Positions 1 through 64,000 of a stretch of 64,000 nucleotides of DNA are shown piece after piece. Under the pieces are notes generated by a model. The model saw only the letters and a program-made list of their open reading frames with translations, did not search any database and was not told the origin of the DNA. The DNA is taken from contig NC_014963.1 of the NCBI RefSeq assembly GCF_000179915.2, positions 1,798,001 through 1,862,000 of the forward strand. The letters run 5' to 3'. Positions within the stretch are counted from its first letter, which is position 1; the number at the start of each line of letters is the position of its first letter. The stretch comes from Terriglobus saanensis SP1PR4 (GTDB lineage: Bacteria; Acidobacteriota; Terriglobia; Terriglobales; Acidobacteriaceae). The translations under genes were made by a program, and so were the position numbers.

Positions 1-287
1 ACGTCGACGGCGTTGCCCTGGCGGATTTCGACGCAGGAGTCGCAGATGAGGCAGGGTTCGGCCGTGGGGCGCTCCGGGCTGCCGATGGGGTACTGGCAGT
101 TGAGGGCGGAGGCGAGGATGCGGGCGATGGTGGTTTTGCCGATGCCACGGTGGCCCGAAAAGATATAGCCGTGCGCAATGCGTTGCTGGTTGAGGGCGTT
201 TTCCAGCGTCCGTGTGACGTGGTCCTGACCGGCTACGTCGGAGAAGAGAAGAGGGCGGTATTTGCGGGCTAGAACCTGATAGGCCAT
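1..287 (-). CDS. dnaX: DNA polymerase III subunit gamma/tau, N-terminal part
   Basis: Clamp-loader ATPase of the replicative polymerase, cut by the window edge so that only the first 95 codons are present. Reading leftward from ATG at 287 the protein begins MAYQVLARKYRPLLFSDVAG, the usual DnaX opening. It continues with a Walker A loop (GHRGIGKTT, about residues 44-52) and the start of the four-cysteine zinc module (C at 64, then CLICDSC near residue 80). It is transcribed divergently from the MFS gene at 577. The family assignment is secure; the rest of the gene lies outside the window. Confidence 0.95.
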   Translation of the reverse strand, partial: MAYQVLARKYRPLLFSDVAGQDHVTRTLENALNQQRIAHGYIFSGHRGIGKTTIARILASALNCQYPIGSPERPTAEPCLICDSCVEIRQGNAVD

Positions 288-401
288 CAAGGTTGATTTT
301 ACTCGTCTGGGTGGGGGAGGAAGTGGGGACTGTTTTTGCACATGTCTTGGGCTGCGACTGGTCCGGTCGAGCTGCGCTCGAACGATGCGCTTCGCGCATA
401 A

Positions 402-437
402 CCCACACATCGCAAAGAACGCGATGTATGGGGCACC
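402..437. repeat. Intergenic hairpin repeat, copy 1
   Basis: In the 289-bp gap between dnaX and the MFS gene. CCCAC, then a 7-bp stem ACATCGC/GCGATGT with a short A-rich loop, then ATGGGGCACC. The ends CCCA...TGGGGCAC are shared with copy 2 at 482-519 and, more loosely, with 12526-12565. No gene was recognised elsewhere in the gap. Confidence 0.6.
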
Positions 438-481
438 CTGTACTGGTTTCCTGAAGAGTCCGGTTTGTGCGCTCTGCTCGA

Positions 482-519
482 CCCACCCTTTCGCAAAAAG
501 CGCGAAAGAATGGGGCACA
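482..519. repeat. Intergenic hairpin repeat, copy 2
   Basis: Same architecture as 402-437: CCCACC, stem CTTTCGC/GCGAAAG around AAAAAGC, then AATGGGGCACA. The stem sequence differs from copy 1 while the flanks are kept, which points to conservation of structure rather than chance similarity. Confidence 0.6.
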
Positions 520-576
520 AGTGATCTCCTTTGGTTCTTGCTGGCGTGAAGCGGGGAAGGATGCGATATTCGAGCG

Positions 577-1812
577 ATGATCGCCATGGAAGAGAAAGTT
601 GAGAAGCGGACGCCGCTCTGGCTGTATGGTCTGCTGGATGTGCCTTATGGCGTGGTGACGACGGGGCTTCTCTCTACTTCGTTGTCCTTTCTTCTACGGC
701 GATCCGGGATGGGTGTCGGTGACATCGCCAATACGGTGGCGCTGCTGAATCTGCCGATCACCTTTTATTACCTCTACGCGCCGATTGTGGATTTCTTCTT
801 TCGGCGCAAGATCTGGGCGGCGCTGGTGGGGTGCGGCGCGGGGTTGTTTGCGGGTGTAGGTCTATGGCGTCTGCAATCGCATCCGCGCCAGGCCGTGGTG
901 CTGATCTTTCTGGGGAGCGCGCTGGCGACGATGGTGAGCGCGGCGAGTGGCGGCATGATGGCGGCCCTGCTGACGAAGGCGGAGAAGGCCAACGTCGGAG
1001 GGTGGATCCAGGGTGGCAATCTGGGTGTGGGATCGCTGGTGGGCGGTCTACTGCTCTGGCTGGCAGCGACGCATGGGAACGGTCTTCTGGGGGCGGTGAT
1101 TCTGGCGACGTGCGTTCCGCCCGCGCTTTCTGCCCTGCTGGTGCGAGAGCCACATCGGGAAAAAACAGGAGACAAGCTCGGCGCGACCTTTGTGGACATG
1201 GGACGGGAGATGGCGCGGACGTTCTTCAGTTGGAAGAACGCGCCGGGGCTTCTGGTTCTGGTCTCGCCGATTGGAACAGGTGCGATGCAGCAGCTGATGG
1301 GCGGTCTGACGCAGGAGTATCACGCGTCGTCCACGCAACTGGCCTTTGCGAATGGCTGGGGCGGCGGTGTGTTGACGGCGATTGGGTCGCTCTGCGCGAT
1401 TCTCTGGCCGGTGCATCTGAACCGGATGATTCCGTACGTGGGGGCGGCGGTTTTTTACGCTGCGGTGACGGGTGCGGTGGCGATTGCGCCGATGCAGGCG
1501 TCCACGCTGATTGTGGGATTGCTGCTCTCCAACTTTGCCACTGGTTTTGCCTATGGTTGTTACACCGGGCTTGTACTGCAAACGCTGGGCGAGGGCGGAA
1601 AGAGGCAGAGCACCAAGTACACACTGATCAACGCGATCGGCAATTTTCCCATTGTGTACATGGCCTGGCTGTGCGGGCGGGTGGCGGTGCACTTCGGGCC
1701 GATTCTGGGGCCTCGGTCGATTGCGGGGTTCGATGCGGCGATGAACCTGGCGGTGGTGGTGCTGTTTTCTGTCTGGTGGATGGCATGGGGAAGAAGGAGA
1801 GCGGTGGCTTAG
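577..1812 (+). CDS. MFS transporter (AmpG/PAT-like)
   Basis: A 411-residue integral membrane protein with about twelve hydrophobic segments. The N-terminal stretch (PLWLYGLLDVPYGVVTTGLL, then YYLYAPIVDFFFRRKIW) resembles AmpG/PAT-type major facilitator proteins, where a charged loop follows TM2. The substrate cannot be inferred. ATG 577 is used; ATG 586 is an alternative, and neither has a strong Shine-Dalgarno. The TAG stop overlaps the stop of the convergent gene at 1809 by three bases (TTAG), so no terminator separates them. Confidence 0.8.
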   Translation: MIAMEEKVEKRTPLWLYGLLDVPYGVVTTGLLSTSLSFLLRRSGMGVGDIANTVALLNLPITFYYLYAPIVDFFFRRKIWAALVGCGAGLFAGVGLWRLQSHPRQAVVLIFLGSALATMVSAASGGMMAALLTKAEKANVGGWIQGGNLGVGSLVGGLLLWLAATHGNGLLGAVILATCVPPALSALLVREPHREKTGDKLGATFVDMGREMARTFFSWKNAPGLLVLVSPIGTGAMQQLMGGLTQEYHASSTQLAFANGWGGGVLTAIGSLCAILWPVHLNRMIPYVGAAVFYAAVTGAVAIAPMQASTLIVGLLLSNFATGFAYGCYTGLVLQTLGEGGKRQSTKYTLINAIGNFPIVYMAWLCGRVAVHFGPILGPRSIAGFDAAMNLAVVVLFSVWWMAWGRRRAVA

Positions 1813-2339
1813 ACCTTATTCTTTTTGTACGGGACAGAATAAGCCGCCAGCAATCCCCGAAATTCTTCTTGCTCAGAAGGACTCAGAGCGTGCTTTGGAA
1901 TCGGATGAAAAGTATATCCCTTCAGCAGGATCCAGATTGTTTTTCCTTCGACATATCCTTCGAAGGCAACCCAGGGAATACGCCCTTCGCTGGCGTTGGG
2001 GATTCTCGCTGTATAACCAAATTCGTTAACTTCTACAAAAACGTTTTGCATGTTTGGTAGTTCGCGCTCATACCGTTTGCTAAGCGCTCGACGCTTTATA
2101 GCCGGGGTACCAAGCACAGCAAGGAAAAAGAATGCGATCGGAATGAGGCCAATAATCAGGGATTGTCTGGCTGACAGCTCAGTGGCCGATTTGAAGAACT
2201 GATTCCCAGCTATCACCAAAATGATGCACGCGGGCAACCAGCGTGCGACGTAATAGCCGACAGGAGAGAACTTACGCTGAAACAGATCTTGCGCTTCGAG
2301 ATATTCATCAATTGTGGTGGTGGCGGTATAGGAGATCAT
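1809..2339 (-). CDS. YcxB-like membrane protein
   Basis: 176 residues from ATG 2339. An N-terminal cytoplasmic segment (MISYTATTTIDEYLEAQDLF) is followed by two hydrophobic segments (about residues 30-75). A soluble C-terminal part contains RIPWVAFEGYVEGKTIWILL and FHPIPKHALSPSEQEEFRGL, typical of the YcxB-like family of unknown function. The start overlaps the stop of the upstream SET gene by one base (TGATG), suggesting translational coupling. An in-frame upstream extension to 2432 exists but merely reads through the SET gene in another frame. Confidence 0.75.
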   Translation of the reverse strand: MISYTATTTIDEYLEAQDLFQRKFSPVGYYVARWLPACIILVIAGNQFFKSATELSARQSLIIGLIPIAFFFLAVLGTPAIKRRALSKRYERELPNMQNVFVEVNEFGYTARIPNASEGRIPWVAFEGYVEGKTIWILLKGYTFHPIPKHALSPSEQEEFRGLLAAYSVPYKKNKV

Positions 2340-2788
2340 CACGCTTTCGCGTTCCGAGCGAGCTTTTTCCGGCGTCGGACCTCGGCCTCGGAGAACATGG
2401 TCCCGCGGCATTTGGCTGAACCGCAGTAGCAATCCTGTGTGTCGTCGTCGTCGGAGTCGTACAGGTTGTACATGTAGGTGAGTTCCTCTCCGGCGCGGAT
2501 GGGACGGAGGGCGCGGATGAAGATGCGTCCGTCTTCTTCTTCGGATTCGCAGTTGGGCTCGCAGCAGTGATTGATGAACATGGCGGCGGAGAAGCCGTCG
2601 ATGACGGTGTCCGTGCCGGAGAGGCCGAAGAGATAGGTGACGTCGCGTTCGGCGTAGCGCTCGTCGGCGACTTCTTTGGCGATGCGGGGGCCGTCGTATT
2701 CGACGACGATACCGCCCTTGCGGATGGGGGAGACGGTGTAGCAGCCAGCGGCATGGATCGCGGAGGAGCGGATGATCAGGTCGGTCAT
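2339..2788 (-). CDS. SET domain-containing protein (putative lysine methyltransferase)
   Basis: 149 residues that are almost entirely a SET domain. Recognisable parts are an N-terminal IHAAGCYTVSPIRKG (SET-N), the SAM-binding NHCCEPNC near residue 79, the catalytic region ELTYMYNLYD near residue 113, and a post-SET cysteine cluster CYCGSAKCRGTM near residue 125 that would hold zinc with the earlier cysteines. The family transfers methyl from SAM to lysine; the bacterial substrate is unknown. ATG 2788 is chosen because the extension to 3244 only mirrors the serine-rich region of the opposite gene. First gene of a coupled pair with the YcxB-like gene. Confidence 0.82.
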   Translation of the reverse strand: MTDLIIRSSAIHAAGCYTVSPIRKGGIVVEYDGPRIAKEVADERYAERDVTYLFGLSGTDTVIDGFSAAMFINHCCEPNCESEEEDGRIFIRALRPIRAGEELTYMYNLYDSDDDDTQDCYCGSAKCRGTMFSEAEVRRRKKLARNAKA

Positions 2789-2861
2789 AAGGGTTTCGGG
2801 AGAGTATAGCGTCTTCATGACGAAACAGATGCAGGAGAAATGGCGTCTAATCTGGAAGCGT

Positions 2862-3695
2862 ATGAAGATTCTTATTCTAGCGACGGTTGTGGCGTTGGGT
2901 GCGGCGGGAACGCTTGCGGCCCAGGACATCTCGACGCCTACCAAGACGAAGCCCTGCCCGAAGGGAAAGACCTGTCCGACGGCCGAGCCTCCAGCCCAGA
3001 ACGATTCGGCGCCTCCGACGTCCATGCAGGGAGCGGACGCGGACGTTCCAGATGGATCTTCTCCGCCTTCGGCTCCTCCTGCGCACACTCCCGCGCCTTC
3101 TTCCTCTACACCACCCTCCGCACCATCGCAGGGCGGTTTCCCGGATATGCCGACGGGTGGAAAAGAGCCCGATCCACCGAGTTCCTCCTCCTCTTCTTCT
3201 TCCTCCTCGTCTTCTTCAGATCCGGATGCACCGCATTCCACCACGGGAGACCCGGGTTTCAGTTCGAGTAAAGATCACGCGGGTGAGGACGATGCTCCCC
3301 CCACGACGGAGGGTGATGATTCTCCTGTGAAGGCGATGCCTCTGAAAGATCTTGGAAGCATCGGAAGCTCGAGCGAGGCGCGGAAAAAGCTGGAAGCCTC
3401 CCGCGTTCCCGACGATTTGAAGGTGGCGAAGTTTTACAGCAATGACGGTAACTGGGCTGGTGCATATCTGCGGTATAAGGATGCCGTGGGGCATGAGGCA
3501 GACAATGAAGACGCGCAGTGGGGCTATGCGACTTCTGCCGATAAGTTGAAGAAGACGGACGAGGCGCGCGAACACTACAGCGAGTATTTGCGTGTGGCTC
3601 CCGATGGAGAGCATGCCAAGGCTGCGGAGAGGGCACTGGTGAAGCTTGGTCCAGCACCGCCCAAGACTGCGTCCAAGACGGAGTCGCCTCAGTGA
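2862..3695 (+). CDS. Exported protein with serine-rich linker and TPR-like C-terminus
   Basis: 277 residues. ATG 2862 is preceded by GGAAG and starts a clear signal peptide (MKILILATVVALGAAGTLAA, cleavage near AQD). Residues about 25-150 are low-complexity Pro/Ser/Asp/Glu with a run of roughly 14 serines near 3178-3220. The C-terminal 90 residues (AKFYSNDGNWAGAYLRYKDA, then KKTDEAREHYSEYLRVAPDG) form TPR-like helices. This suggests a secreted or envelope protein in which a flexible spacer carries a small TPR domain. No specific function recognised. Its stop abuts the stop of the convergent gene at 3696. Confidence 0.75.
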   Translation: MKILILATVVALGAAGTLAAQDISTPTKTKPCPKGKTCPTAEPPAQNDSAPPTSMQGADADVPDGSSPPSAPPAHTPAPSSSTPPSAPSQGGFPDMPTGGKEPDPPSSSSSSSSSSSSSDPDAPHSTTGDPGFSSSKDHAGEDDAPPTTEGDDSPVKAMPLKDLGSIGSSSEARKKLEASRVPDDLKVAKFYSNDGNWAGAYLRYKDAVGHEADNEDAQWGYATSADKLKKTDEAREHYSEYLRVAPDGEHAKAAERALVKLGPAPPKTASKTESPQ

Positions 3696-4142
3696 TCAGT
3701 CTTCGGACGGAGCAGGGCCATTGGGGGTGTCGTCGGGGTCAGGGTCAAGATCTTCTTCGACACGGACGTAGCGGCGCAGATAGCGGAGCGGTTCTGTCTC
3801 CCCGGCCATCTCGCGCAGATGATATTTCCACACATCGGGACGTGCGGTGCGGCGGGTGAAGGCCTTGCGGTGGACGGTTTTGACGGTACCATCGGGCAGA
3901 ACACGCGAGAAGTCCTTCGCCGGCATGGAGAAGGTGATCTGCGTTCCCGACTTCCAGAAGCACGAGGCAAACTCGTGCGAAAAGAGCAATGTGAAGCAGC
4001 GGCGTCCGAGCGAAAGCCACTGTGCGGCGTCGTCGAAGGAAACCCACGGGCGCGCCGTATGGCGTGCGTACCACTTGCGAAATTCAAAGCCGTTGGCGCG
4101 AGCCTGGGCGATCACGAGTTTCAATAAATCGAGGCGAGTCAT
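3696..4142 (-). CDS. Conserved hypothetical protein
   Basis: 148 residues with no signal peptide or membrane segment and a very acidic C-terminus (VRVEEDLDPDPDDTPNG). The body is rich in aromatic and basic residues (FRKWYARHTARPWVSFDDAA). I do not recognise the family. ATG 4142 overlaps the ATG of the opposite gene at 4141 head to head (the bases CATG serve both), and no convincing ribosome site lies upstream, so the true start may be internal. Its stop directly abuts the stop of the upstream exported-protein gene. Confidence 0.6.
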   Translation of the reverse strand: MTRLDLLKLVIAQARANGFEFRKWYARHTARPWVSFDDAAQWLSLGRRCFTLLFSHEFASCFWKSGTQITFSMPAKDFSRVLPDGTVKTVHRKAFTRRTARPDVWKYHLREMAGETEPLRYLRRYVRVEEDLDPDPDDTPNGPAPSED

Positions 4143-5349
4143 GGGAGTCCGAAGTAAGGCAGTCTGGCTATGTGCTCTGCTGTTGATCCTGGTTTCTGGG
4201 ACTGAGGCTCGTGCGGACTCTACCTATCCGCTTAACAACGATAGTACGGTGCGCGAGGGCTATCAACGATTCTTCATTCTGGATTATGAGGGCGCGCTCT
4301 CACGTTTCGAGGGTGTGTTGAAGACGCACGAGCAGGATCCGATGGCGATGGCCTATGTGCAGATGACGCTGATCTTCAGGGAACTCTATCGACAGGACTT
4401 GCTGGATACAACGTACTACGCGCGGGAAAACTTTCTTTCGAGTAATCGCAAGGTGGAGGTACCGCATGACGTCGCCCAGAGGATCGAAGACCTGACGAAT
4501 GGCGCTGTCTCGGTCTGCGACCAGAGGATCAAAGCCAATGGGCAGGATAAGGATGCGTACTTCGCGCGAAGCTATGTGCGCGGTATGCACGCTGCGTGGA
4601 TGACGCTGGCGATGCACAGCTTTTCGAGTGCGGCGCACCAGGGATTGCAATCGCGCAACGATGCCGACCAGGTTTTGAAGCTGGATCCGCAATACACCGA
4701 TGCAAAGATGGCGGTGGGTTTGCAGCAGTTTGCGGTGGCGAGCCTGCCGCGCTTTCTGCGGATACTCGTCGGCATGGTGGGCGTGGGTGGATCGAAGGAG
4801 AAGGGCTTGGCCATGTTGCGTGAGTCTGCAGCTGGAGGCACAGTGACGAAGGTGCCTTCGATGACGGCATTAAGCCTGTTTCTGCGGCACGATGGACGCT
4901 ACCCTGAGGCCCTTGCGGTCGCGCATGAGCTGGCAGCGATGTATCCGCATAACTTCCTCTTCCGTCTGGAAGAAGCCAATCTGACGAAGGATGCGGGGCG
5001 TGGGCAGGATGCGATCCGTATCTATCGGACGGTGCTGGCGGATGCCGAGAAGCATGGATACTTTGTCGATGTGCGGTTGCAGCTTCCTTACTTCGGTCTG
5101 GCTGAGACCGAGCGGGGGCAGGGTGATATTGAAAGCGCACTGCGGGACTACATGGAAGCAGAGAAACAACCGAACTGCAGCGAATGGATGCGTCGGCGGG
5201 CGCAGTTGAACAGCGGCATGATGGATGACTTGCTGCACCATCGGGATGCTGCAATAGAGCAGTATCGTCTGGCGGCTGCACCGGGTGGCGATCAGTCGCA
5301 GGCAGATGCAGCGCGAAAGTATATGAAGACGCCGTATAGCGGACGATAA
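4141..5349 (+). CDS. Exported TPR-containing protein
   Basis: 402 residues. The signal peptide (KAVWLCALLLILVSGTEARA) sets the start at ATG 4141, with GAGGCGA a few bases upstream; the open frame extends to 3847 but has no secretion signal there. Repeated helical pairs typical of TPR occur around residues 45-90, 225-330 and 345-395 (for example YPEALAVAHELAAMYPHN, then AIRIYRTVLADAEKHG). Probably a periplasmic or outer-membrane-associated scaffold. No catalytic motif seen, and the partner is unknown. Confidence 0.75.
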   Translation: MGVRSKAVWLCALLLILVSGTEARADSTYPLNNDSTVREGYQRFFILDYEGALSRFEGVLKTHEQDPMAMAYVQMTLIFRELYRQDLLDTTYYARENFLSSNRKVEVPHDVAQRIEDLTNGAVSVCDQRIKANGQDKDAYFARSYVRGMHAAWMTLAMHSFSSAAHQGLQSRNDADQVLKLDPQYTDAKMAVGLQQFAVASLPRFLRILVGMVGVGGSKEKGLAMLRESAAGGTVTKVPSMTALSLFLRHDGRYPEALAVAHELAAMYPHNFLFRLEEANLTKDAGRGQDAIRIYRTVLADAEKHGYFVDVRLQLPYFGLAETERGQGDIESALRDYMEAEKQPNCSEWMRRRAQLNSGMMDDLLHHRDAAIEQYRLAAAPGGDQSQADAARKYMKTPYSGR

Positions 5350-5424
5350 AGCTGTGCCGGCAGAATGTTGAACTGATGCGCCTTACCTTGCGTATAACAG
5401 TGTGGAGTTCAACAGGAGGCGGGT

Positions 5425-5745
5425 ATGGTTTGCTGGCGATGCGGGGCGCAGATCGTTGAGGGTGCGCGGTTTTGTTCGGCTTGTGGAGCGGCGGTGCAGG
5501 GGGTGGGCTCGGTCCCGGGATACGTGCCTTCGGCGACCTACAGCGGACAGCTGATGCGGGCGCGGGCTGGACGAAAAATTGCCGGTGTGTGCGAAGGTCT
5601 GGCCCGGTACATCAATGTGGATGTGATGATCGTGCGCATTGTGGCGCTGGTGCTGCTCTTTGGTGGTGGCTTCGGATTTCTGGCGTACATCATTGCGTGG
5701 ATCGTCATTCCGGAGGAGCCGTACGCTCTTCCGCCGACGGTCTAA
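5425..5745 (+). CDS. Zinc-ribbon PspC domain protein
   Basis: 106 residues. The N-terminus is a zinc ribbon (CWRCG at 3-7 and CSACG at 18-22). It is followed by a short linker and a PspC domain (RAGRKIAGVCEGLARYINVD) with one long hydrophobic segment (about residues 70-98) ending in IVIPEE, a PspC hallmark. PspC proteins are membrane partners in envelope-stress sensing; the zinc-ribbon version is common in non-proteobacteria and its role is less clear. A strong ribosome site (AGGAGG) precedes ATG 5425. Confidence 0.85.
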   Translation: MVCWRCGAQIVEGARFCSACGAAVQGVGSVPGYVPSATYSGQLMRARAGRKIAGVCEGLARYINVDVMIVRIVALVLLFGGGFGFLAYIIAWIVIPEEPYALPPTV

Positions 5746-5799
5746 GCGTCCGCTTTCCTGCGATCAGGTTCTCGAAACGGTATAACAGAAGAGCCGGCT

Positions 5800-7122
5800 G
5801 TGATTCGCATGCAGCCGGCTACTTCTGTTTTTGTGGGGTTCCTTTTGAGTTCGAGTGCAAGGCCGTTTGTGTATGCGGGTGGTGAACTGGTGTGCGATGG
5901 TGTGTCGCTGCAGAAGCTGGCGAAGAAGTTTGGCACACCGCTTTATGTTTATTCCGCCGCGCAGATGGTCGAGCGCGCGGGGATGTTTGCGCGGGAGTTT
6001 GCGGATGTGCAACACACGGTCTGCTATGCGGTGAAGGCGAACTCCGCTCTTGGAGTTTTGAAGCTGCTGGCGGCGCAGGGATGCGGGTTCGACATTGTTT
6101 CGGGCGGTGAGTTGGAGCGGGTGATTCGCGCTGCGGGAGACAAGCGCGCGGAGGTCTGTGGCCGCGTGGTGTTTTCTGGTGTGGGAAAACAGCCTGCGGA
6201 GATCGATCTGGCGTTGCGCGAAGGGATTCTTCTCTTCAATGTGGAGAGCGAAGGCGAGCTGGAGCTTGTGGCTGAACGGGCCGCGAAGCTGAAGATCAAG
6301 GCGCGGATCGCGCTGCGTGTGAATCCTGATGTGTTTGCGGAGACGCATCCGTACATTTCGACCGGGCTGCGGGAGCATAAGTTTGGGATCGACATTCGCC
6401 TGGCGCGGAAGGTGTACAAGCGCGCGGCGCAGTTGAAGTGGCTGGAGCCTGCGGGCGTGAGTGTGCATATCGGATCGCAGATTCGCTCGGTCGAGCCGTT
6501 TGCGGCCGCATTGTCGAGGGTGGTTGCGCTGATCAAACAGCTTCGTGCGGACGGGCATGACATCCGCTATGCCGATGCTGGCGGCGGATTGGGCATCGAC
6601 TACGGGGCAGGGAACTTTGAGCCTGCGAAGCAGGTCGCAAAGTATGCCAAGGCGCTGAAGGGCGCGCTGGGAACGATGGATCTGCATCTTCTGCTGGAGC
6701 CTGGGCGGTTCATCGTAGCGCAGGCCGGGGCGCTGGTTTCGCAGGTGTTGTTTGTGAAGAAGAACGGAACGAAGACGTTTGTGATTGCGGATGCGGCGAT
6801 GAACGACCTGATTCGCCCGGCGCTTTACCAGGCGCATCACGAGATCGTTCCCCTGAAACAGACGTCCCGGAAGCTAAGGAAAGTCGACGTGGTTGGGCCT
6901 GTCTGCGAGAGCGGGGACTTCTTTGCGCGGGATCGCGAAATGGCTCCATTGAAGCGTGGGGACGGGATCGCTCTACTGGATGCGGGGGCCTATGGGCTGT
7001 CGCTTTCGAGTAACTACAACACGCGTGTGCGGCCTGCTGAAGTTCTGATTGAGCGCGGTAAGGCCCGGTTGATTCGGCGGCGGGAGACAGTTGAGGATCT
7101 GTTTGGGCCGGAGATGATTTAG
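5800..7122 (+). CDS. lysA: Diaminopimelate decarboxylase
   Basis: 440 residues; PLP enzyme converting meso-diaminopimelate to L-lysine, the last step of lysine synthesis. The PLP lysine is K79 in CYAVKANS. Other landmarks are HIGSQI, GGGLGIDYG (phosphate-binding glycine loop), LEPGRFIVAQAG and GPVCESGDFFA, which carries the active-site cysteine and glutamate supplied across the dimer. The start may be GTG 5800 or ATG 5809. Both lie between two copies of the palindrome AGCCGGCT (5792-5799 and 5813-5820), which could pair over the start. Length and motif order are normal for the family. Confidence 0.95.
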   Translation: MIRMQPATSVFVGFLLSSSARPFVYAGGELVCDGVSLQKLAKKFGTPLYVYSAAQMVERAGMFAREFADVQHTVCYAVKANSALGVLKLLAAQGCGFDIVSGGELERVIRAAGDKRAEVCGRVVFSGVGKQPAEIDLALREGILLFNVESEGELELVAERAAKLKIKARIALRVNPDVFAETHPYISTGLREHKFGIDIRLARKVYKRAAQLKWLEPAGVSVHIGSQIRSVEPFAAALSRVVALIKQLRADGHDIRYADAGGGLGIDYGAGNFEPAKQVAKYAKALKGALGTMDLHLLLEPGRFIVAQAGALVSQVLFVKKNGTKTFVIADAAMNDLIRPALYQAHHEIVPLKQTSRKLRKVDVVGPVCESGDFFARDREMAPLKRGDGIALLDAGAYGLSLSSNYNTRVRPAEVLIERGKARLIRRRETVEDLFGPEMI

Positions 7123-7154
7123 CTTCGCACCGTGCAGGGGAGTGCTTTCATCCA

Positions 7155-7649
7155 ATGGACATGGCGATTGCAGCGGGTGTTGGCATAGGGCATGTGCATT
7201 TGAAAGTGGCGGACCTGGACCGTGCGCTGGGGTTTTATGTGGGCGTACTGGGATTTGAGATTACGCAGCGGATGGGAAACTCCGCTGCGTTTCTGTCCGC
7301 GGGCGGGTATCACCACCACATTGGTCTGAACACGTGGGAGAGCGCGGGTGGCGTGGCTCCTGCCCCGGGGACAACGGGGCTTTACCATGTAGCGATTGTG
7401 TACCCGGACCGTGCCGAGTTGGGCGATGCGTTGCGGCGGTTGCTGAAGGCCGGTATCCCGTTGGATGGGGCCAGCGACCACGGGGTGAGCGAAGCGCTGT
7501 ATCTGCGAGACCCGGATGGGAATGGCGTGGAGCTCTACCGGGACAGGCCTCGTGAGGATTGGCCGCGCACGGCGGCGGGGGAACTGGAGATGGTGACCAA
7601 GTCTCTGGATCTGCGAAAGTTGTTGGACGAGGCGAAGGTCGAAGAGTAG
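7155..7649 (+). CDS. VOC-family protein (glyoxalase/extradiol dioxygenase-like)
   Basis: 164 residues holding one vicinal-oxygen-chelate fold. It opens with GHVHLKVADLDRALGFYVGV, the usual first beta-alpha-beta-beta-beta module with a metal-ligand histidine. GLYHVAIVYPDRAELGDALR follows, and DPDGNGVELYRD supplies the C-terminal glutamate ligand. The pattern is closest to CatE-like catechol 2,3-dioxygenase/glyoxalase relatives, but the substrate is not determinable. It sits 32 bases after lysA on the same strand and is probably co-transcribed without an obvious functional link. Confidence 0.85.
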   Translation: MDMAIAAGVGIGHVHLKVADLDRALGFYVGVLGFEITQRMGNSAAFLSAGGYHHHIGLNTWESAGGVAPAPGTTGLYHVAIVYPDRAELGDALRRLLKAGIPLDGASDHGVSEALYLRDPDGNGVELYRDRPREDWPRTAAGELEMVTKSLDLRKLLDEAKVEE

Positions 7650-7744
7650 CTGGGCAGAAGGGGTGCCGTGGCTGATAAAATCGCAGGCGACGCGCGCTTG
7701 CGGTCTGAGCGCTGGATACTTCGAGAAGATGCAGGAGCAGGGAA

Positions 7745-8485
7745 ATGTCAGGCCACTCTAAATGGGCAACAATTAAGCATAAGAAGGGCGCTACGGATGC
7801 GAAGCGCGGCAAGATTTTCACACGTCTGATCAAGGAAATCACTATTGCAGCCAAGGGTGGCGGTGGCGATCCCGACGGCAATCCGCGTCTGCGCACGGCG
7901 ATTCTGGCGGCCAAGGCCGAGAACATGCCTGCGGACAATATCAAACGCGCGATCCAGCGCGGTACGGGCGAGCTGGAAGGTTTGAGCTACGAGGAGATCG
8001 CGTTTGAGGGTTACGGTCCTGGCGGCGTGGCGATCATGGTGGAAGTGACCACGGACAATCGCAACCGTGCGGTAAGCGAAGTGCGCCACGCCTTCAGCAA
8101 GAACGGCGGCAACCTTGGCGAAACGGGAAGCGTTGGCTACCTGTTCAGCAAGAGGGGCGTCATCGTCGTGGCCAAGGCTGGAACGAACGAGGACAAGATT
8201 ACCGAGGTCGTTCTTGAAGCTGGTGCGGATGACCTGAGCGAGGAAGGCGATAACTGGGAGATTTTGACGTCTCCAAAGGATTTTGAGGCCGTGCGGGATG
8301 CGCTGAAGTCGGCAGGATTTACGCCGGAGCATGCCGAGGTGACGATGATCGCTTCGACGTATCAGAAGCTCGAAGGTGCGCAGGCAAACTCGATGATTCG
8401 GCTGTTGGAAACGTTGGAAGACCTGGATGACACGCAGAATGTGTACTCCAACTTCGATATGGACGATGTGCCGGTTGCACATTAA
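7745..8485 (+). CDS. yebC: YebC/PmpR-family protein
   Basis: 246 residues, full length for the family. It begins [20 protein letters not shown], the near-invariant YebC signature, followed by [21 protein letters not shown] three-domain architecture is evident, with [19 protein letters not shown] in the middle. Members have been described as DNA-binding regulators (PmpR type) and as ribosome-associated factors (TACO1 type), so either role is possible. A GC-rich terminator follows at 8514. Confidence 0.95.
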
Positions 8486-8513
8486 ATCGATTGCGGAAGG
8501 CAAAGACGGAGAG

Positions 8514-8540
8514 GCCGCCGAGGACCGGCGGCTTTCTTCT
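8514..8540 (+). terminator. Rho-independent terminator after yebC
   Basis: Stem GCCGCCG (8514-8520) and CGGCGGC (8526-8532) with a 5-nt loop, followed by TTTCTTCT. It ends only 13 bases before the next start codon. Confidence 0.75.
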
Positions 8541-8552
8541 GTGAGGGATTGG

Positions 8553-9263
8553 ATGAAGCGATTTGTAGCGGTGTTGGGACTTGTTTTGGCGGCAGCAGGT
8601 GTGAATGCGCAGGTTCAGAAGAGCGATGTGGGTGCGGTGGCCAACTCCACTCCCTGGGAGTTCGGTGCGTTGGTCCAGGGTGGCAAGGGCGTCACAGACA
8701 ACCGTGACGATTTCAAGTTCCTTATGGTTGGCGGTCACCTGGGTAAGGTACTGACTCAAGAGATGGGGCACTCGATGCTGCGCGGAAACTTCGAGTATGC
8801 CGTCGAGGTCTTTCCCTTCTGGCAATCCTATACACCGACGTTTCAGCGCGCGAATTGTGCGCCGGGGACTTCCATTACCATTACGTGTTCCAACCTCTTC
8901 ACTACGGGGGGAACGTACACCGGAGCTTCAGTGACACCCATTATTCTGCGGTGGAACTTCACCTCGGGCCGCAAAATCATGCCCTGGGTGCAGGCCGCGG
9001 GCGGCGTTTTGTGGACAAACCACAAGTACCCGGCATTTGGACAGGGGCCTTTGAATCTGGTGAACGACGGACCAGGATCGGACGCGAGTGTATTCAACTT
9101 CACGCCGCAGGGCGGAGTTGGATTTCACTACTTCGTGAAGCCGAAGCGCAGCGTAGACTTTGCGGCGAACGCGGTCCATATTTCTTCGGCCAGCCTGGGA
9201 GACAAGAATCCTGGTGTGAATGCGTCGGTGCAGTTCAACGTGGGTTACACCTGGTGGAAGTAA
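8553..9263 (+). CDS. PagL-like acyloxyacyl hydrolase (lipid A deacylase)
   Basis: 236 residues with a signal peptide (MKRFVAVLGLVLAAAGVNAQ) and alternating-residue beta strands ending in a C-terminal aromatic (YTWWK), as in small outer-membrane barrels. The PagL signature is present as HIS at residues 209-211 (catalytic His and Ser), followed by NPGVN. In the Pseudomonas enzyme the third triad residue is a glutamate twelve positions after the serine; here that position is N223. Family members remove the 3-O acyl chain from lipid A. Activity of this variant is therefore uncertain. ATG 8553 is chosen by the signal peptide. Confidence 0.78.
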   Translation: MKRFVAVLGLVLAAAGVNAQVQKSDVGAVANSTPWEFGALVQGGKGVTDNRDDFKFLMVGGHLGKVLTQEMGHSMLRGNFEYAVEVFPFWQSYTPTFQRANCAPGTSITITCSNLFTTGGTYTGASVTPIILRWNFTSGRKIMPWVQAAGGVLWTNHKYPAFGQGPLNLVNDGPGSDASVFNFTPQGGVGFHYFVKPKRSVDFAANAVHISSASLGDKNPGVNASVQFNVGYTWWK

Positions 9264-9288
9264 TTTTTCTTCCGTAGTGGTTGTGGTG

Positions 9289-10212
9289 ATGAATTTGAAT
9301 GGTGAACCAATTGTTGAGTGTGTCCCCAATTTTTCCGAGGGACTGAACGAAGAGACCATAAGGGCGATCGTCTGCTCCATGCAGGTTTTTGGGGTGAGCC
9401 TGCTGGACTGGTCGATGGATGCGACGCATAACCGCAGCGTGGTAACGATGGCTGGAGCGCCCGAAGCTGTGGCCGAGGCGGCGATTCGCGGAGCAGGTAA
9501 AGCTGCTGAGCTGATCGATCTGACGCGGCAGACCGGGGTGCATCCACGCATTGGAGCGGCGGATGTAATCCCGTTTGTGCCTGTTCGCGGGTACACGCTT
9601 GCCCAGTGTGCCATGCTGGCGCGGAACGCGGCGATGCAGATCTGGCGACGGTATGGGGTTCCGGTTTATCTCTATGAGGCGGCTGCAGCCAGGCCGGACC
9701 GCGTGAATCTTGAGGATGTTCGGCGCGGGCAGTTTGAGGGGATTCGCGAAGCCGTCAAAAAGGACGCGAAGTCCCGTCCTGACGTGGGCGGCCCCGATCT
9801 GCATGCCACGGCGGGCGCGAGTGCCGTAGGAGCACGCAGCTTTTTGATCGCATACAACTTGTATCTCGATAAGGGAGATGTTGCCGCCGCGCGTGCAATC
9901 GCCAAGGAGATCCGAGCGTCCAACGGAGGGCTGGCCGGGGTGAAGGCGATGGGCGTCCTGGCCAATGGCCGGGCGCAGGTGAGTATGAATATTACGGATT
10001 TTCGACGGATGCCTATGGACAGGGTCTTCCAGACGGCCGAAAAGCTGGCGAAGCAGCAGGGAGTTCAGATCGAGTCGGCGGAACTCATTGGTTTGATTCC
10101 GGAAGAGGCCTACACACCGGATGCGTCTTGGCTACGTCCAATACCTGAGTTCGATCCGGCGGAGCGAGTTTTGGAGCGTAAGCTCGAGAATCCGAGGCAT
10201 TGGCCGCTATAA
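9289..10212 (+). CDS. Glutamate formimidoyltransferase
   Basis: 307 residues. It opens with EPIVECVPNFSEGLNEETI, the hallmark of the formiminotransferase N-subdomain, and contains GVHPRIGAADVIPFVPV and NLYLDKGDVAAARAIAKEIR, typical of the family. The enzyme transfers a formimino group between glutamate and tetrahydrofolate in histidine degradation. Length matches single-domain versions; the cyclodeaminase domain found in the animal fusion is absent. No hut genes lie nearby. ATG 9289 is used; the frame stays open upstream into the previous gene's end. Confidence 0.9.
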   Translation: MNLNGEPIVECVPNFSEGLNEETIRAIVCSMQVFGVSLLDWSMDATHNRSVVTMAGAPEAVAEAAIRGAGKAAELIDLTRQTGVHPRIGAADVIPFVPVRGYTLAQCAMLARNAAMQIWRRYGVPVYLYEAAAARPDRVNLEDVRRGQFEGIREAVKKDAKSRPDVGGPDLHATAGASAVGARSFLIAYNLYLDKGDVAAARAIAKEIRASNGGLAGVKAMGVLANGRAQVSMNITDFRRMPMDRVFQTAEKLAKQQGVQIESAELIGLIPEEAYTPDASWLRPIPEFDPAERVLERKLENPRHWPL

Positions 10213-10246
10213 AATTTGAAATAAGAGAGTTTGGGAGGTTGTCACA

Positions 10247-11209
10247 ATGGGTTTCACGAAGGTGGCGGGATGTACGCTGGCGGCAGTCTTGACCGCTGGG
10301 CCGGTGTTTGCGGCACAGTTGAGTGGGGATGCGCGCGCCTCGATCCCAAAGGACATTCAGCAGATTGTTGTGGTGGATTATCGTGCGATGCAGAACTCCT
10401 CTGCTGCGATGAACCTGAAGGACAAGATCATGCCCCCCGAGCTGAAGAAGCTTGAGAGTGCGCTGCGCCAGAGCGGTATGAAGGTGGACGCGGATACGGA
10501 AGTTCTGGCGTTCGCAGCGTTTCACTCGGGTGCCGCAGATGCCACGCGCACGGTGGGCATTGCACAGGGCCAGTTCCAGACGGCAGCAATCCTTGCCAAC
10601 TTTACCAAGCAAAAGGTGAAGGGCACACCGATGCGCAACAACTTGGTGTACCCCATGGGAGCATCCGGAATGAGCGTGGTCTTTCTGAACCAGACGACGA
10701 TGGTGTTTGGCGACAAGCCTTCAATCAAGGCGTCTCTTGAAGCGCACGACGGCATAAATGAGAGTTTTCTGGCCAACAGCGACATGATGAACGAGATGGC
10801 GGCCGTGGACACGAAGGCCATCTGGAGCCTGCTGGACCAGAAGGGCACGCAGACAATGATGAAGAGCGTTCTGGGTGATGCGTCGCAGTTGACAGACTAC
10901 GACTCGGTGAAGAACCGCATGAAGAGTTCGCGCTACACGATGGAGTTTAAAAACGGTGTGGACTTCAATATGGCGGTTGTGATGAGCGATACCATGACCG
11001 CCGCGACTGCAGCAACTCTCATGAAGGGCATGGTCCTGATGAAGAAGACGACCAGTGGCTCGACTGGTTCCAGCATGATGGAGAAGCAGGCACTGGATAT
11101 GACCAGCATTGGCTCCAACAGCGGAACGCTTACTGTGGACTATGCTTCGACGGATAGCCAATTTTCGACGCTGCTGAGTTCGCCTTTGTTCCAGCAGGTC
11201 GTGCACTAG
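10247..11209 (+). CDS. Exported protein of unknown function
   Basis: 320 residues with a signal peptide (VAGCTLAAVLTAGPVFAAQL). A good ribosome site (GGGAGG) precedes ATG 10247. The mature protein is rich in methionine, alanine, serine and threonine and has no membrane segment or catalytic motif that I recognise. The beginning (IPKDIQQIVVVDYRAMQNS) and TMVFGDKPSIKASLEAHDG resemble proteins annotated only as hypothetical. A strong terminator follows immediately. Confidence 0.7.
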   Translation: MGFTKVAGCTLAAVLTAGPVFAAQLSGDARASIPKDIQQIVVVDYRAMQNSSAAMNLKDKIMPPELKKLESALRQSGMKVDADTEVLAFAAFHSGAADATRTVGIAQGQFQTAAILANFTKQKVKGTPMRNNLVYPMGASGMSVVFLNQTTMVFGDKPSIKASLEAHDGINESFLANSDMMNEMAAVDTKAIWSLLDQKGTQTMMKSVLGDASQLTDYDSVKNRMKSSRYTMEFKNGVDFNMAVVMSDTMTAATAATLMKGMVLMKKTTSGSTGSSMMEKQALDMTSIGSNSGTLTVDYASTDSQFSTLLSSPLFQQVVH

Positions 11210-11231
11210 AGCAGGGTTGAGTTGTAACGCA

Positions 11232-11265
11232 AGGGAAGGGAAGACCTGCTGGTCTTCCCTTCCTT
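11232..11265 (+). terminator. Strong rho-independent terminator
   Basis: A stem of about 15 bp (GAAGGGAAGACC pairing with GGTCTTCCCTTC) around the tetraloop TGCT, followed by ATGTTTTT. It separates the exported-protein gene from the IS30 element and could act in both directions. Confidence 0.85.
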
Positions 11266-11317
11266 ATGTTTTTGGAGATGAATTTTATGGTGTGGGGAGT
11301 TTAAAAGCAGGGTGGAT

Positions 11318-12397
11318 TCATGTTCCAAGTGCAACGTTTTTTACTTTATCTGGGTTTTGCCAGAACTTTACGAAGTCGAAGTCACCTTGTGGTAGGAAGA
11401 GTTCAGCTGGGGCTTTGTTTCCGAGGGATTTTCTGATTCTTGCGTTGAGCTGCATGGCGATTTCGTCGAGTTGCTGCTGGGAGTAAACGCTGAGGTCCTG
11501 TCCCTTGGGGAGGTATTCACGGACCAGGCCGTTGGTGTTTTCGTTGATGCCTCTTTCCCATGGGCTGTGGGGATGGGCGAAGTAGACCTTGACGCCAGAC
11601 TTCTCTGTGAGGGTGCGGTGCTGGGCCATCTCCCTTCCCTGGTCGTAGGTGAGGGTGAGGCGCATGGGACTTTGGAAGCGATTGAGGATGGTGGCGAAGG
11701 CGTTGGCGGTGGTCTCGGCGCGACCGTCCTCGAGCTTGACCAGGGCGAGGAAGAGCGTGGTGCGCTCGACCAGGGTGCCGACGCGAGAGCGGTTCATCTT
11801 TCCCTTGATGAGGTCACCCTCCCAGTGGCCGGGAACGAGACGCTCGTCCACCTCGGTGGGCCGCTCGTCGATCAGGGTCATGCCGTCCACGAAGGGCCGC
11901 TGGTGGCGGTTGGGATCGCGTGTGCCGCGCTGGGGACGCTTGCGTCGCAGAAGGCGCAGCAGCTCCGTGCGCAGCTCACCCCGCGGCATGGCGTAGAGCG
12001 CGGTGTAGATGGTCTCATGCGAGAGGCGCACCGGATCGGGCATACGTGACAGTGTGGACGCGATCTGGAACGGACTCAAGCGTCTGCGAAGATGCACGCA
12101 CATCTGGTCCCACAACGGCGTGCCCGGCACCAGCTTCCGCTCCACACGGGGCTTGCGATGGGCCTGCCGCGCCCGCTGTCCCGCCCGCCGCGCAACATAA
12201 CCACCGTTGCCCCAGCGCCGGCTCTGCGCACTGCTCTCGGAAGGCCGCTTCCAGCCGTTGCGACGCAGCTCCCGCGTCACCGTCGATCGCGAGCGCTGCA
12301 GACCGGCGGCGATCGACGCTGGTCTCCAACCCATCTGAAGCTGACTCTGAATCACAACACGCTCAAAATCATCCAGCTGAACATAACAATTCCCCAT
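11318..12397 (-). CDS. IS30-family transposase
   Basis: 359 residues. The N-terminal helix-turn-helix (LQMGWRPASIAAGLQRSRST, then VTRELRRNGW) is typical of IS30. The DDE catalytic core follows: D in GHWEGDLIKG, D in LTYDQGREMAQH, and E in WERGINENTNGLVREYLPKG. ATG 12397 is preceded by AGGAG at good spacing; the frame is open to an ATG inside the terminal repeat at 12427. The C-terminus reads through the other terminal repeat, and the TGA stop (11318-11320) lies six bases outside it. Intact and probably recently active. Confidence 0.92.
   Translation of the reverse strand: MGNCYVQLDDFERVVIQSQLQMGWRPASIAAGLQRSRSTVTRELRRNGWKRPSESSAQSRRWGNGGYVARRAGQRARQAHRKPRVERKLVPGTPLWDQMCVHLRRRLSPFQIASTLSRMPDPVRLSHETIYTALYAMPRGELRTELLRLLRRKRPQRGTRDPNRHQRPFVDGMTLIDERPTEVDERLVPGHWEGDLIKGKMNRSRVGTLVERTTLFLALVKLEDGRAETTANAFATILNRFQSPMRLTLTYDQGREMAQHRTLTEKSGVKVYFAHPHSPWERGINENTNGLVREYLPKGQDLSVYSQQQLDEIAMQLNARIRKSLGNKAPAELFLPQGDFDFVKFWQNPDKVKNVALGT
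11324..11342. repeat. IS30 terminal inverted repeat, left
   Basis: TCCAAGTGCAACG followed by a T-run. It encodes the last residues (NVALG) of the transposase on the minus strand. Confidence 0.8.
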
Positions 12398-12413
12398 ATA
12401 CAACACTCCTATC

Positions 12414-12432
12414 CAGAAATGTTGCACTTGGA
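12414..12432. repeat. IS30 terminal inverted repeat, right
   Basis: On the minus strand reads TCCAAGTGCAACATTTCTGG, matching the left end in 12 consecutive terminal bases. It lies just upstream of the transposase ribosome site. Confidence 0.8.
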
Positions 12433-12448
12433 TCTTGAGACCAGCCAG

Positions 12449-12475
12449 ATCCCTTCACTTCGCTGCGGGATGACA
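12449..12475. repeat. Small intergenic hairpin
   Basis: ATCCC...GGGAT around TTCACTTCGCTGC, next to the IS30 end. It resembles short palindromic repeats that I associate with acidobacterial intergenic DNA. One copy only was seen in this window. Confidence 0.35.
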
Positions 12476-12525
12476 AAGGTTCTTGCTGATGGGAACGACC
12501 TTGGTGCGCTTACCCCCACCCTTTT

Positions 12526-12565
12526 CCACCCCGGTTTCGCGATGAAGCTGCGAAAGGGGGGCACA
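12526..12565. repeat. Intergenic hairpin repeat, copy 3 (diverged)
   Basis: CCACCCCGG, stem TTTCGC/GCGAAA around GATGAAGCT, then GGGGGGCACAAAG. The layout and the GGGGCACA end match the repeats at 402-437 and 482-519. Confidence 0.5.
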
Positions 12566-12573
12566 AAGTGGAG

Positions 12574-12810
12574 CTAGCAGCCTTCTTTGCAGCGGGCCAT
12601 GATCGAGGAGATGGTGCGTTCGCGGACGTCGGTCGGGAGTTCGTAGACCTGGTTGTCGCGGTAGATTTCGATGGTCTGGCGGGTGGTGCTGACGACGACC
12701 TCGCAATGATGACATTCGCCGAGATGAGTCTTGATTTCAGACAAAAGTGTCGGTTCGACGTGGCCGTCGAAGAAATCGGTCATCTTGGCAAGAAACTCGG
12801 TGCAGGTCAC
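12574..12810 (-). CDS. Zinc-binding anti-sigma factor
   Basis: 78 residues, with the ZAS motif HLGECHHC (His-x3-Cys-x2-Cys, about residues 29-36) that defines zinc-containing anti-sigma factors. No membrane segment is present, so it is a cytoplasmic type. GTG 12810 overlaps the stop of the sigma gene in GTGA, a 4-bp overlap that implies coupled translation and matched amounts. It presumably sequesters the sigma factor encoded just upstream; the inducing signal is unknown. Confidence 0.85.
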   Translation of the reverse strand: MTCTEFLAKMTDFFDGHVEPTLLSEIKTHLGECHHCEVVVSTTRQTIEIYRDNQVYELPTDVRERTISSIMARCKEGC

Positions 12811-13433
12811 GACGTCAGGCCCTCATTCTTCTTCAGATACCGGCTGAGACGTTCACGGAGTTGAAGCCGGGCGCGTAGCAATCGGGATTTGACCGCCGGA
12901 ACGGAGAGGCCTAGCGCCTCTGCGGTTTCTTCGGTCGATAAGTTTTCGATGTCACGAAGTGTAAAAACGGTTCTAAATCCGGGGGCGAGACCTGCAATTG
13001 TCTTCTTCAGGATCTCGGAAAGCTCGGATTGGGTGAAGTTTTGTTCCGGATTGGGACTCCAGTCGGCAAAATCGCGCGGAATGGAGCCTTCTTCGGTCTG
13101 AACATCCTGGTCCATGGAGACGGTCCGGCTGGTTTTGCGCTTGCGGAGGCGCATCAGGCTCTCGTTCACGGCAATTCGCGTCAGCCAAGTTGAAAACTTG
13201 GAGTTTCCCTGAAACTGGTCCAATTTGCGGTAGGCCTTCAGGAAAACGTCCTGGGTGATGTCTTCAGCGTCTTCGCGGTTCTGGGTAATGTGCTGGGCTG
13301 TCCGGAAGATCTGCCGGTCATACTGGCGGACGAGCTTTTCGAACGCAGCTTGGTCGCCGGCGCGCGCGCGCTCGACCAGTGCGACATCGGGATGGATCTC
13401 TTGCTCTTCGATCTGAGGCGCAGTCGCTGTCAT
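12807..13433 (-). CDS. ECF (RpoE-type) RNA polymerase sigma factor
   Basis: 208 residues. Region 2 is clear (AFEKLVRQYDRQIFRTAQHI, then DAEDITQDVFLKAYRKLDQF and FSTWLTRIAVNESLMRLRKR). A linker leads to region 4 (FRTVFTLRDIENLSTEETAE, then ALGLSVPAVKSRLLRARLQL). It is a group 4 sigma factor that would direct polymerase to a stress-type promoter set. Its start lies about 100 bases from the divergent transglycosylase gene, so the intergenic DNA may contain both promoters. Confidence 0.93.
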   Translation of the reverse strand: MTATAPQIEEQEIHPDVALVERARAGDQAAFEKLVRQYDRQIFRTAQHITQNREDAEDITQDVFLKAYRKLDQFQGNSKFSTWLTRIAVNESLMRLRKRKTSRTVSMDQDVQTEEGSIPRDFADWSPNPEQNFTQSELSEILKKTIAGLAPGFRTVFTLRDIENLSTEETAEALGLSVPAVKSRLLRARLQLRERLSRYLKKNEGLTS

Positions 13434-13537
13434 CGTCTTCGTTCATTCTAATGGCGCGGGAGGGTGCGGGCAATGGACTGAGTCACGGTATCGGGGTAGG
13501 TACGTAAGAATGCATCCCCGGATGGAAGTGAGGGCGA

Positions 13538-15952
13538 TTGCATCCTAGAGTGGTAGATGTGGAGAGCAGATTGAAGAGTTTAGAGAATCGTGGCGGGCTA
13601 CGACCGGGCGCCCGGATAACCAGTGCGCTGGTGCTTTGCCTTGCCTTGACCTCCGTGGATGGACTGGCAGCGACGAAAAAGAAGCCAGCGACCGCGACGA
13701 GCGCGAAGAAAAAGGCGACACCCGCCGGCTCCCATGGGAAGGCTGCGGCCAAGGGGACAGGTAAAAAGGGGGCCAAAGGTTCGAAGGGCAAAGGCATAAA
13801 AGGCAGAGGAGCGAAGGCAAAAGTCGTCTCCGTTCACTCCGCGCCGACCGCGCAGAGTCTTCATCTGGCGCGCGCTTTTGCGGCCAGCACGCAGTTACGG
13901 CCGATGGCGCAGCAGCTGGCGGCGAACCGGAGCCCTGCTGCGTTCGCGGGAGTTTCGGAGTATGCACGTCAGCATCCTGGAGAAGCGGCTTCGGCGGCTT
14001 ACCTGTCGCTTGGTCATGCGTACATGCTGGATCGCAGGTTCAGCGATGCGAGTTCTGCGTTTCGGCAGGCCGCCGCCCAGGGCGATGCTTTGAATGATTA
14101 TGCGGATTACCTGGGCGCCCAGGCGGCGCTTCAGTCAGGAAATGGAAGTGTGGCCTTTTCGCTTTTGAGCGGATTCGCACAGAAGTATCCGGAGAGCATC
14201 TTTGCCGCGAATGCGCCGGTGCTTCTGGCAAATGCGTATTTGCAGCAGAATAATGCGTCGATGGCGTTGCAGACTTTGCAGGCCAATGCGAGCAGTTCGC
14301 AGGCCACGCACTCTGATTTTCAGTATGCGAAGGGCCGAGCGCTCCAGGTGAGCGGGCAGAATCAACAGGCGATTGCGGTCTTCCGCGAGATCTATCTGCG
14401 TCAGCCGCTCACCACTGAGGCCGGGCAGGCGCGCACGCAGCTGAGTGCGCTGGGGGCGCAACTGACGGCCGCAGAGCGGAAGATCCATGCCGATCAGCTC
14501 TTCAACGCGAAACGCTACACAGAAGCCAGCGCGGAGTATCACGCGCTGGAGCATGACGATGCCTCTCTGTCGCTTGCAGATAAAGATGCGCTGGAGATTT
14601 ATGCGGCGGTGTGCGACCTGAAGTTGAAGCATCTTTCGCGGCGCGACGTGGAGCGTCTACCGGATACAAATGATGACAGCGCGGCGCTCAAGCTGTATCT
14701 CACGGCAGAGATCAGCCGGAATGAAAAAGACATTCAGGCCCAACGCAATGCGATGCAGGCGATGATTGAGCGCTTTCCGCATAGCCGATGGACGGAAGAG
14801 GCGCTTTACTCCGGCGGAAACATGCATCTGCTGCAGCATGATGCGAGCAATGCGATCTGGCATTATTCGCAGTTGTATACGAACTTTCCGAACAGCGTGT
14901 ACGCCCCCAGCGCCCACTGGCGCACGGCGTGGATGAACTATCGGTTGCGGCGGTATCCGGAGGCGGCGCGGCTGATGGAAGAGCAGATCGCACGCTATCC
15001 GCAGAGCACGGAGGCATCTGCGGCGCTGTTCTGGCGGGCACGGCTGTATGAGGATCCCGAGAAGAATTTCTCGCAGGCAGTGAACTTCTACCAAGTTCTT
15101 TCGGAGGTTTATCGCAACTACTACTACGGCGTGATGGCGCGCGTGCGCCTGCGTGCGCTGGGACAACAGCCTGTGGTTGCGCCCGCACCGACACTTGCCA
15201 GCGTGAAGACGCCAGCGACTCCGATACTGATTGCCGAGTTGCCTGAGAACGATCCGCATCTGATCAAGGCGCGTTTGCTCGCGAATGCGGCGTTGAATGA
15301 ATACATCGCGCCGGAGATCCAGATGAGTCCGACGAGCGCGCAGTGGGGAACGCTGGCACAGGCGGAGATCTATGCCTCTTACGGAGAAAATGTACGCGCC
15401 CTCCAGTCGATGAAGCACAGTGGTTTGTCGTTCTTCGCTCTGCCGATCGATGAGGTGCCTGCGGAGTACTGGCATCTGTTGTTCCCGAAACCTTATTGGA
15501 GCGAGATCACGGAGCAGGCGCAGAGGAACAACGTGGACCCTTATCTCGTGGCATCGCTGATTCGACAGGAGACGGAGTTCAATCCGGTAGCGGTTTCTCG
15601 TATGAACGCTTACGGGTTGATGCAGCTTCTACCGGCGGTCGGTAAAGCGCAGGCAAAGCGCCAGGGCATCAAGGGATTCAATACGAATATGCTGCTGAAT
15701 CCTTCGACAAACATCGCGCTGGGTGTTGCGAACCTGAAGCAGGTGATGGACCGTTTTGGAGGACAGCCTGAGTATGCGCTTGCGGCTTACAACGCTGGCG
15801 ATGTTCCGGTGCGCAACTGGATGGCGTTGAACGACTACAAGGACATGCCGGAGTTTGTCGAATCGATACCTTACACAGAGACGCGAGAGTACGTGCAGGC
15901 GATCATGCGGAATCGGGAGATGTATCGGCAGCTGTATAGCGGGGCCAAGTAA
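13538..15952 (+). CDS. Slt-type lytic murein transglycosylase with TPR-like helical region
   Basis: 804 residues. An N-terminal signal-like segment (SALVLCLALTSVDGLAA) is followed by a strongly basic Lys/Ala/Gly stretch (about residues 45-95). A long alpha-solenoid of TPR-like repeats comes next (about 110-600). The C-terminal SLT domain has catalytic E678 in RQETEFNP, then NAYGLMQLLPAVGKAQAKRQ and LAAYNAGDVPVRNW. Such enzymes cleave peptidoglycan glycan strands to 1,6-anhydro products, and the basic stretch could bind anionic wall polymers. TTG 13538 has a GAGGG upstream; GTG 13550 is possible. The stop abuts the stop of the convergent permease. Confidence 0.88.
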   Translation: MHPRVVDVESRLKSLENRGGLRPGARITSALVLCLALTSVDGLAATKKKPATATSAKKKATPAGSHGKAAAKGTGKKGAKGSKGKGIKGRGAKAKVVSVHSAPTAQSLHLARAFAASTQLRPMAQQLAANRSPAAFAGVSEYARQHPGEAASAAYLSLGHAYMLDRRFSDASSAFRQAAAQGDALNDYADYLGAQAALQSGNGSVAFSLLSGFAQKYPESIFAANAPVLLANAYLQQNNASMALQTLQANASSSQATHSDFQYAKGRALQVSGQNQQAIAVFREIYLRQPLTTEAGQARTQLSALGAQLTAAERKIHADQLFNAKRYTEASAEYHALEHDDASLSLADKDALEIYAAVCDLKLKHLSRRDVERLPDTNDDSAALKLYLTAEISRNEKDIQAQRNAMQAMIERFPHSRWTEEALYSGGNMHLLQHDASNAIWHYSQLYTNFPNSVYAPSAHWRTAWMNYRLRRYPEAARLMEEQIARYPQSTEASAALFWRARLYEDPEKNFSQAVNFYQVLSEVYRNYYYGVMARVRLRALGQQPVVAPAPTLASVKTPATPILIAELPENDPHLIKARLLANAALNEYIAPEIQMSPTSAQWGTLAQAEIYASYGENVRALQSMKHSGLSFFALPIDEVPAEYWHLLFPKPYWSEITEQAQRNNVDPYLVASLIRQETEFNPVAVSRMNAYGLMQLLPAVGKAQAKRQGIKGFNTNMLLNPSTNIALGVANLKQVMDRFGGQPEYALAAYNAGDVPVRNWMALNDYKDMPEFVESIPYTETREYVQAIMRNREMYRQLYSGAK

Positions 15953-17209
15953 CTACTCGTGGTGCAGGGCGACGACGGGGTCGAGCTTCGAGGCTCGTAG
16001 CGCAGGAAGAAACCCGGAGATGAGACCGACGAAGGCGAGGATGACGAAGGACACGCCGATGATCAGGAACGAGGGCGTGAGCACAATGTCTCCCTCGTGG
16101 TTTGCGGTTTTATAGATGTCAGAATAGAGGGGCATCGGCGGCACGAGGTGCGGCAGAATGAGTGCCACGACCAGTCCTGCGAGCCCCGCGAGGAAGGTGA
16201 GCGTTAATCCTTCGACGAGGAACTGGAGCAGGACATCTCTTCGTCGTGCGCCCAGCGCTTTCATCAGACCGATCTCTCGGGTGCGTTCGGTGACGGAGAC
16301 GAGCATGATGTTCATGACGCCTACGCCTCCGACCATGAGGGTCATGACGCCGATGATGCCGAGCATGATTTTGAGGGCGAGGGTGAACTGCATGAGTTCC
16401 CCGGAGTCTTCGACGGTGTCCCAACTGTTGACGGCTTTTTTATCGTTCGGATCAAAGTGATGACGTCCGGCGATGATGGCGCGGACGGATTTGAGCGCCT
16501 TCGTGTGCAGGTCGGCGGAGAGCGGCTGGAATACGATCATGCCGGGGTCGCGGATGCTGTCGACTTCGCGCATGGTGTCGAAGGGTAGAAAAACGTTTTG
16601 ATTGTCGGGACCGTTATTGGAGGAGTCCTGAATCTTGTTGCGTAAAACGCCGATGACATCAAAAGAATGGCCCGCGATGAGCACGGTCTGGCCGACGGGA
16701 GGGAATCCGTTGAAGAGCTTTTCCGCGGCGCGGGGGCCGAAGATGCATACTTTGCGGTGCTCGGTGAAGTCGTCCTGCTGAAAGAAGCGGCCCTCTTCGA
16801 CGTCAAGCTTACGCATGGCACCGTAGGGAAGCTCGATGGCCTTGGTGTTGATGTTGACTGATTTGGCCTCCCATTTGAAGGCGTAGGTGTTGTCGTACTC
16901 TGCCGAGACTGCCTTGATGAGCGGCATGGATTCTTTAACGGCTTCGAGATCTTCGAGCTGCAGCTTGATCTTTTTCCCTGCGCGCTCGCCCCCGCTTTGC
17001 ATGCTGGTCTGACCGCCGAAGACCATAACGACGTTGTTGCCGATACCGAGGAAGCCGTTGAGGACGGTGCGACCAAGGTTGTCTCCGTAACTGATCAAAA
17101 GGACCACAGTGACGAGTCCCCACGCGATGCCTAGCATGGTGAGCCCTGAGCGCATGCGGTTGCGGAGAAGGGAGGCGATGCTTTCGCGGATGGTTTCTGC
17201 AAGACGCAT
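15953..17209 (-). CDS. MacB-type ABC transporter permease (second of pair)
   Basis: 418 residues from ATG 17209. An N-terminal membrane segment (SGLTMLGIAWGLVTVVLLIS) is followed by a periplasmic MacB-PCD domain (about residues 45-270). Three C-terminal membrane segments belong to the FtsX domain, with the usual VGGVGVMNIMLVSVTERTRE and GLMKALGARRRDVLLQFLVE. Such permeases are mechanotransmission exporters for lipids, peptides or toxins and need an ATPase and usually a periplasmic adaptor, neither of which is in this window. Two bases separate it from the upstream paralogue. Confidence 0.88.
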   Translation of the reverse strand: MRLAETIRESIASLLRNRMRSGLTMLGIAWGLVTVVLLISYGDNLGRTVLNGFLGIGNNVVMVFGGQTSMQSGGERAGKKIKLQLEDLEAVKESMPLIKAVSAEYDNTYAFKWEAKSVNINTKAIELPYGAMRKLDVEEGRFFQQDDFTEHRKVCIFGPRAAEKLFNGFPPVGQTVLIAGHSFDVIGVLRNKIQDSSNNGPDNQNVFLPFDTMREVDSIRDPGMIVFQPLSADLHTKALKSVRAIIAGRHHFDPNDKKAVNSWDTVEDSGELMQFTLALKIMLGIIGVMTLMVGGVGVMNIMLVSVTERTREIGLMKALGARRRDVLLQFLVEGLTLTFLAGLAGLVVALILPHLVPPMPLYSDIYKTANHEGDIVLTPSFLIIGVSFVILAFVGLISGFLPALRASKLDPVVALHHE

Positions 17210-17211
17210 GG

Positions 17212-18471
17212 TTACTCTGCCCTCAGGCACTCAATGGGGTTCAGGCCAGCGGCGCGCCGAGCTGGATATGTTCCAGCGAAGAGCGTAATGCCTGCGAGGG
17301 TAACGAGCGAAGCGATGATGGCTGCGCCGGAGATTGCGGGATGAGGAAGAAACTCAGGCAAGGGGAGATAGTTGAGGAGAAGACAAAGACCCACGGCAAG
17401 GACGAATCCAGTCGTCCCAGAAAGAACGGTGATAATGCCGGATTCGATGAGGAACTGGTGGCGTATGTCTGATGGGCGTGCGCCGAGGGCTTTGCGAATG
17501 CCGATCTCGCGTGTGCGCTCAGTGACTGCGACGAGCATGATGTTCATGACGCCGATACCGCCGAGCGCGAGGGTGAGCACTGCAACCGCGCCGAAGAAGA
17601 TAGTCATGACACCGAAGATCCTTGCGGTAAACTTCGCGCCTTCGAGCGTGTCCCAGATCCAGAGGGCTTCCTGGTCTGCGGGATCGTAGTGGTGACGCGA
17701 TGCGAGGATGCGGCGCGTTTCAAGGATGGCCGCGGGGCTGGCGTCGGCGCTGATGGGCTGGATGACGAGGTTGCTGATCAGGTTTCGTGTGCTCGTCATG
17801 TTCTTATCGAGGGGAGGGAAGTCACGGGCCATCGCAGAGTAAGGCACGAAGAGCTGCGAGCTGTCCGGGCCTGAGCCGTAACTGCCGTTTTGTTGCTTCT
17901 TTTTGAGAACGCCTATGACTTTGTAGGGATATCCGCCCATCATCAGGGTTTCGCCAATAGGAGAGAAGTTGCGGAAGAGTTGGGTAGCGCTTTCGTCTCC
18001 CAGAACCGCAACACGTTCTCCGTTCTGCTCGTCTTGTTCGGAGATGCGGCGGCCAGCGGAGAGACGGAGGGAACGGAAATCCTGATAGGCTGGCCAAATG
18101 CCACGCACGGCGCGGTTGGCGGCGTTGTATTGCGAGACCTCCTGGACAGAGCGGCGGATCTCCGGGCTAACACTTTTTACGAGGACGGCCTGATCGCGGA
18201 TGGCGCGGGCATCGTCGATGGTGAGGCGTATCTCGCGCCCTGCCGCATAACCTCCGGCCTGTGCGCCGGTACGTCCACCGAAGATGATGGCGATGTTGGT
18301 GCCGAGGTTCTTCATTCGTTCCTGCTGGTCTTTTTGAAAGCCGATGCCGAGACCGACGAGGAGAATGACGGAGCTGATGCCCCAGACAATGCCAAACATG
18401 GTCAGAAAGCTGCGCAATTTGGTCTGCCAAAGCGCTTGGATTGTCTGCCGAAAGATCTCGAAGAGGGGCAT
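17212..18471 (-). CDS. MacB-type ABC transporter permease (first of pair)
   Basis: 419 residues with the same architecture as its downstream paralogue. It has one N-terminal membrane segment (LRSFLTMFGIVWGISSVILL), a periplasmic domain, and three C-terminal segments around GGIGVMNIMLVAVTERTREI and GIRKALGARPSDIRHQFLIE. The pair probably forms a heterodimeric permease, as in other acidobacterial loci with tandem MacB-like genes. The start at 18471 opens directly into MPLFEIFRQTIQALWQTKLR. The ATPase partner is not adjacent on either side. Confidence 0.88.
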   Translation of the reverse strand: MPLFEIFRQTIQALWQTKLRSFLTMFGIVWGISSVILLVGLGIGFQKDQQERMKNLGTNIAIIFGGRTGAQAGGYAAGREIRLTIDDARAIRDQAVLVKSVSPEIRRSVQEVSQYNAANRAVRGIWPAYQDFRSLRLSAGRRISEQDEQNGERVAVLGDESATQLFRNFSPIGETLMMGGYPYKVIGVLKKKQQNGSYGSGPDSSQLFVPYSAMARDFPPLDKNMTSTRNLISNLVIQPISADASPAAILETRRILASRHHYDPADQEALWIWDTLEGAKFTARIFGVMTIFFGAVAVLTLALGGIGVMNIMLVAVTERTREIGIRKALGARPSDIRHQFLIESGIITVLSGTTGFVLAVGLCLLLNYLPLPEFLPHPAISGAAIIASLVTLAGITLFAGTYPARRAAGLNPIECLRAE

Positions 18472-18767
18472 GATTTTTTCTCAGAGGCAGATACGCAGCC
18501 GAGAGGCATCCGGTTCCCCTTCATAGATTCACTTTTCTTCATGTGGCCACTTCGGGAATATAAAATGTCGAACCAGTATGGAGATGATTGAGAAATACCA
18601 CGTAGCCCATGTGAAAACACGGCTCGATGCCTCCGCGATTAACGTCATAGGCCACGCCCGAAGAAAAAAGATGATACCCAAGGTCAGGTAGAGTGGGAGC
18701 CATCCGATTGGCCGAAGGAGCGTAGATCATCGATGTTCCTTTATGATGGGACTGTGGGCGATTTCCT
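18472..18767. other. Intergenic region between permease operon and tRNA
   Basis: 296 bases, expected to carry the permease promoter and the tRNA promoter. Short open frames on the minus strand show no family resemblance. No repeat or hairpin stands out. Confidence 0.4.
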
Positions 18768-19066
18768 GCGGGCGTGGTGAAATGGCAGACACAGCGGACT
18801 TAAGTAATTGAGTGCCCGTCGGGAAACCGGCGGCGTAGAACTGCTCAAAGTCGGGGAAACCTTAAATGGCAATCCCGAGCCAAGCCTGGAAGCACTTCCG
18901 GGAAGGTGTAGAGACTAGACGGGCAGCACCTAAACCCCGAGTGGGGAATGGTGAAGGTATAGTCCAGACCACGAACCCGTACTTGTGGGGCGGTGAAAGC
19001 CGAAGTGGTATGAAAATCCGCAGACCTTAACCGGTCGTGTGGGTTCGAGTCCCTCCGCCCGCACCA
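18768..19066 (+). tRNA. tRNA-Leu(UAA), interrupted by a group I intron
   Basis: The 5' exon is 18768-18801 and the 3' exon 19013-19066. The acceptor stem GCGGGCG pairs with CGCCCGC, and A73 and an encoded CCA end at 19066. Joined exons give the anticodon arm GCGGA-CTTAAAA-TCCGC with anticodon TAA. A class II variable arm (GACC...GGTC) and the T loop TTCGAGT follow. The mature RNA is 88 nt with CCA. The T stem has a T-T mismatch, as I recall for cyanobacterial tRNA-Leu. The intron lies between U34 and A35, the same site as in cyanobacteria and plastids. Confidence 0.93.
18802..19012 (+). ncRNA. Group I intron (tRNA-Leu type, IC3-like)
   Basis: 211 nt, no ORF. P1 pairs exon ACTT (18798-18801) with GAGT (18810-18813), giving the conserved U-G pair at the 5' splice site. 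The Q-like element AATCCCGAGCCAAGCC precedes R (GTGTAGAGACTAGACGGG) and S (AAGGTATAGTCC). P7 is GACTA (18913-18917) with TAGTC (18960-18964). The intron ends in the expected terminal G at 19012. Layout follows the Anabaena tRNA-Leu intron, but P7 has an A-U pair where that one has C-G, which is compensatory. Confidence 0.93.
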
Positions 19067-19978
19067 CACCTATATCTGAGTGGCCAGGATGGAACCGTCC
19101 TGGCATGATCTGCGCAGTGCCGACCAGGGCCGCCTTGGACCTCCATCTGAATCGTTCGGTCTTTCGGTCAGACGACAAATAAGCTTTACTTCAACCTGGT
19201 TCAGGAGCAGCGTCCTTGTGCCATCAAGAGTCGCCACAGCTACCTCTTTCTTATCCACGAACAGACGCGCTGCAAAAAATCACCAAATGTACTGAAGAAC
19301 AAATTTATTGTGGCAAACGACAAACGTCTGTTCGTTAGCTTCCAGCCGCTCGACCAGTTGCGTAATCGGCACACCACCTCAACTTCCTTCAGCACAGACG
19401 GAATGTGCTCAACCCAGACTAGCCGGATCCATCACTTGGAGCTGGTGGGAGAGGTCCTGCAGGATCCGCGGAGGTCGCTGCGTGACCGAATAGCCAAAAA
19501 AAATTCATGTGGCAGGATTCTATGGAATATTCCGTCAGCGCTCGTGTCTATAAAACGGACACTCCTGAAAATAAAGTGCTTGGCGATACCACCTGCAAAG
19601 ACCAAGCATGCGAGAAGTGGGCTTGCAATCCTATGTGCGAGGCGAAAATGTTGCGCCACATCAGTTCTCTCATTTGGACTCACAGTTTTATTTATGAGGA
19701 AGCTACTTTAGCGAGAAATTAATTTGGTGGTTGTGTGTTTATTTAAATAATTTCACCTCTACATTTCCCGCGCCGGGAATACACAGGACTCAGGTGGTGG
19801 TACAGGTTCCGATACGGGACAGGATACTTGGTGTCGACTGCATCTCATGGTTGACCCCAAGTATGAGGGCCAGTAACTTCTGAATCGCGAAGGTGCTTAT
19901 ACGAGATTTCAGATTTTCATCAACGGGGCACGCAACGATCTTTTGATCCAACATCTCGAAACTGCCCGTTAGGCCTTT
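19067..19978. other. Gene-poor region downstream of the tRNA
   Basis: 912 bases with no recognised gene. The longest frames (for example 19310-19711 plus, and 19507-19722 plus with several cysteines) are short, mutually overlapping and unlike any family I know. Base composition becomes AT-richer after about 19480 than in flanking genes. It may be a decayed insertion at the tRNA 3' end. I found no repeat of the tRNA 3' end that would mark an attachment site. Confidence 0.4.
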
Positions 19979-22900
19979 GTGGCTCTGCGGATCGATATAA
20001 GGAATACAACGATTGAGGTTAGACCATTGAAGCAATGTGATCGCGATTTTAGAATATTTTTCTGCCTTTTAGCTTTGATTTTTCTTTTGCCGCTTCAGGC
20101 GCTGATAGCGCAAGGAACGGTGTTGGCACCCTCGGAGAGGGTGGTTATTAACATGGGCCATCAGCCTTGGAAGTTTGAGTCTGGCCAGGACCCGGCTGGC
20201 GCGCAAAACAATAGCTTCAACGACGCCTCATGGCAATCTGTGGGTTTGCCAACTTCCGCCGATGAACTCTTTACCTTCACCAATGAGACGTCCGGCGGCG
20301 GTGCCGGAGATTCTAACGGTAATCCAGCGTGGTACCGTCAGCATTTCACCGTAGGCACACAGTATTCGAATCGCAAAGTGCAAGTAGTCTTTGGTGGCGT
20401 GAATACGGGCGCGCAAGTCTACATCAACGGCAACCTGATTCCCGGTACACAGGCCTTTGCGCCACAGGCGACCCATGTGGAGGGATTTCTACCGTTCATT
20501 TGCGACCTGACACCTTACATCAATTTCGGTGGCGACAATGTGATTGCCGTTCGAGCAGCACGCAACGCAAACTGGTTTCCAGACATCGGTTTTGCCGGGG
20601 GATTCCGTTTTGACATGGGTGATCTGGGCATCTTTCGGAATGTGATGATGTACATCACGGACAAGATTTATATTCCGGAAAACGTGTACTCCGGTTCGAA
20701 ACTCTGGGGAACATACCTTGCCACAGATGCTGCAAGCGATGATTCGGCGACGATTCATATACAGACGAATGTCATGAATGAAAGTGGAACACCTCAGGAT
20801 GTTACGCTCACGACGCAAATTGTAGATGCCAACGGTAACGTCGTAGCAACCCGGCAAGATGACCAGATTATTACGGCAAGTACGCACGCTAACCCGCTGC
20901 CGGTGATGTTTGATCAGGTTCTTACGGTCAATAAGCCTACACTGTGGTATCCGAATAATTCAATTTATGGCGGGCCTTACCTATACAAGGTGTTCCACAC
21001 TGTGAGCATGAACGGCGTGGTGATCGATTCCAAGCAGAGCATGCTCGGTATCCGAACCGTGATGTGGGATCAAAATTTCGTCTATGTCAATGGGAAGGTG
21101 CAAAAGCTTAATGGTGCGGGTGCTCGGTATAACTACCCGGGTGTCGAATCAAGCATGTCAGAAGAGCAGAAGTGGCGTGATCTTCAGCAATTCGCCGCTA
21201 TGGGCGGGAATCTGTGGCGGCCGGGCCACGCATCGGAGGGTGACGAATTTATCAATGCGGCGGACGCTCTTGGTGTCATGCTCGTCGACCCCAGTGGCGA
21301 TGGAGAAAATGGCTTCAGTGATCCATGTGGCCCAACGGCCAAAATGACTTGCGATCAGGAAGCGCTCAAGCTTGAGCTGCATCGCGACATGATTATTCGA
21401 GATCGGAGCCACGCATCGGTCCTAGCCTATGAGGCTGACAATGGTGTTACTCTTCCCGCGTTTGCACAACAGGTCGCGGCAGTGGGCAAACAATGGGACT
21501 TCCTCGGTAGCGATGGACCAATCGGAGGACCCTTTGGAGGTCGTCCTCAGTCCGATCGTTCCGGCGGTGATCCCCAATACGAGAATAACGGCGACTTTTT
21601 GAGCTGCTCGGGAGAAGGTTGCGAGATCGGCGTCAAGCAATCCGTTCCGGGCAAGCCGGTCTGGGGTGCGGAAGAGTGGGGCCCAGGTTCACTCTCGTAC
21701 GACCACGATCACGAAATCTCCATGGCTGCAAAATACATCGACTCTTGGAGCAAGGGACTCGACTCGAAGATTATGGGTTTTGCGCAGTGGTACTTCGCAG
21801 ACTCTACTGGCGAGGAAGGGCAATATGTGGAGCCTGACATCGATGCCAACCACAATATTGAACGCGGTATCGGCGATTCGATGGTGGATTTCGAACGGCA
21901 TCCGAGATTGCTTTACTACATAGAAAAGGCAAACTGGCGTCCGTTCCGTGATGCAGCAGGGAAAATCTACAAGCCAGTGGTTAAGCTGGCAAATACCTGG
22001 AACCGGACAGGAACGATTCAGGTGAATGCCTGGAGCAACTGCCCCTCCGTCCGCCTCTTGATTAACGGTGTTCAGCAGGGTCAGGATCAGATTCCGAATC
22101 CATCGAGCTCACGGGCTGACAATGACAGTGATTTTGTCGCCACGGAGTTGACGACCAAACTCGCCGCTCAGGCTCATTGGACGGTGAACTGGCAATCGGG
22201 TACAGCGGTTGCTGCATGTATGGACGAATCTGGCGCAGTGGTGAACGATCCGGTTACCGGAACTCCTGTGACAGACACTCTCACGACAGCAGGAACTCCT
22301 TATCAAATTGTGTTGGAGCCTGTACCGAATGTGACTCGTCCGGATGGCACGACGTTTCAGGTGACAGCGAATGGCTCGGACTTTGAGCTGATCAACGCCA
22401 AGGTTGTAGACGAGAACGGAATTCTCGTTCCAGATGCGACGAATCTCCTTACTTTCTCTGTCAGCGGCAATGCCACCTATGTCGGAGGCACGGTGCAGCT
22501 GGTGGATCCAACGCAGCCCCATAGCTACCACGCCCCTGGCGATCCTAATTTGCCAGCCGAGGGCGGTCTTCAGACGATCCTGGTCAAGAGCCAGTTCAAC
22601 CCTGGGGCCGTCACGGTCACCGCAACGTCGCCAAACCTGAAGAGCGCTACAGCGTCATTCAATATTTTCCCTATCCCTCAGCAAACCCCTTCGGCTACGG
22701 CTCCAGCAATCATTGCAGAGCCAGTGAATACGTCCGTGACCCGCGGTTTCTCCGCTCACTTCAGCGTCACTGCGACGGGTGCTGGTCCGCTGCAGTACCA
22801 ATGGTTTAAGGGAGGTGTGCAGATTCCGAGCGCGATGGGGACTACATTTGATACCCCACCCACGACAGATGGGGACGATCAGGCAGTCTACAGCGTTACG

Positions 22901-25900
22901 GTCTCAAACAGTTTAGGCAGCGCACCTTCGACGAACGCAGTTCTCACCGTGGTTGCGCCAGCAGCCCCGGTCATCACGACGCAGCCACTTTCGCAAGCCA
23001 TTGACGCAGGAGGATCCGTCACGTTCTCTGTTGTGGCAACTGGATCTCCTACTCTGAGTTATCAGTGGACAGATAACACAGTTCCCATTCCTGGAGCCAT
23101 CACCAGTACCTACACGCTGCAAACGTCTGACACTACCGAGAACGGTCATGTCTTTGCGGTATTGATCAAAAATCCCGTGACGACGATTCAGTCTAATCCG
23201 GCGATCCTAACGGTAAATCCAGCACGCCCTCCGGTCGTTACAACGGATCCAGCCAATGTGGTTGCCCTTCCGGGGCAGATAGCTTCCTTTACGGTAGTAG
23301 CCACAGGTTCGCAGCCGCTAACTTATGTCTGGACAAATCAAAATACTGGACTAAAGGTGGGCGGCAATTCGCCCATCTTGACCATTGAGTCTGTATCGAA
23401 TAGTTCTCTCGGAAGCTATATCGTCACGGTAAGTAATAGTGCCGGTATGGCGCAGTCTAAAGCCGCCACGCTAAGCCTTGCTCCCCCAGGCGTCAATATG
23501 TCATTGGGCAAGACAGCCTCTGCTAGCAGTTTTGAAGATCCGGTTGGTTTGGCTGCTAAATTTGGAATCGATGGAGATACCACCACACGCTGGGGATCGA
23601 ATTTCTCAAATCCGGCAACCGCAGTCCCACAGTTTTTTGTGATCGATTACGGCGTCTCGATGACGTTCAATCGCTCCAAGATTACCTGGGATTCTTCTTT
23701 TGCCACGGCCTATGACATGGAGGTTTCGAGCGACGGCACAGACTGGGGCGCGCCATTTCATGTGCAAACCGCCGGCACCGGCCAAGTGGAGGACTTCACC
23801 TTCCCCACGCAGACCGCACGTTATCTCCGGTTGTTTGCTACGGAGCGTAACGATCAATATGGTATTTCGATTCATGAATTAGCCACCTATAATGGCGCCG
23901 CTTGCGGCGACCGCAAAGAACATTGGACTCTCAATCCGTCCGTCTCCACCCTTGTATTGGATAATCTAAGTGGCCTGACGTGGAAGAATACGCCTAAGAC
24001 CACTGATAACTCGGCGGACGGGCAGTTCACGCAGGTTTCCGCCATCAACTACTGCCAGACACTTGGTATGCGCATTCCAACTAAGGACGAAGCGCTTGCT
24101 ATCTCAGGTTCGTCAGGTCCCTCTTGCGCCTTTCCAACCTTCTGGGCAACCTGGACTTCTACCGATGATCCGGTCGATGCGACCCGTGCTGTCATCATTG
24201 ATTCGACCGGCGGGGTATCCGCCGGCATCAAGGATAACTCCCCGGGATCGACACTCTGCGTGCTGGGCGACGTACAGACAGTACCGGTCATCACCACTCA
24301 ACCCGCACCGACCACGGTGGAAGCAAACCAGGCGGCTACATTCTCTGTGGCAGCGACTACGTCCGGCAACGCTCTTGCTACCTACACCTGGCTGAAAAAC
24401 GGCGTGGCCTTCCAGGTCACGGGAGTTCCTACCGTCACAACACCGTTGATTACGGCGGACGATAACAATGCACTGTATTCGGTCACTGTAACTGGCGGTA
24501 ACGGTTTGACTGCAACCAGTAACACCGCGCTGCTGACCGTGAATGGTACGGCTCCTCCTCCGACAGGTGGTGGCGGCGGCGGTACAGGCGGTGGCACTGC
24601 TCCTCCGCCTCCGTGTGGCAATGCCACAGCATGCACCGGCAATGGCAACGGCCCGGCTCCAGTCGGTCCTAACCTGGCGTTGAACAAGACGGCGACATCC
24701 AGCGCAGACGAGAGCGGTTCTTTCCCCGCGAAGAATGGTGTGGATGGCAACTTCAATACACGTTGGTCCTCGGCATTCTTCGACACCGAGTCGTACGAGG
24801 TGGATCTCGGCTTAGTTCAACCCATCGGACAAGCCCTCATACGGTGGCAGGATTCCTACGGCAAGTCCTACGTGATTGAGACCTCCAGTGATGAAAATAC
24901 GTGGACCACGGCATTTACACAAAACAATGGACTGGGTGGTGTCGATAATCTCACCTTCCCAACCGTGAATGCACGCTATATACGCATGAGGGGGCTGACC
25001 CGAGCTACACATTACGGCTATTCGTTCTGGGAGTTCGAGGTGTATGGTCCAGTGCTGCCGACGATCATCACGCAGCCAGTCAGCCAATCAGTAGTTGTCG
25101 GCGCCACGGCGCAGTTCACGGTCGTGACAGACGGTAAAGTTCCATGCACTTATCAGTGGTTCCGCGATGGAGTCATCATCCCAGGCGCAACGAGTGCCAC
25201 CTATACGACGCTGGCTCTTGCGTTGGCGGATACTAACAGTTCCTTCAGCGTAATTGTTAGTAATGGTTCGGCTTCTGTGCCTTCTTCGAGTGCTCTGCTC
25301 ACGGTCACCGATCCGGTCACCCCAACCGTCGGCATTGCGAACCTTGCACTCGGCAAGCCGGTAACCTCCAGCAGTAATGAGAACAACAACCTTGGCCCAC
25401 TCAATGCCGTGGACGGTGATCTCACTACCCGCTGGTCATCTGGCCACACAGACACCGAGTGGCTCGAGGTAGATCTTGGTTCCCCCATGCTCACAAGCAA
25501 GGTGATGATCTACTGGGAGGCAGCCTACGGCAAGGCCTACGAGATTCAGGTCTCGAATGACGAGCAGGCCTGGACAACGGTTGCTAAACAAAATGAAGGA
25601 AAGGGGGGCGTGGAAACCGTTCCCCTCCTCAGCACGGTTAATCGCTATATCCGCTTCTTCGGACTTACCAGGGCTACGACGTATGGCTACTCGTTCTATG
25701 AGTTCCAGGTCTATGGCGCAGACGTCCCGGTCATTTCCACTCAACCTACCAGCCAAACAGTGATAAGCGGTAAGAGCGCAACGTTCACCGCCGCAGCTAC
25801 CGGAACCGGTCTCATCAGCCTTCAATGGAATCGTAATGGTGTTCCTATATCGGGTGCCACCGGAACGAGCTACACCACACCGATAGCTACGTCGCAGGAC

Positions 25901-28126
25901 AACAGCAGCATCTTCACTCTCGTCGCAACGAACGCCTCTGGAGCCTCAACCTCCTTAGGCGCAAAGCTGACGGTCAACTCTCCCGCTCCTACGGGCCCGA
26001 ACTTGGCACTGAATCAACCGGCTACTTCAAGCGCTGACGAGAACGCTCAGCTTGGACCAGCTAATGCCGTAGACGGCGACACAACCACTCGCTGGTCGTC
26101 GGCATTTTTCGACAAAGAATGGCTCCAGATAGATCTCGGCTCGCTAAAGACGATCGCGCAGGTCGTGATCGACTGGCAGAACTCCTTCGGAAAGGCCTAC
26201 CAGATCCAGGTCTCGACAGATCTGCAGACCTGGACAACCGTCTATACCCAATCCAACGGCAACGGTGGAACGGAAAACATCACCTTCCCCTCCGCAAACG
26301 GACGCTATGTTCGTATGTTAGGAGTAACTCGCTCGTCGCCATACGGATACTCGATTTATGAGTTCCAGGTTTACGGTGTAGGGGGGACCAATGTAGGGAG
26401 CGCTCCAACTATCACTACAGAACCTGCCAACCAGACGGCGAATGTCGGCAGCACTGCGACTTTCTCCGTGGTTGCCGCTGGCACAGGTCCCTTCACCTAC
26501 CAGTGGCTGAAGGGCACCACCCCGATCACAGGTGCTACTGCAGCCAGCTACACGACTCCCCTTCTCGCAGCAACCGACAATAGTAACCTGTACAGCGTCG
26601 TCGTCAGCAATGCGAATGGAACCATCACTTCAAATCCCCCAGCAACTCTTACCGTCAACAACGTAGGGAATGCTCCAACTATCTCCACGGAACCTGCCAA
26701 CCAGACGGCGACTGTTGGCGGCACTGCGACCTTCACCGTGGTCGCCGCTGGCACAGGTCCCTTCACCTACCAATGGCTGAAGGGAACCACTCCTATCACG
26801 GGTGCCACTGCAGCCAGCTACACGACTCCCGTTCTCGCTGCGAGTGACAACGGCAACCAGTACAGCGTTATCGTTGGCAATGCGAATGGAACCATTACTT
26901 CAAATCCCCCAGCAACTCTTACCGTCAATACCGGTCCGAACTATCCGATTTTTCCGGGCTTTGTCGGTGTCGATCTGCAAAACAACACCAAGGGAACTTG
27001 GACGGATGGACAGATCTTTGTCACTGTCATAGGAAGGGATGCCGCGAACAATAATGCTTTCGCTTATCTGACTTCAGACGGCACGGTCATTGACTTCACT
27101 CTCAATGACGGTGCTGACCCCAATCACCTCACCAAGAATGGTAAGAACTATGGCAATTACTCCTTCTCGCTGGCACAAACCAAGCTACTGAAGATTCCCA
27201 CGTTGGTCTCGGCTCGCGCATTCATCTCACTTGGCGAACCCCTTTACATTCAAATTAATCCGGACCCTAATAACCCGACACAGGTCGTGGGCTACGCAGG
27301 CCCTAGCCGTACCAATGCAACCGATCCCAACTTTAATACTCCCCTTGACTGGTATGAATTCGATAATGAAACCCTGATGGACATCAACACGACCCAAGTG
27401 GACCGGTTCGGCCTACCTCTAACGCTTGACGTCTGGAGTGCCGGAGGTACCTCGCACCAGCGGATCGGCATCACTGAATCCATCGCACAGCTCGATGCGG
27501 AATTCGCCACTGAAGTACCGGCGGAGTTCCAACCACCCACGATGAACAACCTCAATATCCTTTCGCCAGCCAGCCTTGGCATGCCTATGGCGGCGGACGG
27601 AGCAAATGCTCACTATTTCGACAATGTGATTGCAACTGCATGGAAGTCCTACGCAACCAGTCCAATCACGATCACCGTCAGCGGTCGCCAATTCAAAGGT
27701 ACTGCAGTCGCTTCGACCTTGACCTTTACGGAAGTCAATCCCAGTGCAAGCCATGCTGGCGAGACCTTCGTGGTGCAACAACCTTCCACCCAGGAGGTAT
27801 TCCTATGCAACGGCAGCATGAATGAAGGAGTCGACATGAGTAATGGTTCAACCCCGGCCCTCCAGGATGAAGACGCTGTGCAGAGACAGTTGCAAAACCA
27901 GGTCTGCTCGGCGACGAATCGGGGTGTTCTCTCCAACCCAGCCAACTGGGCTAATGCTTCGACCTACTACAGTACATCGCCAGCACCGGCCAATTATTAT
28001 TCGGCATTCTGGCATAGACACTCCATTGATGGGTTGGCATACGGCTTTGCTTATGACGACAACAATAATCAGAGCGGCTCAATTAACGTAAAAGCGGAGC
28101 ACATGGTTTTTGGGATTGGTTGGTAA
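19979..28126 (+). CDS. Giant secreted multimodular glycosidase: GH2-type + Ig/F5-8C modules + GH64
   Basis: 2715 residues. A signal segment (FFCLLALIFLLPLQALIAQ) is followed by a GH2 jelly-roll, Ig-like and TIM-barrel domain (about 50-650; candidate acid/base E485 in AYEADNG, nucleophile E565 or E566 in WGAEEWG). Ig-like modules lie near 907-1167, 1436-1522, 1691-1777, 1916-2000 and 2141-2318. Four F5/8C (CBM32) modules sit near 1171-1309, 1563-1690, 1786-1914 and 2007-2134. A DUF1566/Lcl-like insert (about 1310-1437) and a Gly/Pro linker near 1523-1561 are also present. The C-terminal 395 residues look like GH64 beta-1,3-glucanase with E2460 and D2475 spaced as in laminaripentaose-producing enzymes. 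GTG 19979 is used; TTG 20027 with GAGG upstream may be the true start. Confidence 0.85.
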   Translation: MALRIDIRNTTIEVRPLKQCDRDFRIFFCLLALIFLLPLQALIAQGTVLAPSERVVINMGHQPWKFESGQDPAGAQNNSFNDASWQSVGLPTSADELFTFTNETSGGGAGDSNGNPAWYRQHFTVGTQYSNRKVQVVFGGVNTGAQVYINGNLIPGTQAFAPQATHVEGFLPFICDLTPYINFGGDNVIAVRAARNANWFPDIGFAGGFRFDMGDLGIFRNVMMYITDKIYIPENVYSGSKLWGTYLATDAASDDSATIHIQTNVMNESGTPQDVTLTTQIVDANGNVVATRQDDQIITASTHANPLPVMFDQVLTVNKPTLWYPNNSIYGGPYLYKVFHTVSMNGVVIDSKQSMLGIRTVMWDQNFVYVNGKVQKLNGAGARYNYPGVESSMSEEQKWRDLQQFAAMGGNLWRPGHASEGDEFINAADALGVMLVDPSGDGENGFSDPCGPTAKMTCDQEALKLELHRDMIIRDRSHASVLAYEADNGVTLPAFAQQVAAVGKQWDFLGSDGPIGGPFGGRPQSDRSGGDPQYENNGDFLSCSGEGCEIGVKQSVPGKPVWGAEEWGPGSLSYDHDHEISMAAKYIDSWSKGLDSKIMGFAQWYFADSTGEEGQYVEPDIDANHNIERGIGDSMVDFERHPRLLYYIEKANWRPFRDAAGKIYKPVVKLANTWNRTGTIQVNAWSNCPSVRLLINGVQQGQDQIPNPSSSRADNDSDFVATELTTKLAAQAHWTVNWQSGTAVAACMDESGAVVNDPVTGTPVTDTLTTAGTPYQIVLEPVPNVTRPDGTTFQVTANGSDFELINAKVVDENGILVPDATNLLTFSVSGNATYVGGTVQLVDPTQPHSYHAPGDPNLPAEGGLQTILVKSQFNPGAVTVTATSPNLKSATASFNIFPIPQQTPSATAPAIIAEPVNTSVTRGFSAHFSVTATGAGPLQYQWFKGGVQIPSAMGTTFDTPPTTDGDDQAVYSVTVSNSLGSAPSTNAVLTVVAPAAPVITTQPLSQAIDAGGSVTFSVVATGSPTLSYQWTDNTVPIPGAITSTYTLQTSDTTENGHVFAVLIKNPVTTIQSNPAILTVNPARPPVVTTDPANVVALPGQIASFTVVATGSQPLTYVWTNQNTGLKVGGNSPILTIESVSNSSLGSYIVTVSNSAGMAQSKAATLSLAPPGVNMSLGKTASASSFEDPVGLAAKFGIDGDTTTRWGSNFSNPATAVPQFFVIDYGVSMTFNRSKITWDSSFATAYDMEVSSDGTDWGAPFHVQTAGTGQVEDFTFPTQTARYLRLFATERNDQYGISIHELATYNGAACGDRKEHWTLNPSVSTLVLDNLSGLTWKNTPKTTDNSADGQFTQVSAINYCQTLGMRIPTKDEALAISGSSGPSCAFPTFWATWTSTDDPVDATRAVIIDSTGGVSAGIKDNSPGSTLCVLGDVQTVPVITTQPAPTTVEANQAATFSVAATTSGNALATYTWLKNGVAFQVTGVPTVTTPLITADDNNALYSVTVTGGNGLTATSNTALLTVNGTAPPPTGGGGGGTGGGTAPPPPCGNATACTGNGNGPAPVGPNLALNKTATSSADESGSFPAKNGVDGNFNTRWSSAFFDTESYEVDLGLVQPIGQALIRWQDSYGKSYVIETSSDENTWTTAFTQNNGLGGVDNLTFPTVNARYIRMRGLTRATHYGYSFWEFEVYGPVLPTIITQPVSQSVVVGATAQFTVVTDGKVPCTYQWFRDGVIIPGATSATYTTLALALADTNSSFSVIVSNGSASVPSSSALLTVTDPVTPTVGIANLALGKPVTSSSNENNNLGPLNAVDGDLTTRWSSGHTDTEWLEVDLGSPMLTSKVMIYWEAAYGKAYEIQVSNDEQAWTTVAKQNEGKGGVETVPLLSTVNRYIRFFGLTRATTYGYSFYEFQVYGADVPVISTQPTSQTVISGKSATFTAAATGTGLISLQWNRNGVPISGATGTSYTTPIATSQDNSSIFTLVATNASGASTSLGAKLTVNSPAPTGPNLALNQPATSSADENAQLGPANAVDGDTTTRWSSAFFDKEWLQIDLGSLKTIAQVVIDWQNSFGKAYQIQVSTDLQTWTTVYTQSNGNGGTENITFPSANGRYVRMLGVTRSSPYGYSIYEFQVYGVGGTNVGSAPTITTEPANQTANVGSTATFSVVAAGTGPFTYQWLKGTTPITGATAASYTTPLLAATDNSNLYSVVVSNANGTITSNPPATLTVNNVGNAPTISTEPANQTATVGGTATFTVVAAGTGPFTYQWLKGTTPITGATAASYTTPVLAASDNGNQYSVIVGNANGTITSNPPATLTVNTGPNYPIFPGFVGVDLQNNTKGTWTDGQIFVTVIGRDAANNNAFAYLTSDGTVIDFTLNDGADPNHLTKNGKNYGNYSFSLAQTKLLKIPTLVSARAFISLGEPLYIQINPDPNNPTQVVGYAGPSRTNATDPNFNTPLDWYEFDNETLMDINTTQVDRFGLPLTLDVWSAGGTSHQRIGITESIAQLDAEFATEVPAEFQPPTMNNLNILSPASLGMPMAADGANAHYFDNVIATAWKSYATSPITITVSGRQFKGTAVASTLTFTEVNPSASHAGETFVVQQPSTQEVFLCNGSMNEGVDMSNGSTPALQDEDAVQRQLQNQVCSATNRGVLSNPANWANASTYYSTSPAPANYYSAFWHRHSIDGLAYGFAYDDNNNQSGSINVKAEHMVFGIGW
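26391..26930 (+). repeat. Tandem duplication of an Ig-module coding unit
   Basis: Two copies of a 270-bp unit (26391-26660 and 26661-26930), both starting AAYGTAGGGARYGCTCCAAC and highly similar throughout. Each encodes a 90-residue Ig-like module just before the GH64 domain. Confidence 0.85.
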
Positions 28127-28135
28127 TGAGTAAGG

Positions 28136-28170
28136 GGCATGGCGTTCGCACATTCTGAGAGCGCCATGCC
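28136..28170 (+). terminator. Probable terminator after the giant glycosidase
   Basis: Stem GGCATGGCG (28136-28144) with CGCCATGCC (28162-28170), followed by a weak T-rich stretch, ten bases after the stop codon. Confidence 0.6.
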
Positions 28171-28524
28171 TGCTGTTTATCTAATTATTTGACGTATTTC
28201 TATCACGCAAACTCCACAAGGTGACTGTATTCGACAGTTTGCACAAATGCCGGATCGCTCGTTGTGCAGTCCGGAACGTCAATCTCATCTCTGTGGCTAC
28301 TACACGGAGCGATCTGCTCTCTTTCAAATGCAGTTCGGGTCACCGAAAGCAATCTGCTCCAGCATCGATTCATAGACGGTTTGTCCGACCGCCTCACGAT
28401 ATTCAGGCGTTGTTCCTTGTCGAAGGTCAATTCTTACGAGTGGCGTATATCTCGCTGTTCCTAGTCACTCTTATGGAACGCCGATGACAACTTTGGTTGT
28501 TCTCTTGCTTTCGAACTGAGAGTC
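28171..28524. other. Intergenic region, nothing recognised
   Basis: 354 bases between the giant glycosidase gene and the convergent glycerate kinase. Short frames on both strands (for example 28203-28430 minus) show no family features. No repeat or strong hairpin was noticed. Confidence 0.4.
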
Positions 28525-29874
28525 TTAAGGTTGCTTGTTTACGAAAATTACGCGGAGGTCTCGAATGTTATTTCCTGAAGGGCCCGGATCCACCGTATCT
28601 CCCAGCGCTTCAAACAATGGATAGGCGTTGAAGGATTCGAGTGCATTTTGCGGATTCATTCCTGCCCGCAGCGCACGCTGCCATGTTGAGCCGTCGACAA
28701 CGGCCCCTGCGGCGGGACTGTTTCCATCAATCCCATCCGAACCAACGCTCATCGCGACAAAGTTCGACTGACCGTCGATCAACTGAGCGACCCGAAGCGC
28801 CCACTGCTGGTTGCGTCCGCCAAGACCAGCCTGCCCTTTGATAGAAACCGTCACCTCGCCGGCGGAGAGGATACAGAGCGGAATCGATGCAACGGATTCC
28901 TCGCGTGCCCGCTCCACAAGATATTTCGCGGCATCGCTGTAATCCCAGTCATCGCAGGTATTGTCGACGATGACGCGATATCCAGCGGTGGAGACCAGTT
29001 GTATGGCTTCCTCGATCAGTGAGTCGCTCGACAACAATGAGAGACTGGTCGAAGGTAAGCGCCCCTCAGGAAGAGTCTTGGGCGTCTCAGGCATTTGCTC
29101 TAAAAACCGCGCCATCGCCTCGGGAACAGGTGCAAGCAATGGCGTTTCTGCGAGGATACGCCGAACCTCTTCCACGGTGCTGGTATCCGCAAGCGACGGG
29201 CCCGAGCCCACAATGTCGAGCCTTCCCGGTGGAACATCCGAGATAAGAACCGTGCATCGCGTCGCCGCACCTGCCGCGAGCGCCAGACGACCGCCTTTGA
29301 TCGCGGAGAAGTGTTTGCGCAGAACGTTTGTCTTGCCGATTGCAAGTCCGGAATGAAGCAGTCGTCTATAGAATGCGGACAGATCCTCTGAACTGATGGA
29401 AGCATCGAGCGGAGCTTCTGCCATGGCGGAGGCTCCACCACTTATGAGATAGAGAACCAGGGTGTCTTCGTCGGCCGTTTGCATCAACTGAAGAAGTTCA
29501 TGCGCCGCGACGAATGAATTTCTTCCCGGCACGGGATGGTCACCCCGCAACGAGAGAATTCCGGGGGGTGCAGCCCATGTACCGAGCCCAACCACCACCC
29601 CCGTCAACGGAAGTGCATCGCCAAGCGTTTGAATAGCGTGCTCCGCCATAGGTACAGAAGCTTTGCCGATCGAGACAAGAAAAATGCGTTTGAACAGACG
29701 CAGATCGAAACGGTCCTCGCCTACACGAAGTTCGCTTCCTTCCAGGACGAAAGAGTCGCGCATGCTCCGCGGCACGTTCACCCGTAACATCACTTGGGTG
29801 AAAAGCCACTGAGCATAGCCTTTCGGGTTCTGTTGCCTTGGCGCGATCTCTTCTCTATCTAGGAACGGTGGCAC
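28525..29874 (-). CDS. Glycerate 2-kinase (GckA/MOFRL type)
   Basis: 449 residues. The N-terminal DUF4147 domain contains LVSIGKASVPMAEHA, GDHPVPGRNSFVAAHEL and LYLISGGASAMAEAP. The C-terminal MOFRL domain has LSAGEVTVSIKGQAGLGGRN and SVGSDGIDGNSPAAGAVVDG. The enzyme phosphorylates D-glycerate to 2-phosphoglycerate, feeding glycolysis. It is the last gene of the minus-strand locus, 12 bases after the TIM-barrel gene. Start GTG 29874 has GAGGG upstream. Together with the reductase at 37225 it gives a route from tartronate semialdehyde to central metabolism. Confidence 0.92.
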   Translation of the reverse strand: MPPFLDREEIAPRQQNPKGYAQWLFTQVMLRVNVPRSMRDSFVLEGSELRVGEDRFDLRLFKRIFLVSIGKASVPMAEHAIQTLGDALPLTGVVVGLGTWAAPPGILSLRGDHPVPGRNSFVAAHELLQLMQTADEDTLVLYLISGGASAMAEAPLDASISSEDLSAFYRRLLHSGLAIGKTNVLRKHFSAIKGGRLALAAGAATRCTVLISDVPPGRLDIVGSGPSLADTSTVEEVRRILAETPLLAPVPEAMARFLEQMPETPKTLPEGRLPSTSLSLLSSDSLIEEAIQLVSTAGYRVIVDNTCDDWDYSDAAKYLVERAREESVASIPLCILSAGEVTVSIKGQAGLGGRNQQWALRVAQLIDGQSNFVAMSVGSDGIDGNSPAAGAVVDGSTWQRALRAGMNPQNALESFNAYPLFEALGDTVDPGPSGNNIRDLRVIFVNKQP

Positions 29875-29886
29875 GCTTTATTCCCT

Positions 29887-31371
29887 CTAGACCAGTTTCA
29901 GTGCGCGCACCGCCTCACCGGCGGCCCGCAAGTTGGCCAGCTTCATCTCAGAATACTTGCGTGACAGAATTACGCCATCTGCCCCGCCATGAAATGCAGC
30001 CTCGACCACTTGTCTTGTGATGTCAGGAGTGCTCTTCGCGCTTCCTTGCGCAGTAGGAATATCGATGTCGATCCCAGGCCACAGCTTCGTCTTTGCACCG
30101 GCCAGGCCCTCCCTGGCGCGCTTGGTCTCTCGCAGGACGTAGTCGGCGGAAAATCCTCTGGCTGCAAGTTGCTTCATATCCGCTTCCGGGCCGTAATCAA
30201 GGACGCGGTAGTGAAAGTCGAGCAGTTCCTGCTTCGGCACATCCGCAAAGTAAGTCGACCCCACCGAATTAACATAGTCCACCATGCGCTCCCCGGCGCA
30301 GTTCTGATAGATCACGACCTTCAGAAAGTCGGAATATGGCGCCATCTCGGCATAGTCCTGTTCCGCACGATAGATCGGGTTGAAGGAGTTGTTATGCCAT
30401 ACGTGCCAACCCACGCCCATATTCGGCTTGATGGATTTGATCTTGTCGTAGATCGCCTTCTGCGTCTCGCGCAGACTGCGCGTCCACAGGGACTCCCATG
30501 CCAGAAGCTCCGGGTAACGCAGCATCAGGCGCCACAGCATGACGTAGTAGCCGTCGGAAGGACGAACGCCCTTGCGCGATGCGGTAACGAACCTCTCCAG
30601 CTCCTCGAAGCCCTTCCTCGCACGATCCGGATTGATCCCCTCCGCTTTGGCTCTTGCAACAGTGTGTTCAGAAAAATCACAGACGCTGGAGAGGGCAGGA
30701 TGAGAATGGCTTGCGCCAAGAGCATTCGAAAGTGGGCCCTGGCGTTCCGATCCCCACATGATGCCATCGAGATCGTAGTTGCGCGTCCAGTTCTCCACCA
30801 TGCCGAGAATCCATGCACGATGCTCCGGCGCATTGAAGTTCATGCTGCCGATCTTTTCACCCTGCAGGTTTACATCCTGCATTGGCTTGATACCGGGAAG
30901 GTCCTTGCCCATCACATCTTCAAACCAGGCAATTGTCTTGACACCATGCTTCTTCGCTTTTGGGATCACATCTTCCAGGACGTCATAGTTACCAAGGTCG
31001 GGCGCGCGAAAATCCTTCAGTGTCGTGTCGGCAAAGTACTTTTTGTCGTAGTTCGTGTAGCAACCGCCGACGAAGGTGTCTTTGTCATACTGTTGTTTGC
31101 CGTGGTCGGGCAGCGGCTGCCCCGGCACCTGGCGTCCACCAATGCCGCGGCCGTACGTAAACGTTGCGACAAAGAGTGTGTCCACAAACGCATCGCGCTG
31201 ACACTCTTCGATGACTGCATCCGTGCCTTCATCTGTGAAAGACACCGCGCCAATCTGAATTCCGATCATCTTCTTGGGTTTGCGCACAGCAGGGTTCAGT
31301 GCGATGGCGGGTGCCGCGGCGGCCGTCATCGCCGCGCCGGCTGCTGTCTGAAGAAACTCTCTACGATCCAT
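29887..31371 (-). CDS. Tat-exported TIM-barrel protein, copy A (glycoside-hydrolase-like, function unknown)
   Basis: 494 residues from ATG 31371. The twin-arginine signal MDRREFLQTAAGAAMTAAAA directs folded export. The body resembles glycoside-hydrolase-like (GHL) TIM barrels: IGIQIGAVSFTDEGTD, then WTRNYDLDGIMWGSERQGPL with candidate acidic residues, then MGVGWHVWHNNSFNPIYRAE. It ends SRKYSEMKLANLRAAGEAVR. It is paralogous along its whole length to the protein at 32305-33819, but lacks that copy's CFCQFCQ cluster. No substrate can be named. It lies 25 bases downstream of the DUF6282-like gene. Confidence 0.75.
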   Translation of the reverse strand: MDRREFLQTAAGAAMTAAAAPAIALNPAVRKPKKMIGIQIGAVSFTDEGTDAVIEECQRDAFVDTLFVATFTYGRGIGGRQVPGQPLPDHGKQQYDKDTFVGGCYTNYDKKYFADTTLKDFRAPDLGNYDVLEDVIPKAKKHGVKTIAWFEDVMGKDLPGIKPMQDVNLQGEKIGSMNFNAPEHRAWILGMVENWTRNYDLDGIMWGSERQGPLSNALGASHSHPALSSVCDFSEHTVARAKAEGINPDRARKGFEELERFVTASRKGVRPSDGYYVMLWRLMLRYPELLAWESLWTRSLRETQKAIYDKIKSIKPNMGVGWHVWHNNSFNPIYRAEQDYAEMAPYSDFLKVVIYQNCAGERMVDYVNSVGSTYFADVPKQELLDFHYRVLDYGPEADMKQLAARGFSADYVLRETKRAREGLAGAKTKLWPGIDIDIPTAQGSAKSTPDITRQVVEAAFHGGADGVILSRKYSEMKLANLRAAGEAVRALKLV

Positions 31372-31396
31372 GTTTGATTTCCTTTGTATGTAAGAA

Positions 31397-32305
31397 CTAT
31401 TTGAGGTCAAGAACCGTTGCCGGATTGCTTCGAGCCATGGTGTCGATCTCCGTCTGTGATACACCCGCCTGCAGAAGACCTGCATAAAAACGCTTCAGTC
31501 CTTCGGTATGCACCGGGTTCACCACCTGGCCCAGATCGCTGGAAAGAATAATGTGGTCCGCGCCAACTGCATGAATAGCCTTGGCATAATCCTCGAAGGA
31601 AAATTCTTTGTAGGGGCCGATCAGGCCGTTGTAAACAAACTCCAGATACGCGCCCATGGACGCGGCCTGCTTCATCTGGTCGATGTTCATATGAATCGGT
31701 GCAATCATCGCGTGCGTTACGACAATGTGCTTCACGCCCACGCGATTCGCTTCGCGAATCATTGACAGGATTTCGTCCGGATAGTTATGCCCGGTCTCCA
31801 GTATCAGGTTGTACTTTGCGATGACGGCAATCACCTGCTTCACCTCCGGCAGCAATTCGCCATCCTGGGTTACGGCAACATAGGGACGCTTGTTGGGCCC
31901 CTTCTCGGCTTCAACTGCCGCACGGGAATCAAAGCTCGTCATCCACACCATGCGGCCATAGCCTCCCGAGATGTGCGCCATGTTCTCAACTGCCGCAGCG
32001 TTCATGCCGCCGACGGTGCGATTCAAATCGATACCGCCAAAGACCTCGATGCCCGGTACTACTTTCCGTACGAGATACGCATCATTCGCGGTGGGCACGT
32101 AGTGGTTTTTGAGAACAATCGCCCGCATGCCTTCCGCCTTGGCAAGACGCGCGACATCGATCGCGTCCACGGAACGTGGCAACACGTCCGGGCCACAGTG
32201 CATGTGAATGTCAATTGCTCCGGCCAGAGGCTTCGCGGACGAAGCACCCTGACCGAAGAGAGTACCTGCAACAACCAACATGCTTCCAAGCACAGTAAAT
32301 CGCAT
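31397..32305 (-). CDS. Exported DUF6282-like metal-dependent hydrolase
   Basis: 302 residues with a signal peptide (FTVLGSMLVVAGTLFGQG). The amidohydrolase/PHP-like fold is shown by the metal-site motif DIHMHCGPDVLP, then ILETGHNYPDEI, IVVTHAMIAPIHMN and the late aspartate in ILSSDLGQ. DUF6282 proteins are predicted TIM-barrel metal hydrolases without a known reaction. ATG 32305 overlaps the TAA of the upstream TIM-barrel gene (TAATG), so the two are probably translated together. That coupling suggests a joint step on the same periplasmic substrate. Confidence 0.78.
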   Translation of the reverse strand: MRFTVLGSMLVVAGTLFGQGASSAKPLAGAIDIHMHCGPDVLPRSVDAIDVARLAKAEGMRAIVLKNHYVPTANDAYLVRKVVPGIEVFGGIDLNRTVGGMNAAAVENMAHISGGYGRMVWMTSFDSRAAVEAEKGPNKRPYVAVTQDGELLPEVKQVIAVIAKYNLILETGHNYPDEILSMIREANRVGVKHIVVTHAMIAPIHMNIDQMKQAASMGAYLEFVYNGLIGPYKEFSFEDYAKAIHAVGADHIILSSDLGQVVNPVHTEGLKRFYAGLLQAGVSQTEIDTMARSNPATVLDLK

Positions 32306-33819
32306 TACGAAACCACCTTCATTTCACGTAAAGCATCGCCCACAGCCGCAAGATTCGCCAGCTTCATCTCGGAGTACTTCCGCGAGATCACAAGCCCCTT
32401 CCCACCCGCATCAAAGCAAGCCTTGGTGCAGGCCTTGATCTCCGGAGGAGCCGTATGACTGTATTCAACATTCATATTCGAGATATCGACGTCGAGTCCC
32501 GGCCAGATCTCCGTCTGCGTTCCAGCAACATCTTCCACGGACCGTTTCGTCTCGTGATAAACATAGCTCGAATCGAGTCCCACAAACGGCAACTCCGTAT
32601 AGCTGCGGCCGCGATAGCCCATAATGTTGTACTCAAACTCCAGGGCGTTCTCTATCGACATATCACCATAGATCGTCTTGCTGGCGCTGGTGATATACGT
32701 TTCCATGCGTGTGCCCCCAAGATTGTCATACACCGTCATCTTCAAAAAGTCGGTATACGGACTGATCTTTTTCAGATCAGTCTGTGCTCGGAAAAACGGG
32801 CTGAAGCTGTGTGCATGCCACACGTGCCAACCCACCTCCATCTTCGGATTCACGCTTTTCACAACGTCGTAGATCGCCTTGTACGTCTCGTGCACGCCAT
32901 CGTTCCACATGGTCTCCCACGCAAGAATCTCCGGATATTCAAACAACACGCGCCAGAACGTAACGTAATGTCCATCCGGCGGGTTTCCGCCGCCGCGGCA
33001 GAAGCGAACCCACTTCTCAAGCTCCTTGTAACCCTGCATTGCGCGTTGCACGTTGATGCCGCGCCCGGCAGCAGCCTTCTGGCAGAACTGGCAGAAGCAA
33101 GTCACACGGGAAGGATCGTTTCCGTCGCGCTGATGCACGGATTCGATCATGTTGCCGAACGGGCCGTAACGCTCCGAACCCCACATCACGCCGTCGATCT
33201 CATACGAATGCGTCCAGTCCTGAAAGGTCGCCATGAGGAATGCATGATGATCGGGATTGCGAAAGCAAGCGGTCTTTGCCGGACGGCCGTAAAGATCACG
33301 CTCTGCAATTAACTCAAAGTTCGGCACCTTGGTATTCCACACGTCCTCACTCCACGTGTAGGTCTTCATACCGCGCTTCTTCGCCTTTGGAATCGCGTCC
33401 GCCAGCACGTCATAACTGCCCGCGTCCGGAGCGCGATGCGGCACCATCTTGGTGTTCTTGAAATACTCCGCATGCGGCGTGGTGTAGAAGCCACCAAAGA
33501 AGTTGTCTTCTTTCTGCACGCCATGATCTGGAAACGGATGGCCCGGCAGCTGACGCCCGGCAATGCCGTTGCCGTAGGTGAAGCAGGCGATGAAGAGCGC
33601 ATTGCAGGCGCCTTTTTCCTGCAGAATATCGAGCACCTTATCCGTGCCCTCATCCTGGAAGGAAATTCCCCCAATCTGAATCCCAATCGTGGGAACCTTC
33701 TTCTCACTCTGCTGCGCAGGAAGAGCTTCTGCAAGCAACTTGTTACTTACTCCTGAATTTGCGGCCGCCAGTGCTGCGCCCGCGCCTGCGACAAAAGTAC
33801 GTCGGTCCATGTTGGCCAT
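32305..33819 (-). CDS. Tat-exported TIM-barrel protein, copy B (glycoside-hydrolase-like, function unknown)
   Basis: 504 residues. ATG 33819 follows AAGGAG and begins a Tat signal (MDRRTFVAGAGAALAAAN). It is aligned end to end with copy A: IGIQIGGISFQDEGTD, WTHSYEIDGVMWGSERYGPF, MEVGWHVWHAHSFSPFFRAQ and SRKYSEMKLANLAAVGDALR. It also carries CFCQFCQ near residue 235, a cysteine pattern seen at substrate sites of several glycosidase-like TIM barrels. The function is not known. Gene order is TonB receptor, copy B, DUF6282, copy A, glycerate kinase, with gaps of at most 25 bases. Confidence 0.75.
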   Translation of the reverse strand: MANMDRRTFVAGAGAALAAANSGVSNKLLAEALPAQQSEKKVPTIGIQIGGISFQDEGTDKVLDILQEKGACNALFIACFTYGNGIAGRQLPGHPFPDHGVQKEDNFFGGFYTTPHAEYFKNTKMVPHRAPDAGSYDVLADAIPKAKKRGMKTYTWSEDVWNTKVPNFELIAERDLYGRPAKTACFRNPDHHAFLMATFQDWTHSYEIDGVMWGSERYGPFGNMIESVHQRDGNDPSRVTCFCQFCQKAAAGRGINVQRAMQGYKELEKWVRFCRGGGNPPDGHYVTFWRVLFEYPEILAWETMWNDGVHETYKAIYDVVKSVNPKMEVGWHVWHAHSFSPFFRAQTDLKKISPYTDFLKMTVYDNLGGTRMETYITSASKTIYGDMSIENALEFEYNIMGYRGRSYTELPFVGLDSSYVYHETKRSVEDVAGTQTEIWPGLDVDISNMNVEYSHTAPPEIKACTKACFDAGGKGLVISRKYSEMKLANLAAVGDALREMKVVS

Positions 33820-33831
33820 TCTTTCTCCTTA

Positions 33832-36800
33832 CTAAAAATTGATCTTGAGCGCTATTTGTAGTGTGCGTGCAGCATTCAACGTCGAGTTCACAATGCCGGC
33901 GGAATTAGAACCAATCGAAGCGTTCGGATTGGTGAAGGTTGGGTGGTTGGCGACATTGAATGCTTCAAAACGAAATTCGGCATTGGCCGCCTCGTGAATG
34001 GGAAAGGTCTTCTTAAGAGTCATATCCAACTGCACCAGGCCGTCGCCAGTAAGAATATTGCGGCCAGAATTGCCGAAGGTGAATGCCGTAGGGCTGCTGA
34101 AGACTGAGGGATCGAACCAGCGCTGCGGCGTAGGGTTACCCACGGCGCCCGCAAATGCGCCGGGAGCACGATTTGGGAACTGACCGCTCGTACCGTTGTT
34201 GGCCACATCGCTGGAAAGTACCGGGGTGAAAGGTAAGCCGCTGCGAGCCGTATAGATGCCTGCGATCTCCCATCCGCTGACCACCTGATTGACGACGCCG
34301 GTTGCATTGCTGAGGAAATAGTGGCCGTGGCCCACAGGGAAGGAATACACCGAACTAATCGTCAGAACGTGCATTAGGTTGTGATCGCACGGCGCGTAGT
34401 AGCGGGAGAGCTGCCCAAGAGACTGCGGCCCAGATTCGCTCGACCCGTTGTCGAGACACCGGCTCCACGCATACGAACCCAATAACTGGAAGCCGTTGCT
34501 ATAACGCTTCTCCGCTTTGACCTGCAGTGCGTTGTAGTTGGCCGATCCATAGGTATTGCCAAGATTGAATACACCCCACTGCGGGAACGGTCGCCGATTT
34601 TGAATGCTGCCGGCACCGGGATTCGGAACGTTGTCCGGCGTTGAAATCAGCTGGTTGTGTTTGGTGTTGTTGCCGACATATGCCACCTCGAGCGACAGGT
34701 TATTCATGAGCTGATGCTGAATCGCCAGGTTGTACTGGTGCATGTACGTATGCTTCATATCGATCGGCGAAGTCCAGATGGCTGGCTGCAGGCATGAAAG
34801 ATACGCGACCGTCGTACCCGGGCATGCCACGCCCGGATTTGGGTTTGCCGAAACAAGAGGTTGGCCGTTGAATGGATTTTGAAAGGTAAACGGCGGTGTG
34901 GTCTTGCTGGACGTGTTCACGGTCTGCACGACTTCAAACGGAGGAGCCTTGACCCACTGCAGCGACATGTTTGAATCGAAGTAAATCGGGAACAGGCCAT
35001 ACGCTGCACGGATCACTGTCTTGTCGCTATTTCCGACGCGATAGGCGAGACCAACGCGCGGAGCGAAGACGCCAGGACCGGTTCTATGAATGGACTGCGG
35101 CAGGTGCAGCGACTCGGAGCTAAGCAGCCGATCGCTGAAGAGCGGAATCAACTGGGGCATCACTGGCTGGGCATTCGGATTGATCAGCATACCGCCGTTG
35201 TGTGTTGGCACCACGAGCTTGCCTGTGCTGTAGTCAATGGCATTGGCTTGGCCATTTAATCCGTCGTAAAACGGATCGTGTTCATAGCGGAGACCCATAT
35301 TCAAGGTCAGGTCCGGGCGAGGACGCCAGTTATCCTGCGCAAAGAATGCCAGCCAATTTCCAGTGCTGCCGTAGAGATCCAGCGGATAAGCGCGCGTTAC
35401 AGCGGCCGGATAACCCAACAGAAAATCGGAGAAGGCATCCCCCGTGTAGTTGGTGGTGAAGGAGAAGCTACCCTCCTGGTTCTGACCGTTGAAGAAGGTA
35501 TGGCGCTGATGAAGAACCTGCACGCCCGCGGAGATTTCATGCCCACCCGAGGTGTAGCTCACGGTGTCGGCATATTGCCAGGTGCGGATGCGGTTAGACT
35601 TCGGCAAATTATTAACGCCGGAGCCATTGAATGGCGTGTATCCAGTGAGCGTGATGTACGGGAAGCTCGGTGTAATTTGCGACAGTTCGAAGCCGGTAAT
35701 GCCCGCGCCTGCAAGGAAGTTCGTTCCAGGTAAAACAGCTCCGAACAGGAAAATATCTTTGTACAGCCCAAACTTCGCTTCATTCAGCCACTTCCCTCCG
35801 AAGGTATGGGATTCGGTCAGTGCGATATTCTGCGCACGGCTATTGAGCGACTGGATTCCGAGAGCCTGGAACGCATTCGGATCCTGCTCATCGTTGTCCG
35901 CGATCGAGTATCTGGCCATCCAGTGGTCTCGTGTCCCCATCGCCCAATCGACCTTGCCATCACCCTTCATAATGAGCAGCTTCTGCGGCGCACTGAAGTT
36001 TGCCTGCGACTGCGTGGGCATGAACTTGAGGAAAAAAGCGGCCTGCGGAGAGATGGGCACTTGATCGTTCGTAAAGCGGAGGCCAGTTGCAGGATTGATC
36101 GGCTTCTTCGCTGCGGCGCTGAAGTCGCCCTTGCGCATCGCGTCCGTGGGCACAATGTTGGCATAGGTGATGCCCTGGCTCTGACGCGTCTCTTCAAAAT
36201 CCGAGAAGAAGAACAGCTTGTCTTTGATGATGGGGCCACCGACTACGCCACCAAATTGGTGACGCTTCAGAATGTTCTTGTTGGTGCGCGCAAAGTAGTT
36301 GTGCGCGTCGGCCGCGTCGTTACGCAGGAACTCAAAGACAGTTCCGTGAAAGCTGTTGGTACCGCTCTTCATCGTTGCCGCAACGACGTTAGGCGTGTTG
36401 CCATACGATGCCGGCATGTTGGCGCCTAGCACCTTGAACTCTGCCAGCGAATCGACGTTGGGCTGCACATTTGTTCCGCCCTGTTCATATTCAGTGATGT
36501 CGACGCCATCCAGAGACCATCCATTGAAGATGAAACCGGTACCATTGATCTGCACCGCAACCGAGGACGAACGTAGCGATCCACCGCCGGTGCGCGTGCC
36601 TTGTCCGCCAGGCGTGTACGTGGCACCGGGTGTAAGCGCAACGAGATTCCAGAACTGACGGCCATTCAGAGCGACCGCTTCGATCGATTTGCCTTCGACC
36701 ACCTGGCCCACCGAGCTGTCCTGTGAATTGATGATGGGGACAGCCGTCGTGACCGTCACCTGTTCGCTCACTGCGCCGGCAACCAGCATTACATCCAGAG

Positions 36801-37110
36801 CCGCTGCCTGTGCAGTCTGCAGAGTGATCTTCGGAACGACCGACACTTTGAAGCCGTTTGCCCTGGTCGAAACCGTGTAGTCTCCGACTGGCAGATCTAC
36901 AACCGCGTAAGAACCCGATTCACTGGTCGTGGTTGTGTACTTCTGATGCGTTGCGATCGCTTCGACTGTTACCGTCGCATTCGGAATGAATGCACCCGAA
37001 GCATCGCGGACGAATCCGGACAACGTTGCGTTGGACGACTGTGCCAACATCAGCGCAGAGGAAAGAAATATCACTAGGAAAGGGGCTGCAAGTTTGCGAA
37101 AAAAAGACAT
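33832..37110 (-). CDS. TonB-dependent receptor with carboxypeptidase-regulatory-like N-domain (locus 1)
   Basis: 1092 residues. ATG 37110 follows GGAGAC and starts a signal peptide (FFRKLAAPFLVIFLSSALML). A CarboxypepD_reg-like Ig domain (NATLSGFVRDASGAFIPNAT) is followed by a plug (ALNGRQFWNLVALTPGA, SLDGVDITEYEQGGTNVQPN, ATMKSGTNSFHGTVFEF). A long beta-barrel ends in TLQIALKINF. This is the Oar-like receptor type expanded in Acidobacteria. Its place in the tartronate-semialdehyde locus suggests uptake of the compound that the downstream exported enzymes act on. The frame is open to 37200, but the signal peptide favours 37110. Confidence 0.88.
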   Translation of the reverse strand: MSFFRKLAAPFLVIFLSSALMLAQSSNATLSGFVRDASGAFIPNATVTVEAIATHQKYTTTTSESGSYAVVDLPVGDYTVSTRANGFKVSVVPKITLQTAQAAALDVMLVAGAVSEQVTVTTAVPIINSQDSSVGQVVEGKSIEAVALNGRQFWNLVALTPGATYTPGGQGTRTGGGSLRSSSVAVQINGTGFIFNGWSLDGVDITEYEQGGTNVQPNVDSLAEFKVLGANMPASYGNTPNVVAATMKSGTNSFHGTVFEFLRNDAADAHNYFARTNKNILKRHQFGGVVGGPIIKDKLFFFSDFEETRQSQGITYANIVPTDAMRKGDFSAAAKKPINPATGLRFTNDQVPISPQAAFFLKFMPTQSQANFSAPQKLLIMKGDGKVDWAMGTRDHWMARYSIADNDEQDPNAFQALGIQSLNSRAQNIALTESHTFGGKWLNEAKFGLYKDIFLFGAVLPGTNFLAGAGITGFELSQITPSFPYITLTGYTPFNGSGVNNLPKSNRIRTWQYADTVSYTSGGHEISAGVQVLHQRHTFFNGQNQEGSFSFTTNYTGDAFSDFLLGYPAAVTRAYPLDLYGSTGNWLAFFAQDNWRPRPDLTLNMGLRYEHDPFYDGLNGQANAIDYSTGKLVVPTHNGGMLINPNAQPVMPQLIPLFSDRLLSSESLHLPQSIHRTGPGVFAPRVGLAYRVGNSDKTVIRAAYGLFPIYFDSNMSLQWVKAPPFEVVQTVNTSSKTTPPFTFQNPFNGQPLVSANPNPGVACPGTTVAYLSCLQPAIWTSPIDMKHTYMHQYNLAIQHQLMNNLSLEVAYVGNNTKHNQLISTPDNVPNPGAGSIQNRRPFPQWGVFNLGNTYGSANYNALQVKAEKRYSNGFQLLGSYAWSRCLDNGSSESGPQSLGQLSRYYAPCDHNLMHVLTISSVYSFPVGHGHYFLSNATGVVNQVVSGWEIAGIYTARSGLPFTPVLSSDVANNGTSGQFPNRAPGAFAGAVGNPTPQRWFDPSVFSSPTAFTFGNSGRNILTGDGLVQLDMTLKKTFPIHEAANAEFRFEAFNVANHPTFTNPNASIGSNSAGIVNSTLNAARTLQIALKINF

Positions 37111-37224
37111 AGGAGTCTCCGGGTGCTCCGAGTTGGAGCCGCGTTGGTGATGAATAACTTTCAAATACAATGAAACGCGGATGCGGCGGTGCTCAAACAT
37201 CCGATCTGCTGCGAACCATACCTC

Positions 37225-38139
37225 TTAGCCGGCGCGATTACGATGCGCCGGATCACTTACTTCCACTCGCGCCAATCCTTCAAGCACTTTGATGGAGGCG
37301 CAAATATCTTCTTCGCCATAACCCGCAGCTATGGCGGTGCGCAGCATCTGCGCGGACAATGCCGTGAGCGGAGTTGGAACGCCAAGCTCGCCCGCTGACT
37401 CCAGCATGAGCTGCATGTCCTTCTCAAGCCACTTCACGGAAAAGTGCGTAGCAAAATTCCGGGCAAACACCAGCGGAGCCTTCGCTGCAACCAGTCCCGA
37501 CTTTGCCGCGCTGTTATTCAGGATGTCGAGCATCAGCTCAGGCTCAATCCCTGCCTTTGTGCTCAAAACAAAAGATTCGTTGAAGGCATTGATCAGGTTG
37601 CCGATGATTAAGTTCTGAGAAAGCTTCGCGTGCAGCCCCATGCCGTTCGCACCACAGTAGTAGAGGTTCGGGCCCATGGTTAAGCAGAAAGGCTTCACCC
37701 GTTCAAAGACGTCCTTGTCGCCGCCTACCATGAAGGTGAGATTGCCACTCTCGGCGCCATTCTTTGATCCAGTCACAGGAGCATCGAGTAACTCAATACC
37801 GCGTGTGCGCAACTCTTCTGCCATCTGCTTACTCGCGCTTGGGGAGATGCTGCTGCAATCCACGACGACACTTCCAGGCCGTGCACCAGCCGCGATTCCG
37901 TCCGCGCCAAAAATCGTGTTGCGCGACATCGCCGTATCCCCCACGCAGAGGAAGACGACCTCGCTTCGCTGCGCAACTTCGGCTGGAGTCGCCGCGATCG
38001 TCGCCGCGCCCGACGCCTTCAGCTTCTCTGCCTTGCCCGGAGTGATCGACCACAGCGTAACCCCATGTCCGGCCTCAAGCAGATGCCGGGCCATAGGCAT
38101 GCCCATGATTCCCAATCCGATAAATCCCAGCTTCGCCAT
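37225..38139 (-). CDS. NAD(P)-dependent beta-hydroxyacid dehydrogenase (tartronate semialdehyde reductase-like)
   Basis: 304 residues. The N-terminal Rossmann motif is GFIGLGIMGMPMARHLL, followed by the substrate motif DAPVTGSKNGAESGNLTFMV and the catalytic lysine region GLHAKLSQNLI. The C-terminal helices are typical of 3-hydroxyisobutyrate dehydrogenase relatives. GarR/GlxR enzymes in this group reduce tartronate semialdehyde to D-glycerate. The glycerate kinase at the other end of the locus supports that choice, although glyoxylate/succinic-semialdehyde reductases share the same motifs. Confidence 0.85.
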   Translation of the reverse strand: MAKLGFIGLGIMGMPMARHLLEAGHGVTLWSITPGKAEKLKASGAATIAATPAEVAQRSEVVFLCVGDTAMSRNTIFGADGIAAGARPGSVVVDCSSISPSASKQMAEELRTRGIELLDAPVTGSKNGAESGNLTFMVGGDKDVFERVKPFCLTMGPNLYYCGANGMGLHAKLSQNLIIGNLINAFNESFVLSTKAGIEPELMLDILNNSAAKSGLVAAKAPLVFARNFATHFSVKWLEKDMQLMLESAGELGVPTPLTALSAQMLRTAIAAGYGEEDICASIKVLEGLARVEVSDPAHRNRAG

Positions 38140-38157
38140 AAGACTGAATCCTTTGCC

Positions 38158-39810
38158 TCAGAAGTGAAGGTAGTGCGTGTACAGCAATGCGATAAGACCC
38201 ACGATGGCGGCAAGAAGAACGCTGTGCTTCAGCATCAGCCGAAACAACCTTGACTGATCCGCGTTGCTCATCCCAGTCGCTGCCGCCGCGACCACGATCG
38301 TTTGCAGACTGATCATCTTTCCAACCACGCCGCCCGATGAATTTGCCGCAGACATCAAAACAGGACTAAGACCCAGACGCTCTGCGGTGACAACCTGCAG
38401 ACTTCCAAAAAGGGCATTCGCAGAAGTGTCCGAGCCTGTAAGAAAGACGCCGACCCACCCGAGCAACGCGCTGAAAAATGGAAACACCGCGCCGCTCGAA
38501 GAAAACGCAAGCCCCAGCGTTGCGGTGGCTCCGGAATAGTTCATAAGAAAAGCCATCGCTAGTACGGAGACCACCGTAGTAATCGGCACGAGCAACTGCC
38601 TGCACGTTGAGCCAAGAACCCCCAGGAACGTGGACAAAGAAACCCGCAGGAAGAGCGCACTACAGATGGCTGCGCACATGCAGGATGTTCCCGACGCGGA
38701 CAGAAGATTCAGTACGAAGTACGCATGGTACGGTTGCGCGTTCGCAACGACGGGAGCCATGCGCATCACCCGATCATGCAACATCGGCCATTGCAGGTTG
38801 AAGGTGCCCACAGACAGCAGATGTTGAATCGGCTTCACGCTCCAAAGTAGGACGAATACAACGAGGAATGCATACGGCATCCACGCGACCACGATCTCCT
38901 GCGTCGACGCGACCAGGAGATCTGAACCATCCGCCGGTGGGGCAACCGCCTCGCTGGAACCGCGGAACGCCGCTTCGAGATCGCGCGGCATGGGTTCGCT
39001 TTTGCGGAAACGACAGAGAACAAAGAGCGCAACCATCGCGAAGATGGACGCAAGGATGTCCGTCAACTGCGGACCCATGTAAGTACCAACCACAAACTGT
39101 GTTCCGCCAAACACGAAGCCCGTAATCACACAGGGAAGCAACGCCGCGCGCAGCGTTCTCTTCCCACCCATCACAAACACCATGTAGGCCGGAATGATTA
39201 GTGCGACCGGTGCGCAGATGGCTGCAACCGCCGCACTCAGCTTCAATAGCGGAAGACCGGTCGTCGCGGCGAGTGTCAACAGCGGCGTTCCGATCGAACC
39301 GAACGCGACGGGAGCTGTATTTGCGAGCAGACAGATGGCAGAAGCACGGAAGGGCGAGAAGCCAAGGCCCGTAAGCATGGCGGCCGCGATGGCGACCGGC
39401 GTTCCGAAACCCGCTGCCCCTTCAATGAACGCGCTGAAAGCGAAAGCGATGAGCAGGGCCTGCGAAGGTGCGTCTTCCGTAAGCTGTCCGACCGACTCGC
39501 GAATGATGGTGAACTTACCCGTAACGGTCGTGATGCGAAAAAGAACGATCGCCCAGAATACGATCCAGCAAATCGGAAAGAGACCGAAGGCCGCACCGTA
39601 GGAGACTGCACCAAACGCCAGCGAAACCGGCATGTGATAGCAGAAGAGGGCAACCACTAAGCTCACCGCAAGGCCACAGAGTCCGGCCACCCACGCGGGT
39701 TTACGCAGCACACCCAGCATCACCAGCACAGCCAGGATGGGCAGTGCCGCGATCGCGGCGGATACCCCGATACCCTGACCAAAAACGCGATATGCCTGCT
39801 GCCAATTCAC
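38158..39810 (-). CDS. lctP: L-lactate permease family transporter (lactate/glycolate-type)
   Basis: 550 residues with twelve or more membrane segments. Family hallmarks are AFIEGAAGFGTPVAIAAAML, NTAPVAFGSIGTPLLTL and VGVFLTGSDTSANALFGSLQ. LctP proteins import L-lactate and glycolate with protons; glycerate is conceivable here. I choose GTG 39810 because it follows GAGGCGG and yields the family opening (NWQQAYRV); GTG 39834 lacks a ribosome site. First gene of the minus-strand locus, with a FadR-type operator in its promoter, so 2- or 3-carbon hydroxyacids are the likely substrates. Confidence 0.9.
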   Translation of the reverse strand: MNWQQAYRVFGQGIGVSAAIAALPILAVLVMLGVLRKPAWVAGLCGLAVSLVVALFCYHMPVSLAFGAVSYGAAFGLFPICWIVFWAIVLFRITTVTGKFTIIRESVGQLTEDAPSQALLIAFAFSAFIEGAAGFGTPVAIAAAMLTGLGFSPFRASAICLLANTAPVAFGSIGTPLLTLAATTGLPLLKLSAAVAAICAPVALIIPAYMVFVMGGKRTLRAALLPCVITGFVFGGTQFVVGTYMGPQLTDILASIFAMVALFVLCRFRKSEPMPRDLEAAFRGSSEAVAPPADGSDLLVASTQEIVVAWMPYAFLVVFVLLWSVKPIQHLLSVGTFNLQWPMLHDRVMRMAPVVANAQPYHAYFVLNLLSASGTSCMCAAICSALFLRVSLSTFLGVLGSTCRQLLVPITTVVSVLAMAFLMNYSGATATLGLAFSSSGAVFPFFSALLGWVGVFLTGSDTSANALFGSLQVVTAERLGLSPVLMSAANSSGGVVGKMISLQTIVVAAAATGMSNADQSRLFRLMLKHSVLLAAIVGLIALLYTHYLHF

Positions 39811-39899
39811 CTTGTTCCGCCTCGCTTCTGCCACTAAAGCAATCAGCTACGAATTGTCCATTAGGGAACAAGTACATAGGACTTTTCGAAAGCGGGAGG

Positions 39900-39929
39900 A
39901 TGGTATGTTGGTCTGACCAATTGTGTCAA
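39900..39929 (-). promoter_or_regulatory. lctP promoter with embedded FadR/GntR operator
   Basis: On the minus strand: -35 TTGACA (39929-39924), 18-bp spacer, -10 TACCAT (39905-39900). The spacer contains the perfect inverted repeat TTGGTC-T-GACCAA (39908-39920), the TGGTC...GACCA pattern bound by FadR-family proteins. Binding there would block polymerase. Confidence 0.72.
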
Positions 39930-40041
39930 GACGGCTTTTCCATTTTATTTTCTACTACCCGGTCGCTGGATCTTGATCCCCAGCCAAATCGGAGCTTCCA
40001 ACGATTTGAACTGCATGATAGCTTTCAACTTTGCCACGAAA

Positions 40042-40054
40042 TTGGCCTGACCAT
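40042..40054. promoter_or_regulatory. Second FadR/GntR-like operator
   Basis: TTGGCCTGACCAT matches the palindrome at 39908-39920 in 11 of 13 positions. It lies 60 bases before the regulator's start, suggesting autoregulation. The rest of the roughly 300-bp divergent gap shows no gene. Confidence 0.6.
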
Positions 40055-40113
40055 TTTTTGACCGCCTTGGGAAAGATCTAGGACATTTGGCTGTAGTGAT
40101 AAGGTGACCAGAG

Positions 40114-40869
40114 ATGCGAAAACAGAATGCACCAGACACGACGCTCCAGGAGAAGACCGCCCTTAAAACACGGCCTGTTCAGAAGAACTCGATAAGCGAT
40201 GAGATTGTCCAGCAGATCATGAAACAGATCTCGAGTGGCAGTCTGAGGCCGGGCCAACGTCTCCCTTCGGAACGGGAGTTGTGCAAGCAATTCAACGCTG
40301 GCCGTTCCTCCCTTCGCGAGGCGCTGCGCTGCCTCTCCATCATGGGTGTACTCACTGCGCGCGTCGGCGAAGGAACCTCGGTCGCCACGGACGGCAGCAA
40401 ATTTCTGAACACGATTATGAAGTGGCGCGTCATCACGGAGCGCTATGACGTTCGCGACCTGATGGAAGTGCGCCTGGCGATGGAAGGCCTTTCTGCAGCG
40501 AGCGCCGCCGAGCGCGCAACCGACGCTGAACTTGCGGCGATCTCAGAGTTCGTGGTGCGCATGCACGATGCGGTAGGAGATGCGAAGCGATTCAGCTCTC
40601 TTGATCTTGAATTTCATCTTGCGATCTCACGCGCATCAAAGAACCTCGCGATGGTGGACATGCTTACCATGATTCGCAGCCAGCTCCCGCGCGTCGTATC
40701 CACGGTGCTCAAGCTCCCTGATGCGCGGCCACTCTCACTCAAAGAGCACGAAACCATCATTAAGGCCCTGCTGAAGCGCGACCCGGAGGGAGCCCGTAAG
40801 GCCATGCAGGTCCATCTGAGCTCTGCAATTAAACGTTACGACTCCACACAGCCAAAGGTTATGTATTGA
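40114..40869 (+). CDS. FadR/GntR-family (FCD) transcriptional regulator
   Basis: 251 residues. The N-terminal winged helix contains IVQQIMKQISSGSLRPGQRL, PSERELCKQFNAGRSSLREA and LRCLSIMGVLTARVGEGTSV. The C-terminal FCD helical domain (RYDVRDLMEVRLAMEGLSAA, then DLEFHLAISRASKN) binds small carboxylates in relatives such as LldR, GlcC and PdhR. Divergent from lctP with two matching operators between them, it is almost certainly the local regulator. The inducer is probably a hydroxyacid of the lactate/glycolate/glycerate type. Confidence 0.92.
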   Translation: MRKQNAPDTTLQEKTALKTRPVQKNSISDEIVQQIMKQISSGSLRPGQRLPSERELCKQFNAGRSSLREALRCLSIMGVLTARVGEGTSVATDGSKFLNTIMKWRVITERYDVRDLMEVRLAMEGLSAASAAERATDAELAAISEFVVRMHDAVGDAKRFSSLDLEFHLAISRASKNLAMVDMLTMIRSQLPRVVSTVLKLPDARPLSLKEHETIIKALLKRDPEGARKAMQVHLSSAIKRYDSTQPKVMY

Positions 40870-40949
40870 ACGCATCCAAATCGCTAACGCTCTATGTGGG
40901 TTGTCTAAGCATCGACGGGCTCAATCTCTTTTTGAGGGCTAAGATTTTG

Positions 40950-41239
40950 CGTTTGGCGGCCTTCCGTTTTGTTCCGACTCTGTGTATTGTTCATCGCTGA
41001 GAAAGGGGTTATGTCTTCTCGCAAGCCGGTGGTCGATGCCTCGTTGCTTCAGCCGTTCTCTCAGCGGAGCGAATAGTAAGTCCGGTCGGCGATCACGCGC
41101 TTCGACTTCTGCCAGGGACGGTCTTTAGTCGGGGACGGCGAGCGTAGCTTTCCCGGGGAGGCACTTGCCGTCTGAAACCCCCAGCGGAAGACCGGCACCG
41201 CCGACCAATACCATCCACTCGTGCCCTTGCCAGATCATT
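40950..41239 (-). pseudogene. Degenerate IS5-family transposase remnant
   Basis: Reading leftward from 41239, fragments in different frames match an IS5-group transposase: WMVLVGGAGLPLGV, then SKRVIADRTYYS, then APLRERLKQRGIDHR. They correspond to a DDE-core region beginning VxGxGxPLG and running to VIADRGYDS followed by a RERGI-type helix. At least two frameshifts and stop codons interrupt it. No terminal repeats were found. The remainder of the 448-bp gap between the GntR and response-regulator genes shows nothing else. Confidence 0.6.
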
Positions 41240-41317
41240 TAAGTTGCCTTCACACGGACAGGGTAGAATTCAAGGCCACATGCCTCATCGCGCAGAATCT
41301 CGTCAGGACATCGCACA

Positions 41318-41995
41318 ATGAACGTTCTCGTCATTGAAGATGACTTCAGGATCGCTAGCCTGGTTGAGCGTGCCTTGATAGAAGAAGGGCATCGCGTCGT
41401 CGTTTCAGGCGACGGCAGGGAAGGGGCCGACCTTCTACTCACAGGCCAGTTCGATGCCGCTCTGCTCGATATCTTTCTGCCCGAGATGGATGGTTTCGAG
41501 GTACTCGAGAGGGTCCGGACGCAGCAGTGCAAGACTCCCATTCTTGTCCTCACGGCGGTCGACGCTGTGCCCAAAATCGTGCGTGCCTTCGATTTGGGGG
41601 CAGACGATTACCTGGTCAAACCATTTATCGTCGAGATCCTGCTTGCGCGCGTCGGCGCCATCGCCCGCCGTGTCGCGAACCACTCGGAAGAAGCACCGGA
41701 GACGGGGAGTGTCGTCCTCGACCGTGGGCGCCGTCTTGCCCTTCGCCATGGGAAAGAGATTGCGCTGACGAAGAAACAGTTCGAACTCCTGGATACCCTC
41801 ATGCGCCGCAAGGGGCTCATTACGACGCGCGAGCAGCTCATCGAAGCTGGCTGGGGCATACAGGCCGACGTGAAAGAGAACACTCTTGATGTCTACATCC
41901 ACGGCCTGCGGGCCAAACTCGAAGACCAATCCGATAAGGGACAACCACTCATCCGCACCGTCCACGGCTCTGGTTATATGTTTGTCGCGACATGA
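41318..41995 (+). CDS. OmpR/PhoB-family response regulator
   Basis: 225 residues. The receiver domain has an acidic pocket (VIEDD near residue 6), phospho-acceptor D51 in LLDIFLPEMDG, T in VLTAVD and K in LVKPF. The C-terminal winged-helix effector has ALTKKQFELLDTLMRRKG and TLDVYIHGLRAKLED. The stop overlaps the kinase start by 4 bp (ATGA), so the pair is translated together. Repeat boxes of OmpR type lie downstream of the kinase gene, upstream of the acid phosphatase, and are its likely target. Confidence 0.95.
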   Translation: MNVLVIEDDFRIASLVERALIEEGHRVVVSGDGREGADLLLTGQFDAALLDIFLPEMDGFEVLERVRTQQCKTPILVLTAVDAVPKIVRAFDLGADDYLVKPFIVEILLARVGAIARRVANHSEEAPETGSVVLDRGRRLALRHGKEIALTKKQFELLDTLMRRKGLITTREQLIEAGWGIQADVKENTLDVYIHGLRAKLEDQSDKGQPLIRTVHGSGYMFVAT

Positions 41996-43422
41996 GTATG
42001 GGAGCAATCTCGGTTCGTGCCAAGCTCATGCTGCTGTATCTTCTGGTCACCTTTCTTGGGCTCTCCGCGTTTGGAATGCTCTCTTACGGTGCGCTGCGAT
42101 ACTCGCTTCTGCAAGGCAAGAAGACGCATCTGCAGGGGCGTGAAGACAGGCTCATCAGTCTCCTCAGAGAGAACAAAGCGAAGGGTGTAACGCAGCCGTT
42201 GAGCGAGCAGCTCCGGAACTATGCGCTGGTTACCCATGAAGGCAATCTTTTTCACGTGCACACGCTCGATGGCGGCTTCATCTTTCCGATCGAGGACGCC
42301 TCGCACGACTGGGGTCTGCTGGCCGGGCAGAACTGTCAGACAGCAGCTTTCGACTCGATCCTGATCGACGGCAAGCCCGCGATGGTGATGTGCCATCAGA
42401 TCCTGGTCGACGGGCGTGCCGTGCTTCTGCATATCGGCGGGACGCTCGAAGAAGAGCACTACATCCTGCTCAAGTACCGCAACGCACTCTTCCTTTTGAT
42501 GCCCGGGCTGCTCATTCTCTCTTCGGTCTGCGGATACTTTCTCAGCCGCTTTGCGCTCAAGCCGGTCGACCGCGTCACGCGTGCTGCTCTAGGGATCGGT
42601 ATCAGCAATCTCTCCGAGCGGCTCCCTGTGCCGCCAGCCAGGGATGAAATCCAGCGACTCGCCATCGCGTGGAACCAACTGCTCGCAAAGCTGGAAGCGG
42701 CCGTGTCGCGGCTGAGCCAGTTTTCCGCCGACGCCTCCCATGATCTGCGCACCTCGATGACTGTCATGCTCGCCACCGCGCAGCTCTCATTGCGTCGCCC
42801 GCGCAGCGAAGAGGAGTATCGCGATGCGCTCGAAAAGATCGTTACCGAGTGCCGCACCGGATCGACGTTGCTCGACGCGCTTCTTTCGCTCACGCAGAGC
42901 GACAACTTCATGCATGAGTTTGCCTTCAAGAAGATCGACCTCTGCGCCCTTGTCATCAGCGGATGCCGTCGTGTCGAGGATTTGGCCGAGTCCAGCGGGA
43001 TTCTGCTCGACTGGCATCTTCCTACAGAGACCGTTTTCATCGAAGGCGACGACCTTCTTCTCCAGCGGCTCCTCGGCATCCTCCTGGACAACGCCATTCG
43101 TTACACGCCTGTGGACGGCGAGATCCGCGCGGAGGTATCCACGGAAGAGGAGTATGCTCTCGTCGCCGTGCGGGACACAGGCGTCGGCATGACGGAGGAG
43201 GTGCGCCGGCGTGTCTTCGATCGCTTTTACCAAGCTGACCTGCGGGAGCGGAAATCGAGTGCCGGTAGTGGCCTTGGTCTTTCGATCGGACGCTGGATCG
43301 CCGACGCGCACGCCGCCGAGCTCACCGTGCGCAGCACGCCGCTGGAGGGCTCTGTCTTCGAAATCAGGTTCCCCTTAAAAGCCAGTCCGACCACGCAGGA
43401 ATCCATGCTCACGATGAAGTGA
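41992..43422 (+). CDS. Membrane sensor histidine kinase
   Basis: 476 residues. TM1 (KLMLLYLLVTFLGLSAFGML) is followed by a periplasmic sensor domain of about 125 residues and TM2 (ALFLLMPGLLILSSVCGYFL). A HAMP-like linker leads to a HisKA domain with phospho-acceptor H250 in ASHDLRTSM. The HATPase domain has LGILLDNAIRYTP (N box), VRDTGVGM (G1) and SAGSGLGLSIGRWI (G2). The domain order resembles heavy-metal- or phosphate-type sensors, but the periplasmic part gives no ligand clue. It phosphorylates the regulator encoded just upstream. Confidence 0.93.
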   Translation: MSMGAISVRAKLMLLYLLVTFLGLSAFGMLSYGALRYSLLQGKKTHLQGREDRLISLLRENKAKGVTQPLSEQLRNYALVTHEGNLFHVHTLDGGFIFPIEDASHDWGLLAGQNCQTAAFDSILIDGKPAMVMCHQILVDGRAVLLHIGGTLEEEHYILLKYRNALFLLMPGLLILSSVCGYFLSRFALKPVDRVTRAALGIGISNLSERLPVPPARDEIQRLAIAWNQLLAKLEAAVSRLSQFSADASHDLRTSMTVMLATAQLSLRRPRSEEEYRDALEKIVTECRTGSTLLDALLSLTQSDNFMHEFAFKKIDLCALVISGCRRVEDLAESSGILLDWHLPTETVFIEGDDLLLQRLLGILLDNAIRYTPVDGEIRAEVSTEEEYALVAVRDTGVGMTEEVRRRVFDRFYQADLRERKSSAGSGLGLSIGRWIADAHAAELTVRSTPLEGSVFEIRFPLKASPTTQESMLTMK

Positions 43423-43438
43423 GTTTCGCGTGTAGAAA

Positions 43439-43535
43439 TTAAGGTTGCTGATATAAACCTGAAATCAACCTTAAGATCAAGAGCAATCTTCGAAAATTCT
43501 CGGTTCGCACTGCTATTTAACCTTCCTGTAACCTT
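43439..43535 (+). promoter_or_regulatory. OmpR/PhoB-type binding boxes upstream of the phosphatase operon
   Basis: Two signals. An inverted pair TTAAGGTT (43439-43446) and AACCTTAA (43467-43474). A direct pair AACCTT (43519-43524) and AACCTT (43530-43535) spaced 11 bp, one helical turn, as used by OmpR-family regulators. All contain the same AACCTT core and lie 46-142 bases before the acid phosphatase start. Confidence 0.68.
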
Positions 43536-43580
43536 GCCGTCTCCCTACATTCACAAACGACTCCTACTCTCAGTCTCGCA

Positions 43581-44348
43581 ATGAGACAAAACAAAGCTTC
43601 TTTCAGCGTGGTCTTCCTCCTCGCCATCACAGCGGTGTGTGCCTATGCACAATCCGCCAGCCCCAACCCTGCAAAGGCCACGATCGATGTGGCCGTGCAC
43701 AGCAACCTCTATCTCGATCAGGATTCGTTTTCTCTCGATCTCATCCTCCCATCACCCCCGCCGAAGAACTCCGCTATCGCTCTCTCGGAACTCGCGGAGT
43801 TGCACCGGATCGAAGAGAGGCGCACTGCGGAGCAGGTAGCTCAAGCGCAGATCGACGATCGCGAAGAAAGTATCTTTCTATTCGAGTCGGTGATGGGAAA
43901 GCAGTTCAACGCAGACGCGCTCCCGTTGACCTCGGCCCTCTCCAAACGCATTCGCAAGGATGAATCCGCAGCAAGCAGCGGCCTTAAGAGCACGTATCAC
44001 CGTCCACGTCCTTACCAGGCGGATGCCACGTTGCATCCTGTCTGCACCCTTACACAGGAGCCGAACTCATACCCCAGCGGGCACTCTCTCTCCGGCTATC
44101 TGCTTGGCTTCACGCTTATCCAGATGGTGCCGGAGAGGCGCCAGCAGATTCTCGATCGTGCCGACGAGTTCGCGCATAACCGCCTGGTCTGCGGTGTGCA
44201 CTACACCAGCGATACCGAGGCTAGCCGCCGTCTTGCGTATGCCCTCTTCGGCTCTCTCGCGGCATCCCCGCAGTTTCAGAAAGACCTTGCTGCAGCTCGC
44301 ACCGAGACACGCCAGAAGCTTGGCCTGCCGGCGGCAATCAACCGATAA
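43581..44348 (+). CDS. Class A non-specific acid phosphatase (PAP2 superfamily)
   Basis: 255 residues with a signal peptide (FSVVFLLAITAVCAYAQS). The three-part phosphatase signature is complete: K136-x6-R143-P144 (KSTYHRPRP), P165-S-G-H168, and R201-x5-H207-x3-D211 with H207 as the nucleophile-type residue. Class A acid phosphatases (PhoN/PhoC) hydrolyse many organic phosphate monoesters in the periplasm. Its position directly behind the OmpR-type boxes and the two-component genes points to regulated phosphate scavenging. Confidence 0.92.
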   Translation: MRQNKASFSVVFLLAITAVCAYAQSASPNPAKATIDVAVHSNLYLDQDSFSLDLILPSPPPKNSAIALSELAELHRIEERRTAEQVAQAQIDDREESIFLFESVMGKQFNADALPLTSALSKRIRKDESAASSGLKSTYHRPRPYQADATLHPVCTLTQEPNSYPSGHSLSGYLLGFTLIQMVPERRQQILDRADEFAHNRLVCGVHYTSDTEASRRLAYALFGSLAASPQFQKDLAAARTETRQKLGLPAAINR

Positions 44349-44408
44349 AGCGGGCCCACCGCTTGCGATTCACTGCTCTATTCAACGAAGTATTTCCTGG
44401 AGGAACTC

Positions 44409-47117
44409 ATGACACAACCCACTCTGAAACGCTGTGCCGCAGCCTTTCTCCTCTTCGTCTGCGCTTTTGCCCTCCCGGCTATCTCGGGCTATGCCCAGAC
44501 GGCGGCCACCACGCTCTCCGGCGTCGTGACAGACGCGAAGGGCGGCATGCTGGCCGACGTCGTGGTCACGGTGACGGCCACCGACTCGGCAGCCGCCATT
44601 CGAACGACGAAGACGGACGCGCTGGGCCATTTCACGCTTGGCGGTTTCAACACCGGAAACTACACGGTCGAGATCGCAGGCTCGGGTTTCAGGCCGAACC
44701 GTCGCACCATCCGCATCGCTGCCGGACAGGATCAGGATCTGTCTGCATCGCTCGTTGTGGGCGACGTCTCGCAGGAGGTGAATGTCTCGGGGAATGAGGT
44801 AGGATCCATCGCATCGGCTCTTGCGCCGATGGACGCTCTGCTGGATGCGCGCTCTGCACGCACCGAGATCACGCAGCACTTCATTCAGAACTTCACCTCG
44901 CCCATCGCCGATTTTGGCGAGGCCGTCCAGATGTCGCCGGGCACCTTCACCACGAACGGAAACGGTGTCGGTCTCGGTCAGTCCAGCACCTACTTCCGCG
45001 GATTTCCCGATGGCGAGTACGACATTGACTTCGATGGCATCCCCTTTTACGACACCAACACACCGACCCATCACTCGTGGGCCTTCTTTCCTGCCCAGTT
45101 CCTTGGCGGCATCGACTTCGACCGCAGCCCCGGCACAGCCTCCACCATAGGGCCAGCGCCTTTCGGCGGCTCCATCCATTTGCTCTCGAAGAACCTAAGC
45201 CCCATGCAGAACATTCGCGGACAGTTCTCCTATGGCTCCTTCAATACCGCTCTTTACGACGGAGAATATGACTCGGGCGATCTGCTTGGCGGCCATAAGC
45301 TGAACTTCCAGATCGACGTACATCACCTTCAGTCCGACGGCTACCAGACCTTCAATCATCAGACCCGCAACGCAGGCGCCATCAAGATGCAGTACAAGTT
45401 CTCTGATAAGACCTATCTCACCGGTTTCTCCGGCGTGATCCAGCTCGATGCCAACACGCCAAACTTCGCGGCGACGCGCTGCCAGATGTTCGGAGCCGGT
45501 ACGGGGTACACCTGCACCGGGGCCAACGCTTTCTTTGCTGGGGCCGGTATTAACTTCCTTCTTACGGACAATACAGATCCGGTCAACTACCTCGACAATC
45601 AGTACAACAAATACCACGTGCCCACCGATTTCGAGTATGTCGGGCTTCACAGTGAGTTCGGGCATAACTTCATCCTTGACGTAAAGCCCTACACCTATAA
45701 CTACGACAACGGCGAGAAGTTCTCAAACGCCACGCCAATCACAGAAGCAGCCACGATCAATGGTTCGAAGACCTACAACGGCATCGCCATTGCCCCTTGC
45801 AACGTGCCGGTAACCAAGAAAGGTGTAACCGCTCTTCCTTGCGCCGTCGACAAGTACAACAGCTACCGCAAGTATGGAGAGACCTCGAACATCAGCCAGG
45901 TCTCCAGGTTCGGCATCGCGCGTGTAGGCTTCTGGTACGAATGGGCCACTACCAATCGTCACCAGACCCCGAGCGACCCCCTGAACAACTGGGCCAACCA
46001 GGCTCTCTCGAACTTCAACGAGTCGTTCTGGACCAACTCCTACCAGCCCTACTTCGAGTATGAGTTCCATGCGACCCGCCATCTGAACATCACTGCGGGT
46101 ACCAAGTTCTCGCATTACAACATTGCCACCAAGCAGTATGCGGACGACGGCAAAACCATCGGCGGTCTTGGCACGAACAATCCCAACACCTTCATCACCA
46201 ACAGCGGCACTTACTCTGCGTGGTTGCCCTCTATCGATGCCAACTACCGCCTGCGCACCAACTGGTCGGTCTACGGTCAGGTTTCAACCGGAAGCGTCGT
46301 TCCGCCGAGCAAAGTCTTTGACTATGCGCAGAGCGCCACCGGCATTCCGGTGAAGACTCTGCCCAAGCAGCAGCGCTCCACCACCTACCAGACTGGCACC
46401 GTGATCAAGTTGAAGCGCGTGACGCTGGACGCGGACTTTTACCATATTCGCTTTCAGAACAGCTACTCCTCAACCCTCGACTCCAGCGGCGAACCGGTCT
46501 ACTTCCTGCAGCCGAGCTCAATCACCAAGGGCTTTGAGGCGGAGAGCAATCTCTATATCGCGCACGGACTCAGCGTGTATCTCAACGCGTCCGTTGGGCG
46601 TGCCACCTATACCGGTAACCTCAATGTAAGCTGCACCGCCCCGTGCACTGCCGCGCCCATCTCTGTGGCCGCTCCGTCCGGCCTCTGGGTTGCGAGCACG
46701 CCGTCAGACACGGAGACTGAAGGGGTGACCTACCAGCACAAGGGATGGGACCTCGGTCTCTTCAATAAACGTGTCGGTACCTTCTACCAGGACAATGGCG
46801 CCTACCATAATCAGGCCACCATCAACCCCTTCAGCGTCACCAATATGTTCTTCAACTACACCATCCGCTCTGGTGGCCGCTTCGATCAGACAAAGGTCCG
46901 CCTGAGCTTCAACAATCTCTTCAACCAGCACAGCATCACCGCCGATTCGATCACCGGAACCGCTGCGACACAGAACATCGTAGCCAGCGGAGCCAACTAC
47001 GTGGACCCCTTCAACACTGTCGGTCAGACGCCCATCGCTGCGGGAGATAACATCAGCATTCTTCCTGCACGTAGCGTCATGCTGTCGATCACCTTCGGCC
47101 TTTCAACGAAACGGTAA
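44409..47117 (+). CDS. TonB-dependent receptor (locus 2)
   Basis: 902 residues. ATG 44409 follows GGAGGAACTC and a signal peptide (RCAAAFLLFVCAFALPAISG). A carboxypeptidase-regulatory-like domain (TTLSGVVTDAKGGMLADVVV) is followed by a plug (FRGFPDGEYDIDFDGIPFYD) and a beta-barrel ending RSVMLSITFGLSTKR. It is shorter than the other two receptors and lacks the Oar-type LNGR motif, resembling a classical substrate-specific receptor. Placed between two phosphatase genes, it may import an organophosphate or the dephosphorylated product. Confidence 0.87.
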   Translation: MTQPTLKRCAAAFLLFVCAFALPAISGYAQTAATTLSGVVTDAKGGMLADVVVTVTATDSAAAIRTTKTDALGHFTLGGFNTGNYTVEIAGSGFRPNRRTIRIAAGQDQDLSASLVVGDVSQEVNVSGNEVGSIASALAPMDALLDARSARTEITQHFIQNFTSPIADFGEAVQMSPGTFTTNGNGVGLGQSSTYFRGFPDGEYDIDFDGIPFYDTNTPTHHSWAFFPAQFLGGIDFDRSPGTASTIGPAPFGGSIHLLSKNLSPMQNIRGQFSYGSFNTALYDGEYDSGDLLGGHKLNFQIDVHHLQSDGYQTFNHQTRNAGAIKMQYKFSDKTYLTGFSGVIQLDANTPNFAATRCQMFGAGTGYTCTGANAFFAGAGINFLLTDNTDPVNYLDNQYNKYHVPTDFEYVGLHSEFGHNFILDVKPYTYNYDNGEKFSNATPITEAATINGSKTYNGIAIAPCNVPVTKKGVTALPCAVDKYNSYRKYGETSNISQVSRFGIARVGFWYEWATTNRHQTPSDPLNNWANQALSNFNESFWTNSYQPYFEYEFHATRHLNITAGTKFSHYNIATKQYADDGKTIGGLGTNNPNTFITNSGTYSAWLPSIDANYRLRTNWSVYGQVSTGSVVPPSKVFDYAQSATGIPVKTLPKQQRSTTYQTGTVIKLKRVTLDADFYHIRFQNSYSSTLDSSGEPVYFLQPSSITKGFEAESNLYIAHGLSVYLNASVGRATYTGNLNVSCTAPCTAAPISVAAPSGLWVASTPSDTETEGVTYQHKGWDLGLFNKRVGTFYQDNGAYHNQATINPFSVTNMFFNYTIRSGGRFDQTKVRLSFNNLFNQHSITADSITGTAATQNIVASGANYVDPFNTVGQTPIAAGDNISILPARSVMLSITFGLSTKR

Positions 47118-47123
47118 CTCCCG

Positions 47124-47152
47124 GGCCGTGTCTCCTGAAACGTGACACGGCC
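47124..47152 (+). terminator. Hairpin between receptor and histidine phosphatase genes
   Basis: Stem GGCCGTGTC (47124-47132) with GACACGGCC (47144-47152), 11-nt loop. Only a weak T-rich tail follows, so it may act as an attenuator. Confidence 0.5.
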
Positions 47153-47188
47153 TGATTGTCTCTGGTACTGATGAATCAGGAGATCTCC

Positions 47189-47770
47189 ATGCGCTTCTTC
47201 ATCGCCGTGCTCGGTCTTACCCTCTCGTTCGCCGCATCGACTGGTCTTTCCGCGCAACAGAACTATCTCGCGAACAACACCATCCTCATCGTGCGCCACG
47301 CCGAGAAGAGCCCCGAGAGCGGTACTGGCCTCACGCCGCAAGGCGAGAACCGCGCTCAGCTCTACACCACCTACTTCAGGCCCTTCCACGACGGTGGCCT
47401 CAACCTCACGATCGATAGCCTCTACGCCGGAGCTGACTCGAAAAAGAGCTTTCGCCCGCGCCTGACGCTTGAGCCTCTCAGCAAAGCCACTGGCATACCC
47501 CTACATCATGAGATCGGCACCACGGACCCCCAAGCTCTCGTGAACGACCTCAAGACGCACCCCCATGGTCCACACCCTCTGATCGCATGGCGTCATAGTG
47601 AGATTCCCAACCTGATTGCAGCCTTTGGCGGGTCTCCCTCATTGCTTCCCGAGAGCAGGTGGCCCGACGAGACCTACGACTGGGTCGTCGTACTCACGAC
47701 TGGCCCCAGCGCGGAGGTCACCTCTGCCAGGCTCATCCGCGAAGACCTCAAAGTCCCCCTCAAGCGCTAA
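47189..47770 (+). CDS. Exported histidine phosphatase family protein
   Basis: 193 residues with a signal peptide (RFFIAVLGLTLSFAASTGLS). ATG 47189 has AGGAG upstream. The phosphohistidine motif is LIVRHAEKSPESG, with LTPQGENRAQLY after it, and a second histidine lies in IAWRHSEIPNL. The phosphoglycerate-mutase-like superfamily includes phytases and sugar phosphatases. Secretion and the neighbouring acid phosphatase and TonB receptor suggest an extracytoplasmic phosphatase in the same regulon. Confidence 0.85.
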   Translation: MRFFIAVLGLTLSFAASTGLSAQQNYLANNTILIVRHAEKSPESGTGLTPQGENRAQLYTTYFRPFHDGGLNLTIDSLYAGADSKKSFRPRLTLEPLSKATGIPLHHEIGTTDPQALVNDLKTHPHGPHPLIAWRHSEIPNLIAAFGGSPSLLPESRWPDETYDWVVVLTTGPSAEVTSARLIREDLKVPLKR

Positions 47771-47921
47771 CCAGATCGGCCCGGTCGGTATTGCTGGTTT
47801 CGACTAACCGCAGAGTGATTTCTCATCGAGATTTGATGTTGCTTGTCCACGATTGAGCAGTTCTTTACGTTGTCGCACAAGTGCCTGTAATTAATCGTTA
47901 TGAGTCAGACAGAAGGGACCC

Positions 47922-49229
47922 TTACGCGTGCGACAGTTCAACATTCTCTCCTGACGTAACAGTCGGCCGATTCTCTCCGAACACTCGTTCAATCGCGTCG
48001 GCGGCTACGTCCAGCCCTTGGGTCTTTGCAATTACTTTTTTGAAGAAAAGAGCTTTCTTGCGATAGCTCGGGCTCTCCAGCACCTTCTCGATCAATCCTT
48101 GGAGGCCTTCCGACGTAAGGTCCGCTACTTCCACAAATTCACCGACTCCGTGGTACGCAATTCGGGCCGCAACACCCGGTTGGTCATAACCAACGGGAAT
48201 CGCCACCATCGGCACTCCCTGACCCAGCGACTCGAGCGCTGTATTCAGACCGGCATGGGTAATGCAGAGGGCGGCACTCTTCAACAACTCAATCTGAGGG
48301 GCTGTTTTCACTACAATCACATTTGACGGAATTGATCCCAGCTCTTTCACGTTGAGATTCTTGCCGATCGAAAGCACAAGTTGAACGTGTGGCAGCTTTT
48401 CGACTGCGTCAAGAATATTGCGGTAGATCTGGGGCAAGCCATTCACGAGCGTTCCCAGTGACGCATAGATCAAGGGCGCTCCAGTCAGCTTGTCCCATGG
48501 AAACTCCACCGACTCCCGTCCCCCGTCGTCATGAAGCGGACCCGCATAAACAAACTGTTCGGGCCAGGGATTCTCTGGGAAATCGAATTCTTTTGGCGTC
48601 TGCGAAATGATTGCCAGCTTGGAAATCGTTGAAGTAGGGTCATCCCAGTTCATCTCCAGCCCTAGCTTCACAGCATGAGGCTTCGCAGCTTCGATCATCG
48701 GAGCCCAGAGTTGGCCCACCGCACCCAGTACCGCTGTGTTCCTGCTTATGGCTTCGGGAGTCGTCTCGTATGGAAAGCTTACAAAGCATGCGGGCGTTTT
48801 TCCCGAAAAATCCACATGAAGGATGTTCCAGATGTGTACGTAAGGTATGCCCATACTCATCGGGATCATTTCGAGGTAGAAGCAGATGGTGTCGAATACC
48901 ATGGCTTCCACTCCGGTCTCTGCCAACTTTGCTGGCAGGTAAGTTAGACCAGCTTCAACAAGGCTCGGGAACAAATTGTTGCATGAGTAGTCCACTACCT
49001 CCAGGCCATGTCGATGGGCCACTTCGCTAAATTTTTCGGCGATGGAACCCACGGGATATTCTTTCTCAGCAAAAGGGGTAAATTCCAGACCGGCTGCCCG
49101 AGCAAAGGGTTCTACGTCCGGAACGCCAAAAAACACGATCTCATGTCCCCGCGACTGCAGCTTGCGCGCGAGTGCTGTCATCGGATTCAGATGGCCCGAC
49201 AGGGGCATGCTTACAAAACCAATTTTCAT
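47922..49229 (-). CDS. GT1-family glycosyltransferase (MGT/CrtX-like)
   Basis: 435 residues. The N-terminal Rossmann domain begins MKIGFVSMPLSGHLNPMTAL, with the catalytic-type histidine H13. The C-terminal nucleotide-sugar domain has IYASLGTLVNG and ITHAGLNTALESLGQGVPMV followed by PVGYDQPG, the GT1 signature. Related enzymes glycosylate carotenoids, macrolides or sterols with UDP- or dTDP-sugars; the acceptor is not evident. A clean AAGGAG precedes ATG 49229. Isolated gene, convergent with the histidine phosphatase. Confidence 0.9.
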   Translation of the reverse strand: MKIGFVSMPLSGHLNPMTALARKLQSRGHEIVFFGVPDVEPFARAAGLEFTPFAEKEYPVGSIAEKFSEVAHRHGLEVVDYSCNNLFPSLVEAGLTYLPAKLAETGVEAMVFDTICFYLEMIPMSMGIPYVHIWNILHVDFSGKTPACFVSFPYETTPEAISRNTAVLGAVGQLWAPMIEAAKPHAVKLGLEMNWDDPTSTISKLAIISQTPKEFDFPENPWPEQFVYAGPLHDDGGRESVEFPWDKLTGAPLIYASLGTLVNGLPQIYRNILDAVEKLPHVQLVLSIGKNLNVKELGSIPSNVIVVKTAPQIELLKSAALCITHAGLNTALESLGQGVPMVAIPVGYDQPGVAARIAYHGVGEFVEVADLTSEGLQGLIEKVLESPSYRKKALFFKKVIAKTQGLDVAADAIERVFGENRPTVTSGENVELSHA

Positions 49230-49569
49230 CGTTACTCCTTCTTAGTCACGAACCGCCTCTCTCAACTGGCGAGGATCAACCCGCAAGTCCGGCGATACCC
49301 TGTGACCTATCTCATATGACACCCACAATTGTTTTTTTATTCCCTCCATGGAAGGCCAGTAGACTGCGGAGACTGGTCGATTGCGACAAGAGAACATACC
49401 TCAGATGGCTTCCACTCGGTCGGTTAGCAGAGTGGGTACACGAGACCCGAAGCTAGTCGCTCATCTCTATCAAAATGCTGGTGTTGCAGAGGCCGTACGA
49501 GAAATCAGGTATCGCTAGAAACGTTAGATAAAAGGTGACTATCCCCAAAGAGCTTGTCCGCTATTAAAA
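49230..49569. other. Intergenic region, nothing recognised
   Basis: About 340 bases upstream of the glycosyltransferase. Short peptide frames around 49380-49520 (for example a frame ending REIRYR before a stop) could be a decayed gene, but no family is recognisable. The promoter of the glycosyltransferase should lie here. Confidence 0.35.
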
Positions 49570-49600
49570 ACAACGACCGCACCTGGAGTGCGGTCGTTGT
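49570..49600 (-). terminator. Terminator of the M1 peptidase gene
   Basis: 12-bp stem (ACAACGACCGCA with TGCGGTCGTTGT), 7-nt loop. On the minus strand it is followed by TTTTTAATAG. It ends the M1 peptidase transcript. Confidence 0.85.
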
Positions 49601-49630
49601 GCTTGTTCAGGAAGAAGTTGATCTCTACGA

Positions 49631-51670
49631 CTAAGGCTTCGCCGTGTTGTTCGTCCGGTTGCCATCGGGGACACGGTGATCCGGGTCGATGGTTGCTTCG
49701 ACGATCTTCTTCGTGGTGGGCAGGGGCATGTTGTAAGTAGCCTTCTGCATCCAGGTTTCCGCTGGTAGTTTGATCTTCAGGTCGGTGCCGTCGTCGTACT
49801 TGATCTGGATCCACACCGGCAGAACAAGTTGGCCGTTCTGCTCAATGGTGACGTGCGCTCCTTTGGATGGATCGGCCGCATCGTTGTACTTCACGTCCTT
49901 CGCCACCATATCCATGGTCCAGTTGTTCTCATACCAGCCACGCCAGAAGTAACTCAGGTCTTCGCCGCCTTCGCTCTCCATCTCGCGAAAGAAGTCAGAC
50001 GGCGTCGGATGTTTGAAGGCCCAGTCGGAGATGTATTTGCGGAAGGCGCGGTCGAAGATCTCGTGGCCCAGGATCTCTTCGCGCAGCAGATAGAGACCCT
50101 CTGCCGACTTGAAGTAAGTGATGGGATGACGATGCTTTTCACGGATAGCGTCGGCGCGCATCAGGATGGGCGGCGCTTCGGGATCGGTGTTCACCTTGGC
50201 AATCTCATCTGCGGGATAACCACCGCCGGGAGCGTATTCGCCATCGCGCTTCGGACCCCAAATACCATGATTGAACTGGTCGGACTCGTAGATGTCGATG
50301 AAGGTGTTGAAGCCCTCGTCCATCCACGCATCGCGACGCTCGTTGGACTGCACGGTCATGGGGAACCATGTGTGGCCGATCTCGTGCGCTGTCACGACGA
50401 AGAGACCTTTGCCCTTCGAGTTGATTCCGTCGAAGACAAGACCCGGATACTCCATACCGGAAGAGAATCCAGCGACGTTGATGCCGGCGGGGTAAGGATA
50501 GACGTACCAATCCTGCGAGAAGTGCTCCACGGCATCTTTTAGATACTCGGTGCAGCGACCCCAGCCTTCGTCCCCTGCGGCTTCTGCAGGATAGAAGCTC
50601 TCTGCGAGCGCGGTCTTGCCGCCGGGAAGATTCATCTTTGCGGCGTCCCAGATAAACGATGGCGATGCGGAGAAGACTGCGTCGCGCGTGTGGTCCATGT
50701 GGTAGTGCCACGTCAGCGTGCCGTCCTGTTTGGGGCGGCTTGCTGGATCGTGGACTTCGTCCTTCGTACGAATGAAGATCGTCTTGTCGCTCGTGGCGGC
50801 CTGCTTCAGGCGCTCCTGTTGCGTTTTGGTCAAAACCTCCGCGCCATTTACGAGAGCGCCGGTGCCAGCGACCATGTAGTTGGAAGGTACTGTGACATAG
50901 AAGTCATAGTTGCCGAACTCGGTGTAGAACTCATTGCCGAGGAAGGGCTGCGTGTCCCAGCCGTGGAGGTCGTCGTAGACGGCCATGCGCGGATACCACT
51001 GCGCGATGTCATAGATGGGGCCATCCTTTACCTCGCCAACCGACGTGCGTCCGCCCCATGCGCCAGGCACAGTGTAGTGATATTTGATGAGGATTTTGAT
51101 GCTAGCGCCATGAGGCAAGGGCATGGGCAGACTGATGCGTGCGCGGGTGTCACTGATGACATACTCGGCCTTCATCGGCTTCGCGCCTTTGACGGTCGAG
51201 AGCAACTCCATCGACTCGAAGATTGTGCCTTCCGTGTTGATGTTTTCGGCACGCTGGCGGCCGCCGCCGGAGAAGGCACGCGAGCGGGCATCGGCGCGGT
51301 AGGTATTCTGTTAGACCTGCAGCCACAGGCTGTTGAGCGCTCCAGGGCTACGGTTGGTGTAGGTGATGGTCTCGGCGTTCGAGAGGACCTTGGTCGCAGG
51401 GTCGATGCTGGCATGCATCTCGTAGTCAGCCGAGTTCTGCCAGAAAAGGGGATCGGGAGCGCCGTCCGCGCCGCGGTAGGCGTTGACCGGCTGCGGCATG
51501 GTGAATGGCGCAAAGGTCTTCAACGGATCATAGGTGGCGGAACGACCGCCGGTGTCCGGCATCTGCGGGCGGCGGCCCTGTCCCTGCGGCGGTTGTGCGG
51601 CCATGGCTGCGGCGAAAGCAAAGACTACGGCTGCGGCAACAGCGCGGCGCACGACACACGAATGCGTCAT
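49631..51670 (-). pseudogene. M1-family metallopeptidase gene interrupted by an in-frame stop
   Basis: The reading frame runs from ATG 51670 (signal peptide VAAAVVFAFAAAMAAQ) to 49631 in one frame, but a TAA at 51313-51311 falls after LNSLWLQV (residue 119). After it the same frame continues QNTYRADARSRAFSGG through the catalytic zinc motif HEIGH (codons from 50386) and WMDEGFNTF. Without the stop the product would be a 679-residue exported aminopeptidase of normal length. The most economical change is one base, for example GAA to TAA. Restart inside would give a 526-residue protein (from 51211) without a signal peptide. Confidence 0.88.
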
Positions 51671-51806
51671 TAGATCTCCTGCGAGGCAAATTAAACAGAT
51701 GTAGCTGTATCAAAACAGGTAGGGAAGGATCGGGCAAGTTCTCATGCTCGACGCTGATGAAAAGACTTCACATCAACCGGACTCGCGACCTACAATCGAG
51801 GGCGTG

Positions 51807-52496
51807 ATGAAGCGCGCTGTGATCCAAGCCGTCTTCACCGGCCGTCCAAAGTCGATCTCGGATGATCGAGGGACGTGGACTTCCTCGATCATCCGCGACC
51901 GTGCGGAAGGGCCAGTCCCTGTCTCTCTCAGGGGCCTTGCCGGAGACAAGGTCGCCCAGCCGTATCATGGCGGCCCGGGCGCCGCGATCTGTGTCCACCT
52001 GGCCGATCACTATGCCTTCTGGAATGTCCGATACGACATGAACCTGCAAGCAGGAGTCGTTGGCGAAAATATCACCCTGGGAGATATCACCGAAGATCAG
52101 ATCTGCGTGGGTGATCGCGTGCGTCTTGGAACGGCGGTGGTTCAGGTAAGCGGCCCGCGCGTCCCTTGCGCGAATCTGGCGCGTCGGATCGGACGCCCCG
52201 ACTGGGTGAAGCTGACGATCCTCGAGAATCGAACCGGTTTTTATCTGCGCGTGCTCGAACCTGGTGCAGTGCAGGCAGGAGATTCCTGGATTCTTGAAGA
52301 ACGTGTCAATGATGCCGGTTCGATCCCCGCAATCAATCGGTGTATGTATCTGGAGTTCGATCCAGAGTTTGCGCGCGCGATGCTTGAAATGACGGGCCTG
52401 GAAGCGTGGTGGAAAGAACAGGCTCGCCAAAAGATTGAGGATGGTGCTGGCCATTGGACCTCAACCATGAAAGATCCGCAAAAAATCCTCCCATAA
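51807..52496 (+). CDS. MOSC domain-containing protein (YiiM-like)
   Basis: 229 residues. ATG 51807 gives MKRAVIQAVFTGRPKSI. The MOSC core includes LAGDKVAQPYHGGPGAAICV, GVVGENITLGDIT and the cysteine-containing VSGPRVPCANLARRIGRPDW. MOSC proteins handle sulfur for the molybdenum cofactor, and YiiM reduces N-hydroxylated compounds. The C-terminal helical tail (FARAMLEMTGLEAWWKEQ) fits YiiM. No molybdenum-cofactor genes are adjacent. Confidence 0.87.
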   Translation: MKRAVIQAVFTGRPKSISDDRGTWTSSIIRDRAEGPVPVSLRGLAGDKVAQPYHGGPGAAICVHLADHYAFWNVRYDMNLQAGVVGENITLGDITEDQICVGDRVRLGTAVVQVSGPRVPCANLARRIGRPDWVKLTILENRTGFYLRVLEPGAVQAGDSWILEERVNDAGSIPAINRCMYLEFDPEFARAMLEMTGLEAWWKEQARQKIEDGAGHWTSTMKDPQKILP

Positions 52497-52592
52497 TACG
52501 CAGACAATCCGAATGGACTATCCTTGGCGCAGCCTTTGGCTCTTACTCTGCATCACACAGATACGGTCGCTATCACCGTCGTGGAGGGTACA

Positions 52593-52736
52593 GTGCTCAT
52601 TCTTTTAGTTATCTTGATTCTGGTATTCGGTTTTGGTGGCTTTCGTATGGGACCGGGACTTGGGTATTATGGCGGCGGCGGATTGAGCCTCATCCTGACG
52701 ATCGTGCTTATCCTTCTCCTTTTGAAAATAATCTAA
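52593..52736 (+). CDS. Small DUF3309-like membrane protein
   Basis: 47 residues. GTG 52593 follows GGAGGG at proper spacing. Two hydrophobic segments (LILLVILILVFGFGGF and LSLILTIVLILLLLKII) surround a glycine-rich turn (GPGLGYYGGGG), the pattern of DUF3309. The function is unknown; the family is often found near stress genes. The open frame extends to 52524, but that extension is not membrane-like. A strong terminator follows. Confidence 0.75.
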   Translation: MLILLVILILVFGFGGFRMGPGLGYYGGGGLSLILTIVLILLLLKII

Positions 52737-52756
52737 ACCACTCTACGAAGGGTGAA

Positions 52757-52787
52757 CTGGCTCCGTCCTCATACGAGGAGGAGCCAG
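52757..52787 (+). terminator. Strong terminator after the DUF3309-like gene
   Basis: Nested stem CTGGCTCC/GGAGCCAG with an inner CCTC/GAGG, followed by CTTTCTTTTGC and TTTTTC. Confidence 0.85.
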
Positions 52788-52828
52788 CTTTCTTTTGCTT
52801 TTTCAACTAAATATCGCGATCAGTGATC

Positions 52829-55357
52829 TTACTTCGCTTGGCTATTGCTTTCCAGTACGCCAACATCAGCTCCGTTGTTTGCAGAGAAGACGCTGTGCAC
52901 TGTGAAGATACTGTCCTCTCGACAGGCAGGAGAAAAAGCGAGCGGGATTTCAAGCGTTGTCACCCCGCCTGGAGAGATGTTTCCGAGGGGCAAGGGAACG
53001 GGCAGGGGCACCAATACCTTGCATGTTGTGTCGCCGCTTGCCGGCATAACGGTGAAGCTGTTTAGCCGGGCATCCTTTGCCGGTGCTGTGCCCTGGTTCG
53101 AGACTTTCATTCGCCAGAATCGGAGATCTCTTAGTCCGCTGGTTCCAGTAATCGCGCCAATCAGATTCGAGTTTGTAACTACCGGACCGACCGTGATGCT
53201 GTCGAGGCCGGGCGCGAATCCGGAGGAGCCAAAGACGATGCGATTCTGGCCGCCCTGAAGTTGTACTGGCATGGCCGTGTTTGCAGGAGATTCGAAGCTG
53301 CTTCCGTTCAGATCGAGTTCTATCGGAGGATTGCCGTTGATCGCGATCTGGAACGAACGGGGACCGCTGGTGAGGTACTCGATGCCGAGTTGATAAATAC
53401 CTGGATGGGGTACGGTTACATCCGCGAATGTGACCGTGTTTGCGTCACCTGCTCCAAAGCTGCCGATGGAAGCACCTCCGGAACAGAAGCTGCAGCCTGA
53501 GATCGTTGCTGTGCCGCCTAGAATCGCCGCCTCCGCTTCATAGGTGTTGGATTCGGGTGCGACTGCGTTTCCTGTGCCGCTGACGACGATACGATCGAGG
53601 TCTACCGCATAGGTACCCGCGTTATAGAAAGTTATGCTATTTACACCCTGTTGCAAGGTGACCGATACGGTTGTGCTTTGCGGTAGATTGAAGCTGCCGC
53701 CGCCCATGTTCAACGTGGTTGAAGGCCCGTTATTTGCGGAAAATATCAGCGCGCGAGGCCCCTGCGTCATGGCATCGACCTGCATGCGATAGGTGCCAGC
53801 CTTATCCACGCGGACGTTGGTGAAGGTGACTGCGTTCGAGGTTGCAGAGGCGCCAATGTAACCCACCTTCGAGCCACCGGAGCATGCTTGGCATGCATAT
53901 ACTGTTGCGTTTCCGGTCAGCACTGCCGCTTCTGCTTCATAACTCTGTCCTTCCGCCGCGTGCACGACGCCTTGAGGTCTCACTTTTAACAGGCGCGATC
54001 CATGCGGCAATACGACCGTGCTGAAGCTTCCAGTGGAAGGCCCCAGATCGATGCGGTTCCATAGATCTTTCATGGAAGTTACGTTCGTGAAGCCGAGATC
54101 GCTCCAGCGCACCGTTACCCTGGAAGGGATGTCATTCAGATTGAATAGGGCCACGTATCGGTTGCCGGTACCTGCATCTGACAGCCACACGGGCTGCATT
54201 CCTCCGGTAATCTGTGTTGCGGGATGCCCCGATTGGTCGACCGCGAGCAGTTCGTCATTGCTGAAGGCGTTCTTCGCGAACGCATCGAGTTTGGTAAGGT
54301 CGCCACCAAGATAGAGCGGTGCATTTGCCATGCTCCAGATCGTTATTGCAGACTGCTTCTCTTCATCACTCAGACCATCCAAAGCGCCATCGCCCACGTC
54401 CAATGTGTCCAGATCGTTCCACCCAACGGAAGGGCCCGCGTCCTTCTCCCATCCCACCAGGTCATATTGCCGAAGCACGATGCGCGGCCAGTTTGTGAGC
54501 GTAGCGCAGCGGCCTTCGCATTCCACATCGTCGTCGATGCGTCGAGCATTCGCATACTGCTGCCATGTGTTTAGGTAGTCCTTGCTGAGTTGCCAGGAGA
54601 TGGTCAGCCAAATCGGCTTGCCGGTTTTCGCGATGGCGTTGGACCAGGCTGCGACATCCTCCCGGTTATCGATGCTCAAATCATCGCTGTAGGAGCCTGG
54701 AGTGACCGCATCCAGTTTGATGAAATCGAAGCCCCATGACGCAAAGAGCGCAACGACCGAATCGATGTACTCGTGAGAGCCCGGTTTCGAAAAATCGATC
54801 TTATCGTGATAGGGGTTGGGAGAGGCGCCACCAAAGGCGTTGCCTGCGGTCAAAGGCTTCACCACGATGTCCTGCGTGTGGTAAGGAGTGCCCAGGATCG
54901 GATAGTTACCATCTACCGCTGGCTGCTCTATACCAGGGATCCAGTAGATACCAGCTTTCTGTCCATTCGCGTGGATGTGATCGACCATTGCCTTGATGTC
55001 GGGAAAGGTCGTCGAATTCGGAATAGGTCTGCCGTTTCCGTCGAAGCTGCCTTGCCAACCTGAGTCCAGATTGATGTATTGAAAGCCATGTTGTTGCAGA
55101 CCGGAATTGCGCAACGCATCCGACTGCGTTTCCATCGATGCCTGCGTCAGAAAACCGCCATCCAGCGTCTGCTGGCTGAAGCTGCTCCATCCTAGATAAG
55201 GCTTCTGTCCTGCTCCGTTCACTTGTGCTTGCAAAGTGGAAAGGGCAAGTGCGAGTGTGACGAGTAGAACGGCGTTTCTCCACGTGTGTCCTATGTTTTG
55301 GGATGAATATTTCAGCCTGGCTTTGCTGTGTCGTGAGACTAAATCATGGGGGATCAT
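52829..55357 (-). CDS. GH27 alpha-galactosidase with two CBM35-like modules
   Basis: 842 residues, secreted (NAVLLVTLALALSTLQAQ after a basic leader). The GH27 barrel opens KPYLGWSSFSQ. Nucleophile D216 lies in FIKLDAV, and the acid/base is one of D275-D277 in RRIDDDVE. A C-terminal beta-sandwich follows. Two CBM35-like modules start at YEAEAAVLTG and YEAEAAILGG; each carries a CxxC (CQAC, CSFC) likely to form a disulfide. The last 100 residues are a further beta domain of unknown type. Removes terminal alpha-galactose; some relatives act on beta-arabinopyranosides. Confidence 0.88.
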   Translation of the reverse strand: MIPHDLVSRHSKARLKYSSQNIGHTWRNAVLLVTLALALSTLQAQVNGAGQKPYLGWSSFSQQTLDGGFLTQASMETQSDALRNSGLQQHGFQYINLDSGWQGSFDGNGRPIPNSTTFPDIKAMVDHIHANGQKAGIYWIPGIEQPAVDGNYPILGTPYHTQDIVVKPLTAGNAFGGASPNPYHDKIDFSKPGSHEYIDSVVALFASWGFDFIKLDAVTPGSYSDDLSIDNREDVAAWSNAIAKTGKPIWLTISWQLSKDYLNTWQQYANARRIDDDVECEGRCATLTNWPRIVLRQYDLVGWEKDAGPSVGWNDLDTLDVGDGALDGLSDEEKQSAITIWSMANAPLYLGGDLTKLDAFAKNAFSNDELLAVDQSGHPATQITGGMQPVWLSDAGTGNRYVALFNLNDIPSRVTVRWSDLGFTNVTSMKDLWNRIDLGPSTGSFSTVVLPHGSRLLKVRPQGVVHAAEGQSYEAEAAVLTGNATVYACQACSGGSKVGYIGASATSNAVTFTNVRVDKAGTYRMQVDAMTQGPRALIFSANNGPSTTLNMGGGSFNLPQSTTVSVTLQQGVNSITFYNAGTYAVDLDRIVVSGTGNAVAPESNTYEAEAAILGGTATISGCSFCSGGASIGSFGAGDANTVTFADVTVPHPGIYQLGIEYLTSGPRSFQIAINGNPPIELDLNGSSFESPANTAMPVQLQGGQNRIVFGSSGFAPGLDSITVGPVVTNSNLIGAITGTSGLRDLRFWRMKVSNQGTAPAKDARLNSFTVMPASGDTTCKVLVPLPVPLPLGNISPGGVTTLEIPLAFSPACREDSIFTVHSVFSANNGADVGVLESNSQAK

Positions 55358-55536
55358 CGTATAAGCTCCATTCTGCTGTGTTGTGGTCGCACTAAAGAGG
55401 CGGTGGATTTATGGTCCGCCTCAGTTCCGACGCTTTGATCAGAGCAATGCATCCTTGGGAGAGATGTTTGAAATAAAAACCAACAGCAGATTTTTGGGGC
55501 TTCGAAAAGTTCTCTTGAGAACGCGCCACATCATAG

Positions 55537-55552
55537 CCGTGTACGAACACGG
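55537..55552. promoter_or_regulatory. Palindromic operator-like element 1
   Basis: CCGTGT-ACGA-ACACGG, a perfect palindrome apart from its 4-base centre, between the divergent GH27 and TonB receptor genes. The copy at 55671 is its reverse complement. No gene was recognised elsewhere in the 55358-55838 gap. Confidence 0.55.
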
Positions 55553-55670
55553 ATTGCTATAGAAAAAGCAAAGAAGGTATATCAACCAGGTTTTGGTGAC
55601 TTCCGAAATGGAGGGCAAGCCGCAAACTCGCGAAAAGAACCGCGACGGCGGATTATAAAGTTCTCGTTTG

Positions 55671-55685
55671 CCGTGTTCGTACACG
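55671..55685. promoter_or_regulatory. Palindromic operator-like element 2
   Basis: CCGTGT-TCGT-ACACG, the inverted copy of 55537-55552. Both are preceded by AAAGTTCTC within 15-30 bases. Paired sites of this kind suit a dimeric regulator or looping. Confidence 0.55.
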
Positions 55686-55736
55686 AAAAGAAAAATTCCT
55701 TTAATTAGGCAATTTTTGATCAAAAGATAAATTTTG

Positions 55737-55766
55737 TTGACACACGTTACCGTAAGCGTCTACGTT
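55737..55766 (+). promoter_or_regulatory. Receptor promoter with LacI-like operator half
   Basis: TTGACA (55737-55742) as -35 with a weak -10 (TACGTT, 55761-55766). ACGTTACCG (55744-55752), the reverse complement of the GH97-promoter motif CGGTAACGT, sits between them. Confidence 0.5.
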
Positions 55767-55838
55767 GGCTGCGTTTCGTGGACAGGAACGCATTTTCATT
55801 TAGACGGATTTCTCCACGGCAACGAAAGAGGGCAATAC

Positions 55839-58800
55839 ATGCGAAGCTTTTCTCTTCAGGAGAGGTTAGTGAAAAGAGTTTTGCGCTGCCTGCTGCTTGC
55901 GGCGGGTCTCATCTGCGCGAACTCAAGGGGCTTGCTGGCACAAGTCGATCAGGGCGCAATCACCGGTGTGGTGACAGATTCTTCGGGCGCTGCGGTGACG
56001 GGGGCGACTGTGACACTTATCGCTACAGATACCGGGTTGGAATTACAACAGACGACCGATCGATCGGGCATCTATACCTTTGCTCCGGTCAAGATTGGCA
56101 GGTACAGCGTCAAGGCATCCGCAGCGGGATTTGCGTTGACCACTCGCGAGAACCTTGTGCTCAATATTCAAAGCCGCTTGAGTGTGAATCTGAGCATGAA
56201 AGTCGGGGAGCAATCGGAGACGGTAACGGTTTCAACTGCGCCTCCTCTCCTGGAAACGCAGACAGGCGCGATCGGCCAGGTGGTTGAAGCGAAGGTGATT
56301 AATGAGACACCGTTGAACGGTCGTAACTGGGTCTTCATTGCGCAATTGACCAACGGCGTGACGCCTTCGCTCGGTAATACGCGAGGTTCCGGCAAAGGCG
56401 ACTTTATTGCTAATGGCCAGCGTGCGACACAGAACAACTTCATCCTCGATGGCGTTGATAACAACACCAACCTTGTGGACTTTCTTAACGGATCCACGTT
56501 CGTGCAGCGACCGCCGCCGGATGCTCTGGCCGAGTTCAATGTACAAACGAGCAACTACAGTGCGGAGTTCGGCCACTCGGCTGGCGCAGTCATGAACGCC
56601 AGCATCAAGTCCGGAACGAATGCCATCCATGGCAATCTGTGGGAGTACTTTCGCAGCGACAAGATGAACGCCAAGGACTGGAACGCGCAATCCGTTCCGC
56701 GGTTCCATCAGAACCAGTTTGGAGGCACCATCGGTTTTCCTATCCTTCGCGACAAGCTCTTTTATTTTGGAGATGTAGAGGCGAATCGACTTAGTATTGC
56801 CAATGTAGGTATTTATTCGGTGCCCTCGGCGCTTGAGCGGCAAGGAAACTTTTCGGAGTTGCTCAACCCCTCCATCAGTGGCTTCAGCCAGCCGATTCAT
56901 TTGAAGCAGCCGAAATCCAACGGGACGGTGGATCTGGGTACGCCGTGCGGCCGCGCGGAGAACGTCTTCTGCGATGGTGATGCCGATGCAAACGCGTTGC
57001 GCATTCTGAATCTGTATCCGACAGCGAACAGCGGGAGCACTCTTCTCAACAACTATGTTGTGAACGTGCCGAAGTTAGATAACACGGTACAGTTCGATCA
57101 TCGCGTGGATTGGAACTTAAGCCCAAGAGACTTGCTCTACGGTCGCTTCAGCTACGTACATGAGATCGTCAAGAACCAGTTGCCTCTCGGCCCTGTGTTG
57201 GACGGTAGCGGATATGGCGGTTACATCCAATCCAACCTGGCGGAGAACGGAATGGGTTCCTACACGCATACATTCAGTCCGTCCGTGGTCAACGAATTTC
57301 GCTTTGGTTATAACTGGGGCGTCTTCAATTTCGATACTGCCAACGGCAACAATGGGACGATCGCGAGTTCGCTGGGTTTCGGCAATGTGCCTTGCCTTCC
57401 AGGATTTTGCGGTTTGCCACTTGTGCAGTTGCAGGGCTCGGTGGGACTTTCGCAGTTTGGCTCCACCGGTACTTCGCGCGAATCGCAGAACGTCTACCAG
57501 ATCCTCGATAACGTTTCGTACACAAGAGGGAACCACTCCATGAAGTTCGGAGTTGCATTCCAGAACACTCGCTTTTACTACACCTATGCCGACAGTCCGC
57601 GCGGCAACTTCACTTTCAACGGTGACTTCACCAAGATTCCAGGAACCTCACTCAGTTCAGGTGTCGCTGACTTTGTTGCTGGTATCGTCTCGAACGCATA
57701 CATTACCAATGCTCCGCCGATTCACGATCAGGGATGGTACAACTCGTCCTATGGTCAGGATGACTGGCGTGTTACGCCAAAGTTTACGGTCAATATTGGT
57801 CTGCGCTGGGACTTCTACCAGCCATATGCAGAATCACGAGACAAGCAGGCGAACTTTCTTGTGACGGGGCCCGTTGGTGTCGGTACCGGGAGCGGTGTCT
57901 TCCAGCTGCCGACCAGTATTCAGAACACCTTCGCGTTGGCTCCGGCATTTGTAAGTACTCTGGCGGCGAGTAATGTGGGGGTTCAGTATGTCAGCGATAA
58001 CCGTTTGGTTTCGGCTCAGCGAACCAACTTTGCGCCACGCCTAGGCTTCGCGTACCAGTTCGACCCTAAAGCTGTGATTCGTGGTGGCATCGGTATCTTC
58101 TACGGAGGATTGGAAAGCAATGGAAACGGGAACCTTGGCGCAAACTATCCCTTTAACTTGTCGCAGAACTTTCCGGAGCCAACCTGCCAGCCTGGAAACT
58201 GCACAACAAGCCTCCCTTATACTCTGGAAACTGGGCTGCCAACGCTGACACCTACCTCGTCAGCAACGGCGTTTCCGGGCTTCCATTCCACAGATCGCAA
58301 CATTCAGACACCCTATACGCAGAACTACAGCGTATCGATGCAGTACTCCTTCACTAATGATCTGGTCGCGTCGATCGCGTATGTAGGCAATGAGTCGCGT
58401 CACCTCACCACGTACTTTGCGCAGAACTCGGCAACGGCCCTGTATAGCAGCGGTACAAACACCCAACCGCTCCTTCCTTACCCCACGCTCGGCGGCATCG
58501 GTGCGACAACATATACCGGATATAGCAGCTATAACTCGATGCAGTCGAAGCTGGAAAAACGCTTCTCGAATGGGCTGAATTTCCTCGCTACCTATACCTG
58601 GGCGCACGCGATGGACAATTCAAGTTCCTCGGGAGGTCTGTCCACAGCGGTCGGAACCCGCTCTTACTACCTACTCGGCGGGCCCAAGGCAGAGTACACA
58701 AATTCATCCTATGACGTTCGCAATCGCGTGACCTTCAACGGTCACTACGAACTGCCCTGGGGACATGGCCGCAAATACCTCAACAACAATCGCTTTTTGG

Positions 58801-59408
58801 ATCTGGCCATTGGCGGTTGGGAGATCAGTGACACCTTCACCGCGCAAAGCGGTACGCCATTTGGCATCAACACGACCGGCTCCAATGTCTCCGGCGCCAG
58901 CGCCAGGGCCTTCATGGTTGCGGATCCGTATGCAGCAACTGGCGCCTATAACTCCAGCGGTGGAAGCGTGCCTTGCCCTACAACGGTTCGTAATCGCGAC
59001 CACTGGTATAACCCATGCTCTTTCGCCGAACCATTTCGCACGCAGACCTCGGGTAACCTCATATGTGCTGTCGGCGCCACGGTTGGTACCAATGGCTGCG
59101 CCTATCCGGCAGGAGTTACAGATCCCTCTCTTGTACTCCAGTTCCTCGGCGGCAAGCAGAATATCGTCTATGGCCCTGGATACTGGCGCAACGATGTATC
59201 GCTCTTCAAAAACTTCCCGATTGTGAAGGAGCATTACGTTCAGTTCCGAGCGGATCTTTTCAACGTTTTCAACCATCCTTCGTGGGGCAACCCGTCCACC
59301 CAAAACAACAACCCACAGGCAGGTGGCGTGATTACGCAGCCCAAAAACTTCGGGTCAAATACCCCGGATGCTCGATTTATTCAACTGGCGGCGAAGTATT
59401 ACTTCTAA
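55839..59408 (+). CDS. TonB-dependent receptor with carboxypeptidase-regulatory-like N-domain (locus 3)
   Basis: 1189 residues. ATG 55839 follows AAGAGGG and begins MRSFSLQERLVKRVLRCLLL, a signal peptide with a long basic part. The N-domain (QGAITGVVTDSSGAAVTGAT) leads to a plug with the Oar-type motifs TPLNGRNWVFIAQLTNG, FILDGVDNNTNLVDF and SIKSGTNAIHGNLWEYF. The large beta-barrel ends FIQLAAKYYF. It sits between the GH27 and GH97 genes, so it probably imports galactose-containing oligosaccharides. A perfect terminator follows 18 bases after the stop. Confidence 0.9.
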   Translation: MRSFSLQERLVKRVLRCLLLAAGLICANSRGLLAQVDQGAITGVVTDSSGAAVTGATVTLIATDTGLELQQTTDRSGIYTFAPVKIGRYSVKASAAGFALTTRENLVLNIQSRLSVNLSMKVGEQSETVTVSTAPPLLETQTGAIGQVVEAKVINETPLNGRNWVFIAQLTNGVTPSLGNTRGSGKGDFIANGQRATQNNFILDGVDNNTNLVDFLNGSTFVQRPPPDALAEFNVQTSNYSAEFGHSAGAVMNASIKSGTNAIHGNLWEYFRSDKMNAKDWNAQSVPRFHQNQFGGTIGFPILRDKLFYFGDVEANRLSIANVGIYSVPSALERQGNFSELLNPSISGFSQPIHLKQPKSNGTVDLGTPCGRAENVFCDGDADANALRILNLYPTANSGSTLLNNYVVNVPKLDNTVQFDHRVDWNLSPRDLLYGRFSYVHEIVKNQLPLGPVLDGSGYGGYIQSNLAENGMGSYTHTFSPSVVNEFRFGYNWGVFNFDTANGNNGTIASSLGFGNVPCLPGFCGLPLVQLQGSVGLSQFGSTGTSRESQNVYQILDNVSYTRGNHSMKFGVAFQNTRFYYTYADSPRGNFTFNGDFTKIPGTSLSSGVADFVAGIVSNAYITNAPPIHDQGWYNSSYGQDDWRVTPKFTVNIGLRWDFYQPYAESRDKQANFLVTGPVGVGTGSGVFQLPTSIQNTFALAPAFVSTLAASNVGVQYVSDNRLVSAQRTNFAPRLGFAYQFDPKAVIRGGIGIFYGGLESNGNGNLGANYPFNLSQNFPEPTCQPGNCTTSLPYTLETGLPTLTPTSSATAFPGFHSTDRNIQTPYTQNYSVSMQYSFTNDLVASIAYVGNESRHLTTYFAQNSATALYSSGTNTQPLLPYPTLGGIGATTYTGYSSYNSMQSKLEKRFSNGLNFLATYTWAHAMDNSSSSGGLSTAVGTRSYYLLGGPKAEYTNSSYDVRNRVTFNGHYELPWGHGRKYLNNNRFLDLAIGGWEISDTFTAQSGTPFGINTTGSNVSGASARAFMVADPYAATGAYNSSGGSVPCPTTVRNRDHWYNPCSFAEPFRTQTSGNLICAVGATVGTNGCAYPAGVTDPSLVLQFLGGKQNIVYGPGYWRNDVSLFKNFPIVKEHYVQFRADLFNVFNHPSWGNPSTQNNNPQAGGVITQPKNFGSNTPDARFIQLAAKYYF

Positions 59409-59426
59409 CGACGCAGATTTCTCTCC

Positions 59427-59460
59427 GGACAGGGCGTGGACTCGCCCTGTCCTCATTTTT
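59427..59460 (+). terminator. Terminator after the locus-3 receptor
   Basis: 10-bp perfect stem GGACAGGGCG (59427-59436) with CGCCCTGTCC (59443-59452), loop TGGACT, then TCATTTTT. Confidence 0.9.
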
Positions 59461-59481
59461 AGGTCGCTCATGTTTGGTCTA

Positions 59482-59524
59482 TTGACAATCGTGAGGAAAC
59501 GCAGATAATTATCTCCGGTAACGT
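59482..59524 (+). promoter_or_regulatory. GH97 promoter with LacI-type operator
   Basis: TTGACA (59482-59487), 16-bp spacer, GATAAT (59504-59509). CGGTAACGT (59516-59524) lies at the expected transcription start, 8 bases before the start codon. It equals the motif in the receptor promoter and half of the LacI-type palindrome GGTAACGTTACC. Confidence 0.7.
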
Positions 59525-59531
59525 ACACAAT

Positions 59532-61607
59532 ATGGGAAATATGAAGAATTTGCCAATCGATCCGCGCATTGAGAAATATTCGGAAAGACGTTTTGTGAAA
59601 CACGTGTTCTGTCCTGCTGTCGCAGCCTTCGCTTTTTCCTCCATGCTGCTCGCCCAGAAGGGACTTAATCTTTCGTCGCCAAATGGCAAGCTGGTCATGA
59701 GCTTTTCTTTGGACGCGTCGGTGGCTGGCGCGAGTGATGGTAGCGGGCGGCTGCAGTACTCGCTGATGTACCGGGGCAAGTCGCTTATCGATGCATCGGC
59801 GCTCGGTCTGGAGTTGGACGATAAAGCTCCTCTCGGATCGAGAGTGACGATTACCGATTCGACTCCGAACCAAGGCGTAGATGATTATGCTCTTCTGTTC
59901 ACGAAGGTCAGCCATGTCCATGACCCGTACAACAGCCTATCGCTTACGGTGAAGGAAGCTTCGAACAGCGGTGGCAGAAATGGACGGTCCATGGTCGTAG
60001 AAGCGCGCGCCTATGACACAGGAATTGCATTCCGCTATGTGCTTCCGTCCCAGGCTTCGATTACACAGTTGCATCTCAGAGGCGAGCAAACGGAATTTCG
60101 CTTTAGCCAGGATGATACCGCCTGGGTACTTGCGTTACCTAACTATCGTTCCAGCTATGAGAGCGAGTACCTTCGCTACAATCTGTCTGCGTTGTCGAAC
60201 CAGGGTGGTGTAGCCAGCAAATTTCTGATCGGATTCCCAACGCTTCTGCACCAGCCGGGCGGTGCGTGGATGTCCCTGATGGAAGCGGACCTGGAGGGGA
60301 ATAGTTCTGCTTATGTGACGAACCCAACCGGAAGCTGGGCCGGTCACATGCTCTCTGTAAAACTCTCTCCTCGCTGGGACGATCCTGCCTATGCCGTAAC
60401 TGGCACGCTGCCACATCATTCGGCATGGCGTGTACTCGGTGTCGCGGATGAGCCCGGCAAGTTGATCGAGAATAATCTTCAGACTGACCTGAGCCCAGAA
60501 AGCCGCGTGAAGGATACTAGCTGGATTCATCCAGGTAAAGCTTCGTGGAACTGGTGGGTCGACAACGTCAACGGAAAGGGCGAGTCGGGCAATAAGGAAT
60601 TCACGACCGAGACGATGAAGTATTACGTGGACTTCGCGGCGAAGTCGGGCTTCCCGTATTTCTTTTTGGATGCCGGTTGGGCATCGCAGGACATTACCAA
60701 GACCAACGGGCGTGTCGATGTTCCTGAACTGGTAAGGTACGCGGCCGCCAGAAACGTTAAAGTCTGGATCTGGCTTTACTCCGAAGCCGTGATGAAGCAG
60801 ATGAAGGAAGCCTTTCCTGTGTATGAACAATGGGGAGTTGCCGGGATGAAGATTGACTTCGTCAATCGTGATGACCAGGAAGGAATTCAGTTCTTTTACG
60901 ACGTTGCTCGCTACGCGGCGGAGCATCACCTGATGGTTGACTTTCACGGATGCCACACGCCCTGGGGCTTGATGCGCGCGTACCCAAACGTCATGGGCTA
61001 TGAGTCGGTGTTAGGTCTGGAGAATAACAAGGTTGGTCGGAGGGACAGCCCGGTGGACCGTGCAGTGTTTGCCTGGACGAGGCTTTTGGTGGGGCCGATG
61101 GATTACACCGCAGGTGGCTTTGACAATCAGACAGAAGATTCGTTTGTCGCCCGAAACGCCACACCGCAAGTGATGGGCACGCGAGCTCAGCAGCTCGCGC
61201 TGTATGTCGTGTACGAGAACCCGATTCCCATGGTCTCTGATAGTCCGCAGAATTACGACGGCGAAGCGGCTCCGGCCTTTCAATTTTTGAAGGATGTGCC
61301 CACGACCTGGGACGAGACACACGTTATTGGAGGCGAAGTGGGTGAGTACTCCACCATCGTGCGCCGCAACGGCAGGGAATGGTATCTGGGGAGTATGACG
61401 AACTGGACACCGCGTGACTTGAGCGTGCTTCTTTCGTTTCTCGGTTCCGGGCGCTATGTGGCTGAGATCTACGAAGACGGAGCGGATGCAGCGACGTCAC
61501 CGAAACATGTCCATATCCGTAAAGAGACTGTCACTGCGAAATCAACTCTCAAGATCAAGCTCGCGCCGGGAGGAGGAGTTGCGATCCACTTTATTCCTGC
61601 AAAGTGA
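59532..61607 (+). CDS. GH97 glycoside hydrolase (probable alpha-galactosidase)
   Basis: 691 residues. The N-terminal GH97 beta-sandwich starts after a signal segment (FCPAVAAFAFSSMLLAQ) with LSSPNGKLVMSFSLD. The TIM barrel contains SWNWWVDNVNGKGESG, FPYFFLDAGWAS and GMKIDFVNRDDQEG with D442. An aspartate there matches the retaining alpha-galactosidase subgroup, whereas SusB-type inverting alpha-glucosidases use glutamates. The C-terminal beta domain ends GGGVAIHFIPAK. Its own promoter and its proximity to GH27 suggest joint alpha-galactoside breakdown. ATG 59532 has a poor ribosome site; ATG 59541 is possible. Confidence 0.88.
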   Translation: MGNMKNLPIDPRIEKYSERRFVKHVFCPAVAAFAFSSMLLAQKGLNLSSPNGKLVMSFSLDASVAGASDGSGRLQYSLMYRGKSLIDASALGLELDDKAPLGSRVTITDSTPNQGVDDYALLFTKVSHVHDPYNSLSLTVKEASNSGGRNGRSMVVEARAYDTGIAFRYVLPSQASITQLHLRGEQTEFRFSQDDTAWVLALPNYRSSYESEYLRYNLSALSNQGGVASKFLIGFPTLLHQPGGAWMSLMEADLEGNSSAYVTNPTGSWAGHMLSVKLSPRWDDPAYAVTGTLPHHSAWRVLGVADEPGKLIENNLQTDLSPESRVKDTSWIHPGKASWNWWVDNVNGKGESGNKEFTTETMKYYVDFAAKSGFPYFFLDAGWASQDITKTNGRVDVPELVRYAAARNVKVWIWLYSEAVMKQMKEAFPVYEQWGVAGMKIDFVNRDDQEGIQFFYDVARYAAEHHLMVDFHGCHTPWGLMRAYPNVMGYESVLGLENNKVGRRDSPVDRAVFAWTRLLVGPMDYTAGGFDNQTEDSFVARNATPQVMGTRAQQLALYVVYENPIPMVSDSPQNYDGEAAPAFQFLKDVPTTWDETHVIGGEVGEYSTIVRRNGREWYLGSMTNWTPRDLSVLLSFLGSGRYVAEIYEDGADAATSPKHVHIRKETVTAKSTLKIKLAPGGGVAIHFIPAK

Positions 61608-61614
61608 TTGCGTG

Positions 61615-62751
61615 CTAGACGATCGCGTCGGATGGCTCCGTCACCTCGGAGCTGAAGAGCGAGAGATTACTGCGGAAGACGACGTGAGGCGCCAAGCGGA
61701 TGTATGGTTGGTGCTGATCTTCTCCCAACAGATACGCAACCAGCTTTTCAAAGGCAAGTTTTCCCTGGGTAAAGGGGCGTTGATGAATAGTGGCGGTAAT
61801 CTTGCCAAGCTCTATAAGAGGAATCAGGGCGTGATACAGATCGGTCGTCACAACATGAACTTTCTCAAGCAGGCCGAGTTCTTCGAGGGCGCGCAGCACG
61901 GGAATGCCGTTGGCCGTGCTGACATACAGGCCTTCGGGCCGATTTCTGCCTTGCATCAATCCCTTTGCCTGCTTGTAAGCAGCCGTGGGCCTTTCGTGAC
62001 TTTCCAGCGTGGGAAGGAGCGAAAGATGCGGGGCCTGCAGAGCAAGCGTGGCAGCAAACCCGCGCAGCTTCTCGGCGTGGTCCATCGTAGAAAGTTCACC
62101 GGAGAAGACGGCAACATTGGCCTTCTTGGTCATCTTCATGGTCAGGAGCTCTGCTGCGATCGCTCCGCTCACATAGGCATGTGTGGCGACCGAGCCGATG
62201 CGGTCACTGTTCGGAGCATCACTTCCTACGCACATCATGGCCGTGCCCGCGCGCGAAAGCTTGCTGATGATTGGGTCGAAACGGCGCATGTTTCCAGGAA
62301 GGAAGATGATCCCGTCGTAATGCTTCGACGTGGCCTTGGCAAACGCCTGCTCTTCGCCGACGCTCAGCCGTGGATACTCGTGGAAATCCAACGCAACCTG
62401 CGTTCCTACCGTGGCCGCCGCCGCGGCGCGGATTCCTGCGCGGAGAGGATCGAAGAAGTGCGAGATCTCTTTAGGAAGAATCGCGGCGATCGAGATGCGG
62501 CGGTTCAGCCGAAGAGACTGAGCTGCGATATTCGGCCGATAACCAAGCTTGTTGGCCATCTGCAAGACGCGATACTTCGTCTGCTCGCTGACGCCAGGGC
62601 GATCATGCAGCGCGCGATCGACTGTGCCGATCGACACTTTCAGTGCACGAGCGATGTCTTTGATTCCCGCCTGGTTGGAGGACTGCAGCATGCGTAGTTC
62701 TTGCCTCTCAATGCACATCTCTTGCGTGAACTGCCGTATTGTCTCATGCAC
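61615..62751 (-). CDS. LacI-family transcriptional regulator
   Basis: 378 residues. The helix-turn-helix is IKDIARALKVSIGTVDRALH with hinge YRPNIAAQSLRLNR (about residues 29-80). A periplasmic-binding-protein-like effector domain follows (GIIFLPGNMRRFDPIISKLS, VATHAYVSGAIAAELL). The closest pattern is sugar-responsive LacI members in which VDRALH replaces the common VSRVLN. Convergent with the GH97 gene (7 bases between stop codons) and divergent from the DUF5107-like gene, so it probably controls this locus. ATG 62751 has AGGCGA upstream; internal ATGs at 62718 and 62691 are possible. Confidence 0.9.
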   Translation of the reverse strand: MHETIRQFTQEMCIERQELRMLQSSNQAGIKDIARALKVSIGTVDRALHDRPGVSEQTKYRVLQMANKLGYRPNIAAQSLRLNRRISIAAILPKEISHFFDPLRAGIRAAAAATVGTQVALDFHEYPRLSVGEEQAFAKATSKHYDGIIFLPGNMRRFDPIISKLSRAGTAMMCVGSDAPNSDRIGSVATHAYVSGAIAAELLTMKMTKKANVAVFSGELSTMDHAEKLRGFAATLALQAPHLSLLPTLESHERPTAAYKQAKGLMQGRNRPEGLYVSTANGIPVLRALEELGLLEKVHVVTTDLYHALIPLIELGKITATIHQRPFTQGKLAFEKLVAYLLGEDQHQPYIRLAPHVVFRSNLSLFSSEVTEPSDAIV

Positions 62752-62811
62752 TTCGCCTGGGATGTCTTTCCTGCTGTTCGCGATGGCAAGCCTAGATTTA
62801 GGAGATGCACA

Positions 62812-64000
62812 GTGAGTGAGGCCGTTAAGTCATCCAGGCTGGTTTTGCCGGAAGCGCCTCAAGCGGAGCGTGGGCCGGTGAAGGGCTGGCGCGAACCGGT
62901 CACGATACGTACGTACCGGTCCTGTGCGCCGGATAAAAATCCGCTCTTTCTCGAAAAGAGGGTCTACCAGGGCAGTAGCGGCCGGGTGTATCCACTTCCG
63001 GTCATCGACCGCATTGAGACGGACGCGGAGCCACAGGTTTGGGACGCTTTCCACATTGAAAATGAGTACATCCGAGTGATGGTGCTGCCACAAATTGGCG
63101 GAAGGATCCATGTCGGTCTAGATAAACGAAACGGCTATGACTTTTTCTACCGGCAGAATGTGATCAAGCCCGCCCTGGTGGGGTTGGCAGGCCCCTGGAT
63201 CTCAGGTGGTGTGGAGTTCAACTGGCCGCAGCATCATCGCCCCGCAACGTTCATGCCTGTCGAAGTCGAGATAGAGCGTGAGCTTGATGGTTCGGTGACC
63301 GTCTGGTGCAGCGATCACGACCCGATGACTCGGATGAAGGGTATGCACGGTATCCGGTTATCGCCAGGACGAACCTACATTGAAGTGCGTGTGCGGCTGT
63401 ATAACCGCACTCCAGATACCCAGACCTTTCTTTGGTGGGCGAATGTGGCAACTCGTGTGCACGAGAGATATCAGTCCTTCTTTCCTCGCGATGTGCGCAT
63501 GGCGGCCGATCACGCCAAGCGCGCAACGACGACCTTTCCACTCAGTGAGAGTAAGTACTATGGAGTGGACTATGGAGAGAGAGGGCGGACCGGCGTGCCT
63601 GCGGAGGAGATGCCATCGCAGTTTGTGCCGGACGGCAGCTATGCTCCGAACGATCTGAGTTGGTATGCAAACATCCCCGTGCCGACGAGTTACATGATTG
63701 CGGGATCCCGGGGCGACTTTGCTGGCGGTTACGATCACTCTGCACACGCGGGACTCGTCTATTTTGCGGATCATCACATTGCACCTGGTAAAAAGCAGTG
63801 GACGTGGGGCAATCATGAGTTCGGTTATGCATGGGACCGCAGTCTTACGGATGAAGACGGTCCGTACGTGGAACTGATGGCCGGGGCTTATACCGATAAT
63901 CAACCGGATTTTTCATTTCTGGCTCCCGGTGAGACGAAGACCTTCAGCCAATACTGGTATCCAATCCGCGCCATCGGCGTGCCAGACCTGGCGACACTCG
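62812..64000 (+). CDS. DUF5107-like protein, N-terminal part
   Basis: The frame runs from GTG 62812 (AGGAG seven bases upstream) through the window end, 396 codons, with no stop. It reads VYQGSSGRVYPLPVIDRIET, then VMVLPQIGGRIHVGLDKRNG, GPWISGGVEFNWPQHHRPAT and WWANVATRVHERYQSFFP. This is the beta-rich DUF5107 domain, which resembles the sugar-mutarotase/galactosidase-type supersandwich and is usually followed by TPR repeats. No signal peptide is seen. The role is unknown; its position beside LacI and GH97 suggests glycoside metabolism. Confidence 0.78.
   Translation, partial: MSEAVKSSRLVLPEAPQAERGPVKGWREPVTIRTYRSCAPDKNPLFLEKRVYQGSSGRVYPLPVIDRIETDAEPQVWDAFHIENEYIRVMVLPQIGGRIHVGLDKRNGYDFFYRQNVIKPALVGLAGPWISGGVEFNWPQHHRPATFMPVEVEIERELDGSVTVWCSDHDPMTRMKGMHGIRLSPGRTYIEVRVRLYNRTPDTQTFLWWANVATRVHERYQSFFPRDVRMAADHAKRATTTFPLSESKYYGVDYGERGRTGVPAEEMPSQFVPDGSYAPNDLSWYANIPVPTSYMIAGSRGDFAGGYDHSAHAGLVYFADHHIAPGKKQWTWGNHEFGYAWDRSLTDEDGPYVELMAGAYTDNQPDFSFLAPGETKTFSQYWYPIRAIGVPDLATL

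Follow-up and report, generated by a model that had tools for sequence, protein, structure and literature searches.

Group I introns in tRNA-Leu(UAA) genes have so far been debated mostly as a matter of vertical descent versus homing. The acidobacterium Terriglobus saanensis SP1PR4 has such an intron in a tRNA-Leu(UAA) gene, and this raises the question of how the intron reached its present place and which role it may have there. We analyzed a stretch of 64,000 nt of contig NC_014963.1 (positions 1,798,001 to 1,862,000 of the forward strand), which we call the window and to which all coordinates refer. A first-pass annotation, made from the letters alone, had described a group I intron in the anticodon of tRNA-Leu(UAA), surrounded by genes of acidobacterial appearance, and held that it bears on the argument whether these introns are ancient or spread laterally. 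It was right about the host, and the locus does speak to this argument: the intron-split gene is, with a probability of roughly 0.8, a rescue gene that outlasted the decay of the integrative element which carried it.

Results

The only tRNA-Leu(UAA) gene found carries a group I intron

With introns allowed, ARAGORN reads positions 18768 to 19066 as tRNA-Leu(UAA) with an intron of 211 nt between positions 34 and 35 (Table 1). The covariance search that the first-pass annotation had proposed agrees with its class assignment, since the Rfam model RF00028 matches this intron from end to end (46.2 bits, E = 1.2e-10). The score lies slightly below the curated cutoff of 50 bits, and therefore default annotation overlooks the intron. 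The features by which it had originally been recognized, a P1 with a U-G pair, P7 GACTA/TAGTC, and a terminal G, were all found, along with P3 to P9. Sequence comparison revealed TATGAT(G) in the spot equivalent to the putative −10 box upstream of the gene in many intron-bearing relatives.

Table 1. Features of the tRNA-Leu(UAA) locus and its surroundings in the window
Feature	Position	Strand	Remarks	Evidence
Sigma-70 family factor gene	12807..13433	−	Conserved native trnL neighborhood	Pfam, synteny
Transglycosylase (SLT) gene	13538..15952	+	Neighbor of intronless native trnL in relatives	Pfam, synteny
Two MacB/FtsX-type permease genes	15953..18471	−	Next to trnL; order as beside intronless trnL of G064, G174, and G188	Pfam, synteny
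Tyrosine integrase relic	18566..18691	+	C-terminal piece with EKY(H) region; stop at 18691	tblastn
Putative −10 box TATGAT	18742..18747	+	tRNA promoter (putative)	Sequence
5′ exon of tRNA-Leu(UAA)	18768..18801	+	Acceptor GCGGGCG; ends with C32 U33 U34	ARAGORN with introns
Group I intron, 211 nt	18802..19012	+	Terminal G at 19012	RF00028 (46.2 bits), covariation
P3, 5′ strand CTGCTC	18841..18846	+	Pairs with 18921-18926	100% paired in 58 sequences
P7, 5′ strand GACTA	18913..18917	+	Pairs with 18960-18964	Structure mapping, pair counts
3′ exon of tRNA-Leu(UAA)	19013..19066	+	With CCA	ARAGORN
Hairpin GCCAGGATGGAACCGTCCTGGC	19083..19104	+	Downstream of tRNA; conserved at the integrase end of the element in several relatives

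A set of 58 introns of tRNA-Leu genes, taken from Acidobacteriota, Proteobacteria, Binatota, phage contigs, and one plasmid, was used to assess covariation. Standard pairs occupy 95.9% of the pair cells of our hand-drawn group I structure, and 35 of its 55 pairs show two-sided changes; the shuffle control gave 83% pairing and 22 two-sided pairs, none of 500 shuffles matched the real values, and sliding of the pairing partners lowered pairing to 27 to 45%. The C-G, U-A, and U-G pairs of P1 are constant in all 58 introns, and P7 has an A-U pair in 54 of them, in a sample fed by a named scan that was itself limited to the A-U form. RNAalifold, as an independent prediction, agrees on most helices except P1 and P7, the latter being absent because it is a pseudoknot that RNAalifold cannot draw. 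The intron has the conserved P3-P8 core with a P7 pseudoknot known from group I introns, and its sequence marks it as probably self-splicing in type. The element is under selection, as had been claimed, and its helices show strong covariation across the 58 relatives.

The genome is a single contig of 5.10 Mb (99.99% complete), and its remaining tRNA-Leu genes have the anticodons UAG, GAG, CAA, and CAG only. Another intact tRNA-Leu(UAA) gene, which the first-pass annotation had named as evidence against its own reading, was not found when this complete contig was searched with the intronless tRNA-Leu(UAA) of relatives. UUA codons have no reader other than tRNA-Leu(UAA), and UUG is also readable by the UAA anticodon via wobble. 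The long open reading frames of the window (a mechanical ORF set) contain 40 UUA codons. As the sole reader of UUA in the genome, the tRNA must therefore, we infer, be spliced for the cell to survive. The viability of the host would hence depend on it, and bacteria of this kind would have been left dependent on the splicing of an intron-split gene for the decoding of UUA.

A different tRNA gene at the native locus

In the family to which T. saanensis belongs, the acceptor stem is GCGGGCG in all 22 scored intron-bearing genes, whereas nearly every intronless tRNA-Leu(UAA) gene that was scored has GCCCGG[A/G]; therefore, intron and gene travel together. The combination of a native acceptor stem with an intron was not seen in the family sample. 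The GCGGGCG acceptor is also the commonest type in Alphaproteobacteria. Synteny places the intron-bearing gene at the native trnL locus in G000, G158, G047, G183, G177, G169, and G389, and the same upstream genes precede the intronless gene in G064, G174, G188, G034, and G166. Even nearly identical hosts differ, G034 being intronless and G389 having the intron. In the window, the block that precedes the SLT gene is conserved except for a transposase-like gene with rve and HTH_38 domains (Pfam; 11318-12427). Positions 19979 to 28126 encode a protein of 2,715 residues with glycoside hydrolase family 2, Ig-like, F5/8 type C, and family 64 glucanase domains (Pfam).

Integrase, split host genes, and a common core

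A tblastn search of the window with the integrase of G158 matched its residues 373 to 400 (21 of 28 identical, 75%; E = 1e-9). The relic lies 77 bp upstream of the tRNA, a place that matches that of the intact integrase in relatives. The equivalent of the hairpin downstream of the tRNA stands, in relatives, after the rescue tRNA or, if no tRNA is carried, straight after the integrase; the hairpins conserved downstream of the integrase (L319-L326) read GCCAGGATGGAACCATCCTGGC or GCCCGGATGGAAGCATCCGGGC, and their arms resemble the acceptor stem of the native tRNA-Leu. A tRNA-Leu 3′ half was not found in the window, and the best score for an attL-like half gene there was equaled or beaten by 386 of 500 shuffles. 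From these remains, the window copy is read as the probable fossil of an integrative element whose rescue gene was taken over by the host.

The relatives show what such an element looks like when complete. A related tyrosine integrase, whose SAM-like domain is detected by Pfam, lies directly upstream of the intron-bearing gene and on its strand in Acidobacteriota of lineages A, B, and C, in Alpha-, Beta-, and Gammaproteobacteria, and in Binatota (L131). Homology between copies sets in abruptly some 175 bp upstream of the integrase; this edge is the 5′ half of the host tRNA-Leu gene, stopping at the anticodon loop; the 5′ half gene is upstream of the integrase in Alphaproteobacteria and Binatota as well. 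In all 22 nonredundant loci where a near-full-length integrase is followed directly by an intron-bearing trnL, the tRNA-Leu 5′ half is present upstream, in one case degraded. 3′ halves without the 5′ part were found in G158, G169, G191, and G389; of 14 further genomes, 9 likewise contain one. In eight genomes, the two halves share a contig, at distances of about 7, 22, 29, 36, 36, 37, 50, and 59 kb. What all compared left and right ends have in common is CTTAAAA, the 7 nt that make up the anticodon loop. The whole intron-split tRNA-Leu(UAA) gene follows directly after the integrase in the elements of the relatives, and its intron splits this core into CTT and AAAA, between U34 and A35. The apparent second intact trnL gene of G191 turned out to be the 3′ half that marks the element's far end.

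The element of G158 (37 kb) contains type I restriction genes, a polymerase III alpha-type gene, a TrwC-type relaxase, and a TrwB-type coupling protein and, by this gene content, looks mobilizable; an intact trnL(UAA) besides the element's own was not found in this genome. Eighteen elements of the family were read, and a rescue tRNA was carried by 9 of the 10 inserted in tRNA-Leu(UAA) and by 1 of the 8 inserted in tRNA-Leu(CAA) (Fisher P = 0.003). This contrast fits the decoding rules because UUG has an alternative reader and UUA has none.

Distances between integrases correlate with those between introns (Mantel r = 0.67, 0 of 5,000 permutations), and between Binatota and an acidobacterium, the integrase is 82% and the intron 92% identical. 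The integrase gave no match in sequenced phages, and its matches in plasmids were confined to Alphaproteobacteria. Beside other intron-bearing tRNAs (fMet, Asn, Arg, and Thr), none was recognized by eye among the listed ORFs. Most intron-bearing loci examined had no integrase match within the flanking stretch searched, and therefore, many copies have lost the integrase or have spread otherwise.

Distribution and phylogeny

A group I match was obtained in 31 of 200 genomes of the family, and 146 of the 200 match the pattern for an intronless tRNA-Leu(UAA), a count that includes some element-end halves such as that of G191. Within the genus, eight genomes including that of the window were scanned with the intron model, which found the intron in the latter only; 11 further members yielded five readable trnL genes, all of them intronless. 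Phylum-wide, 22 of 297 genomes match the group I model, several of them in other tRNAs or in 23S rRNA. For the A-U form of P7, the named scan returned at least 118 loci, spread over Alpha-, Beta-, and Gammaproteobacteria, Acidobacteriota, and Binatota. tRNA-Phe(AAA) genes called by ARAGORN in relatives are really tRNA-Leu(UAA) with a misplaced junction.

Several other group I matches came up on the way. In the acidobacterium G476, about 3 kb separate two tRNA-Leu(UAA) genes that both carry introns (L129, L252, and L263). Further acidobacterial tRNA genes with group I matches (L242-L249, L255, L256, L258, and L261) are suggested by ARAGORN to be Asn, Arg, Thr, Met, and others. Initiator tRNA-Met introns occur in the family of T. 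saanensis (L053, L056, L057, and L058), G014 and G165 each show three group I matches, and a group I intron in the 23S rRNA of G025 has a LAGLIDADG-like open frame (L050).

In the intron tree, the introns of the family fall into three groups, A (including that of the window), B, and C, which are interleaved with proteobacterial and Binatota introns. Constraining all Acidobacteriota introns to stand together was marginally rejected (AU P = 0.043), and a constraint of the family introns alone to one clade was not (AU P = 0.16). Introns cluster by host class more than expected by chance. In the rpoB tree, monophyly of the hosts was rejected for intron lineage A (AU P = 3e-61) and for lineage C (AU P = 6e-69).

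A special tie to the cyanobacterial and plastid intron, as drawn in the first-pass annotation, found no support, since the same type and site are common in Alpha-, Beta-, and Gammaproteobacteria, Acidobacteriota, and Binatota; the comparison involved a single cyanobacterial sequence. The known relatives of the intron come from Alphaproteobacteria, other Acidobacteriota, and Binatota. Of the claimed likeness, the insertion between U34 and A35 was confirmed. The Anabaena sequence sits on a very long branch of the intron tree and presumably has C-G at the pair of P7 that is usually A-U in the relatives studied here. The cyanobacterial and plastid introns share the host tRNA, the site, and the general fold with those described here, which differ in that they are carried with an integrase at many loci and usually have the A-U pair in P7. 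The small proteobacterial introns of the Azoarcus tRNA-Ile type are alike in their compact core and P7 GACUA/UAGUC but reside in another tRNA and in another insertion context, and they take an uncertain position in the intron tree.

Discussion

Probable origin of the gene and possible role of the intron

We propose that, in the related genomes, a tyrosine integrase recombines the element into the anticodon loop of a host tRNA-Leu gene at the core CTTAAAA; this gene is thereby split, as the sequences show, into a 5′ half at the integrase end and a 3′ half at the far end. Such an insertion would be lethal unless the element supplies a working tRNA-Leu(UAA), because this tRNA alone reads UUA. The complete intron-split gene of the element would substitute for the broken host copy. 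Because the intron cuts exactly through the core of the integrase, the rescue gene offers no uninterrupted target, and splicing at the RNA level would restore a normal tRNA. In the window, the element would have eroded until the C-terminal fragment of the integrase, the rescue tRNA, and the end hairpin remained at the former native trnL locus. The rescue role is well supported; protection of the rescue gene by the intron is suggested by the position of the latter. Delivery of tRNAs by elements appears to explain the spread of such introns between bacterial phyla. The wider proposition that the intron is an attachment-site shield, which lets the element carry a working tRNA without carrying its own target, and that this role drove the spread of tRNA-Leu(UAA) introns across phyla outside the cyanobacteria has, in our estimate, an even chance of being correct.

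Ancient vertical inheritance, with an intron that predates the split of the phyla and many losses behind its patchiness, would agree with the known site and class of the cyanobacterial intron, with the grouping of introns by host class, and with a single family clade that was not clearly rejected. It is nevertheless very unlikely: the intronless relatives have a different tRNA gene and not the same gene minus the intron, the hosts of each intron lineage are scattered, the gene travels with an integrase between the halves of a host gene, and Binatota and Acidobacteriota copies are nearly identical. As the sole explanation, it is contradicted by the split native genes that flank the intron-bearing one. 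Less probable still is homing into intronless tRNA-Leu(UAA) genes, as practiced by endonuclease-bearing group I introns. Homing is a standard mobility route of group I introns and would account for the constant insertion site, but 211 nt leave no room for an endonuclease gene, and homing would keep the acceptor stem of the recipient. It was rejected because the whole gene differs, beyond the intron alone.

A closer competitor accepts the rescue account and takes the intron for a neutral passenger that was picked up together with the tRNA and does not shield it from the integrase. Rescue tRNAs of mycobacteriophages have been described without introns (PMC10865867), and tRNA-Leu(UAA) introns are widespread anyway. 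However, every element-borne tRNA-Leu(UAA) found in the family has the intron and most chromosomal copies have none, an absence of intronless rescue genes that holds for the Acidobacteria family only and for a modest sample, since the proteobacterial loci were picked for having an intron. Furthermore, the intron cuts the 7-nt core itself, and the tRNA-Lys(UUU) of phage Daredevil also has an intron at the equivalent loop position. We therefore regard the passenger as a serious but somewhat doubtful alternative to the shield.

Related systems

The closest known system is the tRNA-dependent lysogeny of actinobacteriophages (Guerrero-Bustamante and Hatfull 2024, PMC10865867), which works alike: an integrase, a tRNA gene that is not rebuilt, and an element-borne tRNA. 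Its hosts are Actinobacteria, its elements are phages, and its rescue tRNA was described without an intron, whereas the elements reported here reside in Acidobacteriota, Proteobacteria, and Binatota, one of them has relaxase and coupling-protein genes, the tRNA is tRNA-Leu, and a group I intron splits the core in the rescue gene. The traits of tRNA-dependent integrative elements recur here: an integrase gene accompanies the element (intact in relatives, a fragment in the window), insertion occurred inside a tRNA gene without its reconstruction (both halves in relatives, undetectable in the window), and the element-borne tRNA is of the disrupted isotype and, in G000 and G158, the only tRNA-Leu(UAA) that was found. 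Tying tRNA-dependent integration to integrative elements in three phyla extends it beyond phages, gives the lateral spread of tRNA-Leu introns a concrete vehicle, and puts forward a selective advantage for a group I intron in bacteria.

Gordonia phage Daredevil was reported to integrate at tRNA-Lys-TTT, not to rebuild the tRNA, and to lack its own copy (PMC10865867). Directly adjoining its integrase, we found an unannotated tRNA-Lys(UUU) gene with a 238-nt intron in the anticodon loop (L207, 2879-3190), which the published study overlooked. The intron is a partial group I match (15 bits) and is 73.6% identical to the window intron over 142 bases of DNA. Since the plaques of Daredevil are clear, this tRNA-Lys may be defective.

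A similar idea of protection arose from the gain of an intron in an archaeal tRNA-Thr with a recombinase and a tRNA fragment nearby (PMC3293823); as cited there, Randau and Söll proposed that an intron in the att site blocks further integration. Both cases have in common the idea of a mobile-element intron in an att site as a block to integration, with a tRNA fragment and a recombinase close by. The archaeal introns are spliced by proteins and come from one population, whereas the present introns are of the ribozyme type and occur in many bacteria, with both half genes mapped. The archaeal idea becomes directly testable in them. Among the papers searched, none links bacterial group I introns to integrases in this manner.

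Further occurrences on phage contigs and plasmids

Large phage contigs (L079-L086 and L210) contain tRNA-Leu(UAA) genes with group I introns of 196 to 218 nt at the U34/A35 site, often amid other tRNA genes, and the IMG/VR contig L083 has a Burkholderia-like gene with a 247-nt intron. More than 1,200 plasmid records, mostly from Enterobacteriaceae, contain an unannotated full-length intron-bearing tRNA-Leu gene that is 74 to 75% identical to that of the window. In both records that were opened (L205, 6001-6299, pCTX-M3; L206, 4001-4297), aac(3)-IId adjoins this gene, which may mark the chromosomal source of the aac(3)-IId resistance module.

Follow-up and report, generated by a model that had tools for sequence, protein, structure and literature searches.

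Seven packed genes on the minus strand (28525-39834) and a divergent GntR/FCD regulator were identified in the window, the whole 64,000-nt stretch of Terriglobus saanensis SP1PR4 DNA that was analysed (Table 1). We put slightly better than even odds (about 0.55) on their forming a single scavenging operon for a glycoside or lactone, in which exported hydrolases would free a C2-C3 hydroxy- or oxo-acid, the permease LctP would import it and the FCD protein would act as repressor. In particular, a compound containing a glycoside or lactone would pass the outer membrane via the TonB-type receptor and would be cut in the periplasm by the putative glycosidases TIM-A and TIM-B and the DUF6282 metal hydrolase, releasing a monocarboxylate at the level of glyoxylate, glycolate, glycerate or tartronate semialdehyde. 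After import, the dehydrogenase and the only glycerate 2-kinase of the genome would lead to 2-phosphoglycerate in T. saanensis, and malate synthase, or the kinase alone, would handle the acid in other lineages. Finally, the FCD protein would bind TTGGTCNGACCAA in the promoter spacer, repressing the operon and itself until the acid or its product binds to it.

Table 1. Genes and regulatory sites of the putative operon (positions in the window)
Feature	Position	Strand	Basis
Glycerate 2-kinase family (DUF4147 + MOFRL)	28525..29874	-	Pfam; nearest solved structure 2b8n
TIM-B, predicted Tat-exported glycoside-hydrolase-like barrel (GHL10 type)	29887..31371	-	Pfam, AlphaFold, fold matches
DUF6282 metal hydrolase, N-terminal signal-like segment, amidohydrolase/PTE-lactonase fold	31397..32305	-	PF19799, model
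TIM-A, second predicted Tat-exported barrel, TIM-B paralogue	32305..33819	-	Alignment, quick tree
TonB-type outer-membrane receptor (CarboxypepD_reg + OMP_b-brl_4)	33832..37200	-	PF25183 729.5 bits
Beta-hydroxyacid dehydrogenase, GarR-like at best-hit level, GSK/KxxxN active-site type	37225..38139	-	
LctP-family 2-hydroxy-monocarboxylate permease	38158..39834	-	TIGR00795
Operon promoter TTGACA-18-TACCAT, palindromic operator TTGGTCNGACCAA in spacer (core 39909-39919)	39900..39929	-	
Second site resembling the operator, TGGCCTGACCA (1 mismatch), ahead of regulator gene	40043..40053	+	
GntR/FCD regulator (NanR/LldR/GlcC-like), divergent	40114..40869	+	GntR + FCD domains; 56% identical regulator in L118

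Organization of the putative operon and its promoter

The ORF list of the window gave all eight genes at the coordinates of the initial annotation, and the Pfam and NCBIfam domains agreed with its description of seven tightly packed genes and a divergent regulator; the TIM-B start was corrected to 31371 and the GarR label was weakened to best-hit level. The intergenic gaps were 12 nt (kinase/TIM-B), 25 nt (TIM-B/DUF6282, counting TIM-B from its twin-arginine Met and not from the longer ORF start), 12 nt (TIM-A/TonB), 24 nt (TonB/GarR-like, or as much as ~114 nt should the receptor begin at its own signal peptide) and 18 nt (GarR-like/LctP), with DUF6282 and TIM-A overlapping by 1 nt. No SusD was present among the Pfam families found in the operon. 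Moreover, the order GarR-TonB-TIM-A-DUF6282-TIM-B was conserved in relatives, appearing in dw_441 and at the start of a contig of the Edaphobacter MAG RYN_7, in which FCD|LctP-GarR lies at the end of another contig.

Only two sigma-70-like sites were found across 27900-41000, fewer than in shuffled sequences (6.7 +/- 2.4), one of them upstream of lctP (39929-39900, minus strand) and the other past the end of the operon. The former holds the perfect palindrome TTGGTCTGACCAA, and the motif scan also placed a palindromic TNGTNNNACNA-type site, a predicted operator, in the promoter region of the regulator, whose Pfam domains are a GntR HTH and an FCD domain. Palindromes of this type are presumably the sites of LldR/NanR/GlcC-type FCD regulators. 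Separate promoters and a broken order, which would speak against a single unit, were looked for in the window sequence and not found; gene order and the single upstream promoter thus support one operon joining exported hydrolases to small-acid uptake and assimilation, as initially proposed.

Furthermore, the promoter-operator TTGACAC-N-A-N-TGGTCWGACCAAC-N-TACCATCC was common to the window and to the distant relative L118 (position 3019, ahead of TonB-TIM-A-DUF6282-TIM-B, with the kinase divergent), these being the sole two zero-mismatch matches among the scanned sequences. The operator palindrome appeared at 8 positions genome-wide, including that of the window, vs. 4 for the reversed control, and no related genes were visible behind the five inspected of the seven other positions. 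The longer pattern had 25 matches in 398 family genomes (9 for the reversed control), three of which precede LctP (this genome, L220 and L227) and one the L118 operon; the LctP homologues of L227 and L220 stand alone or next to LarA-like genes. Since the remaining matches mostly lie before unrelated or TonB genes, TGGTCNGACCA is not specific to the operon system, and a wide regulon was rejected.

Predicted exported barrels and the putative DUF6282 hydrolase

TIM-B matched Pfam GHL10 weakly, over a third of the profile (32.1 bits, cut-off 27.9), while TIM-A had no Pfam family match. The AlphaFold model of TIM-B (pLDDT 91.6) had a (beta/alpha)8 glycosidase fold, with matches at Z 24-27 across 306-332 residues, the nearest being Cwp19 (GHL10, Z 26.8) and PgaB (GH153, Z 25.7). 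Two acidic residues, E209 (after strand 4) and D435 (end of strand 7), were invariant in all 52 alignment rows. TIM-A, 44% identical to TIM-B and placed in a clade of six rows in the quick tree (SH-aLRT 100), is probably a GHL10/GH153-like barrel as well, and a glycosidase role is predicted for both proteins. The fold-match identities (Foldseek/VIA) were 8-19%, so the folds do not give the substrates. The barrels share the fold and the acidic residue after strand 4 with Cwp19 and PgaB, but at about 12-15% identity and with a Tat-type export signal; moreover, their strand 7 ends with the invariant Asp, a position at which Cwp19 has Gly according to the accessible part of its report (PMC5765458).

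The DUF6282 protein, encoded between both barrels, matched the full PF19799 profile (1-196 of 196; 218.1 bits, cut-off 26.8). Its model, of moderate confidence (pLDDT 75), matched the PTE homology protein (Z 20.6) and the PDC hydrolase 4i6k (Z 19.7), and the metal-ligand set HxH, H173, H198 and D257 was found in all eight alignment rows. Fold and ligand set are those of LigI-type 2-pyrone-4,6-dicarboxylate hydrolases and PTE-like lactonases of the amidohydrolase superfamily, and a lactonase/esterase-type hydrolysis is the most likely reaction on the basis of the model; however, DUF6282 is a separate Pfam family, here predicted to be exported and outside an aromatic pathway. The labels TIM-barrel and DUF6282-like of the initial annotation were thus right and could be sharpened. 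No viral relatives were found, and cytosolic relatives adjoin genes for PIG-L, CHA aldolase and extradiol dioxygenase. No paper was found under the name 'DUF6282'.

Relatives' loci and the possible fate of the proposed imported acid

Among 80 TIM loci of relatives, seven had the TIM-DUF6282-TIM arrangement. Small-acid genes (LctP, GarR-like, glycerate 2-kinase, SHS-type permease or malate synthase) lay beside six of these seven, vs. three of the other 73 loci (Fisher p 1.9e-6, the loci not being independent, as L122 and L131 are close relatives). Longest-ORF calling dropped the TIM gene itself in some loci (71 retained) and, therefore, neighbour counts are lower bounds; loci in MAGs were also interrupted by contig ends. 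This enrichment argues for the scavenging operon, as do an SHS-family permease adjoining TIM in L114 and L118, a GHL6 glycosidase-like gene in 13 of the 80 loci and a GH2 gene beside the TIM-A/TIM-B pair of the same-genus genome G095. Against it, LctP, GarR and kinase are each missing from most of the seven DUF6282-bearing loci, G095 has neither DUF6282 nor an LctP match, the DUF6282 protein of L118 lacks a clear signal segment at its called start, and the fold identities are low. The second TIM of L122 and L131 is a degenerate ORF (253-265 aa). Most TIM homologues lie far from LctP, GarR and kinase genes, and in G130 LctP lies together with a kinase, away from the TIM locus.

LctP, a Lactate_perm protein by family, scored 480.7 bits against TIGR00795 (cut-off 341.15), without reaching the LldP and GlcA equivalog cut-offs. 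The kinase had DUF4147 (192 bits) and MOFRL (112 bits) over cut-off, did not reach the NCBIfam equivalog cut-offs (202 vs. 550), has a putative glycerate kinase as its nearest solved structure and is the only DUF4147 gene of the genome. The two assimilation routes indicate different acids, which weighs against the scavenging operon: the kinase points to glycerate (C3), while glyoxylate or glycolate is indicated by malate synthase adjacent to the barrels in genomes lacking isocitrate lyase. In favour of the scavenging operon, malate synthase lay beside TIM in four of the 80 loci: malate synthase A is directly part of the operon, or diverges from it, in L117, L122 and L131, and follows TIM after 46 nt in L138, which has no DUF6282. 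Isocitrate lyase was over cut-off in none of the nine genomes searched (8 of 14 controls positive), and the glyoxylate shunt was rejected as the reason for malate synthase.

On these grounds, the imported compound could be glyoxylate or glycolate, with malate synthase as the main sink and the GSK-type dehydrogenase as a glyoxylate reductase safety valve, a conceivable version that we nevertheless hold to be somewhat unlikely. The GlcA-like family of the permease and the presence of malate synthase in this genome, unlinked at 2011633, are consistent with it, but glycolate would be a dead end here, as the top GlcD match reached 102 bits vs. 486-523 in six of the nine genomes searched, and a glycolate oxidase was rejected; moreover, the kinase is left unexplained, and the L118 genome has no malate synthase match.

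The version of the initial annotation, in which tartronate semialdehyde or hydroxypyruvate is imported and a true tartronate semialdehyde reductase yields glycerate for phosphorylation, is unlikely. GarR/tartronate semialdehyde reductase was the top NCBIfam and PDB match of the dehydrogenase (NAD_binding_2 + NAD_binding_11), the single kinase is in the same operon, and the claimed absence of glyoxylate carboligase extended to the whole genome, with none over cut-off; the top match (315 bits) was read as the large acetolactate synthase subunit of an ilv/leu operon, and a Gcl elsewhere was rejected. However, the dehydrogenase was below both GarR equivalog cut-offs (259 and 248 bits vs. 397 and 340.75) and had GSK and KLSQN in place of the GGE and KLANQ/KVANQ of the solved reductases 1vpd and 1yb4, and 3pef, a different beta-hydroxyacid dehydrogenase with GSK and KLVVN, scored nearly equal. 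In addition, L118 keeps the kinase without the reductase, and L117, L122 and L131 have malate synthase instead. Of the intracellular end described as clear, the kinase domains therefore stood and the reductase identity did not, and since relatives also replace this end, the likely acid shifts towards glyoxylate/glycolate or glycerate.

A mere juxtaposition of two unrelated systems, with lctP, dehydrogenase, kinase and FCD as an uptake set of lactate/glycerate type captured before an exported glycosidase set (TonB, TIM-A, DUF6282, TIM-B), would fit the L227, L220 and G130 arrangements and the lack of acid genes at most TIM loci, but is distinctly unlikely given the enrichment at DUF6282-bearing loci via different enzymes each time, the operator shared with L118 and the identical order in dw_441 and RYN_7.

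Relation to known systems and implications

The putative scavenging operon resembles TonB-receptor/glycosidase utilisation loci in its CarboxypepD_reg-plug receptor, exported glycosidase-like enzymes and local regulator, and GH2, GH38 and GHL6 genes lie beside its relatives; it differs in having no SusD, in a small-acid permease replacing the sugar transporter and in intracellular genes that would act on C2-C3 acids. The glyoxylate-to-glycerate branch is encoded by gcl-hyi-glxR-glxK / garR-garK, with which the putative operon shares a beta-hydroxyacid dehydrogenase and a glycerate 2-kinase, but neither a Gcl over cut-off nor an aldolase, and the operon has a MOFRL-type kinase, a non-canonical reductase and exported hydrolases alongside. 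No such operon was found described in the accessible parts of the literature on glycerate 2-kinase, tartronate semialdehyde reductase, lactate permease, malate synthase, isocitrate lyase, GHL10 and Acidobacteria (including PMC11636273 and PMC5765458). The parent substrates weighed by reasoning only (allantoin, ascorbate, apiose, sialic acid and N-glycolyl peptidoglycan) found no support, nor did retro-aldol release from keto-uronates, weighed in the same way.

A bolder proposal, which we regard as doubtful, is that the barrels and DUF6282 form an undescribed route freeing glyoxylate (or tartronate semialdehyde/glycerate) from carbohydrate outside the cytoplasm, with oxidised sugar acids and hydroxyacid glycosides or lactones as conceivable sources. 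The operon gives a concrete context for DUF6282, Tat-exported GHL10-like barrels and partnered GHL6 proteins in Acidobacteriota, common in soil, and its common promoter-operator offers a handle for substrate finding by regulator binding and inducer screens. It also poses the testable question of the glyoxylate source in genomes with malate synthase but without isocitrate lyase: if the extracytoplasmic route were true, isocitrate-lyase-less Acidobacteriota would gain a glyoxylate/glycerate income for malate synthase or glycerate kinase.

Operon layout and its promoter

To begin with, the seven minus-strand genes running from 39834 to 28525 were separated by intergenic distances of -1 to 25 nt, the exception being the TonB receptor, whose preceding gap would reach ~114 nt if its signal peptide marks the start. 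The TIM-B frame as first called overlapped the DUF6282 gene, an overlap that is absent with the twin-arginine start at 31371. These coordinates and gaps bore out the packed gene set and divergent GntR/FCD regulator described in the initial annotation. Moreover, a promoter scan of 27900-41000 returned only two sigma-70-like sites, one in front of lctP (Table) and one past the operon's last gene; no separate internal promoter was among them, in support of a single operon. The host genome consists of one contig of 5.1 Mb, and the Acidobacteriaceae strains ZG23-2 and dw_441 were placed in the same family, as judged from relatives. No description of such an operon was found in the literature searched.

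Table. Promoter, operator and neighbouring features in the window
Feature	Position	Strand	Remarks
Operon promoter TTGACA-18-TACCAT	39929-39900	-	Upstream of lctP
Palindrome core TGGTCTGACCA	39909-39919		Within lctP promoter spacer
Palindrome copy, one mismatch	40043		Upstream of regulator gene
462-aa open frame	29989-31377	+	Antisense to TIM-B; nothing supports gene status
369-aa protein	11318-12427	-	Resembles IS30-type transposase by eye
2715-aa exported-looking protein	19979-28126	+	Convergent with operon; GH2 module, Ig-like repeats, four F5/8 type C domains, GH64 beta-1,3-glucanase domain

The window's block TTGACAC-N-A-N-TGGTCWGACCAAC-N-TACCATCC was also carried by an Acidobacteria MAG locus (L118), where it precedes TonB-TIM-A-DUF6282-TIM-B with the kinase divergent, and whose identities to the window were 56% (regulator), 58% (TonB), 60% (TIM-A) and 40% (kinase). 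Zero-mismatch matches to TTGACA-gap-TGGTCNGACCA were confined to the window and L118 across the 2.72 million bases (counting both strands) of the scanned loci plus window. Since the palindrome itself also occurs outside the system and is not unique to the operon, the arrangement is best described as a putative LldR/NanR-type FCD repressor at the sort of site that such regulators normally bind. The same promoter-operator type was seen at ~1501 of a ZG23-2 locus (L227), before a different LctP gene whose divergent neighbour resembles LarA by eye.

Gene neighbourhoods in relatives

Among the 80 relatives' loci obtained by related-locus search, TIM and DUF6282 genes occurred together in seven (L110, L111, L113, L117, L118, L122 and L131), with TIM-A cut by the contig end in L113 and the second TIM reduced to a degenerate ORF of 253-265 aa in L122 and L131. 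Small-acid genes (LctP, GarR-like, glycerate kinase, malate synthase or SHS-type permease) were present in six of these seven loci vs. three of the other 73 (L114, L138 and L175), an enrichment with a Fisher P-value of 1.9e-6 that is tempered by the shared ancestry of the loci. In particular, L117 presented an IclR regulator, malate synthase A (TIGR01344, 822 against a cut-off of 594.5), a GHL6 protein and an enolase-superfamily protein, followed directly by TIM-A-DUF6282-TIM-B. In L122 and L131, malate synthase and IclR were divergent from LctP-TonB-GHL6-TIM-DUF6282, and in L138 malate synthase lay 46 nt behind the TIM gene. Furthermore, the Edaphobacter MAG RYN_7 had FCD|LctP-GarR (residues 1-151) at one contig end and the remainder of GarR, followed by TonB-TIM-A-DUF6282-TIM-B, at another contig's start, a pair consistent with conservation of the window's order.

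A GHL6-type protein of ~700 aa with a Tat-type start adjoined TIM homologues in 13 of the 80 loci (L117, L122, L123, L127, L131, L150, L170, L173, L177, L178, L180, L184 and L187); Glyco_hydro_42M was found in those scanned, and some of the genes had a TonB receptor immediately in front. Beside the TIM homologue of L116 (1717-9559) were genes for glucuronate isomerase, a nickel-pincer hexonate epimerase (NF052594, 635 bits), a tagaturonate-epimerase-like protein, an SDR and a polygalacturonase-like protein, hinting at uronate-rich substrates. The TonB receptor of the Edaphobacter MAG (L111, 559-3833) was split into two ORFs by a frameshift or assembly error.

Predicted exported barrels and the DUF6282 hydrolase

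TIM-A, TIM-B and their relatives were compared in two alignments, TIM-A relatives being present in 27 of 150 family genomes. Among solved folds, the TIM-B model (mean pLDDT 91.6, from 52 sequences) came closest to Cwp19 (Z 26.8), then to the PgaB glycosidase domain (Z 25.7), with GH42 and GH164 enzymes next. E209, which directly follows strand 4, and D435, where strand 7 ends, were kept in all 52 rows; the ends of these strands are the customary sites of the glycosidase catalytic pair in such barrels. The same two positions are treated in the Cwp19 paper (PMC5765458). All six rows of the TIM-A clade (support 100, quick tree) came from TIM-tandem loci, with DUF6282 between the TIMs in five; the exception was G095, a genome of the same genus, where a Pfam search did not find DUF6282. 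A GH2 gene follows TIM-A and TIM-B there (L033, 4543-9569).

DUF6282 appeared in 18 of 297 genomes of the phylum, its ORF being recovered in 15 of 19 stretches retrieved. The amidohydrolase metal-ligand-type residues (HxH, H173, H198 and D257) were all present in 8 of 8 rows, and the model (pLDDT 75, from 8 sequences) resembled phosphotriesterase homology protein, PTE-like lactonases and a PDC hydrolase. Plasmid relatives gave 47 matching records, and most of the eight examined neighboured PIG-L, CHA-type aldolase, HpcH-type aldolase, dioxygenase or benzoate-transporter genes. With names read from sequence, homologues lacking a signal segment (27-37% identical) lay beside LigB-, RraA- and PIG-L-like genes in L084 and L085, while signal-bearing ones at 51-57% identity (L083, L087, L088 and L089) lay among other exported proteins, with TIM absent. 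Given the metal residues, fold matches and gene neighbours, lactonase-type hydrolysis would be the best guess for its reaction. Cytosolic DUF6282 genes adjoined PIG-L, CHA aldolase and extradiol dioxygenase genes (L101, 5324-9990; L085, 6653-10209; L100) on a Thermus oshimai plasmid and in an acidobacterial MAG, and may encode an alternative type of PDC lactonase for the meta-cleavage of protocatechuate/gallate.

Candidate imported acid and the proposed role

Isocitrate lyase over the cut-off was found in none of nine genomes searched, and malate synthase in eight of ten genome handles (the matches of G130 and G427 being identical, apparently one genome counted twice), so glyoxylate in the genomes with malate synthase must have another source. 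Acidobacterium capsulatum is reported to lack both genes (PMC11636273); malate synthase is thus not universal in the family. GlcD-like scores were 486-523 in six of nine genomes and at most 102 in the window's genome, where the operon's DUF4147 kinase is the sole one. The relatives' gene content therefore argues for a C2 acid, and a C3 end is likely in the window's organism because a glycerate kinase is in the operon. Of the route to tartronate semialdehyde and glycerate put forward in the initial annotation, the C3 end is likely, given the kinase. Tartronate semialdehyde is not established: the dehydrogenase aligned to 1vpd (GarR) with 190.7 bits and to 3pef with 187.9 bits, and has GSK and KLSQN, not the GGE and K[LV]ANQ of solved tartronate semialdehyde reductases.

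Overall, the best-supported reading, to which we give slightly better than even odds (about 55%), is a scavenging operon. The predicted exported barrels and DUF6282 would release a C2-C3 acid outside the cytoplasm, with the barrels themselves as one possible producer, and LctP would take it up. The operon would then work like TonB-glycosidase utilisation loci, from which it differs by its small-acid end.
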